From the NCBI GenBank assembly GCA_017539425.1, contig JAFYHA010000082.1, forward strand, positions 1-35,545: a stretch of DNA of 35,545 nucleotides, given 5' to 3'. The notes under the pieces are model-generated. The model did not search any database. It was given only the letters and a program-made list of their open reading frames with translations, and had not been told where the DNA came from. The stretch comes from Clostridia bacterium. GTDB lineage: Bacteria; Bacillota; Clostridia; Oscillospirales; CAG-272. A program made the translations under genes and the position numbers. This document shows positions 1-35,545 of this stretch, piece after piece (positions within the stretch are counted from its first letter, which is position 1; each line of letters begins with the position of its first letter).

Positions 1-105
1 ACAGTTCAAAGAGCGATCAAAAAACTGACGGACAAAGGATTAATCAAACGTGTCGGATCAAGTGAACTACTCATGACTGAAGTCACGAGCTTCGTGTTGA
101 GTTAA
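1..105 (+). pseudogene. C-terminal remnant of a winged-helix (AlbA_2/RecG-like) protein, cut by insertion
   Basis: The first frame is open from the window edge to a TAA at 103-105. The first ~20 residues (TVQRAIKKLTDKGLIKRVGS) look like the recognition helix and wing of the C-terminal winged helix found in AlbA_2/Schlafen-type putative regulators, which usually end a few residues later. From base 60 the reading frame runs into the inverted repeat of the adjacent element, so the last ~14 residues are encoded by the repeat and not by the original gene. This is inferred from the abrupt loss of family resemblance exactly at the repeat boundary. The gene body lies outside the window, so function cannot be judged further. 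Confidence 0.5.
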
Positions 106-159
106 CAAACACGGGGTGGACACACACCCACTAATCCCTGTTACGGAAAATACTTTATG
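60..159 (+). repeat. Left inverted repeat (inverted copy of the IS right end)
   Basis: Reverse-complement match to 559-658, with 7 mismatches in 100 aligned positions (at 79, 100, 105, 113, 134, 147 and 150) and no gaps by hand alignment. Identity stops at 160. It contains the hairpin CACGA-GCT-TCGTG, typical of subterminal palindromes at IS200/IS605 ends. Confidence 0.93.
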
Positions 160-548
160 GCTTTGAGTCTTTGCCTTGGCAACAATTCTTTTTCTGCTTA
201 CTGCAGACTGTTTCAAGTCAGTATTCGATCCAGATATTTGAGCAGGAAGAAAGCTACACCTCCAAAGCCAGTTTTTTGGACAAGGATACCATGCCGGAAA
301 CGTTGAAAGATTCTGACGAGATCCTATTCTCCGGAAAACGGATCATGCGCGGATTGTATCGATCTGGCAAAGGAACTCTCATCAATGCTGATGTAAACGG
401 AGCAGCGAACATTGGAAGAAAAGCAGCCGAGAGGATATTTGACAACATTCAGGACTTCTCTTACTTAACAAAGTCCGTATCCGTTTGCAAATTCACAGAT
501 CTCAACCGATCAGCAAAACGCAACCTCAGAGTTGTTGCCGAGGTATAA
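135..548 (+). pseudogene. tnpB: Truncated TnpB (IS200/IS605 OrfB) C-terminal fragment
   Basis: The frame is open from 135 (just after a TAA at 132-134) to TAA at 546-548; the first possible initiator is TTG at 171, with no ribosome site. It preserves the TnpB C-terminal signature: EQEESYTSKASFLD, then RGLYR, then INADVNGAANIGRKA. The second part matches the family's final RuvC region with its catalytic Asp (NADVNGA), and the first part is the YTS/TSK block. A full TnpB has roughly 350-400 residues, so about two thirds, including RuvC-I/II and usually the zinc-binding CxxC region, are absent. The fragment abuts the left inverted repeat directly. It cannot be an active nuclease. Confidence 0.85.
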
Positions 549-658
549 TATGCACAATCATAAAGTAGTTCCCGTAACAGGGAATAGTGGGTGTGTGTCC
601 ACCCTGTGTTTGGTAACCCAACACGAAGCTCGTGACTTGAGTCATGAGTAGTTCACTT
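549..658 (+). ncRNA. Candidate omega-RNA (reRNA) scaffold at the tnpB right end
   Basis: In IS200/IS605 elements the TnpB guide RNA comes from the 3' end of tnpB plus the right end, with the guide read from flanking DNA just past the element. This stretch sits exactly there and has several small hairpins (589-604, 622-634, plus a possible GACT/AGTC stem near 634-643). A near-identical scaffold lies inverted at 60-159. The assignment is by position and structure only; no expression evidence exists, and TnpB itself is truncated here. Confidence 0.45.
559..658 (-). repeat. Right inverted repeat (IS right end)
   Basis: Partner of 60-159. It starts 10 bases after the tnpB stop codon and includes the hairpin CACGA-AGC-TCGTG (622-634) and a GGGTG/CACCC hairpin (589-604). 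Its outer end overlaps the last codon and the stop codon of the sirtuin gene on the minus strand (653-658). Confidence 0.93.
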
Positions 659-1375
659 CACCTGAATTTGAGCGAACACCTGCGCGATGGGGTCCCGGAT
701 CAGAAGGTCCGCATCCTCATCCGCGGGAGTGGGTTCCCGGTTCAGGATCACGATATGTTCGCCGCGGAAATACCGGATGAGACCGGCCGCCGGCCAGACC
801 GCCAGCGAGGTCCCGCCGATGATGAGCAGGTCCGAGGAACGGATCGCGTCCGTAGCCTCTTCCATGACCCGGCCGTCCAGCGGTTCCTCGTACAGGACCA
901 CGTCCGGCTTGATGAGCCCTCCGCAGGAACATCTGGGAATCCCGTTCCCGTTCCGGATATAGGCTTCATCATACAATTTCCGGCAGGCCATACAGTAGTT
1001 GCGGTGGACCGAGCCGTGGAGTTCGAACACGCGCTTCGAACCGGCGGCCTGATGCAGACCGTCGATGTTCTGCGTGACGACCCCGGCCATCTTTCCGGCC
1101 TTTTCCAGTTCAGCCAGCTTGAGATGGGCGGCGTTCGGCTGAGCGCCTTCATACAGCATCTTGGCACGGTAGAAGTCATAGAACTCATCGGTATGCGTTA
1201 CGAAGAACGAATGACTGAGATAGGTCTCGGGCGGATACTTGAATTTCTGGTGGTACAGTCCGTCCACGCTCCGGTAGTCCGGGATGCCGCTTTCGGTACT
1301 GACACCGGCGCCTCCGAAGAACGCGATGCGGCTTGCGCCGTCGATCCAGTCCTGCAGTGTCTCGATTTCCGCCAT
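653..1375 (-). CDS. cobB: NAD-dependent protein deacylase, sirtuin (Sir2/CobB family)
   Basis: This 240-residue protein removes acyl groups from lysine using NAD+. The Rossmann/NAD signature GAGVSTESGIPDYRS is at residues 22-36, TQNIDGLH at 101-108, the catalytic His in LHG at 120, and the structural zinc ligands at C128, C131, C149 and C151. The length fits bacterial class U/III sirtuins. It is the last gene of the rimP-nusA-infB operon; its ATG lies one base after the infB TAA, so translation is probably coupled, with an AGAGG inside infB as ribosome site. The stop codon and last Lys codon fall inside the right inverted repeat of the neighbouring element, so the natural 3' end may have been trimmed slightly, although the C-terminus looks complete. 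Confidence 0.95.
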   Translation of the reverse strand: MAEIETLQDWIDGASRIAFFGGAGVSTESGIPDYRSVDGLYHQKFKYPPETYLSHSFFVTHTDEFYDFYRAKMLYEGAQPNAAHLKLAELEKAGKMAGVVTQNIDGLHQAAGSKRVFELHGSVHRNYCMACRKLYDEAYIRNGNGIPRCSCGGLIKPDVVLYEEPLDGRVMEEATDAIRSSDLLIIGGTSLAVWPAAGLIRYFRGEHIVILNREPTPADEDADLLIRDPIAQVFAQIQVK

Positions 1376-1376
1376 A

Positions 1377-4304
1377 TTACGCCTCTGCGTCCTCTTCCAT
1401 CACGAACGCTTCCAGGATATCGTCGACCTTGAGGTCGTTGAACTTTTCCAGTCCCACGCCGCATTCGAAATTGGTACCGACTTCCCGGACGTCATCCTTG
1501 AACCGACGCAGCGAGGAGACCTTGTCCTCCGCAATGACCACACCGTCGCGGACCACGCGGATCCGGGACGCACGGGTGATCTTGCCGTCCTGCACGTAGG
1601 AACCGGCGATAAAGCCGACATTCGGCACATGGATGACCTGACGCACCTGGACGTGACCAAGGAGCACCTCATGATATTTCGGCGCGAGCATGCCCTTCAT
1701 GGCCGCCTCGATCTCGGCCGTGCATTCGTAGATGATCCGGTACGTGCGGATATCCACACCCTGCCGCTCGGCGCTGTCCAAAGCGGACTTGTCCGGACGG
1801 ACGTTGAATCCGACGATCATGGCTCCGGACGCGGAGGCCAGCATGACGTCGGTCTCGGTAATGCCTCCGGCGGCCGCATGGATCACATGGACGCGGACCT
1901 CGTCGTTGGAGAGTTTCTCCAAAGCCTGGCGGACCGCTTCCACACTGCCGTCCACGTCGGCCTTGACGATGATGGGCAGTTCCTTGAGGCCGTCCCCGAC
2001 CTGCTTGAACAGGTCGTCCGGGTTGTCCGAACGGGAGTTGGCCTTGAAGACTTCCTGCTTGGCGGATTCCTTGCGCTGTTCAGCGAGTTCACGGGCCATA
2101 CGCTCGTTCTCGACCGCCGCGAATTCATCGCCGGCGCCCGGTACGTCCGCAAGGCCGATGATCTCGACCGGAACGGAAGGTCCGGCTTCCTTGACGGTAC
2201 GGCCGGTGCTGTCACGCATCAGACGGACACGGCCGACGGCCGTTCCCGCGATCACGATATCGCCGTTCTTCAGCGTACCGTTCTGCACCAGGACCGTAGC
2301 CACAGGGCCGACGCCCTTGTCCAGACGCGACTCGATGATCACGCCCTTGGCCAGACGGTTCGGGTTGGCGCGCAGTTCCTTGACTTCCGCAACGACGAGG
2401 ACGTTGTCCAGAAGTTCGTCGATACCCATATGGGTCACCGCGGAGACCGGGACACAGATCACGTCGCCGCCCCATTCTTCAGGCACCAGGTCGTATTTGG
2501 TCAGGGCCTGCTTGACGGCATCCGGGTCCGCAGTGGGCTTGTCCATCTTGTTGATGGCCACGATGATGTCCACTCCGGCGGCCTTCGCGTGGTTGATCGC
2601 CTCCACGGTCTGCGGCATGATGCCGTCGTCCGCGGCCACGACCAGGATCGCGATATCCGTCGCCATGGCGCCTCTGGCACGCATCGCCGTAAAGGCTTCG
2701 TGTCCGGGCGTATCCAGGAACGTAATGCTCTTCCCGTTGATCTCCACACGGTATGCGCCGATATGCTGGGTAATGCCTCCGGCCTCTCCGGCCGTCACGT
2801 GCGTGTTGCGGATCGCGTCCAGCAAGGAGGTCTTGCCGTGGTCGACGTGACCCATTACGCAAACCACCGGTGCGCGTTCCACCAGGTCCTCTTCCTTGTC
2901 CTCGGTCTGGTCGAAGAGCTTGTCCTCGATCGTCACGACGACTTTCTTGGAGACGGTGGCGCCGAATTCCTCGGCGACCAGCGCGGCGGTATCATAGTCC
3001 AGCACGGCGCCGGGTTTCACGGCCATATCCAGTGACATAAACAGTTTCTTGATGACCTCGCCGGTCGTGACATGAAGTGCCGCGGCCAGGTCGTTGACGA
3101 GGATCTCGTCCGGAAGTTCCAGGTTCAGCTGCAGCTTCGGGACGACCATCTTCTGCTTCTTGCCGTTCTTGCCCTTGGCTGCCTTGCCGCTCTTCTGGGT
3201 CTGGCTGGGCCCGGACTGCTTCTTGACCTTCTGCGGAGACGTGCGCTCGTCCTCGACTTCGGGAGCAAACTCGTCGTAGGAACGGTTGAACTTGTCGATA
3301 TCCACCGCAGAGGACCTCGTATCGATCACACGGGTCGCGCCGCGGCTGGACGCCGTGGTCGCACCGCGGACGATCTCCGGGGCCTTGTATTTTTCGTGAG
3401 GAGCACTGCTTCCTCCGTAATCCTTGTCGTTGTCGTTCCGGCCCTGTCCGCCGAACGCGCCCTTTCCGTTCTTGTTCTTGCTGCCCTTGGTCGGCTTGGA
3501 AGCGGGATGTCTGGGCAGGTTCATTTCAGCCAGCAGTTCCGCATTGGACTTGCTGACCGAGCTGACAGGTGAGGAATAGTCCGGGCCGGACCTGCCGCCG
3601 CGAGACGGGAAAGGCGTCGGGGCATGGCCCACGGCTCCCGAGCGGGGCGCGGAGCCCGCGCTCTTCTGGAAGGGCTGCGGACGGGATCCTGGTGCGGGTC
3701 TTGCGACCGATCCGGGAACATTGGCGCTGATCGCTTTGGCGGGAATGTTGTATTTGGGCGGGCCTTTGGGCGCCTGGACCGGTGCCGGTGCGGGCGAAAC
3801 CGCCGGCTTGGACACGGGCTTGGCCGGTTCTTTCGGTTTGGCCGGTTCTGCCTCCTTTTTGGACGTGTCGGCGGTCTGCGCGGCTTTGGCGGCCGGAGCC
3901 TGTGCCGGCTTGTCCTTGGGGGCCACCGCTGTCTCCACCTCCGGTTTTGTCTCCGCTTTCGGTGCAGGCTCTGCGGACGCAGGGGCCTTTTTCGCCTCGT
4001 CAGGCGCAGCTTTGGCAGGGGCCTTCGTCTCCTTGGGCTCCTCCTTGACCTTTGTCTTGACGACAACATCTCCATCAAAGTAGGCATCGATGTCCGTGAC
4101 CTGATGGTTCCGGGTCAGTTCCTCAAACAGGAATCCGAACTGTTCCGGACTGATGGAGGCGGAAGACTTGACTTCTTCTTCCGGTCCGCTCAGGATGGAC
4201 GTGATCTCCTTCGTGCTCACGGAAAAGGCCTTCGCCAGATCCGGGATACGCAGCAGGAGTATTTCCAGCGCTTTTTCCTTGGTTTCTTTCTTTTCTGCTC
4301 CCAT
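1377..4304 (-). CDS. infB: Translation initiation factor IF-2
   Basis: This 975-residue GTPase delivers initiator tRNA to the 30S subunit. Residues 1-80 form a small helical N-terminal segment. Residues ~85-390 are a long Lys/Ala/Pro- then Gly/Ser-rich linker of low complexity. The IF2_N domain is at ~388-455. The G domain carries G1 GHVDHGKT (485-492), G3 DTPGHE (531-536) and G4 NKMD (585-588), followed by the domain II-IV beta barrels and the C2 fMet-tRNA-binding region. AGGAGA lies 5 bases before the ATG. It follows ylxQ by 15 bases and is followed one base later by cobB. The long charged linker is common in Clostridia but is longer than in Bacillus. Confidence 0.98.
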   Translation of the reverse strand: MGAEKKETKEKALEILLLRIPDLAKAFSVSTKEITSILSGPEEEVKSSASISPEQFGFLFEELTRNHQVTDIDAYFDGDVVVKTKVKEEPKETKAPAKAAPDEAKKAPASAEPAPKAETKPEVETAVAPKDKPAQAPAAKAAQTADTSKKEAEPAKPKEPAKPVSKPAVSPAPAPVQAPKGPPKYNIPAKAISANVPGSVARPAPGSRPQPFQKSAGSAPRSGAVGHAPTPFPSRGGRSGPDYSSPVSSVSKSNAELLAEMNLPRHPASKPTKGSKNKNGKGAFGGQGRNDNDKDYGGSSAPHEKYKAPEIVRGATTASSRGATRVIDTRSSAVDIDKFNRSYDEFAPEVEDERTSPQKVKKQSGPSQTQKSGKAAKGKNGKKQKMVVPKLQLNLELPDEILVNDLAAALHVTTGEVIKKLFMSLDMAVKPGAVLDYDTAALVAEEFGATVSKKVVVTIEDKLFDQTEDKEEDLVERAPVVCVMGHVDHGKTSLLDAIRNTHVTAGEAGGITQHIGAYRVEINGKSITFLDTPGHEAFTAMRARGAMATDIAILVVAADDGIMPQTVEAINHAKAAGVDIIVAINKMDKPTADPDAVKQALTKYDLVPEEWGGDVICVPVSAVTHMGIDELLDNVLVVAEVKELRANPNRLAKGVIIESRLDKGVGPVATVLVQNGTLKNGDIVIAGTAVGRVRLMRDSTGRTVKEAGPSVPVEIIGLADVPGAGDEFAAVENERMARELAEQRKESAKQEVFKANSRSDNPDDLFKQVGDGLKELPIIVKADVDGSVEAVRQALEKLSNDEVRVHVIHAAAGGITETDVMLASASGAMIVGFNVRPDKSALDSAERQGVDIRTYRIIYECTAEIEAAMKGMLAPKYHEVLLGHVQVRQVIHVPNVGFIAGSYVQDGKITRASRIRVVRDGVVIAEDKVSSLRRFKDDVREVGTNFECGVGLEKFNDLKVDDILEAFVMEEDAEA

Positions 4305-4319
4305 AAATTCTCCTATTGG

Positions 4320-4685
4320 CTAGTTCTCCGATTGTGCCGGAACCGCTGGTTCGATCCCCGCAGCTCTGCAGGCGTTCAGGACCGCCTGACACAACGATGA
4401 ATCGGTGACACAGGCCGCGCCTGTGACATTCTGTTTGCCAAGCGCTTTTGCCAGTTCCCCGCCTCCGGAGGCAAGCCTGACGTGCGGGATGTGGTAAAAT
4501 GCGCATTTATTCATTACTTTTTTGTGTGTGGCCTCGGATGTATCCGCGGCCTCCGCGACCAGATAGACCGGTACGCGGTCCGCTCTCTTGAGCGCCTCGC
4601 AGACCTGATCCACGCCCATGACCAGGCGGCCGGCCCGGCGGCACAGTCCCAGGGCGGACAGGACTCTGTCCTTAGGATTCGTCAT
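4320..4685 (-). CDS. ylxQ: L7Ae/L30e-family RNA-binding protein YlxQ
   Basis: This 121-residue protein of the L7Ae/L30e fold belongs to the YlxQ group of kink-turn RNA-binding proteins encoded between rnpM and infB in Bacillota. The N-terminus (LGLCRRAGRLVMG) and the central VYLVAEAADTSE segment followed by NKC match the family core. The C-terminal extension after ~105 is not conserved. The start codon overlaps the 3' end of rnpM by 14 bases, so expression is coupled. Its exact RNA target is not established in general; ribosomal or RNase P RNA is the usual suggestion. Confidence 0.9.
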   Translation of the reverse strand: MTNPKDRVLSALGLCRRAGRLVMGVDQVCEALKRADRVPVYLVAEAADTSEATHKKVMNKCAFYHIPHVRLASGGGELAKALGKQNVTGAACVTDSSLCQAVLNACRAAGIEPAVPAQSEN

Positions 4686-4959
4686 GCTCTTCGGCTTCGG
4701 AAAGCGTTCTTTCCATACTGTCGTAGACTTCCGGGGGAATGGTGATGCCCAGGTTGGAGTCCAGCCTGCGGTTCTTCCGGGCCTTCTTCAGGCACTCCGC
4801 AGAACGGCAGATATATGCGCCCCGGCCCGATTTTTTGCCCGTGAAATCCAGCTCCACCGTGCCTTCTGGCGTATGCACCACGCGAAGCAGCTCCTTTTTG
4901 GGCTTGTGCGCATTGCATCCCATGCACTGGCGCAGGGGGATCTTCTTCTGTACCGCCAT
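4672..4959 (-). CDS. rnpM: RNase P modulator RnpM (YlxR family, DUF448)
   Basis: This 95-residue YlxR-family protein binds RNase P RNA in Bacillota and modulates its activity (family knowledge). Diagnostic parts are RQCMGC at residues 10-15, the KPKKELLRVV block at 19-28, and GRGAYIC at 45-51 followed by C56. GGAGG lies just upstream of the ATG. It starts 12 bases after the nusA stop and overlaps ylxQ, as in the standard operon order. Confidence 0.93.
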   Translation of the reverse strand: MAVQKKIPLRQCMGCNAHKPKKELLRVVHTPEGTVELDFTGKKSGRGAYICRSAECLKKARKNRRLDSNLGITIPPEVYDSMERTLSEAEEHDES

Positions 4960-4971
4960 AGTGCCTCCGGA

Positions 4972-6078
4972 TCAGAATTCTCCCTCGGCGGAGGAATGGA
5001 TATCGATCTTGAGTCCGGTCAGTTTGGCGGCCAGCCTTGCGTTCTGTCCTTCCTTGCCGATGGCCAGGGACAGCTGATTCGGGTCCACGACGGCGCGTGC
5101 CATACGGTCCGAAACCATGGTGACCGACACGACCTGTGCCGGTGCCAAAGCCGAAGAAACGTATTCCTCAGGGCTTTCGGAGAACCGGATGATGTCGATT
5201 TTTTCGCCGGCCATCTCCTCGAGGATCTTGTTGATCCGTTCCCCGCGGTTGCCGATGCAGGCGCCTACGGCGTCCACGTTCGGGTCACGGGATTCCACGG
5301 CGATCTTGGTGCGGTTGCCGGCCTCGCGGGCAATGCCGCGGATCAGGACGACTCCGTCCACGATCTCCGGGATCTGGAGTTCAAACATACGGCGGACGAA
5401 TCCGGACTTGTTGCGGGACAGGGTCACGACCTGTCCGATGGATTCCTTGTTGACCTCTTCGATATAGACCATCACGACCTGTCCGGGTTTCAGGATCTCG
5501 CCCGGGATCTGTTCGCTGGCATGCAGTACGGCCTGCCCGTTGCCGGTATCCAGCACTGCATCTCCGGTCTCCGCGTCGACGTCCACCACAGCCGCGTTGA
5601 TGATTTCCTCGCGGAGGAGCTCATAGGACTCCCTGGCCACGGCGCGCTCGCCTTCCCGGATGCCCTGCACGATCACGGACTTGCCCGCTCCGGCACTGAG
5701 CCTGCGGAAATCCTGCGTGTTCAGTTCCACGGCATACTCGGTCCCGATCTGGTATTTGGTGCGGGGATGCTTCTTGTGCAGTTCGGCATAGGACACTTCC
5801 AGGATCGGGTCGGTCACGGTCTCCACGATCGTCTTGATCTGGTAGACCTTGATGGATCTGGCCTCCCTGTCGATCACAATGCGGACGTTGTCGTGATTGT
5901 CGAACTCTTTGTGATAGGCGGATGTAAGAGCCGCCTCAATCTTGGAAAGCATATAGCTGACGGGGACCCGGCGGGTCTGCTCAAGCGCCTCGAGCGCGTC
6001 GAACATTTCCCCAATGTCAATCTGCTGTGAATTCTTTTTTCTCATGCTAACCGTGTGCCCGGACGATCTCCGGATCAC
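4972..6078 (-). CDS. nusA: Transcription termination/antitermination factor NusA
   Basis: NusA binds RNA polymerase and promotes pausing, hairpin folding and termination. From the GTG start it has 368 residues: an RNAP-binding N-terminal domain (~12-140), an S1 domain (~145-215), then KH1 and KH2, with IGNRGERINKI in KH1 and LAIGKEGQNARLAAKLTG in KH2. It lacks the C-terminal acidic repeats of proteobacterial NusA, as is normal for Bacillota. GTG at 6078 is preferred because AAGGAGG (6083-6089) sits 4 bases upstream, whereas the in-frame ATG at 6045 has no ribosome site. The ATG start would still give a complete protein beginning MRKKNSQQ. It lies 33 bases after rimP. Confidence 0.96.
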   Translation of the reverse strand: MIRRSSGHTVSMRKKNSQQIDIGEMFDALEALEQTRRVPVSYMLSKIEAALTSAYHKEFDNHDNVRIVIDREARSIKVYQIKTIVETVTDPILEVSYAELHKKHPRTKYQIGTEYAVELNTQDFRRLSAGAGKSVIVQGIREGERAVARESYELLREEIINAAVVDVDAETGDAVLDTGNGQAVLHASEQIPGEILKPGQVVMVYIEEVNKESIGQVVTLSRNKSGFVRRMFELQIPEIVDGVVLIRGIAREAGNRTKIAVESRDPNVDAVGACIGNRGERINKILEEMAGEKIDIIRFSESPEEYVSSALAPAQVVSVTMVSDRMARAVVDPNQLSLAIGKEGQNARLAAKLTGLKIDIHSSAEGEF

Positions 6079-6082
6079 ACTC

Positions 6083-6089
6083 CCTCCTT
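6083..6089 (-). promoter_or_regulatory. Ribosome binding site supporting the GTG start of nusA
   Basis: AAGGAGG on the minus strand, 4 bases before GTG at 6078-6076. Nothing comparable precedes the in-frame ATG at 6045, so it favours the longer NusA. Confidence 0.6.
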
Positions 6090-6111
6090 CTCGATCGTGA
6101 ATCGTTTGGTT

Positions 6112-6585
6112 TCAAAATTCGTAATGGGTCCTGAGCTTGGCCACGGCGGATGCTTCGAATACCCGGTCCTCTCCGTCGATCTCCACATGGATGCGGCCGT
6201 CCTCTTCTCTCTGTCCCAGAACGCCGATGTAGTTCTTTTTTCCGTTTTCATCCGGCGCATAGAGCCGGATCTCTACGTCCCAGCCTTTGCAGAAGTCGAT
6301 CTGCTCCGGGGTCTTCAGGTCTCTCTCCACTCCGGGAGAGCTGACTTCCAGATTGTATGACTCCTCGATTGGGTCCGCCTCATCCAGGATCGGATCGATC
6401 GCACGGTTGACCGCCTCGCAGTCGTCCAGCGTGATGCCTTTCTCGCTGTCGATCGTGATGCGGAGCCAGTAATCGGCGCCTTCCTTGACAAACTCGACGT
6501 TCCAGATCCGGTAACCCAGTTCGGCGACCGCCGGTTCGAGCAGTTTCCGGACTTCGCCTGCAATGCCGTTTGTTCGATTGGCCAT
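6112..6585 (-). CDS. rimP: Ribosome maturation factor RimP
   Basis: This 157-residue 30S maturation factor is the first gene of the operon. The N-terminal alpha/beta domain (1-~85) contains the family block LEVSSPGVERDLKT, and an SH3-like C-terminal domain follows (~90-157). AGGAAGGAG precedes the ATG. It is preceded by a 63-base leader containing an intrinsic terminator, and by a sigma-A promoter. Confidence 0.95.
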   Translation of the reverse strand: MANRTNGIAGEVRKLLEPAVAELGYRIWNVEFVKEGADYWLRITIDSEKGITLDDCEAVNRAIDPILDEADPIEESYNLEVSSPGVERDLKTPEQIDFCKGWDVEIRLYAPDENGKKNYIGVLGQREEDGRIHVEIDGEDRVFEASAVAKLRTHYEF

Positions 6586-6601
6586 AGCCGCTCCTTCCTA
6601 C

Positions 6602-6627
6602 AAAAAAGTGGGTTTTTGTAAACCCAC
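6602..6627 (-). terminator. Intrinsic terminator/attenuator in the rimP-nusA leader
   Basis: On the minus strand there is an 8-bp perfect stem, GTGGGTTT/AAACCCAC (6608-6627) with a 4-base loop, followed at once by six T residues (6602-6607). It lies between the promoter and the rimP ribosome site, so it can only act on this operon's own transcript. In Bacillus subtilis a NusA-dependent terminator in the same place mediates NusA autoregulation; the same role here is inferred from position. Confidence 0.85.
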
Positions 6628-6655
6628 TCTCCATTCTCATATTCTGACTATGGGG

Positions 6656-6684
6656 AGTATAACACATGAATTACAAAAATACAA
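6656..6684 (-). promoter_or_regulatory. Sigma-A promoter of the rimP-nusA-infB operon
   Basis: Minus-strand -35 TTGTAT (6679-6684), a 17-base spacer and -10 TATACT (6656-6661). Predicted transcription start is near 6649, giving a ~63-base leader that contains the terminator at 6602-6627. Confidence 0.8.
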
Positions 6685-6756
6685 CACATTTTTACAAAAA
6701 AGTCCGTTTCTGTGAAAAGCGGCGCCCAAAAATTGCTTTCCGGGGGTCCTGAGCCC

Positions 6757-6785
6757 TTGCCAAAACAGACTCATTATGCTATAAT
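6757..6785 (+). promoter_or_regulatory. Sigma-A promoter of the DUF2232-gdpP-rplI-dnaB operon
   Basis: -35 TTGCCA (6757-6762), a 17-base spacer and consensus -10 TATAAT (6780-6785). Start of transcription is expected near 6792, 33 bases ahead of the first ATG. It is back to back with the rimP promoter, about 75 bases away. Confidence 0.88.
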
Positions 6786-6824
6786 TCTACATTGCTTACA
6801 TCTTTATTATTATGGGAGAGCACG

Positions 6825-8057
6825 ATGCAATCCGCTCCGGAAAACACCCGCCCGTTCGGCGCGACCAAAGCCCTCAAACTGAATATGCCGGTGATCTGGA
6901 AAGTCCTGTTCTCAGCACTTCTTCTAGCGGACTCGATCGGGTTCTGCCTGCTCTATGCCGTCCCGGCCGCGGGGCCGTACGTTTTGATCCCCCTGGCGAT
7001 CCTTTCCATAGTCGCCATGTCCTTCCGGACGCGGGATCTGTCCGCCGGCGTGGCCATGATCATTCCCGCAGCCGCCTTCTGGCTCCTGTCCGGATCCTAT
7101 GTGCCGGCCGCACTCTGGGTCCTTCTGCTCACGCTCGTCGGGCTCGGCGCCTATCTTTTGCGTTGCCTTCCGGTCTGGCAGTGGCTGTTCATCCCGGTGC
7201 TGGCCGCCGGTATCGGCGCCCTGGTCTCCGGCGGTGCCCTTCTGGCCATCCTGCTCTGCCTGTTCGCGTTTCCGGCCGCTTATGCGCTGTACGCCGCGGT
7301 AGCCGGAGCCCGATCCAAGGTCGGAGCCATCGTAATGGTGGCGGGCGCGCTGCTCCTGACCCTCATCGCCCTTGTCCTGATCGCGCTCTACCTGCGTCAC
7401 GGGAAGCTGGACCGCGAACTGCTCCAGACCATTGTGGACACCTACCGCACGGAACTCAGCGCACAGCTCAAGGCCACCCTGGACACCCAGCTGAGCGTGT
7501 ACCAGTCGGTCGGATATGAGGTCGCGATCGACTCAGCCAGCTATGCCGCCCAGATCACGGACGCCGTCTTCAATCTGGTCCCCGGTATCCTAGTCCTGTT
7601 TTCCCTGGTGGTCGGGTGGTGTGTGCAACCTATCCCCTATATCCTGCATATCCGCACGGATCCGGAAGCGGTCCTGCCGCTCAACGCCAGAGCCTTCTCG
7701 CTCAGTCCCATGACCGCGATCGTGTTCCTCATCTGCCAGATCCCGACGTTCTTCGTGGATATCGCCTCCAGCCTGGCCACCATCGTGATGGCCAACCTGG
7801 CCCTGATCCTGTTCCCCGGGCTGGCCCTTCTCGGGCTCGGCTCGTTCTTCACCATCTGGGACCTGCGCAGGGGACGCGCCAGGAAAGGAGGCTCCCCGAA
7901 GGGGTTCATCGTCTTCATGGTGCTCGTGCTCAGTCTTGCCGGCGGATGCTCGTTCGCCTATTACATTCTGCTCATAGCGGCCTTTTACGGGTCCTATACG
8001 ATTCTCTTTACGGCCATCCGTTCACTGATCCCGAAGCGCCCGCGCGATGACGACTAA
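6825..8057 (+). CDS. DUF2232 (YybS-like) polytopic membrane protein
   Basis: This 410-residue integral membrane protein has about eight or more hydrophobic segments: a first cluster at residues ~20-195, a soluble loop at ~200-260 (with KLDRELLQTIVDTYRTEL), and a second cluster at ~260-400. The family is recognised mainly from architecture and from its place immediately before gdpP, rplI and dnaB, as with yybS in Bacillus; function is unknown. ATG at 6825 is chosen because GGGAGAG precedes it. The in-frame TTG at 6792 would coincide with the predicted transcription start. Confidence 0.8.
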   Translation: MQSAPENTRPFGATKALKLNMPVIWKVLFSALLLADSIGFCLLYAVPAAGPYVLIPLAILSIVAMSFRTRDLSAGVAMIIPAAAFWLLSGSYVPAALWVLLLTLVGLGAYLLRCLPVWQWLFIPVLAAGIGALVSGGALLAILLCLFAFPAAYALYAAVAGARSKVGAIVMVAGALLLTLIALVLIALYLRHGKLDRELLQTIVDTYRTELSAQLKATLDTQLSVYQSVGYEVAIDSASYAAQITDAVFNLVPGILVLFSLVVGWCVQPIPYILHIRTDPEAVLPLNARAFSLSPMTAIVFLICQIPTFFVDIASSLATIVMANLALILFPGLALLGLGSFFTIWDLRRGRARKGGSPKGFIVFMVLVLSLAGGCSFAYYILLIAAFYGSYTILFTAIRSLIPKRPRDDD

Positions 8058-8077
8058 GGAACAGGCCGACACTCAGG

Positions 8078-8084
8078 AAAGGAG
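8078..8084 (+). promoter_or_regulatory. Ribosome binding site deciding the gdpP start
   Basis: AAAGGAG is 5 bases before TTG (8090) and 11 bases before ATG (8096), so TTG fits better. Confidence 0.5.
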
Positions 8085-8089
8085 AACGC

Positions 8090-10312
8090 TTGTCTATGTC
8101 ACAACATAAGAAATCCGGCGCGGACAGTATGGAGCCGTCTCCACGCCCGCTGCTTCTGACCGCTCCGCTGCTTGCGGTGGTGCTGATGCTGTTCATTCTG
8201 CTGATGTCCAACCTCATCCCGGCGCAGACCTCGCAATGGACGCTCCTGTCCGTTGCGGTCTACTTTGCGGTCATGGTCCCGATGCTCAGCGTGTACATTT
8301 CAAGATCGATCCGGGCCAGCCGCCTCAAGAAAGATCTTTCCACCTTCTCTTCCGGCCTCCTGGACACCGTGCAGAACGTGTCCGACCTGCCCTATTTCCT
8401 GCTGGACCCCGCGGACGGCGGAACGGTCAAGATGATGAGCAGCGCCATGCGCCGCCTGATCGACATCCGGAGCTGGACTCACAACTTCCCGCTTTCCGAC
8501 CTGAGCACGACCAGCGCCAGGCACATCTTCGCCAGCGCGGTATGCAGCCGGGAGGATATGCTGGACTCCTTCCGGAACGACTACGCCCGGCTTTTCCCGG
8601 ACGAACCGGATCCGGAAAAGGAACTTTCGGAAGCCGAACGGCAGAACGACGATTTTGCCAACGCGCTCCGGGCGGCCGGCAAGGATCCCCGCATGGGGCT
8701 TCCGATCAGCTCGTCCCGCTTTTTGATGCACGCCACGCCCCTCAGGGCTCACGAGCGGCCCTACTGCCTGGTCTGGCTGGACGATATGACCGATTACGTG
8801 AACCGCTTCGCCAAGGACGAGCGCGAGTATCCCATCATTGCCTACATCTATCTGGACAACCTCGAGGAACTCGCCCAGTACGTGGGCGTCACCGCCCGCT
8901 CCGCCTCCAGCAAGATCGAGGAGGAACTGAACAAATGGGCGACCGAGATCAACGGCCTGCTCCGCGAATATGACACGGACCGCTACCTGCTGGTCTTCCC
9001 CAAGGAGAATTTGCAGGGCCTGCTGGACAGCGGATTCGATATTCTGGAACGTGTCCACGCACTGGAACTCGGAGACAAATCGGTTCCTGCGACCATCTCC
9101 ATCGGTCTGGCCTCCACGGTCGGTTCGCTTCCTGACCGGAGCCGGGACGCACTGTTCGCCCTGGACATGGCGCTTCAGCGAGGCGGCGACCAGGCGGTGC
9201 TCCGTGCCCCGGCGGACGACGGAGGCACCCGTTACTTCGGCGGCCGCAACAAATCCATGGAAAAGGATATCTCCCGCAGCCTGCGGGTGACCAGCCAGGT
9301 CCTCTGCCAGCGCATCCGCACCGCAGAAAACATCCTGATCATGGGACACAAGAACCCGGACTACGACGCCCTCGCATCCTGTATCGGCGTGGCCCGCATG
9401 GCCATGTGCGTCAAGGGATCGCCGGATTCCATCCACATCGTGTCCGATATGGGCAACCCGGAATTCAACCAGTTCCGCGAGGCTCTGTCCGGCCTGCATG
9501 AATATGACAACATCTTCATCGCTTCGGACGCATCCACTGAATTCATCCGTCCGGACACGCTGCTCATCGTATGCGACGTCAACAACGTCAACATCACGGA
9601 GTCCCGGGACCTGATCCCTGCGGCCACCTGGGTCGTCTTCATAGACCACCACACGAGGCAGGCCGAATTCAACTTCACACCTGTGATCGAGATGATTCAG
9701 CCCCAGGCTTCCTCCGCCAGCGAACTGGTCGCCTGCATGCTCATGCAGAGCCCGTACTACGACAAGCTGACCAAGGAAGAGGCCACCCTGCTCCTGGCGG
9801 GCATCATGCTGGACACCAAGAATTTCGTGAACTCGACAGGCTGGCAGACCTTTGAGGCCGCCCAGTACCTGTATACCCGGAACGCGCACACCGACAAGGC
9901 CCGCGCCTATTTCCGGGAGACGATGGACGACATCGTCGTTTCCGGTCAGTTCGACCGTCTGTCCCGGACCTACCGCGGCTGCATCGCGGTCACCTGGCAG
10001 GTCTTCCGCAGACAGCTCAATTCCGCGGACAAGATCGCGGCCTCCAAAGCCGCCGACAAGCTCCTGACCGCGGACAACATCCGCGCCTCGTTCGCCATCG
10101 TGTACGCCGACAACGGCGTCGTGATCTCCGGACGTTCCTCGGATCCGACCATCAACGTCGGCACGATCCTTCGGGACCTGGGCGGCGGCGGCCATTTCGA
10201 TTCCGCCGGGACCCAGCTGCCGAGGACCTCGGTAGGCGACGTTGCCGCACAGCTGCGCACCGCCATAGACAAATACATGGACGGAACGCGCGCCACCAAA
10301 ACCAATTCGTGA
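8090..10312 (+). CDS. gdpP: Cyclic-di-AMP phosphodiesterase GdpP (DHH/DHHA1)
   Basis: This 740-residue membrane phosphodiesterase degrades c-di-AMP to pApA. Two transmembrane helices lie at ~20-42 and ~50-70, then a PAS-like region (~90-230), a degenerate GGDEF domain (~245-370) with no GGDEF motif, and a DHH domain with GHKNPDYDALAS (419-430), CDVNN (495-499), IDHHTR (518-523) and ASSASEL (540-546). DHHA1 follows, with GGGGHFDSAG near 697. The metal-binding Asp/His residues appear intact. GAG-rich ribosome site spacing favours TTG at 8090; ATG at 8096 is the alternative. It lies 32 bases after the DUF2232 gene and 10 before rplI, in the standard Bacillota order. Confidence 0.95.
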   Translation: MSMSQHKKSGADSMEPSPRPLLLTAPLLAVVLMLFILLMSNLIPAQTSQWTLLSVAVYFAVMVPMLSVYISRSIRASRLKKDLSTFSSGLLDTVQNVSDLPYFLLDPADGGTVKMMSSAMRRLIDIRSWTHNFPLSDLSTTSARHIFASAVCSREDMLDSFRNDYARLFPDEPDPEKELSEAERQNDDFANALRAAGKDPRMGLPISSSRFLMHATPLRAHERPYCLVWLDDMTDYVNRFAKDEREYPIIAYIYLDNLEELAQYVGVTARSASSKIEEELNKWATEINGLLREYDTDRYLLVFPKENLQGLLDSGFDILERVHALELGDKSVPATISIGLASTVGSLPDRSRDALFALDMALQRGGDQAVLRAPADDGGTRYFGGRNKSMEKDISRSLRVTSQVLCQRIRTAENILIMGHKNPDYDALASCIGVARMAMCVKGSPDSIHIVSDMGNPEFNQFREALSGLHEYDNIFIASDASTEFIRPDTLLIVCDVNNVNITESRDLIPAATWVVFIDHHTRQAEFNFTPVIEMIQPQASSASELVACMLMQSPYYDKLTKEEATLLLAGIMLDTKNFVNSTGWQTFEAAQYLYTRNAHTDKARAYFRETMDDIVVSGQFDRLSRTYRGCIAVTWQVFRRQLNSADKIAASKAADKLLTADNIRASFAIVYADNGVVISGRSSDPTINVGTILRDLGGGGHFDSAGTQLPRTSVGDVAAQLRTAIDKYMDGTRATKTNS

Positions 10313-10322
10313 GGACACTTCT

Positions 10323-10769
10323 ATGAAAGTCGTATTACTGCAAGATGTCAAGGGACAGGGCAAGAAGGACCAGGTCATCAACGTATCCGACGGATACGCC
10401 TGCAACTTCCTGTTTCCCCGCAAGCTGGCCGTCATGGCCGACACACAGACGCTCAATGCCATCAACCGCCGCAAGGCCGAGGAAGAGCGCGTCCGTGCGG
10501 AAGAGCACGCCGCCGCGAAGGCTCTGGCCGAGCGCCTGGACGCTCTCCTGATCAAAGTCCCCAAGAGCGCCAACCAGGAGCGTCTGTACGGCGCGGTCAC
10601 GGCACAGGATGTCTGTGACGCCCTTTCAGAACAGCACGGCATCGAACTGGACCGCCGCAAGATCGTACTCAAGGATCCGATCAAATCCTTCGGCGAATAC
10701 AAGCTGGAGGTCAAGCTGCAGTCCGAAGTGACCGGGACGCTGCACGTTCTGGTCTGTGAAAAGAGCTGA
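10323..10769 (+). CDS. rplI: 50S ribosomal protein bL9
   Basis: This 148-residue L9 has the N-terminal rRNA-binding domain (1-~50: KVVLLQDVKGQGKKDQVINV, then GYACNFLFPRKLAV), a long connecting helix (~42-75) and the C-terminal domain. The usual GYARN motif has Cys in place of Arg (GYACN). Length is typical. It lies between gdpP and dnaB, as is normal in Bacillota. Confidence 0.97.
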   Translation: MKVVLLQDVKGQGKKDQVINVSDGYACNFLFPRKLAVMADTQTLNAINRRKAEEERVRAEEHAAAKALAERLDALLIKVPKSANQERLYGAVTAQDVCDALSEQHGIELDRRKIVLKDPIKSFGEYKLEVKLQSEVTGTLHVLVCEKS

Positions 10770-10776
10770 GAGACAT

Positions 10777-12150
10777 ATGGCTGAATTTTCAGAATCCCTT
10801 CAGCAGATGCCGGCCAACATTCAGGCCGAGCAGTCCCTGCTCGGTTCGATCCTGTTGGATCCGAACAGCATCAATGAAGTTGCGTCCGTCCTGCACGCCG
10901 AGGATTTCTATCTCTCCTCCCATCAGGACATCTACCGGGCGATCCAGTCCCTGTTCCAGGAAAACAAGCCCATCGACATTTCCCTCCTGACCGAAAAGAT
11001 GAAAGAGCTGGGAGCCATCGAAAGCAAGGAGGAAGCCGAGCGCTACCTCCGTCCGCTGGTCGAGCACGTTCCCTCCAGCCGCAACATTTCGGACTACTGT
11101 CAGATCATCCGGGACAAAAGCCTTCTGCGCAGCCTGATCCGGGCTTCCGAACAGATCTCGGAGAAGGCCCACGACGAGCACGAGCCCGCCAAGGAGATCG
11201 TGGACTATGCCGAAACACTGGTCTATGACATCTCCAGGGACCGCGGCTCTCAGAATTTCCGCGATCTGCAGGAGATCATCAACTCCGTGTATGCGGAACT
11301 CCACAACATGTATGAAAGCGACGAGGATGTTCAGGGAGCCCAGACCGGTTTTTCCCACCTGGACCAGGTTCTGGCCGGCATCAACGAAACGGACTTCGTG
11401 GTCGTGGGCGCCCGCCCCGGCGTCGGCAAAACCAGTTTCGTGCTCAATATCGCCACCAACTACGCCAAAGCGCGCAAAGGCGCCGTGGCCATCTTCTCAC
11501 TGGAAATGAGCGCCGAGCAGCTCGTTTCCCGCATCCTCTCCAGCGAAGCCATGGTCGACAGCGTGGCCATGCGGACCGGCAAGCTCACGGAAAACGACTG
11601 GAACAGTCTGGCGCAGGCCTCGGAAGACCTGTACGGCTGCCGCATCCTGATCGATGACACAGCAGGCCAGACCGTCACGTCCATGAAAGCCAAGCTGCGC
11701 CGCATCCGCGAACCGCTCGGCATGGTCATCATCGACTATCTGCAGCTGATGCACGGCGAGACCCGGACCGAAAGCCGCGTGCAGGAGGTCTCCGAGATCT
11801 CCCGCGGGCTGAAACTGATGGCCAAGGAAATGAAGATCCCCGTCATCTGCTGCGCCCAGCTTTCCCGTGCTCCGGAAAGCGGCTCCGGTTCGTCCAGCCG
11901 CCCCCCGATGCTGTCCGATCTCCGTGATTCGGGCGCCATCGAGCAGGATGCCGACACGGTCATCTTCCTGTACCGTCCCAAGGCGGACAACAAGAAGGAA
12001 GAACAGGAAAACAACATTGTGAAGGTCTCCGTGGCCAAAAACCGTCACGGCGAGACCCGGACCATCGAACTGGGCTGGGCCGGCCGGTATACCAAATTCC
12101 GCACCCTGTCCAACACCGATCTCCAGAATCTCGTTCCTCCCGAACCATGA
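10777..12150 (+). CDS. dnaB: Replicative DNA helicase DnaB
   Basis: This 457-residue hexameric replication-fork helicase (called DnaC in B. subtilis) has an N-terminal domain (~12-115, PANIQAEQSLLGSILLD) followed by the RecA-like motor with Walker A GARPGVGKTS (211-220) and Walker B VIIDYLQLM (317-325). The DnaB C-terminal block LSDLRDSGAIEQDAD is present, and no intein is seen. ATG at 10777, seven bases after the rplI stop, is preferred over the in-frame GTG at 10756 inside rplI because the protein then starts just before the conserved region. Its stop overlaps the start of tilS (ATGA). Confidence 0.97.
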   Translation: MAEFSESLQQMPANIQAEQSLLGSILLDPNSINEVASVLHAEDFYLSSHQDIYRAIQSLFQENKPIDISLLTEKMKELGAIESKEEAERYLRPLVEHVPSSRNISDYCQIIRDKSLLRSLIRASEQISEKAHDEHEPAKEIVDYAETLVYDISRDRGSQNFRDLQEIINSVYAELHNMYESDEDVQGAQTGFSHLDQVLAGINETDFVVVGARPGVGKTSFVLNIATNYAKARKGAVAIFSLEMSAEQLVSRILSSEAMVDSVAMRTGKLTENDWNSLAQASEDLYGCRILIDDTAGQTVTSMKAKLRRIREPLGMVIIDYLQLMHGETRTESRVQEVSEISRGLKLMAKEMKIPVICCAQLSRAPESGSGSSSRPPMLSDLRDSGAIEQDADTVIFLYRPKADNKKEEQENNIVKVSVAKNRHGETRTIELGWAGRYTKFRTLSNTDLQNLVPPEP

Positions 12151-13622
12151 GCGTCCCTTTTGCAGACCTGCCTGGTTTCTGCGATCCGGTGTCGCTGTCC
12201 GGCCTGAGTCCGGACACGCCAGTACTGCTCGCCTATTCCGGCGGCGCCGACTCCGGCGCCCTGCTCCGTCTTCTGGTCAGGACCTGCCGCGTTCACGGCG
12301 CCCCTCTGACCGTCCTGCATGTCCAGCACGGCATCCGCGGAGAAGAAGCGCTGCGGGATCTGGAATTCTGCAGGTCGCAGGCCGAAGCCCTGGGCGTTCC
12401 GTTTCTCTTCCGGGAAACCGACGTACCGGCACTTGCGGCCAAACACGGGACGTCCTTGGAGACCGAGGCGCGTGACGCGCGCTACCGCCTTCTGGGGCAG
12501 GCCATGGACGAACTGGGCATTCCCATCCTGGTCACCGCGCATCACGCGGATGACAATCTGGAGACGGTTCTCTTCCGGATGGCCAGGGGCACGGGCCTCC
12601 AAGGCCTGTGCGGCATTGCCCCGGTGCGGCCGTGTCCGGAACTGTGCGCCCTGCCCGGCGCCGTTCTGATCCGCCCGCTCCTGCACGTTTCGAAAATGGA
12701 CATCCTGGACTATTGTGTCCGGGAGAAGATCCCCTTCGTGGAGGATTCGACCAACGCGGAAGACGGCTGCACCCGCAACCGGCTCCGTCACACGGTCCTG
12801 CCTGCACTGAAGCAGGTGTTTCCGCAGGTCGATGAGGCCGTAGCCGCGCTTTGCGACCGGCTCCGCGAAGATGACTCCGTTCTCAAAGACGTCACCGAAC
12901 AGGCGCTTGACGGGTGCGCATCCTGGATCTTAGGACGTTTCCGTATCCGTCTTGACGCTTTTCAGGATCAGCCTCCCGCCCTGCGGGCCCGGATTCTCCG
13001 GGAACTGGCGGTCCGTTCCGGCCTTCCGCTTCCGGAATCCATCCATCTGGAACCTCTTTTGAAAGGAGACCCGGCTTTTCTGACCCGGACCGACTGGCCC
13101 GGCGGAGTCCGGATCCTGAAATCCGGAAAGCACCTGTGCATCGGACTTGCCGAGGATCAGAGTCTTCTGTTTCCGCCCGGGTATCTGAGGCTTGGAGTTC
13201 AGGACTATCCCGAACTTCTCCTGCGGATCTCCGTCTCCGAGGCCGTCTGCCCGGATGCGTTTGCCCGGGTTCCTTCCCCTTCTTCAACTTCCGAAAAAGA
13301 TTTTTTCCGTTATTCCACCACAGCGTATCTCAAATATGCTATGATGGAGCATCCCTCACCTCTGATGTGGAGAAGCCGGCTTCCCGGCGATACGCTGCGC
13401 CAGGGAGGACGGACGCTGGATGTCCGGAAACTGCTTACCGATGCCCGCATCCCGGCGGACTGCCGGTCCGGACTTCCCGTTCTGACCGACGGAGAGACCG
13501 TTTTCTGGGTCCCGCTGCCCGGCACCCCCGGCGGAAGGATCGCGGACGGCCTGTCCCCGCTTCCGGGTGAGAAGTGCCTCAAGCTGACCGTTGACTATCA
13601 TGCCTACTGGCGCGAAAAATAA
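12147..13622 (+). CDS. tilS: tRNA(Ile)-lysidine synthase TilS
   Basis: TilS converts C34 of the CAU-anticodon tRNA(Ile) to lysidine using ATP. Of 491 residues, the N-terminal PP-loop ATPase carries SGGADS (31-36) and HHADDNLET (132-140), with the family segment EDSTNAEDGCTRNRLRH after the second half of the domain. The C-terminal substrate-binding domains cover ~240-491 and are poorly conserved, as usual. It is translationally coupled to dnaB by a 4-base overlap and followed by hpt and ftsH. Confidence 0.95.
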   Translation: MSVPFADLPGFCDPVSLSGLSPDTPVLLAYSGGADSGALLRLLVRTCRVHGAPLTVLHVQHGIRGEEALRDLEFCRSQAEALGVPFLFRETDVPALAAKHGTSLETEARDARYRLLGQAMDELGIPILVTAHHADDNLETVLFRMARGTGLQGLCGIAPVRPCPELCALPGAVLIRPLLHVSKMDILDYCVREKIPFVEDSTNAEDGCTRNRLRHTVLPALKQVFPQVDEAVAALCDRLREDDSVLKDVTEQALDGCASWILGRFRIRLDAFQDQPPALRARILRELAVRSGLPLPESIHLEPLLKGDPAFLTRTDWPGGVRILKSGKHLCIGLAEDQSLLFPPGYLRLGVQDYPELLLRISVSEAVCPDAFARVPSPSSTSEKDFFRYSTTAYLKYAMMEHPSPLMWRSRLPGDTLRQGGRTLDVRKLLTDARIPADCRSGLPVLTDGETVFWVPLPGTPGGRIADGLSPLPGEKCLKLTVDYHAYWREK

Positions 13623-13640
13623 CCATGGAGTGTACCTGCC

Positions 13641-14210
13641 ATGTCACCGCTTTTCAATGCTGAAGACAGCATTCAGAAAATTCTGGTCCCCAAAGAGGAA
13701 ATCGAGGAGATCACCTCCCGTCTGGCCGAACAGATCAGCCGGGATTATGCCGACGATCCCTATCAGGTCGTCCTGCTCATCATCCTGAAAGGTTCCGTCC
13801 CCTTCGCGGCGGACCTGATGCGCAAGCTGACCATTCCGGTCCAGCTGGAATTCATGAAGGTCTCCTCCTACGGTGCGTCCACCAAGTCTTCAGGCGAGAT
13901 CAAGATCCACCTGGATCTGAACCGGAACGACCTGCAGGATCTGGACATCATCATCATCGAGGACATCATCGATACCGGGCATACGCTCAACCGTCTGACC
14001 CAGCTGCTCAAGAACCGCAACGCGCACTCGGTGCGCACCTGCACCCTGTTGGACAAGCCCTCCCGCCGGGAGGTGGACTTCACCCCGGACTACTGCGGCA
14101 AACAGATCCCGGACGAGTTCGTCGTCGGCTTCGGGCTGGACTACAACGAGGAATACCGTTCGCTGCCCTATGTCGGCGTTCTGGATCCCCGCGTCTATTC
14201 GGGTTCCTAA
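13641..14210 (+). CDS. hpt: Hypoxanthine phosphoribosyltransferase
   Basis: This 189-residue purine salvage enzyme makes IMP and GMP from hypoxanthine or guanine and PRPP. LKGS (49-52) binds pyrophosphate, and the PRPP loop IIIIEDIIDTGHTL is at 103-116. The C-terminal FVVGFGLDYNEEYRSLPYVG is the family's purine-binding segment. It sits 18 bases after tilS, with GGAG (13627-13630) upstream. The tilS-hpt-ftsH order is conserved across Bacillota. Confidence 0.97.
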   Translation: MSPLFNAEDSIQKILVPKEEIEEITSRLAEQISRDYADDPYQVVLLIILKGSVPFAADLMRKLTIPVQLEFMKVSSYGASTKSSGEIKIHLDLNRNDLQDLDIIIIEDIIDTGHTLNRLTQLLKNRNAHSVRTCTLLDKPSRREVDFTPDYCGKQIPDEFVVGFGLDYNEEYRSLPYVGVLDPRVYSGS

Positions 14211-14229
14211 TATTTTCCATTCTGTCAAT

Positions 14230-14235
14230 TATACT
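14230..14235 (+). promoter_or_regulatory. Possible -10 element ahead of ftsH
   Basis: TATACT lies 17 bases before the ftsH ATG, in the 42-base hpt-ftsH gap. No convincing -35 box is visible at 16-18 bases, so an internal promoter is only possible. Confidence 0.25.
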
Positions 14236-14252
14236 CTCAACCTAGGAGTCTT

Positions 14253-16295
14253 ATGAAAAAGTTTTTACGCAGTTCCCTGATCTATATCGTCCTGATCGCC
14301 ATCGTGATCGTGGCCGTTGTCATGCTCTTCGGCAAGACGACGGACACCGTCACCTATGACCAGGTCCTGAAATACTTCACGGAAGAGAAAGTTCAAAAGT
14401 TTACCGTTACCAAGAACAACATCCTGGTCATGGAGGTCAAGGACGGTACGGATTCCGTAAAGAAAGTGGAATACCGGATCGCCTATCTGGACATCTTCTA
14501 CCGCGACCTGGGCGAAACCATCAAGAAGCAGGTCGCCGAGGGCAAGATCACATCCGCTGAATACGAGCCAAACGTCACCCCCTGGTACGTGGCCTACCTG
14601 CCGTTCATCCTGGTGCTGGTCGTCCTGGTCATCCTGTTTATCGTCTTCATGCGGACCGCCGCCAACTCGGGCGGAGGCGCCGGCAAGATCGCCAACTTCG
14701 GGAAGGCGCACATCAAGCCCGTGGAAGATAAGAAGAAAGTTCTGTTCTCGGACGTGGCCGGAGCCGAAGAGGAAAAGGCCGAACTGGTCGAGATCGTGGA
14801 TTTCCTGAAAGATCCCGCCAAGTATACCAAACTCGGCGCCCGGATCCCGCACGGCGTGCTGCTGGTGGGCCCTCCCGGTACCGGTAAGACCCTTTTAGCC
14901 AAGGCTGTTGCCGGAGAGGCGGACGTTCCCTTCCTGTCCATTTCGGGTTCGGATTTCGTGGAAATGTACGTCGGTGTCGGCGCGTCCCGCGTCCGCAACC
15001 TGTTTGAGACCGCCCGCAAGGCCCCTGCCGCGATCATCTTCATCGACGAGATCGATGCGGTAGGACGTCACAGAGGCGCCGGTCTGGGCGGCGGGCACGA
15101 CGAACGCGAACAGACCCTGAACCAGCTGCTGGTCGAAATGGACGGCTTCGGATCCCATGACGGAGTCATCGTGATGGCTGCGACCAACCGTCCGGACATC
15201 CTGGATCCCGCCCTGCTCCGTCCCGGACGCTTTGACCGCGAGATCACCGTCAATCCTCCCGATCTGGGCGGCCGTGTCGAGATCCTGAAGGTCCACGCAC
15301 GCAACAAGCCGTTTGAACCGGATGTGGATTTCAACGAAGTGGCCAAGAAGACCGCCGGCTTCACCGGCGCGGATCTGGCCAACCTGCTCAATGAAGCGTC
15401 CCTGCTGGCCGCGCGCCGCAACAAGTCCCTGATCGGTATGGACGATATCGACGAAGCCTTCATCAAGGTCATCGCCGGACCCAAGAAGAAATCCTGGAAG
15501 ATCAAGGACGACGACCGCCGCAAGACCGCCTATCACGAAGCCGGCCACGCCATCCTTGCCCATCTGCTTCCGACCCAGGATCCGGTCCAGCAGATCTCCA
15601 TCATCCCGAGCGGACGTGCGCTCGGCTATACGCTCAATCCCCCGAAGGAAGACCGCTACAGTGTCTTCCGCAATGAGCTGAAGGAACGCATCGTGATGCT
15701 GCTCGGCGGGCGCGCTGCGGAAGAGATCGTCTGCAACGACATCTCGGGCGGTGCCTCCAACGACATCGAACGCGCCACCAAGACCGCCAAGCGGATGGTC
15801 ATGCAGCTGGGTATGAGCCCTCTGCTGGGCCCGATCAGCTACGGCACGGACGAATCCGAGATCTTCCTGGGCCGTGATTTCTCGGCCGGCAGCGACCATT
15901 CCGAAATGACCGCGGCCAAGATTGACCAGGAAGTCCACACCATCATTACGGAAGCCTACCAGCGTGCCCTGGATCTGCTCAACGCAAACCGGGACAAGAT
16001 GGACAAGGTCGCCGGATATCTGATGCTGCATGAGGTCATGGACGGCGAACAGTTTGCCGCCCTGATGGATCAGGACGCCTCCTACGAGGAACTGGACGCC
16101 ATCATTGAAAGACGCAAGCAGAAGAGTGCCGAAGCCAATGCCGAAAAGGCGCGCGAAAACGCCGAAAAGGAAGCGGCGGAAAAAGCGGCCGCCGAAGCCG
16201 CCGCAAACCAGTCTGACGAACAGGATCCGTCCGACCGTGATCCAGAAGAGGATAACGGATCCACGGACGAAACCGATCCCCGTTCCGAATCGTAA
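14253..16295 (+). CDS. ftsH: ATP-dependent zinc metalloprotease FtsH
   Basis: This 680-residue membrane-anchored AAA+ protease degrades misfolded and regulatory proteins. Transmembrane helices lie at ~8-27 and ~112-133, with a short extracytoplasmic domain between. The AAA domain has Walker A GPPGTGKT (206-213), Walker B IIFIDEID (261-268) and the second region of homology around 311-328. The zinc site is HEAGH (428-432). The C-terminal ~60 residues are an Ala/Glu/Lys coiled coil ending in an acidic Asp/Glu-rich tail. AGGAG lies 4 bases before the ATG. It is the last gene before the terminator at 16312-16346. Confidence 0.98.
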
Positions 16296-16311
16296 ATACT
16301 TGTTCAACCCA

Positions 16312-16346
16312 CTACGGGCTCCCGAAAACCGGGAGCCCGTAGTTTT
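16312..16346 (+). terminator. Intrinsic terminator after ftsH
   Basis: A perfect 13-bp stem, CTACGGGCTCCCG (16312-16324) and its complement (16330-16342), with a 5-base loop and followed by TTTT. On the minus strand the hairpin lacks a T-tract, so for the converging serpin gene it is at best a weak terminator. Confidence 0.92.
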
Positions 16347-16362
16347 ATGGAATATCCTTTTG

Positions 16363-17643
16363 TTACGGATTGGTCACGGTCCCGATGAAGACCGGAAGCA
16401 TATTGGCCGTATCCACGATCGCATACACGAACGGACGGTTCAGGATGACTTTCGGTTTTTCCTCCGGCTTGGTGCTGGATTCCCTGTCTACGATCACGGA
16501 CGTTACCGCAGCGGCACTCGTTCCGGATTGGTCCACCTCGATATGCGTCTTGTGAATGACATCCGATATGCAGAACGATGCATAGGAATCATACGTGCCC
16601 AGCCCGGACAGGTCCGAACGGGCGGGATCAAAGCAGTCCGTAAGGCCCATACCCTTCAGGGTCTCCACCAGCGACGCGGACCAGTCGAACGAAAACTTGG
16701 GCAGGCCCGTGTCCACGCTCCGTCTCTGCATTCCGTCCATCAGTCCGGTGAAGCGGGTCCCGTCCAGCGTCGCAAGATAGCTGTCCAGGCTCATCCCGCT
16801 TTCCGGAAGCAGCGCGACGAATGCGTAGCCGCCCTGATAATACTTGAAGAATCCGGTCTCGTGTTCACCTTTGATGAATCTTTGCCCTTCGCAGTACATC
16901 ATGGTCACGTCCTTGACCGTTCCGTTTTCGGCCGTGTAAAAGACTTCGGTGCGGCACTGACCTTCCTCATAAGGGCTGCTCCAGAGCGCGTCGAACAGGA
17001 TGGCGTTGAGCAGGACCATGGTCGTATCCACGCCCACATCGTTATACTTAAGGATCTCCGGGATCATGTCGTCCGTATGTTTCCGGCACCAGTCGTTGAT
17101 CGCGTCGACCGTCTTCGGGTCGGTGAACGAAGCCTGCGCCAGCTGGGCATCGAAGGTATTCGAGATCACCCGGATAAACTCTTCGGCCACTTTGAAATTC
17201 TCATCGTTGGTCATCCAGACCGCGTTGGCCGCCTCGAACTTCGCGTCCTTGCTGGCCGCGTCGTTCAGGGACCGGTAGTAGTTGAACAGTTCCCGGTTGA
17301 GCGTCTCCACGTCCATGTTCCCGCCCAGCAGCTTTTCAAACTGTCTGAGCGTTTCCCCCTTTGCCCCGTTGGCCGCCATCTGGAGGGCGGTCATCACGGA
17401 CAGGGGCGAGACCAGGCGGCCTTTCAAATCCTGGCTGGCCTTGAGCAGCCGGATCGCGAAATCCGCATAGGCGTTCCGGAAATCCGCGCCGACTTCCCCG
17501 GCCACACGGTCACTGGAAAACTCCTCCGCGGTCAGAAACGTAACGTCCGACGCGGCGTCAGGCTGACTGGGCGGCACAGCGCATCCGAACAGGTTGCACC
17601 CCAGAAGGCAGACGGTCACAAACAGTATCAGTGCTTTTCTCAT
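16363..17643 (-). CDS. Serpin-family serine protease inhibitor lipoprotein
   Basis: This 426-residue protein is clearly a serpin (suicide inhibitor of serine or cysteine proteases). Landmarks are SPLSVMTALQMAANGAKGETL (79-99), TGLPKFSFD (312-320), the helix-like block around 330-349, the hinge GTSAAAVT (374-381), and the C-terminal NRPFVYAIVDTANMLPVFIG (402-421). The hinge has the small residues required for loop insertion, so it is predicted inhibitory. The N-terminus is a signal sequence with lipobox LFGC (Cys21; LLGC at 13-16 is an alternative), so it should be anchored outside the membrane. Counting from the hinge, P1 is near Glu388, with Ser389 as P1'. It starts 2 bases after the VWA gene and is the last gene of the sigma operon. 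Confidence 0.95.
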   Translation of the reverse strand: MRKALILFVTVCLLGCNLFGCAVPPSQPDAASDVTFLTAEEFSSDRVAGEVGADFRNAYADFAIRLLKASQDLKGRLVSPLSVMTALQMAANGAKGETLRQFEKLLGGNMDVETLNRELFNYYRSLNDAASKDAKFEAANAVWMTNDENFKVAEEFIRVISNTFDAQLAQASFTDPKTVDAINDWCRKHTDDMIPEILKYNDVGVDTTMVLLNAILFDALWSSPYEEGQCRTEVFYTAENGTVKDVTMMYCEGQRFIKGEHETGFFKYYQGGYAFVALLPESGMSLDSYLATLDGTRFTGLMDGMQRRSVDTGLPKFSFDWSASLVETLKGMGLTDCFDPARSDLSGLGTYDSYASFCISDVIHKTHIEVDQSGTSAAAVTSVIVDRESSTKPEEKPKVILNRPFVYAIVDTANMLPVFIGTVTNP

Positions 17644-17645
17644 AA

Positions 17646-19259
17646 CTATCCCGCTTTCTTGGAATTCTCGTTCAATTTCCGGATCAGGGTAAAGAACTCA
17701 TAGAAATCCGGGTTTTCCGGATTGTCAAACGCCTCCAGATCCGAGGCTTGCTCCAGGATCCAGTCCAGGCTTGCCGATTTGGGAAGATATCCGCTTCCGT
17801 TCAGCCACATGCTCGTTTCGATCACGATGCCCAGGAACCGGAACGTTTCGCTTCCGGTCTTCCGGTAGGCTCCCGCGCCGATCTCATATTCGTTGAGCCG
17901 GCTCTGCGTCTGACCGGGATCCTTGTAGCGGACCGCCAGTTTCATCCAGTTCGCCGTTCCGCCCAGTTCGTCCTTGGCCTTCTGGGTCAGACGGATCTGG
18001 TAAGCCACCGTCACCGTGTGTCCGGTTCCGACTTCTCCGGCATCCTTGGTGTCGTCTTCAAAGTCCTCGTTGTTCAGGGCTCTGTTCTCGTAGCCGATCA
18101 GGCGGTAGGCCTCGATGTACTGCGGGTCAAAGGTCAGCTGCAGTTTCACGTCGTCCGCCACCGTATACAGGGTGGAAGCCAGCTCGGTCCCGAAGACGCG
18201 CTCCGCCTCGCGGTCGGAGTCGATGTAGTAGTAGACACCGTTTCCTTTATCCGCCAAGGTCTCCATGACCTCGTCCCGGAAATTGCCGTATCCGAACCCG
18301 AGTACGGAGAGATAGACGCGTTCCTTGCGCATGTTCTCAATATACTCCTGCAGCTCTTCGACCGATGACAGTCCGACGTTGAAGTCGCCGTCCGATGCCA
18401 GGATGATCCGGTTGTTGCCGTCTTCCTTGAAGAAGTCCCGGGCTACGGAATAGGCCGTCTGCAGTCCTCTTTCACCATAGGTGGCACCGCCGGCCTCCAG
18501 GGAGTTGACCGCTTCCAGGATCCGGGCCGTCTGATTGCCCGGACAGCCGGCCAGAACGGTCTTGCAGTTCGAGGCATAGGTCACGATGGATACCGTGTCC
18601 TGTTCGGTCAGGTTTACGGTCAGATACCGGAATGCTTTCTTGAGCAGCTCGATCCGGTCCGCTCCGTTCATGGAGCCGGACACGTCAACGAGAAAGACAT
18701 AGTTCCCCGGCTTCTTTTCCGTATCTTTCTTTGTCGCCAGGTTCAGGATCAGCAGTTCGGAATCGGCGCCCCAGGGACAGGGTGCGATCTCGGCGGTCAC
18801 GCCGAACAGGTCGTCCCCTTCCGGCTGCTTGCCCGCAATGCGGAAGTAGTTGATCATTTCTTCCGTCCGGAACACAAACTGGTTGCGGATGAAGGATTCC
18901 GAATAATTGTCTTCGATCAGCCGGCGAAGGATCGTATAGGACGCGGTATCCACATCGGCAGAGAACGTGGACTGCGCCTCCTCGGCCGCGTTCGTCCACG
19001 GATACTCGCTAAGCGGTGTCCGCTCTATCGAATCCTCCGGCACCTTGGAGGGGTTGGAGACACTGGTTGCGTCAGTCTCTTTCGGTGTACCCTCGCGCTC
19101 AGGCAGTGCATAATTGGCTTTTTCGGCAGGACTCCCAGGATAGACTATTCCGCCTTGCTGGTTGTCCATGCATTCCATCTTACCGGCCGCTCCGCATGCC
19201 GTCAGAATACCGGCCAGGCAAAGCACTGCCGTCAATACGGTCCAAATGTTTCTTTTCAT
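17646..19259 (-). CDS. VWA-domain lipoprotein (YfbK-like, von Willebrand factor type A)
   Basis: This 537-residue secreted lipoprotein has a signal peptide with lipobox LTAC (Cys22), a Ser/Thr/Pro-rich linker to ~95, an N-terminal accessory region (~95-180: FSADVDTASYTILRR), a VWA domain (~185-355) and a C-terminal DUF3520-like region. The MIDAS metal site looks intact: DVSGS (192-196), T260 and D290. ATG at 19259 is chosen because AGGAGG (19268-19273) sits 8 bases upstream; an in-frame upstream ATG (19307) lies inside the anti-sigma gene. Members of this family often neighbour ECF sigma genes. VWA domains usually mediate protein-protein contacts; the partner here is unknown. Confidence 0.9.
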   Translation of the reverse strand: MKRNIWTVLTAVLCLAGILTACGAAGKMECMDNQQGGIVYPGSPAEKANYALPEREGTPKETDATSVSNPSKVPEDSIERTPLSEYPWTNAAEEAQSTFSADVDTASYTILRRLIEDNYSESFIRNQFVFRTEEMINYFRIAGKQPEGDDLFGVTAEIAPCPWGADSELLILNLATKKDTEKKPGNYVFLVDVSGSMNGADRIELLKKAFRYLTVNLTEQDTVSIVTYASNCKTVLAGCPGNQTARILEAVNSLEAGGATYGERGLQTAYSVARDFFKEDGNNRIILASDGDFNVGLSSVEELQEYIENMRKERVYLSVLGFGYGNFRDEVMETLADKGNGVYYYIDSDREAERVFGTELASTLYTVADDVKLQLTFDPQYIEAYRLIGYENRALNNEDFEDDTKDAGEVGTGHTVTVAYQIRLTQKAKDELGGTANWMKLAVRYKDPGQTQSRLNEYEIGAGAYRKTGSETFRFLGIVIETSMWLNGSGYLPKSASLDWILEQASDLEAFDNPENPDFYEFFTLIRKLNENSKKAG

Positions 19260-19263
19260 GATT

Positions 19264-19908
19264 CTAACCTCCTGACAAGAATTGTCTGCATGCATCCACA
19301 AATGCATCTGAAGGGATGAGCTCGGGAACGTAGTCCTGAAGTCTCAGGAAATCCTCGTTGCCCTTGCCCTGTCTGAGATAGGGGGTTTGCACGGTTCCGT
19401 CCGGTTTCACCAGCCACACGCGAACATCCGGTCTGTTTTCGGTGTTCCCGGCCATGTGGCCCTGCGGGATCATGGCCTCCAGCCGGTCGATCTGCTCGGG
19501 AGTCAGCACGTGGAAATAGCAGGGTCCGTTTTCTTCCATCTGCCAGATCAGTCCGGTTGCACCGGGCTGCAGACGGCAGGACTGTGCGTTCTCACTCAGC
19601 ACATCCGCCTTCTCTGCGTCAGAAAGAAGGATATCCTTCATAGGATCCGCGCTTTTGTCTCCGGGCAGTTCCGAACTCTTTCCGGGGGTCTCTTTCTCCG
19701 GAAGGACCGGGGCGCTCCGCTTCGGCAGCAGGACGGACAGGACCGCGACCAGAACGACCAGGACGGCCACGGCCGCAGCGATGGGAAGAATTCGGCGCAG
19801 GGGCCTGATTTGGACCGAACGGTTTTCAGGTTCGGCTTCCGCAATGAACTCGGGGTCGATTTTCCCGAACGCCTGAAACAGTTCTTCTGTTTTTTTCTCG
19901 TTCTTCAC
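19264..19908 (-). CDS. Putative membrane-bound anti-sigma factor
   Basis: This 214-residue single-pass protein has a short cytoplasmic N-terminus (1-38, beginning MKNEKKTEELFQAFGKIDPE), one transmembrane helix (~40-61) and an extracytoplasmic domain (~62-214). The start overlaps the ECF sigma stop by 4 bases (ATGA), the usual arrangement of a sigma/anti-sigma pair. No zinc (ZAS) motif is seen in the N-terminal part. The role is inferred from topology and neighbourhood; I do not recognise the outer domain. Confidence 0.7.
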   Translation of the reverse strand: MKNEKKTEELFQAFGKIDPEFIAEAEPENRSVQIRPLRRILPIAAAVAVLVVLVAVLSVLLPKRSAPVLPEKETPGKSSELPGDKSADPMKDILLSDAEKADVLSENAQSCRLQPGATGLIWQMEENGPCYFHVLTPEQIDRLEAMIPQGHMAGNTENRPDVRVWLVKPDGTVQTPYLRQGKGNEDFLRLQDYVPELIPSDAFVDACRQFLSGG

Positions 19909-20465
19909 AGGACATGTCCTCCTTTCCGCAGAATCTGGTAGAGCGACTCCCGCAGCCGGCTCAGGATTTTCCGCACGTTCGGCTCACTGTATCCGGTCTC
20001 GCGGGCGATGTCCGCCGTGGCTTCCGAATAGTAATACCGCTTGACGAAGATGATCCGCTTGTCCTTGGGCAGGTTCCGCAGAAAGCCGTTGAGCGTTTCG
20101 GCCAGCGCTTCGCTGTTTTCCTCTTCGAACAGTGCCGGTTCGTCCTCATCCGGAATGCATGCGTCCAGTTCCTCCAGAACATTCCCGAACCCGCCCCGTT
20201 TTTCACGGTGCGCGTCCCGGTAACGCCTATAGGAAAGGTTTCGGATGATGGCGGCCAGGTAGGTGAAGAAGTAGACCGGTCGGTCGGGAGGAATCTGGTT
20301 CCAGGCCGCAAGGTAGGTGTCGTCCGCACATTCTTCCGCATCTTCTCTAGACGAAAGGATCCCGTAGGATATGGCTTTCAGTCTCCGCCCGTATTTACGG
20401 TCGGTCTCTGCGATGGCGGTTTCGTTTCTGGCGAAGAACAACTCCACGATGGCTTGGTCTTCCAT
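19905..20465 (-). CDS. ECF-type RNA polymerase sigma factor
   Basis: This 186-residue sigma-70 family factor of the ECF group has region 2 in the first ~95 residues (with DAEECADDTYLAAWNQIP) and region 4 at ~130-180, a helix-turn-helix around TADIARETGYSEPNVRKILS. ATG at 20465 is chosen; the in-frame upstream extension to 20564 reads through the probable promoter and lacks family similarity, while AAGGGG precedes 20465. It should direct transcription of its own operon (anti-sigma, VWA protein, serpin), and possibly distant targets, when the anti-sigma is inactivated. Confidence 0.9.
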   Translation of the reverse strand: MEDQAIVELFFARNETAIAETDRKYGRRLKAISYGILSSREDAEECADDTYLAAWNQIPPDRPVYFFTYLAAIIRNLSYRRYRDAHREKRGGFGNVLEELDACIPDEDEPALFEEENSEALAETLNGFLRNLPKDKRIIFVKRYYYSEATADIARETGYSEPNVRKILSRLRESLYQILRKGGHVL

Positions 20466-20503
20466 ATGTCCCCCTTTCCCTTTTCTCAGCCCTTTCACTT
20501 TCA

Positions 20504-20534
20504 GATGTACCCGCGCATCCCGGTTTTGTGACAG
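20504..20534 (-). promoter_or_regulatory. Candidate autoregulated ECF promoter
   Basis: On the minus strand CTGTCACAAA (20525-20534) resembles a TGTCACA-type ECF -35 element. It is followed after about 14 bases by GTACATC (20504-20510), about 40 bases before the sigma ATG. No good sigma-A promoter is visible here. This is pattern resemblance only. Confidence 0.35.
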
Positions 20535-20562
20535 CTTCACGAAAAGATTTTTCGCTTTTTTC

Positions 20563-20588
20563 AAAAAGCCGGGCTCCGCGCCCGGCTT
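20563..20588 (-). terminator. Intrinsic terminator after the cyclophilin gene
   Basis: A 9-bp stem, AAGCCGGGC/GCCCGGCTT (20566-20588), with a 5-base loop. On the minus strand it runs into TTTTTG. It separates the cyclophilin operon from the downstream sigma operon. Confidence 0.85.
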
Positions 20589-20601
20589 GCCGAGGCCTGT
20601 A

Positions 20602-21102
20602 TTATCTGATGACCTCGATCTTTTCGATGACGACCGGCTTTACGGGCACGTCGTCATACCAACCCACCGAATGCGTCCGGGTTCCGGCGATGGCATCCAG
20701 CACGTCCAGTCCGGAAGTCAGTTTGCCGAATGCGGCATACTGGCGGTCCAGATACGGAGCATCCGCGTGCATAACGAAAAACTGGGAGGACGCGGAGTTC
20801 GGGTCGCTGGTCCGGGCCATGCTCAGCACGCCGCGGCCATGGTGCAGGTCGTTGCCCTTGAAGCCGTTGGACTCGAATTCTCCGGGAATGGGGTCAGCGT
20901 GCTTCTGCTTCATTTTCTCGTCAAAGCCGCCGCCCTGGATCATGAATCCGGAAATGACGCGGTGGAAGATCAGGCCCTCGAAAAAGCGGTCTTCGATCAG
21001 TTTTAAAAAGTTTTCAACGGTCTTCGGGGCTTTGTCCGGATAGAGTTCCGCCTCCATGTTGCCGAGTTCTCGGACCGTGATCCGGATTTTGGGATTGCTC
21101 AT
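20602..21102 (-). CDS. Peptidyl-prolyl cis-trans isomerase, cyclophilin type
   Basis: This 166-residue cytoplasmic cyclophilin (no signal peptide) catalyses proline isomerisation in protein folding. The active-site block FHRVISGFMIQGG begins at 46, with catalytic Arg48; SSQFFV (105-110), then YLDRQYAAFGKLTSG follow. GGAAGGA precedes the ATG. The gene ends in its own terminator and lies 33 bases after the mrnC stop. Confidence 0.95.
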   Translation of the reverse strand: MSNPKIRITVRELGNMEAELYPDKAPKTVENFLKLIEDRFFEGLIFHRVISGFMIQGGGFDEKMKQKHADPIPGEFESNGFKGNDLHHGRGVLSMARTSDPNSASSQFFVMHADAPYLDRQYAAFGKLTSGLDVLDAIAGTRTHSVGWYDDVPVKPVVIEKIEVIR

Positions 21103-21135
21103 AGCGTTTGGTTTCCTTCCATTTTGTTTTCTATT

Positions 21136-21525
21136 TTATAATCTTGTCGGTTGTTCGCCGTAGGCCAGGAGGAAAAGTTCGTCAAGCCGTTCCTTCTGTC
21201 CGTCCAGATACAGCCGGCCGAACAGGACCTCCATACCCGTGGCGACACGGTAGGTCTCGATCGGGACTCCGGAGGGCGGCCGCAGATGTCCCGGATTCTT
21301 TCCGGACCGGAAGATCTGCCTTTCCTCTTCGGTCAGCTGAGGCTCCAGCTTTTCCATGGCCGCGAACTGGGCACGGGCCGTGACGTAGCGCTGCGCTTCG
21401 CGGTTGAGGTCGATGGAACGGGTCAGGCCGCTTTCCAAAAGATGCCTGCGGACATAGACCTCCAGTACGCTGTCGCCAAGATAGGCCAGGGCTTCCACAC
21501 TGGTGGTGCGGGGATCGAATGCCAT
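21136..21525 (-). CDS. mrnC: Mini-ribonuclease III (MrnC)
   Basis: This 129-residue RNase III catalytic domain without a dsRNA-binding domain matures 23S rRNA ends in Bacillota. It matches the family at SVEALAYLGDSVLEVYVRR (catalytic Asp18), YVTARAQ (48-54), LTEEER (64-69) and YRVATGMEVLFGRLYL (second acidic residue Glu99). The usual RRGRNA block is RSGKNPGHLR here, a small divergence. The start at 21525 has GAGAGGTGG upstream; a longer in-frame extension to 21813 lies inside the UPF0210 gene and has no family resemblance. It lies 11 bases after UPF0210. Confidence 0.88.
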   Translation of the reverse strand: MAFDPRTTSVEALAYLGDSVLEVYVRRHLLESGLTRSIDLNREAQRYVTARAQFAAMEKLEPQLTEEERQIFRSGKNPGHLRPPSGVPIETYRVATGMEVLFGRLYLDGQKERLDELFLLAYGEQPTRL

Positions 21526-21536
21526 AGGTCCACCTC

Positions 21537-22895
21537 TCAGTTCTTGAGCGAATGGATCGGGGCCGGGATACGTCCGCCTCTTCCGATGAATACCGAGGGA
21601 GAGTCGGTCCGGACCGGAATGACCGGTGCATACCCCAGCAGGCCGCCGAATTCCACCCGGTCGCCGGGCTTCTTCCCGTATGCGGGGATCAGCCGGACGG
21701 CCGTGGTCTTGGTGTTGGCCACACCTATGGAGATCTCGTCCGCAATGATGCCGCAGATCACGTCTTCCGTCGTGTCTCCGGGAATGGCGATCATATCCAG
21801 TCCCACCGAGCACACGGCCGTCATCGCTTCCAGTTTTTCCAAGGACAGCGAGCCTCTTTCCACAGCCGCGATCATACCGGCGTCCTCGGACACCGGGATA
21901 AAGGCTCCGGACAGTCCGCCCACGTGGCTGGAGGCCATGACCCCGCCCTTCTTGACGGCGTCGTTGAGCATGGCCAGGGCCGCGGTGGTCCCGTGCGCTC
22001 CGGTGGATTCCAGTCCCATGTTCTCCAGGATCTGCGCCACGCTGTCTCCGATCGCGGGCGTCGGGGCCAGAGACAGGTCCACGATCCCGAAGGGCACGTC
22101 CAGGGCCTTCGCCGCTTCATGGGCCACCAGCTGGCCCACGCGGGTGATCTTGAACGCGGTCTTCTTGATGACGTCCGCCAGTTCGGACAGGTCGCACGGA
22201 CCCGCACGGCGGATGGCCGAGCTGACCACGCCGGGTCCGCTGACACCGACGTTGATCACGCATTCCGGCTCCCCGACGCCGTGGAAGGCGCCGGCCATGA
22301 ACGGATTGTCCTCGGGAACGTTGGCGAAGACCACGAGTTTGGCGCAGCCTATGGACTGCCGGTCCCGGGTCCGGTAAGCCGTCTCCCGGATGACTCCGCC
22401 CATCAGCCGGATGGCGTCCATGTTGATGCCGGCTTTGGTGGTCGCCACGTTCACGGACGAGCACAGGAGCTCGGTCTCGGCCAGGGCTCTCGGAATGCTC
22501 TCGATCAGCCGCTTGTCCGATTCGGTCATGCCTTTGTGGACGAGCGCGGAATAGCCTCCGATAAAGTTGATGCCCAGGGTCTCCGCGGCCTTCTGCAGGG
22601 TGTGCGCCAGCCGGATGTAGCCGTCCGGGCTCAGTCTTCCCCCGATCAGCGAGACCGGCGTGACCGACACCCTCTTGTTCACGATCGGAACGCCGTACCG
22701 CTTCTCAAGATCCTCGCCGGTGCGGACCAGATGTTCGGCCTTGCGGGTCAGCTTGTCATAGACCCTGTCGCACAGGGCCTTCTCGTCATCGCTGACGCAG
22801 TCGAACAGGGATATCCCCATCGTAATGGTCCGTACGTCCAGATTCTCCTCCCGGATCATCTGGATGGTTTCCATAATGTCTTTTGTGTCCAGCAT
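21537..22895 (-). CDS. UPF0210/PFL-family protein (DUF711)
   Basis: This 452-residue soluble protein belongs to the UPF0210 (DUF711) family, which is related in fold to glycyl-radical (PFL-like) enzymes but has no proven reaction. Family-like stretches are [16 protein letters not shown] near the N-terminus, the [12 protein letters not shown] segment, [19 protein letters not shown], and the C-terminal [12 protein letters not shown]. It is encoded next to the ACT-domain gene, the same pairing seen in many Bacillota, which suggests a joint regulatory or metabolic role. Confidence 0.9.
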
Positions 22896-22903
22896 GGCCC
22901 GCC

Positions 22904-23173
22904 TCAGATCTTGTGCATGGAATTGAAGATGTCCTCATGCATCGCATGGATCTCCAGATTGTTGTCCCGGCCCAGCTTGGTCAGCTGATCCGAGAATTCG
23001 GCGAACGGAACGGTGATGCCGGTGATGTCGCACAGCATGATCATGGCAAAGTACTCATGCAGCACGCTCTGCGTGATTTCGGTGATGTTGGCTTTGTAAT
23101 TCGCGCAGACCGCAGAGACTTTGGCAATGATGCCCACGCTGTCTTTCCCGGTCACGGATATGATGGCTTTCAT
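22904..23173 (-). CDS. ACT-domain protein, UPF0237 family
   Basis: This 89-residue stand-alone ACT domain begins [20 protein letters not shown], the typical ligand-binding start of the UPF0237 group; ACT domains generally bind amino acids. ATG at 23173 is chosen because GGGAGG precedes it by 4 bases; the longer in-frame ORF to 23332 crosses the promoter. It is the first gene of the operon with UPF0210, 8 bases downstream. Confidence 0.93.
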
Positions 23174-23204
23174 AGTACCTCCCAAAAACCTTGTTTTCTC
23201 TTCC

Positions 23205-23233
23205 ATTATATTCTTTTTGATGAAAATCTTCAA
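23205..23233 (-). promoter_or_regulatory. Sigma-A promoter of the ACT/UPF0210 operon
   Basis: Minus-strand -35 TTGAAG (23228-23233), a 17-base spacer and -10 TATAAT (23205-23210). Transcription should begin near 23198, about 25 bases before the ATG. Confidence 0.88.
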
Positions 23234-23251
23234 CATCTCTGCGCAACGGAA

Positions 23252-23280
23252 TTGCAAAACGGTTTTTGTTGTGCTATCAT
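23252..23280 (+). promoter_or_regulatory. Sigma-A promoter of the DUF6106-GtaA operon
   Basis: -35 TTGCAA (23252-23257), a 17-base spacer and -10 TATCAT (23275-23280), divergent from the ACT promoter 18 bases away. Confidence 0.75.
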
Positions 23281-23318
23281 AATAACATATATCGACAGAC
23301 AAGGCAGGTGATCCCGGC

Positions 23319-23882
23319 ATGTCCGATTTCAATCAGTACGAATATGTGGTTTCTGACAAACAGAACCCGTCCAGAAAATGGCAGAAGGTACTTATGATCC
23401 TCGGATATATCGCAGTGGATGCCGGCCTCTTTTTTCTGCTTCTGCAGATCAACCCGTTCCTCATTGCCCTTCTGGCGCTGACGACCTGGGTGATGGTGTT
23501 CTTTACCTGGCGCTACCTGAATGTGGAATACGAGTATTCCATTGTCTCCGGTATCCTGACCTTCACCCGCATCCTCGGCAACCGCAGCCGCAAAGAGGTC
23601 TTCTCGGTTCCGGTCAAGGACATTTCGGTCATTGCCCCGCTGGGCGATTCGGACGAGGAGATCAAGCGCTTCGCTCCGGAGAAATACTGCTATGCCGTCC
23701 CGAAGCTGGACTTTCCGGACGTCTGCTATGCCCTGCTGGAAACTGGGAAACCGGATAAGCCGAAGAAAAAGACCGTATTCTTCTTCCAGTCCACCCCGCA
23801 GAGTCTGCGCATCCTGCGCTTCTACAATCCTTCGGCCGTGAGCGGCCGGTTTTCACCCACATCCTTTTCCAACGAGGTCTGA
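23319..23882 (+). CDS. DUF6106-like small membrane protein
   Basis: This 187-residue protein has a short N-terminal tail, two adjacent transmembrane helices (~23-42 and ~46-65) and a soluble C-terminal domain that resembles a bacterial PH-like barrel (NVEYEYSIVSGILTFTRILG, then SVPVKDISVIAPLG). I match it to the DUF6106 group found in Clostridia; function is unknown. It is the first gene of an operon and ends 3 bases before the GtaA-like gene. Confidence 0.65.
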   Translation: MSDFNQYEYVVSDKQNPSRKWQKVLMILGYIAVDAGLFFLLLQINPFLIALLALTTWVMVFFTWRYLNVEYEYSIVSGILTFTRILGNRSRKEVFSVPVKDISVIAPLGDSDEEIKRFAPEKYCYAVPKLDFPDVCYALLETGKPDKPKKKTVFFFQSTPQSLRILRFYNPSAVSGRFSPTSFSNEV

Positions 23883-23885
23883 ACT

Positions 23886-25856
23886 ATGTACCTGCGCGCA
23901 CCTTCCGTTCCGCTGATCACCTGCAACCCCAACTTTTCCGTCTGGTCTCCCGCAGACCGCCTGACGGACACCTTCACGACCCACTGGTCCGGACGGCCCC
24001 AGATCCTGAACGGATACGCGACCGTCGACGGGATCACCTACCGCTTTATGGGCCACGACGCCGGCGTGCCCGCGATGAAACAGACCGCCCTCCGGATCGA
24101 GGCTCTCTACACCCAGTATACCTTTGAAGCGGAAGGCCTGGAGATAGACGTGTTCTTCCTGTCTCCCCTGATCCCGGACGATCCGGATATCTGTTCCCGT
24201 CCGGTCAGCTACCTGTACGTCCTTCCCAACAGTCTGGACGGAGAGGAGCATTCTCTCGTTGTCCGCATCGAGGTCTCCGAGCAGATCTGTCTGGACAAGG
24301 CCGGGCAGTATCCCGTCCGGATCCGCGAGATCCATACCAAGTCCTACAACGGGGTCTTTATGGGTTCCAAGGATCAGCCCGTGCTGCAGCACAAGGGGGA
24401 CGACTGCCGCATCGATTACGGCTATTTCTATCTGTGTTCGGAATCCGCGGAGGTCGGGTCCTTCCGGAAGACCACGGAACTCGGCACGGTCAAACAGCCG
24501 GATCCGAAAGACCTGTCCTACGTATATGCGCAGAACTGCTGCCAGGACGATGACGGCCTTCTGTTCCTGCTGGCCTATGACGACATTTACGCGTTTGAAT
24601 ATTTCGGCACACCCATCCGTCCGTGGTGGAGCCGGGACGGGAAGACCATCCGCTCCGCCCTTCGCGAGGCCCTGACCGAATTCGACGAACTGTTCGACCG
24701 CTGTGAGCGGCTTTCGGACGAACTGCGCCTGATGGCCCTCAATGCCGGAGGCGAAAAATATGCGGATCTGGTCTGCCTGTCCTTCCGGCAGGTCGTCGGC
24801 GCCCACGAGCTTGCCGCCGATCCGGACGGAAAACTGCTGTTCATTTCCAAGGAGAACTACTCGGGCGGCCTGACCGCGACCGTGGACGTCAGCTATCCGT
24901 CCATGCCCCTGTTCCTGTGGATCAACCCGGAACTGGTCCGCGGCATGATGCGGCCTGTTTACCGGTTCGCCAGATCGGATGCCTGGCCGTTCGACTTCGC
25001 CCCGCATGACGTGGGCCTTTGGCCGGTCATGAACGGACAGGTCTACGCGCACGGGACCGAGCTGGCCGGACAGATGCCGGTCGAGGAATGCGGCAACATG
25101 CTGATCATGGAGACGCTGGCCACGCTTTGCGACGGCAACACCGACGAAGCGAGGGAGCAACTCCCTCTTCTCAAACAATGGGCCCGCTATCTTCTGGAAA
25201 ACGGCGAGGATCCCGCCAACCAGCTCTGCACCGACGATTTCGCCGGTCACCTGGCTCACAACTGCAACCTGTCCCTGAAAGCGATCCTGGGACTGTACTG
25301 CCTGGGCGTTTTGATGTGGGTCTGCGAAGAGGACGAAACCGAATCCCGGTTCTACGTCTCCAAAGCCCGCGAGATGGCCGCAAGCTGGGTGAAGCGCGCA
25401 GCAAAGGCCGAGGGCGGATTCCGCCTGGCCTTCGACAAACCTGACTCCTTCTCCATGAAATACAACATGGTCTGGGACAAACTCCTCGGAGCCCACCTGT
25501 TCCCGGACTGGGTCTACCGTTCCGAGATCGCGGACTGCCTGCGGCACGTCAAGCCTTACGGTCTTCCGCTGGACAGCCGCCGGGACTATACCAAGTCCGA
25601 CTGGCTGGTCTGGACTGCGACGCTGTGCGACCGGCGCGAGGACTTTGACGCCCTTGTCGACCCCTTGTGGAAAGCCTATCACACGTCCCAGTCCCGCGTT
25701 CCGATGACCGACTGGTACGACACGGTCACTGCGGCACAGGTCGGTTTCCAGTGCCGCACGGTCCAGGGCGGACTGTTCATCAAGGTCCTGGCCGACCGCG
25801 CTTTCCTGGAGCTGCGCCGCCGGGGCATCTGCGAGGACTTTTTTGACCATGCGTAA
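23886..25856 (+). CDS. GtaA-type glutaminase family protein (DUF5127/DUF4965/DUF1793)
   Basis: This 656-residue protein opens with RAPSVPLITCNPNFSVWSPADRLTDTFTTHWSG, the hallmark of the glutaminase A (GtaA) family: an N-terminal beta-sandwich (to ~230) and a C-terminal six-hairpin alpha/alpha barrel of glycosidase-like fold, with the family's WPFDFAPHDVGLWP segment near 366-380. Members are named for a fungal glutaminase; many bacterial ones probably act on other amides or sugars. No signal peptide is present, so it should be cytoplasmic. It lies between a DUF6106-like gene and a DUF6472-like gene; the TAA at 25854-25856 overlaps the next start. Confidence 0.85.
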   Translation: MYLRAPSVPLITCNPNFSVWSPADRLTDTFTTHWSGRPQILNGYATVDGITYRFMGHDAGVPAMKQTALRIEALYTQYTFEAEGLEIDVFFLSPLIPDDPDICSRPVSYLYVLPNSLDGEEHSLVVRIEVSEQICLDKAGQYPVRIREIHTKSYNGVFMGSKDQPVLQHKGDDCRIDYGYFYLCSESAEVGSFRKTTELGTVKQPDPKDLSYVYAQNCCQDDDGLLFLLAYDDIYAFEYFGTPIRPWWSRDGKTIRSALREALTEFDELFDRCERLSDELRLMALNAGGEKYADLVCLSFRQVVGAHELAADPDGKLLFISKENYSGGLTATVDVSYPSMPLFLWINPELVRGMMRPVYRFARSDAWPFDFAPHDVGLWPVMNGQVYAHGTELAGQMPVEECGNMLIMETLATLCDGNTDEAREQLPLLKQWARYLLENGEDPANQLCTDDFAGHLAHNCNLSLKAILGLYCLGVLMWVCEEDETESRFYVSKAREMAASWVKRAAKAEGGFRLAFDKPDSFSMKYNMVWDKLLGAHLFPDWVYRSEIADCLRHVKPYGLPLDSRRDYTKSDWLVWTATLCDRREDFDALVDPLWKAYHTSQSRVPMTDWYDTVTAAQVGFQCRTVQGGLFIKVLADRAFLELRRRGICEDFFDHA

Positions 25857-26064
25857 ACCGGAACCCAAGACACCGGCCCCGAAATATGTGTCGGCCAGCT
25901 GTGAAAGCTGCGAATTCTACGATTATGACGAAGACGAGGACGCCTACGTCTGCATCGTCGACCTGGACCAGGATGATATGCAGAGATTCCTGGCCGGACA
26001 GACCTTTCACTGCCCCTACTACCGGTATTACGACGAATACAAGAGCGTTCACAAACAGCTCTGA
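25849..26064 (+). CDS. Small Cys-rich protein, DUF6472-like
   Basis: This 71-residue acidic protein has cysteines arranged SCESC at 18-22, then YVC and HCPYY, suggesting a zinc site. The segment DLDQDDMQRFLAG and the ending DEYKSVHKQL resemble the DUF6472 group of Clostridia, whose function is unknown. The ATG lies in the last codons of the GtaA-like gene, giving an 8-base overlap. A TTG six bases upstream (25843) has better spacing from GAGG (25833-25836) and would add MT. Confidence 0.75.
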   Translation: MRKPEPKTPAPKYVSASCESCEFYDYDEDEDAYVCIVDLDQDDMQRFLAGQTFHCPYYRYYDEYKSVHKQL

Positions 26065-26095
26065 AAAATCCAGCAGAGAGTGAGGATTTTCGATT

Positions 26096-26848
26096 ATGAA
26101 AGTGTTGATTATTTCGGATATCCATGCTAACATAGACGCAATCCGGGCGGTCTGGAAGAAGGAAAACGACGCCGACCTGATCCTGTGCCTGGGCGATCAC
26201 GTCGACTGGGGGTTCAACCCGCACGAGGTCGTCACCTGGTTCCGTGAGCACAATACCGTCTGCGTAGCCGGCAACCACGATCACGAGATCCTGGACGCGG
26301 TGGCCAGAGGGCGCACGTTCCCGACCGACGGATCGGCCTATGACTTCCAGCAGTACACCATCGGTCATCTGCATCCGGAGGACCTGGACTGGCTCCGTTC
26401 CCTTCCGGACGAGCGCACGCTTACCGTTGACGGGGTGCAGATCTGCATGCGTCACTATCCGTCCGACGGCGATACGAACATGCACACCCTGCACCAGACC
26501 CTTCTGGACTTCTCCACGGTCGCCTGGTGCGACCGGGAATGGGAAAAGCTGACCGGGCACGCCCCCTCTCATTTCGAGAACCGCGTGCTCATGTACGGCC
26601 ACACACACCAGTGCCAGATCCTGCAGCCCGGCTGCGGGTACCGGGTCGTCAATCCGGGTTCGGTGGCCTACCGTGTCTGTTCGGACAGCATTGCAAAGGG
26701 TGCGGACTATCTGCTCATGATCGACGGCCAGTTCACCACCCGCCACGTGGACTATCCGGTGGAACATCTTCTGGCCCGTGTGGACGAAGAGAATTTCATT
26801 CCGGAAGTCAACAGGCCTTCCCACGTCTATTTCGGCGTGCAGACCTGA
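26096..26848 (+). CDS. Calcineurin-like metallophosphoesterase
   Basis: This 250-residue cytosolic phosphoesterase has the full two-metal signature: SDIH (D8, H10), GDHVDWG (D34), GNHDHE (N60, H61), H120 and GHTH (168-171, H169 and H171), in the style of the YfcE/PrpA-like family. The substrate cannot be told from sequence. GAGG lies about 10 bases upstream of the ATG. It follows the DUF6472-like gene by 31 bases, so it is probably in the same transcript. Confidence 0.9.
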   Translation: MKVLIISDIHANIDAIRAVWKKENDADLILCLGDHVDWGFNPHEVVTWFREHNTVCVAGNHDHEILDAVARGRTFPTDGSAYDFQQYTIGHLHPEDLDWLRSLPDERTLTVDGVQICMRHYPSDGDTNMHTLHQTLLDFSTVAWCDREWEKLTGHAPSHFENRVLMYGHTHQCQILQPGCGYRVVNPGSVAYRVCSDSIAKGADYLLMIDGQFTTRHVDYPVEHLLARVDEENFIPEVNRPSHVYFGVQT

Positions 26849-26884
26849 CCCTCATTTCTGTTCAGCCAAATCGTTCTGTATTCA

Positions 26885-26899
26885 CGGTCCTGCGGACCG
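26885..26899 (+). repeat. Hairpin in the leader of the ABC/DUF1854 operon
   Basis: CGGTCC-TGC-GGACCG forms a short perfect stem. There is no T-tract, so it does not look like an intrinsic terminator. Nothing that reads as a clear promoter was found in 26849-26952. Confidence 0.4.
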
Positions 26900-26910
26900 C
26901 CGCGGGAACT

Positions 26911-26932
26911 CCGGCCGGAATCCGGCCGGAAT
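26911..26932 (+). repeat. Tandem 11-mer repeat ahead of the first ABC exporter
   Basis: CCGGCCGGAAT occurs twice head to tail (26911-26921, 26922-26932), followed by CCCCGGGG. Each unit contains the palindrome TTCCGGCCGGAA or close to it. It could be an operator-like site; there is no independent evidence. Confidence 0.45.
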
Positions 26933-26952
26933 CCCCGGGGAAGGAGAGCATC

Positions 26953-29208
26953 ATGCTGCCTTTAAACACGTTTGAAAAACATGCCGAGATCGCCGCGGTC
27001 TTCCGAGAACACGGCGTTCCCGAAGATCAGATTTATTTTGCCTTCCAGGAAGACCTGACCTGCGACGGACTTTTCGGTGAGGAATGGCTGGCCATCAGCA
27101 AGGATGGACAGTTTCTTTACCGTTATTCTGCCGCAAGTCAGGCTTTTGACGTTTTCACCCTTTCCGACCTGGAAGAACCCTATATCGACAATTACACCAC
27201 GTCCAACCGGATCCTGGCCTACATCAAGGACGAAACCGGAAACCGGAAGACGATTGTCCTGGGTGCCTGCACAAACGGATGCAAGCGCCGGATGAACGCC
27301 TTTATGAATATGTGGGACCGGGTCACCAAAGGACTGGAGATCAAGGAAGACGACGCCATCTTTGAACAGTTCAACGCACGCTGCCCCAAGTGCGGGACCG
27401 TGTATCCGGACCAGCAGCGCCGGATCTGCGAAGTGTGCGCGAAAAAGAAAGGGACTCTGGTCCGGCTTCTCTCCTATTTCGGGGATTTCAAGCTCCAGTT
27501 CGCGACCGTCCTGATCTGTCTGGTCCTGACCTCGGCCATTTCGCTGGTCGGACCGATCATCAGCGGCCAGGTGCTCTATGACCGGGTCATCGATCCGGCA
27601 GGTCCCCTTCATGAGGTCCGCTACGTATTCATCTTCGTGGGCGTCCTGTTCGGCCTGGCCCTGCTCCAGCTGTTTATCGGGATCATCCAGAACCGGGCAA
27701 ACGCGCACATGTCCACCCACGTGACCAAGCGCATGAAGGATGACATCTTCACCGCGCTCAGCAAGCTGTCCGTTTCCTATTTCAACCAGAACTCGACCGG
27801 ACGGCTGATCAACCGGGTCAACTATGACGCGGTCCGCGTGCAGAGTTTCTACATCGACGGCGTTCCGGCCCTGATCATCAACGGGCTGAACTTCATCGGC
27901 CTCGCGATCTTTTTGTTCATCATCAACTGGAAACTGACCCTCATCGTGTTCGCGCCTGTCCCGGTCATCGTCATCATGTTCAAACTGATGCTTCCCAAAC
28001 TCTGGCGCTCGTTCTCCAAACTCTGGCGCCGGTCCTCCTCGATGAACGGTATGCTGGCCGATACCCTCAACGGCGCCCGGGTCGTCAAGGCCTTCGCCAA
28101 GGAGCCGGAAGAGGCCAACCGGTTCCACCTATACGCGCACAAACTGTACAGCGCGTCCATGAACGCGAACAAGATCATCATCATGATCTTCCCCGTCATC
28201 GCCCTGCTCATCGGTATGACGGCACAGGCCATCTGGGGATTCGGCGGCATCATGGTCATGAACCAGGAGATGACATACGGTCAGCTGACGACCTATTTCG
28301 GGTATCTCGGCATGATCTTCGGGCCCCTCGGGTTCTTCTCCACCTTCACAAACCTGATCACCGACACGATCAACTCCGCGTCCCGTATGTTCGAGACCCT
28401 GGATCAGATCCCGGAGATCACGGACGCTCCGGACGCAATCGAGGCCGATCACTTCAGGGGCGAGGTCGTATTCGACCACGTGTCCTTCCATTACAATCCG
28501 AGCAGCCCGATCCTGAAGGACATTTCCTTTACGATCCACGAGGGTGACAACGTCGGCGTGGTCGGGCACACCGGAAGCGGCAAGTCCACCATCGCCAACC
28601 TGATCACCCGCATGTACGATACCGTCAGCGGTACGGTCCTGATCGACGGTGTGGATATCCGAAAATACAAGCAGGCCTCCCTGCACAAGAATATCGCGAT
28701 CGTGTCCCAGGAGATCTATCTGTTCACCGGAACCATCGCGGACAACATCCGCTACAGCAAACCGGACGCTTCCCTGGGCGAGATCATCGCGGCCGCCCGC
28801 GCGGCCAACGCGCACGATTTCATCATGCAGCTTCCGGAAGGCTATGAGACGATGGTCGGATCCGGAAACCGCTCCCTGTCCGGCGGTGAACGCCAGCGCA
28901 TCTCGATCGCCCGGGCGCTGTTGCTCCAGCCTTCCATCCTGATCCTGGACGAGGCCACGGCGGCAATGGACAACGAGACCGAGCGCCTGATCGGCGAAGC
29001 GATCGACAAGCTGGTCAAGGGCCGGACCACGATCACCGTGGCCCACCGGCTGTCCACCCTGCACAACTGCAACGTCATCATGGCCGTCGAGAACGGCGAA
29101 GTGGTGGAAATGGGCAGCCCGCACGATCTGATGGAACAGAAAGGCGACTATTACAAACTCTATACTCTGCAGAATGACCAGATGCAGCAGGTCATGACGG
29201 GCAACTAG
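26953..29208 (+). CDS. ABC exporter with N-terminal PH-like and zinc-ribbon modules (DUF1854-associated)
   Basis: This 751-residue half-transporter is unusual for its long soluble N-terminus (1-~165): a PH-like barrel-like part, then a CxxC-x11-CxxC zinc ribbon (C144, C147, C159, C162). A type I ABC exporter membrane domain with about six helices follows (~170-470), then the ATPase domain with Walker A GHTGSGKST (538-546), signature LSGGERQ (642-648), Walker B ILILDEAT (662-669) and H-loop AHRLST, all canonical. ATG is set by AAGGAG six bases upstream; the longer ORF to 26527 reads through the previous gene. It lies 21 bases before the DUF1854 gene. Related transporters are named for cyanophycin loci of Betaproteobacteria (from memory); no cyanophycin gene is in view. 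Substrate unknown. Confidence 0.9.
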   Translation: MLPLNTFEKHAEIAAVFREHGVPEDQIYFAFQEDLTCDGLFGEEWLAISKDGQFLYRYSAASQAFDVFTLSDLEEPYIDNYTTSNRILAYIKDETGNRKTIVLGACTNGCKRRMNAFMNMWDRVTKGLEIKEDDAIFEQFNARCPKCGTVYPDQQRRICEVCAKKKGTLVRLLSYFGDFKLQFATVLICLVLTSAISLVGPIISGQVLYDRVIDPAGPLHEVRYVFIFVGVLFGLALLQLFIGIIQNRANAHMSTHVTKRMKDDIFTALSKLSVSYFNQNSTGRLINRVNYDAVRVQSFYIDGVPALIINGLNFIGLAIFLFIINWKLTLIVFAPVPVIVIMFKLMLPKLWRSFSKLWRRSSSMNGMLADTLNGARVVKAFAKEPEEANRFHLYAHKLYSASMNANKIIIMIFPVIALLIGMTAQAIWGFGGIMVMNQEMTYGQLTTYFGYLGMIFGPLGFFSTFTNLITDTINSASRMFETLDQIPEITDAPDAIEADHFRGEVVFDHVSFHYNPSSPILKDISFTIHEGDNVGVVGHTGSGKSTIANLITRMYDTVSGTVLIDGVDIRKYKQASLHKNIAIVSQEIYLFTGTIADNIRYSKPDASLGEIIAAARAANAHDFIMQLPEGYETMVGSGNRSLSGGERQRISIARALLLQPSILILDEATAAMDNETERLIGEAIDKLVKGRTTITVAHRLSTLHNCNVIMAVENGEVVEMGSPHDLMEQKGDYYKLYTLQNDQMQQVMTGN

Positions 29209-29229
29209 GCAGAGCGGAAGGAGATCACC

Positions 29230-29793
29230 ATGGAAGATATGGAACTTGAGAACCTGTTTGAACGGCGGGAGTCCGTGCGTCTGACACCCGAAAACGCCGT
29301 GTTCACCCGCTCGGAAGGCGGTCTGATCTCGTTAAGGCTGTCCCACCCGGAAGCGCCCGAAAAGGAAGAGGAGTTCTTTGAACGCGTCATTCCGCTCCGG
29401 GGTTTCCCGATCACCGATCCTGAGCAGTTCATCTCGGTCCGGGAGCCGGACACCAAGGAAAAGGGCCGCGGCGCGGAGATCGGCATCATCTATGACCTTG
29501 CCGAATTCGACGAAGCCCAGCAGACCCTGCTCCGTTCCGAACTGGACCGTCACTACTTCACCCCGGAACTTCTGAAGATCTACAGCGTGAAGGAAAAGTT
29601 CGGCTACCTGTATTTCGAGACCGAGACCAGCGCCGGCAAGACCTCTTTCGTCATGAACAATCCGTATTCCAATTTCCGGTCTTTTGAAGACGACCGGATA
29701 TTCCTGTATGACATCGACGGAAACTGTTTCCAGATTTCCGATCCCTCCAAGCTGGACAAAGCCAGCTACAAGCGAATCGAGATCTATCTCTGA
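29230..29793 (+). CDS. DUF1854 family protein
   Basis: This 187-residue soluble protein matches the DUF1854 pattern: ERVIPLRGFPITDP (54 to about 67), EIGIIYDL, a HYFTPELLKIYSVKEKFGYLYFETET core (about 107-135) and the C-terminal DIDGNCFQI. The family has no known activity and always occurs beside ABC transporters of the type found here. AAGGAG sits 6 bases before the ATG. It lies between the two exporters, with gaps of 21 and 12 bases, so it is probably an obligate partner, such as a regulatory or adaptor subunit for the ATPases. Confidence 0.88.
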   Translation: MEDMELENLFERRESVRLTPENAVFTRSEGGLISLRLSHPEAPEKEEEFFERVIPLRGFPITDPEQFISVREPDTKEKGRGAEIGIIYDLAEFDEAQQTLLRSELDRHYFTPELLKIYSVKEKFGYLYFETETSAGKTSFVMNNPYSNFRSFEDDRIFLYDIDGNCFQISDPSKLDKASYKRIEIYL

Positions 29794-29805
29794 TCTGGAG
29801 GCGTT

Positions 29806-32004
29806 ATGAAACTGTATTATGCCCTTCCCGCCGACGACAAGAAGGCCCTGCCGCCTTTGCTGCCCGGCGAGAAGAAAATGTACTGCCTGCCCTACAACTA
29901 TGAGGACGCCAGAAACGTGAACGGCTTCATGCTGTTCACGAACCGGCGCATCTTCAAGCTGCGGGACGGCGCGCTCCTGGACACCTGGGACGTCTCCCGC
30001 ATGAGTTCCTTCTCTGTCGAGAAGATGTTCGGCTGCAGCGGGCTGTATGCCAAGGTGGACGGGATCACGACCTGTCTGTGCCTGTTCAACTCCGGCCGAA
30101 ACCTGCCCCGCTATTCGGTCATCGTTTCGTCCTATGAGAACATCACGCAGCGGGGCGACGACCGGGTCCTCGTCAGCAACGAGCCCGAGCGGTTCTGCCC
30201 GAAATGCGGACGGCCGTTCATCAAGCACACCAAGCTGTGCCCGTTCTGCCAGAGCAAGGGCAAGATCTATAAGAAACTCTGGGGCATGACCCGCGGCCTG
30301 AGACTCATGCTGCTCTTCCCGCTGGTCGCCGCGATAATCTCGCTGGTGCTGCGGTTCGTGGTCCCGGCCATCCAGCGCGTCGCCATCGACCGGTATATCA
30401 TACCCCGGAACATCGACGGCCTGCAGGGCTTCATCCTGGTCATCCTGGCCATCATCGGATGCGACCTGTTCGCCCGGTTCATATCGGTCATCCAGTCCCG
30501 GATCTCCGCGACCTCGGCCAACCGGTTCACGCTGATGCTCCGGTCCATCCTGTTCGAGAAGATCCAGTCCCTGTCCATTGCGTCCATCCACAAGAAGTCA
30601 ACCGGCGACCTGATGGGCCGGATCAACAATGACGTCAACGTGGTGCAGAATTTCATCACCAACCTGCTCCCGTCCTACCTGACCCAGATCCTGTCCTTCA
30701 TCCTGGCTCTCGTGATCCTGATCTACATGAACCCGCTCCTTTGCCTGTTCGTCTTCATTCCGATCCCGTTTGCCGTCGTATTCATCCTGCTCTTCCGCAA
30801 GACCATGTCGAGGCGGAACATCCGCGCGTGGGTGCTGGCCCGCCGGACCAACGCCCAGCTCCAGGACACCCTGGACGGCATCCGCGTCGTCAAGACCTAC
30901 GGCAATGAAGAGGCGGCCGTCCGGGATTTCACGACCAATACGGGCAACCAGTCCCGCCAGGACGAGAGCAACGCCAAACTGTTCGATACCGTCTTCCCCT
31001 TTGTCGGGTTCGTACTCCGGCTGGGCAGCTACCTGATCACCCTGTTCGGCAACCTGTGGGTCTTCCACGGCACGATGCAGGTCGGCGAACTGAGCCAGTT
31101 CGGCAGCTACTCCGGCATCATTTACGAACCGATCATGCAGATCACGTCCATCCCCCGCAACATCTCCGCATTCTCCACGTCCCTAGGCAAGATCCTTGAA
31201 CTTCTGGAAGAGGATCCCGACGTATACGATTACAGTTCCCCGGACTACAAGCGTCTGGAAGGTCATGTCTCCATCCGCGACGTAACGTTCGGTTACGACA
31301 GTTACAACCCGGTCCTGGAGCACATCAACCTGGAGGTGAACCAGGGCGAGATGATCGGCATCGTCGGCCATTCCGGCTGCGGAAAGACCACGCTGATCAA
31401 CCTGATCATGAGGCTGTACGACGTCACGGAAGGCAGCATCCTGATCGACGGTGTGGACGTGCGTGCCATGTCCCAGAACAGCCTGCGGACACAGATGGGT
31501 GTGGTCTTGCAGGAGACGCACCTGTTCTCCGGCTCCATCCGGGACAACATCCGCTACGCGATGCCCAACGCCTCCAACGAGGAGGTCGTCCGGGCCGCGA
31601 AGCTGGCCAATGCCCACGATTTCATCGTCCGGCTGCCGGAAGGTTACAATACGATGGTCGGGGAAAAGGGTTATTCCCTGTCCGGCGGCGAACGCCAGCG
31701 CGTGGCGATCGCCCGCGCCCTGATCCACAATCCCCGCATCCTGATTCTGGACGAGGCCACCGCAGCCCTGGATACCGAGACCGAAAAGCTGATCCAGGAC
31801 GCGATCGACCGCGTCATAACCGGACGCACGACGTTCGTCATCGCACACCGGCTGTCCACGCTCCGCAATGCGGACAAGATCCTGGTGCTCGACCACGGAA
31901 AGATGGCCGAATTCGGCACACACAAGGAACTGCTGGATATGCAGGGCATCTATTACAAACTGGTCATGTCCCAGGTCCGGCAGCAGCAGGAATCCGGGAA
32001 ATAG
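29806..32004 (+). CDS. Second ABC exporter with PH-like and zinc-ribbon N-terminus
   Basis: This 732-residue half-transporter has the same plan as the first: a soluble N-terminus (1-~125) with a PH-like fold suggested by NVNGFMLFTNRRIFKL (38-53), a zinc ribbon CxxC-x10-CxxC (C131, C134, C145, C148), an exporter membrane domain (~165-460) and an ATPase with Walker A GHSGCGKTT (521-529), signature LSGGERQ (625-631), Walker B ILILDEAT (645-652) and H-loop AHRLST. Both ATPases are catalytically complete, so a heterodimer with two active sites or two homodimers is possible. It ends the operon; a terminator follows 15 bases later. Confidence 0.9.
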   Translation: MKLYYALPADDKKALPPLLPGEKKMYCLPYNYEDARNVNGFMLFTNRRIFKLRDGALLDTWDVSRMSSFSVEKMFGCSGLYAKVDGITTCLCLFNSGRNLPRYSVIVSSYENITQRGDDRVLVSNEPERFCPKCGRPFIKHTKLCPFCQSKGKIYKKLWGMTRGLRLMLLFPLVAAIISLVLRFVVPAIQRVAIDRYIIPRNIDGLQGFILVILAIIGCDLFARFISVIQSRISATSANRFTLMLRSILFEKIQSLSIASIHKKSTGDLMGRINNDVNVVQNFITNLLPSYLTQILSFILALVILIYMNPLLCLFVFIPIPFAVVFILLFRKTMSRRNIRAWVLARRTNAQLQDTLDGIRVVKTYGNEEAAVRDFTTNTGNQSRQDESNAKLFDTVFPFVGFVLRLGSYLITLFGNLWVFHGTMQVGELSQFGSYSGIIYEPIMQITSIPRNISAFSTSLGKILELLEEDPDVYDYSSPDYKRLEGHVSIRDVTFGYDSYNPVLEHINLEVNQGEMIGIVGHSGCGKTTLINLIMRLYDVTEGSILIDGVDVRAMSQNSLRTQMGVVLQETHLFSGSIRDNIRYAMPNASNEEVVRAAKLANAHDFIVRLPEGYNTMVGEKGYSLSGGERQRVAIARALIHNPRILILDEATAALDTETEKLIQDAIDRVITGRTTFVIAHRLSTLRNADKILVLDHGKMAEFGTHKELLDMQGIYYKLVMSQVRQQQESGK

Positions 32005-32019
32005 GTTTTCCAACATCCC

Positions 32020-32049
32020 GAGGCGCGGTTCTCCGCGCCTCCTTTTCTT
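32020..32049 (+). terminator. Intrinsic terminator after the ABC/DUF1854 operon
   Basis: A 9-bp stem, GAGGCGCGG (32020-32028) with CCGCGCCTC (32033-32041), and a 4-base loop, followed by CTTTTCTT. Confidence 0.85.
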
Positions 32050-32169
32050 CCGGGCGCAAGTTCAGGAAACCTTCACATTTCCTGCCGAAACGTTCAAAAA
32101 AGTCACACCGCGCAATCAGGTTCGCGGGATATATTGAAAGCAGAAAAAGCAAACCGGAGGTCCAATTCC

Positions 32170-34059
32170 ATGAAACGCATCCTCTTTTCCTTATTTCTTG
32201 CATCCCTGATCCTGGCCTGTGTACTGACCGGCTGCGGTGTGAGCACTCCTTCCTACACCCCGTCCCGGACCGAGTCGGGCACATCGGGAGCGGCTCTCCA
32301 GCCCCAGACCGAAAGTGCCGTGGAAGCCGTCACCGCCGCCGATGCCGAGCAGAACAAGACCGACATCCCTGACGGATTCACGGTCACGACCGATATAGAG
32401 GACGGCTACTCCTATGAGTCCTCCGTCCTGACCATCACCGCGGCAGGCGAATATACTTTGTCCGGATCATTGACGGGACAGGTGCTCATCGCCGCTGGCG
32501 AAGACGACAAGGTCACGCTGAATCTCAGTGGCGTATCCATCCAATGCAGCACCGGAGCCCCGATTGTCTGCACTTCCGCCGACAAGCTCGTGATCCATGC
32601 CGCGGCTGACACCTATAACGAGATCTCGGATTCCCGGGCGGCCCAGACAGTGGACGAAGAGGAAAGTGAGACTCCCAACGCCGCCATCTATGCCGAATGC
32701 GACCTGACTCTGTCCGGTACGGGCAGCCTGGTCGTAAACGGCGGGTACAACAACGGCGTCGGCACCAAAGACGATCTGAAAGTCAAGGATCTGGTGCTCA
32801 AGGTCACCGCCGTCAACAACGCTCTCAAGGGCAGCGACTCGGTCACGGTCTCTTCCGGCGATCTCATTCTGATCTCCACGGCCGGAGACGGGATCAAGAC
32901 CAGCAACAGCGATATCTCTTCCAAAGGAAATCAGCGCGGTACCGTCACGATCGAAGGCGGAGTCCTGAACGTCTATGCCAAGTATGACGGGATCGATGCG
33001 GCTTACGATGCGATCGTCAGCGGGGACGCCCAACTCTCGATCTGCACCGGAACATACGTTTCCTCCTCTGTCCTTTCCTCCGAAGACACCGGTGTCACGC
33101 TCCTATCGGCCGTTACGGACTCTTCCGCACAGACGTACAATTTCGGCGGACGGCCGGGCGGCGGCATGCGCCCCGGTGAGGGCACGTCCTCCCAGAAGCC
33201 AGCCGACTCGACCAAAGGCATCAAGGCGGACAATTCCATACAGATCACCGGCGGCACGATCGTCATCTCTTCCGTGGACGACGCCATCCACGCCAATGAC
33301 GACGTCACCCTGGAAAACGGCGAAACCGGGACCGGGGACGTCCTCGTCAGCGGCGGATCGCTGACCCTGACCACCAAGGACGACGGGATCCATGCCGACG
33401 GAAACCTCACCATCAATGACGGATACATCAATGTCCTGACCAGTTATGAGGGACTGGAGGGCTCGGTCATCACGATCAACGGCGGTTCTTCCTATGTCTA
33501 TGCCACAAACGACGGCATCAACGGTTCCACCGGCACATCGTCCGGAAACTTTGGCGCTCCCGGAGGGTTCGGCCCCGGCGGAGGCGGTATGACCCTGTCT
33601 GATCCCGCTTATCTGTATATCAACGGCGGATACGTGCAGGTGACCACCCCGAGCGGGGACACCGACGCCGTGGACATCAACGGGTACTACGTTCAGACCG
33701 GAGGATTCCTGCTGGTTCTGGGAGGCAGTTCGTCCGGAAACATGGCCGGCTCCATCGACGTGGACGGCAGCATCTCCATTACCGGAGGCACAACGGTGGC
33801 TTTGGGCGGGATCTGTGAAACCCCCGCGGACGGTTCCTGCTATGCGGCCGTCTTCAGCCGCAAGTCCTTCTCCGCAGGCGACTATACCCTGACCGACAAG
33901 AGCGGAAACGTCATCTCCTCCTTCACGATATCCGCCACCTATTCCGGAGGGTGGATCTGCTCGGATGCTCTGGTCAAGGGTGCGTCCTACACGCTGACCC
34001 GCAGCGGCACATCCGTAGCGACATGGACACAGTCCTCACAGACGCAGGCCGTGTCCTGA
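32170..34059 (+). CDS. Secreted beta-helix-like lipoprotein (DUF4353, 'carbohydrate-binding domain' family)
   Basis: This 629-residue protein has a signal peptide with lipobox LTGC (Cys23), a Ser/Thr-rich linker, then repetitive beta-strand-forming sequence with recurring DDGIHA / GDGIK / YDGIDA-type turns and INGG motifs, consistent with a right-handed parallel beta-helix. Two Gly-rich loops (GRPGGGMRPG and GFGPGGGG) interrupt it. It is recognised as the DUF4353 group, annotated as carbohydrate-binding though binding is unproven in most cases. ATG at 32170 is preferred over 32134 because GGAGG (32156-32160) precedes it. It is flanked by terminators and so probably monocistronic; I could not find a strong promoter in 32050-32155. 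Confidence 0.8.
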   Translation: MKRILFSLFLASLILACVLTGCGVSTPSYTPSRTESGTSGAALQPQTESAVEAVTAADAEQNKTDIPDGFTVTTDIEDGYSYESSVLTITAAGEYTLSGSLTGQVLIAAGEDDKVTLNLSGVSIQCSTGAPIVCTSADKLVIHAAADTYNEISDSRAAQTVDEEESETPNAAIYAECDLTLSGTGSLVVNGGYNNGVGTKDDLKVKDLVLKVTAVNNALKGSDSVTVSSGDLILISTAGDGIKTSNSDISSKGNQRGTVTIEGGVLNVYAKYDGIDAAYDAIVSGDAQLSICTGTYVSSSVLSSEDTGVTLLSAVTDSSAQTYNFGGRPGGGMRPGEGTSSQKPADSTKGIKADNSIQITGGTIVISSVDDAIHANDDVTLENGETGTGDVLVSGGSLTLTTKDDGIHADGNLTINDGYINVLTSYEGLEGSVITINGGSSYVYATNDGINGSTGTSSGNFGAPGGFGPGGGGMTLSDPAYLYINGGYVQVTTPSGDTDAVDINGYYVQTGGFLLVLGGSSSGNMAGSIDVDGSISITGGTTVALGGICETPADGSCYAAVFSRKSFSAGDYTLTDKSGNVISSFTISATYSGGWICSDALVKGASYTLTRSGTSVATWTQSSQTQAVS

Positions 34060-34098
34060 CCCTCCCTGACGGAATCCCGCTTCCGCAGATATTCTCCC

Positions 34099-34143
34099 CG
34101 GAAGGGGCCGCCCTTGCGCGGTGCGCGGTCCCTTCCGCTTTTT
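34099..34143 (+). terminator. Intrinsic terminator after the DUF4353 gene
   Basis: CGGAAGGG (34099-34106) pairs with CCCTTCCG (34130-34137), with an inner CCGC/GCGG stem, and is followed by CTTTTT. Confidence 0.88.
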
Positions 34144-34164
34144 GCAAAAAAGAAGGCAAACCCG

Positions 34165-34193
34165 TTGACAGTTCCGCTCCGTTGTGCTACAAT
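34165..34193 (+). promoter_or_regulatory. Sigma-A promoter of the leuA T-box transcript
   Basis: Consensus -35 TTGACA (34165-34170), a 17-base spacer and -10 TACAAT (34188-34193). Transcription start is expected near 34200. Confidence 0.93.
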
Positions 34194-34199
34194 TCCCAC

Positions 34200-34456
34200 A
34201 TAAACGCGAGGATGGGGACAATCCTGCGTGCGGATCTTCTCAGAGAGAAACGGGTCGGTGGAACGTTTCAGGATCTACGTACGGAACTCACCCCGGAGCG
34301 GCCGACCGAACAGCCTGCAAGGCCCAGTAGGAAGGACGGGCATTCCCGTTACCGAATCACCGCATGATCCGTGCGGTAGAGCGGACTTTTGTCCGGAAGC
34401 GGAGTGGTACCACGATTCTATTCGTCTCCTGCATAGGCAGGAGGCTTTTTGTTTTT
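34200..34456 (+). promoter_or_regulatory. Leucine T-box riboswitch ahead of leuA
   Basis: T-box leaders sense uncharged tRNA and prevent early termination. Visible parts are the AGAGAG bulge side (34242-34247), GGTGGAACGT of stem I (34257-34266), a specifier loop GAACTCACC whose CTC (34287-34289) is a Leu codon, and the T-box sequence with TGGTACCACG (34405-34414). These precede the terminator hairpin at 34426-34443. Together with the promoter, this explains most of the 437-base gap between the DUF4353 gene and leuA. The Leu codon matches the downstream gene. Confidence 0.93.
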
Positions 34457-34457
34457 T
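34426..34457 (+). terminator. T-box-controlled terminator of leuA
   Basis: CTCCTGC-ATAG-GCAGGAG (34426-34443) followed by GC and T-runs (TTTTTGTTTTTT). The antiterminator would form with the TGGTACCACG region when uncharged tRNA-Leu is bound. Confidence 0.9.
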
Positions 34458-34475
34458 CGATTATAAAGAGAGGAC

Positions 34476-34489
34476 GCCGGGAATCCGGC
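34476..34489 (+). repeat. Hairpin between the likely ribosome site and the leuA start
   Basis: GCCGG-GAAT-CCGGC folds perfectly between AGAGAGG (34467-34473) and ATG (34497). Confidence 0.4.
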
Positions 34490-34496
34490 AACAGCC

Positions 34497-35545
34497 ATGC
34501 AAAACGTCAAGCAGTACAGAAGGCAGTATTTCCTGCCTCCCGTCAATGAAATGAAATGGGCCAAGAAGGACTACATCGACCATGCGCCGACCTGGTGCTC
34601 GGTAGACCTCCGGGACGGAAACCAGTCCCTGATCATTCCGATGTCCTTGGAAGAAAAGCTGGAGTTCTTCAAGCTGCTGGTCCGCATCGGCTTCAAGGAG
34701 ATCGAGGTCGGTTTCCCGGCCGCCTCGGAAACGGAATATGCCTTTACCCGCGCGCTCATAGAGCAGAACCTGATTCCGGACGACGTCACGATCCAGGTCC
34801 TGACCCAGTCCCGCGAGCACATCATCAAAAAGACCTTCGAGGCGGTCCGCGGCGCGAAGAACGTGATCGTCCATCTGTATAATTCCACGTCTGTCGCACA
34901 GCGCGAGCAGGTATTCCGCAAGAGCAAAGAGGAAATCGTGGAGATCGCCCGGACCGGCGCACAGTTATTCATTGACTTAATGAAAGCGGAAGGCGTCAAC
35001 TATCGGATGGAGTACTCCCCGGAATCCTTTACCGGGACCGAACCCGAATTTGCGCTGGAGATCTGCAATGCGGTCCTGGACATCTGGAAGCCCACTCCGG
35101 ACCATAAAGCCATCATCAATCTGCCGGTCACCGTGGAGCTGTCCATGCCCCACGTCTACGCCAGCCAGATCGAATACATGAGCGACCGTCTCAAATATCG
35201 GGACGCCGTGGCCCTGTCCCTTCACCCGCACAATGACCGCGGATGCGGCGTGGCGGATACCGAAATGGGTCTGCTGGCCGGCGCGGACCGTGTGGAAGGC
35301 ACGCTGTTCGGCAACGGAGAACGGACCGGAAACGTGGACATCGTCACCCTGGCCCTGAACATGTACGCCCAGGGCGTGGAGCCCGAGCTGGACTTCTCGG
35401 ATATGCCCTCAATCTGTGAGCTGTATGAGCGGGTGACGAGAATGCATGTCTATGAGCGTTCTCCCTACTCGGGCGCGCTGGTTTTCGCGGCCTTCTCCGG
35501 TTCCCATCAGGATGCCATCGCCAAGGGCATGCAGTGGCGGAAGGA
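34497..35545 (+). CDS. leuA: 2-isopropylmalate synthase (5' part; runs off the window)
   Basis: The first 349 codons of a leucine biosynthesis gene (acetyl-CoA + 2-oxoisovalerate). The N-terminus [19 protein letters not shown] is the metal- and substrate-binding start of the DRE-TIM lyases (RDGNQ in place of RDGEQ, as in the LeuA2-like group), and the metal-binding HPHNDRG occurs later with GNGERTGN following. ATG at 34497 is the only likely start after the in-frame TAA at 34464-34466. AGAGAGG is ~23 bases upstream but brought near by a hairpin. The C-terminal regulatory domain lies outside the window. Confidence 0.95.

Follow-up and report, generated by a model that had tools for sequence, protein, structure and literature searches.

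The closest described relatives of the locus analysed here are two NCBIfam families, NF052233 (cyanophycin metabolism-associated ABC transporter) and NF052234 (cyanophycin metabolism-associated DUF1854 protein), which likewise combine an exporter with a DUF1854 protein. These are the best named models for our proteins, as the original prediction had it, though both scores fall below the cut-off. The alignment of NF052233 with the two exporters takes in the front end and almost the whole profile (positions 29-749 and 30-749 of 766), with 520 and 512 bits for a cut-off of 880, and NF052234 gives 69 bits for a cut-off of 150. The present locus differs further by its two exporters and by a genome without cyanophycin genes. 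The second-best named model for the first exporter, ABC1, is the MsbA lipid A flippase (MsbA_lipidA, TIGR02203; 428 bits, and 399 bits for the second exporter, ABC2, with a cut-off of 602 that neither reaches), other exporter models being nearly equal. As to the DUF1854 protein, it is a clear member of PF08909 (E=1.3e-36, 125.8 bits, gathering cut-off 26.8), for which searches by sequence returned no solved structure and no convincing PDB match.

Some other systems are comparable in part. Heterodimeric type IV exporters such as TM287/288 are also made of two different half-transporters, each with ABC_membrane and ABC_tran, and the half-size PDB entries that match ABC1 most closely include TM_0288; to our knowledge, TM287/288 lacks a front end of the kind described below. 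One of its ATP sites is non-canonical (PMC5216877), whereas both catalytic glutamates are present in our exporters. A one-exporter DUF1854 module, found in other members of the phylum and in Gemmatirosa, has a front-ended exporter beside DUF1854 as well, but this exporter is single and presumably forms a homodimer. Finally, export of the leaderless bacteriocin enterocin DD14 stops when the PH-domain protein DdE or DdF is deleted, so that PH-like parts are needed there alongside an ABC transporter (PMC8657885, available part). DdE and DdF differ in being separate membrane proteins serving a known peptide cargo, and the available part of that report makes no mention of DUF1854 or a ribbon. The comparison is an analogy only.

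The locus lies in a window of 35,545 nucleotides (the whole stretch of DNA analysed), which is one contig of a 2.1 Mb genome estimated to be 90.4% complete. Its features are listed in Table 1. Two exporters had been predicted to surround one DUF1854 gene, and the open reading frames and Pfam matches placed all three genes exactly at the predicted coordinates. The start codon of ABC1 is an ATG, and the genes form a tight row on the + strand, with 21 nt between ABC1 and DUF1854 and 12 nt between DUF1854 and ABC2. Sixteen nt past ABC2 starts a hairpin which has the longest stem of the five terminator-like sites scanned; as a terminator it is suggestive only, because these five sites compare with a mean of 4.9 upon shuffling, i. 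e. no excess. No promoter-like site was detected in the same scan.

Table 1. Features of the DUF1854 locus, in window coordinates.
Feature	Position	Strand	Basis or detail
Exporter 1 (ABC1), type IV (ABCB-like) exporter half, 751 aa	26953-29208	+	ORF, Pfam, tree
ABC1 front end, weakly PH-like module, about residues 1-138	26953-27366	+	hhalign to ABC2 front end
ABC1 zinc ribbon, C144, C147, C159, C162	27382-27438	+	sequence, conservation
ABC1 membrane domain, PF00664	27508-28329	+	Pfam
ABC1 ATPase, PF00005; Walker A/B, signature and H-loop present	28513-28962	+	Pfam, motif count
DUF1854 protein, 187 aa	29230-29793	+	PF08909 match at 29377-29781
Exporter 2 (ABC2), 732 aa	29806-32004	+	ORF, Pfam, tree
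ABC2 front end, weakly PH-like module, about residues 1-126	29806-30183	+	profile comparisons
ABC2 zinc ribbon, C131, C134, C145, C148	30196-30249	+	sequence, conservation
ABC2 membrane domain, PF00664	30322-31131	+	Pfam
ABC2 ATPase, PF00005; Walker A/B, signature and H-loop present	31315-31764	+	Pfam, motif count
Terminator-like hairpin, 9 pairs then T-rich tail	32020-32041	+	starts 16 nt past ABC2

Both exporters match ABC_membrane and ABC_tran above the Pfam cut-offs on a single chain, with intact ATPase motifs, which assigns them to the type IV (ABCB-like) exporters. Walker A, Walker B, signature and H-loop were all found in ABC1 and ABC2, bearing out the prediction that neither ATPase is degenerate, and these motifs were then counted in relatives (exporters below 600 aa excluded). 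Walker A was kept in 92/92 ABC1 and 91/92 ABC2, Walker B with its glutamate in 92/92 and 91/92, the exception reading IMILDEAT, and the H-loop in 92/92 of each. The ABC2 signature departed from LSGGxxQR in 9 of 92 cases, seven of them by the first letter only; one of the remaining two reads LSVGERQR and the other was missed by the pattern. Altogether, the catalytic glutamate was present in both window exporters and in all 184 ABC1 and ABC2 proteins counted among relatives, one of them under a variant of the pattern. A heterodimer with one degenerate ATP site was considered and rejected, neither half being devoid of the catalytic glutamate. Because both ATPases keep their motifs in nearly every relative, an ABC1-ABC2 pair should have two working ATP sites. 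Within the membrane domains, the only charged residues conserved above 80% in hydrophobic segments were K180 and D302 of ABC1, both at segment ends, which suggests a non-polar or amphiphilic cargo; this is a partial view, as the hydropathy threshold was passed by four segments per exporter only and some helices were missed. PADLOC models, the best being mad3 with 110 bits, matched within the ATPase domain and left DUF1854 without a match, and a defence system was rejected on this ground.

Ahead of the first membrane helix, each exporter carries some 125-140 residues followed by a CxxC...CxxC ribbon (CPKC-x11-CEVC in ABC1, CPKC-x10-CPFC in ABC2). This front end had been described in the original prediction as a PH-like module joined to a zinc ribbon. 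The ribbon was upheld: over 90 distinct tricistrons, conservation of its four cysteines is 98-100% in either exporter, while outside it no front-end position other than D34 of ABC1 and G40 and G76 of ABC2 attains 90%. The pattern was present in the first 330 residues of 89/92 ABC1, 90/92 ABC2 and 15/16 proteins of the one-exporter class (L080 included). Three ABC1 proteins missed it, L053 having a ribbon further in, L185 being cut by a contig end and L159 giving no match, as did two ABC2 proteins (L059 and L214). In the genome of the window, only the two window exporters have a ribbon among the eight exporters whose whole frame could be read, out of 14 membrane-domain matches in all.

The PH-like half of that description is backed by weak matches below cut-off. 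Pfam family bPH_3 (PF14470) was found in 4 of the 10 one-exporter front ends scanned (of 16), with a best E of 6.8e-4 and up to 20.5 bits for a cut-off of 23, and ABC2 front ends gave bPH_3 in 2/63 and PH_PLEKHM2 in 3/63 cases at marginal E. No PH family appeared among the 25 families listed of the 72 matched by 45 ABC1 front ends, and the window exporters themselves had no bPH_3 match in Pfam. That the module is PH-like is likely from these profile matches, not proven. Its homology between exporters is much clearer. With alignments of 45 of 63 sequences for ABC1 and 63 of 73 for ABC2, near-copies and partial ones being dropped, hhalign related the ABC1 and ABC2 front ends at 99.5% (E 4.9e-23), and still at 97.3% (E 2.1e-11) when the ribbon was excluded. 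Front ends of the one-exporter class in the phylum, also taken without the ribbon (15 sequences, L080 being left aside as cut by a contig end), matched ABC1 at 99.0% and ABC2 at 98.8%. The exporter of the Gemmatirosa plasmid, the only copy examined from outside the phylum, is covered by NF052233 over its full length, front end too (625 bits); its front end alone was weakly related to that of ABC1 (hhalign 35%) and has no ribbon, so that the ribbon, a candidate for the substrate capture or regulation originally proposed, is not part of every member.

DUF1854 was detected in 109 of the 146 sampled genomes of the family, and in 20 of the 398 genomes of a phylum sample, the genome of the window included. 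In the family sample, the ABC2 front-end profile matched 109/109 DUF1854 genomes, the weakest at 1.9e-7, and 11 of the 37 genomes without DUF1854, at best at 7.2e-6. A first survey assembled 60 loci, namely 39 family stretches holding DUF1854 (the fortieth stretch taken, L079, is the cyanophycin synthetase locus of genome G063), the window and 20 loci from the phylum. An exporter was found on both sides of DUF1854 in 43/60 loci and a single one in 17/60. Among the latter, L080 is cut by the contig start exactly at the place of the expected upstream exporter, leaving 16 loci with a single exporter, and L143 and L149 have an exporter that is truncated too. A second set was built from public genomes (the window and 80 loci retained from 424 relatives, i. 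e. 81, with species overlapping the first survey). Both exporters were at most 500 nt from DUF1854 in 70/81 loci, and all 70 show the order ABC1-DUF1854-ABC2. Seven of the other 11 end at a contig edge (L153, L173, L203, L205, L206, L226, L227) and two have their upstream exporter further away (L218, L219). In the last two, the related loci L208 and L216, DUF1854 is accompanied by an ABC2-like exporter, and no exporter occurs in the 7 kb upstream. In L145, ABC1 and DUF1854 form one ORF of 1024 aa followed by ABC2, a natural fusion. Two-exporter and one-exporter copies were found together in nine genomes (G028, G035, G116, G138, G157, G183, G196, G234 and G394).

A tree was built with 75 exporters, 69 from 42 chosen loci and six others of the same genome as the window, and contains two pairs of identical rows. 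The 69 DUF1854-linked exporters formed one group (100/100) apart from the six others, within which ABC1 (28 sequences) and ABC2 (28 sequences) were each a single clade at 100/100. Ten of the 13 one-exporter proteins branched below both ABC1 and ABC2; the other three (L133, L137 and L140) branched towards ABC1 at low support (93/86), and might correspond to later losses of an exporter rather than to the ancestral form. Over the 90 distinct tricistrons, the distance matrices of ABC1, DUF1854 and ABC2 correlated at 0.94-0.98, compared to 0.15 or less with shuffled labels. Part of this correlation is due to shared species history, and the three genes are inherited jointly. The simplest explanation of the tree and distances would be one old exporter duplication within an exporter and DUF1854 module, followed by inheritance as a unit.

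The DUF1854 alignment comprised 71 of 78 sequences, near-copies and partial ones being dropped. In 19 diverse members, twelve positions are invariant (F59, P60, E83, Y109, P112, G125, D161, N165, I169, L175, D176 and S179). As these do not seem to form a catalytic set, we infer that DUF1854 is a binding subunit. No second Pfam family was common to the 19 members scanned (Spa1_C in 5/19, best 0.01), and a relationship with the PH-like module was rejected (hhalign 0.1-0.2%). Its placement within the complex was approached by partial distance correlation, and the subsets disagree: the PH parts lead in the window-like set (51), the ABC1 membrane domain in the remaining set (39). Plasmids searched by tblastn gave no DUF1854 with either the window protein or another query, and one Gemmatirosa record with a third. 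In this record DUF1854 is accompanied by one exporter, and the 18 kb of sequence read gave no match to the synthetase.

The names of the two NCBIfam families imply a cyanophycin-related transporter, moving building blocks or breakdown dipeptides. The original prediction had noticed no cyanophycin synthetase or cyanophycinase and proposed to look for cphA and cphB in the genome; neither was found, the best synthetase score being 45 bits for a cut-off of 850 and cyanophycinase giving no match, although at 90.4% completeness a miss is possible. This absence is real but ordinary in this family and phylum. At E <= 1e-60, with the best five candidates scored per genome, a synthetase occurred in 1 of the 146 family genomes, against 109 for DUF1854; the sole bearer, G063, does have DUF1854, on other contigs. 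In the phylum sample, 122/398 genomes had a synthetase at E <= 1e-100, 116 of them above its cut-off, and only one (G516) had it together with DUF1854, again on different contigs. This makes 1/20 DUF1854 genomes against 121/378 genomes without DUF1854 (Fisher p=0.011, pointing to avoidance), a p value that is indicative only because genomes are not independent. The annotation of two plasmid cyanophycin loci lists neither DUF1854 nor an exporter of this type, and the word ABC is absent from the main text of a cyanophycin gene survey (PMC10206079). What speaks for the reading is that NF052233 and NF052234 are the best named matches, the former over nearly its full length, yet below cut-off in both cases. 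As DUF1854 and synthetase hardly co-occur, the cyanophycin name misleads in this family and phylum. Considering that neither enzyme was found in the genome and that synthetase and DUF1854 are so seldom together, we rejected the link for this lineage, where it is largely refuted and appears highly improbable.

A survey of neighbours, also proposed at the outset, was run on the 60 loci of the first survey by clustering the 497 ORFs of at least 80 aa located within 5 kb. Outer genes were not conserved: no family was present in more than 7 of the 60 loci (generic ABC ATPases), and the next ones were in 4. The phosphoesterase and glutaminase-like genes upstream of the window locus recurred in just two genus relatives among the loci searched, and the downstream Cthe_2159-like gene in one of these two. 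With no widely recurring family, outer neighbours were discarded as a clue to the cargo.

Gene order, joint inheritance, conserved motifs, two sister exporter clades, the tracking of DUF1854 by the front end and the L145 fusion are what was observed, and they lend good support to the multi-part transporter originally proposed. We consider it probable, on these comparisons, that the three genes encode one three-subunit ABCB-type exporter. ABC1 and ABC2, the products of an old duplication, would pair as a heterodimer with two catalytically competent ATP sites. DUF1854 would be its dedicated cytosolic third subunit, sitting with the PH-like and zinc-ribbon front ends beneath the membrane domains; this assembly may dock the cargo or gate access, and ATP binding and hydrolysis would then drive the outward movement of a hydrophobic or amphiphilic molecule. 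Complex formation, the position of DUF1854, transport direction and the nature of the cargo are the inferred parts of this model. As a counterpoint, the second exporter is not always needed, since 16 of the 60 first-survey loci, and also L208 and L216, combine DUF1854 with one exporter only. One-exporter forms, which presumably work without a sister exporter, also give some room to a different view, in which the operon encodes two independent homodimeric exporters and DUF1854 is a separate enzyme or regulator. The strict gene order, the mirrored histories, the ABC1-DUF1854 fusion and the co-occurrence at the genome level argue against this, and we regard it as quite improbable.

Within the three-subunit exporter model, the leading guesses for the cargo are a lipid or envelope precursor, and a hydrophobic drug or peptide. 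Lipid binding is known for PH-like folds, and the front ends may bind or read membrane lipids in a flippase comparable to MsbA. Such a role would be consistent with the MsbA score of ABC1, the few conserved charges in hydrophobic segments, and the presence of DUF1854 in 109 of the 146 genomes of the family, next to neighbours that vary. The downstream side of L144 also has, at 41 nt, a gene resembling an undecaprenyl phosphate translocase (PF04018), and clustering placed relatives of this gene near L053 and L138. However, the MsbA score is under its cut-off and almost equalled by other exporter models, a few neighbour coincidences are expected by chance among 497 ORFs, and 37 of the 146 family genomes do without DUF1854, so that the flippase version is possible, if on the doubtful side. 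A drug or peptide efflux or self-protection pump, with PH-like parts used as in leaderless bacteriocin export, would fit the loss of enterocin DD14 export upon deletion of DdE or DdF (PMC8657885, available part), and a MarR-family gene lies 10 nt upstream of the one-exporter relative L148. Against it, no peptide or regulator gene is conserved beside the operon among ORFs of at least 80 aa, a size below which a peptide gene could escape, and DdE and DdF are described in that part as separate proteins rather than fused front ends. We find this version unlikely.

The component families are already known. The paired arrangement, the separate exporter clades, the independence from cyanophycin and the matched front ends are undescribed, as far as the literature was searched; no paper naming DUF1854 was found, most subscription papers being outside the reach of the search. 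Tentatively, and with somewhat less than even confidence, we suggest a distinct class of ABC exporters with a permanent third subunit. In it, a cytosolic vestibule made of the paired PH/zinc-ribbon front ends and DUF1854 would select the cargo and pass it to a heterodimer in which both ATP sites are active; the class would have arisen once, out of a one-exporter module, and persisted across Clostridia of gut and rumen. If this is true, it would provide DUF1854 with a role and call for a correction, in this phylum, of the cyanophycin label that the exporter family bears. An export machine that is common in uncultured Clostridia of gut and rumen, and apparently unstudied, would be opened to experiment. 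A doubly active heterodimer, accompanied by near-basal one-exporter relatives, would also offer a natural case for the evolution of exporters from homodimers to heterodimers. The closest public copy of the window's DUF1854 protein comes from a metagenome bin of an uncultured Ruminococcus sp. (RUG14240, 82% identical), and the next one from a goat rumen metagenome bin (Clostridia bacterium RGIG3668, 69% identical).

Nine genomes carry both a two-exporter module (ABC1, DUF1854 and ABC2 in a row) and a one-exporter module, in which DUF1854 adjoins a single exporter. Loci of both types were paired within the same genome in L050/L051, L058/L059, L060/L061, L131/L132, L134/L135 and L145/L146, L numbers designating the DNA stretches that hold relatives' loci. 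Given this coexistence, the two types of module are probably not interchangeable.

At L145, ABC1 and DUF1854 are naturally fused in a single frame; the ABC2 that comes next has the signature LSVGERQR, the usual one being LSGGxxQR. At the related loci L208 and L216, only DUF1854 and an ABC2-like exporter were found, and no exporter upstream of DUF1854 was detected within 7 kb. A TAA codon lies within the DUF1854 match of genome G094, and another within the match to the ABC2 front end (weakly PH-like module and zinc ribbon) of G076; these could reflect decay or assembly errors. Among 14 control genomes, DUF1854 scored above the cut-off solely in the archaeon Sulfolobus acidocaldarius.

A gene for a UvrD-type helicase precedes the tricistron by 14-16 nt, in the same orientation, at L138, L141 and L144; these loci come from three genomes in two genera of a single other family (f63). 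Upstream of the operon in the window, a 187-aa protein gave no match in a Pfam scan; judged by eye, it appears to have two membrane helices and a PH-like part. Its relatives are found near DUF1854 loci of the same genus, at L070 (same contig as L186) and L172. The tRNA-Trp called by ARAGORN sits inside the frame that codes for a TilS-like protein, and is probably a false call.

Coordinates of the features discussed
Feature	Location	Strand	Remarks
TilS-like gene	window 12147-13622		PF01171, TilS_C
tRNA-Trp (cca)	window 12573-12642	+	ARAGORN
Bacterial serpin	window 16363-17643	-	PF00079, E 1.1e-79
YfbK-like VWA protein	window 17646-19307		adjoins serpin gene
Sigma-70-region protein, ECF size	window 19905-20564		near serpin gene
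187-aa protein	window 23319-23882	+
ABC1-DUF1854 fusion	L145:7244-10318
DUF1854, ABC2-like exporter	L208, L216: about 6900-9880
DUF1854 match	G094:C5:63297-63686		internal TAA
ABC2 front-end match	G076:C18:9872-10327		internal TAA
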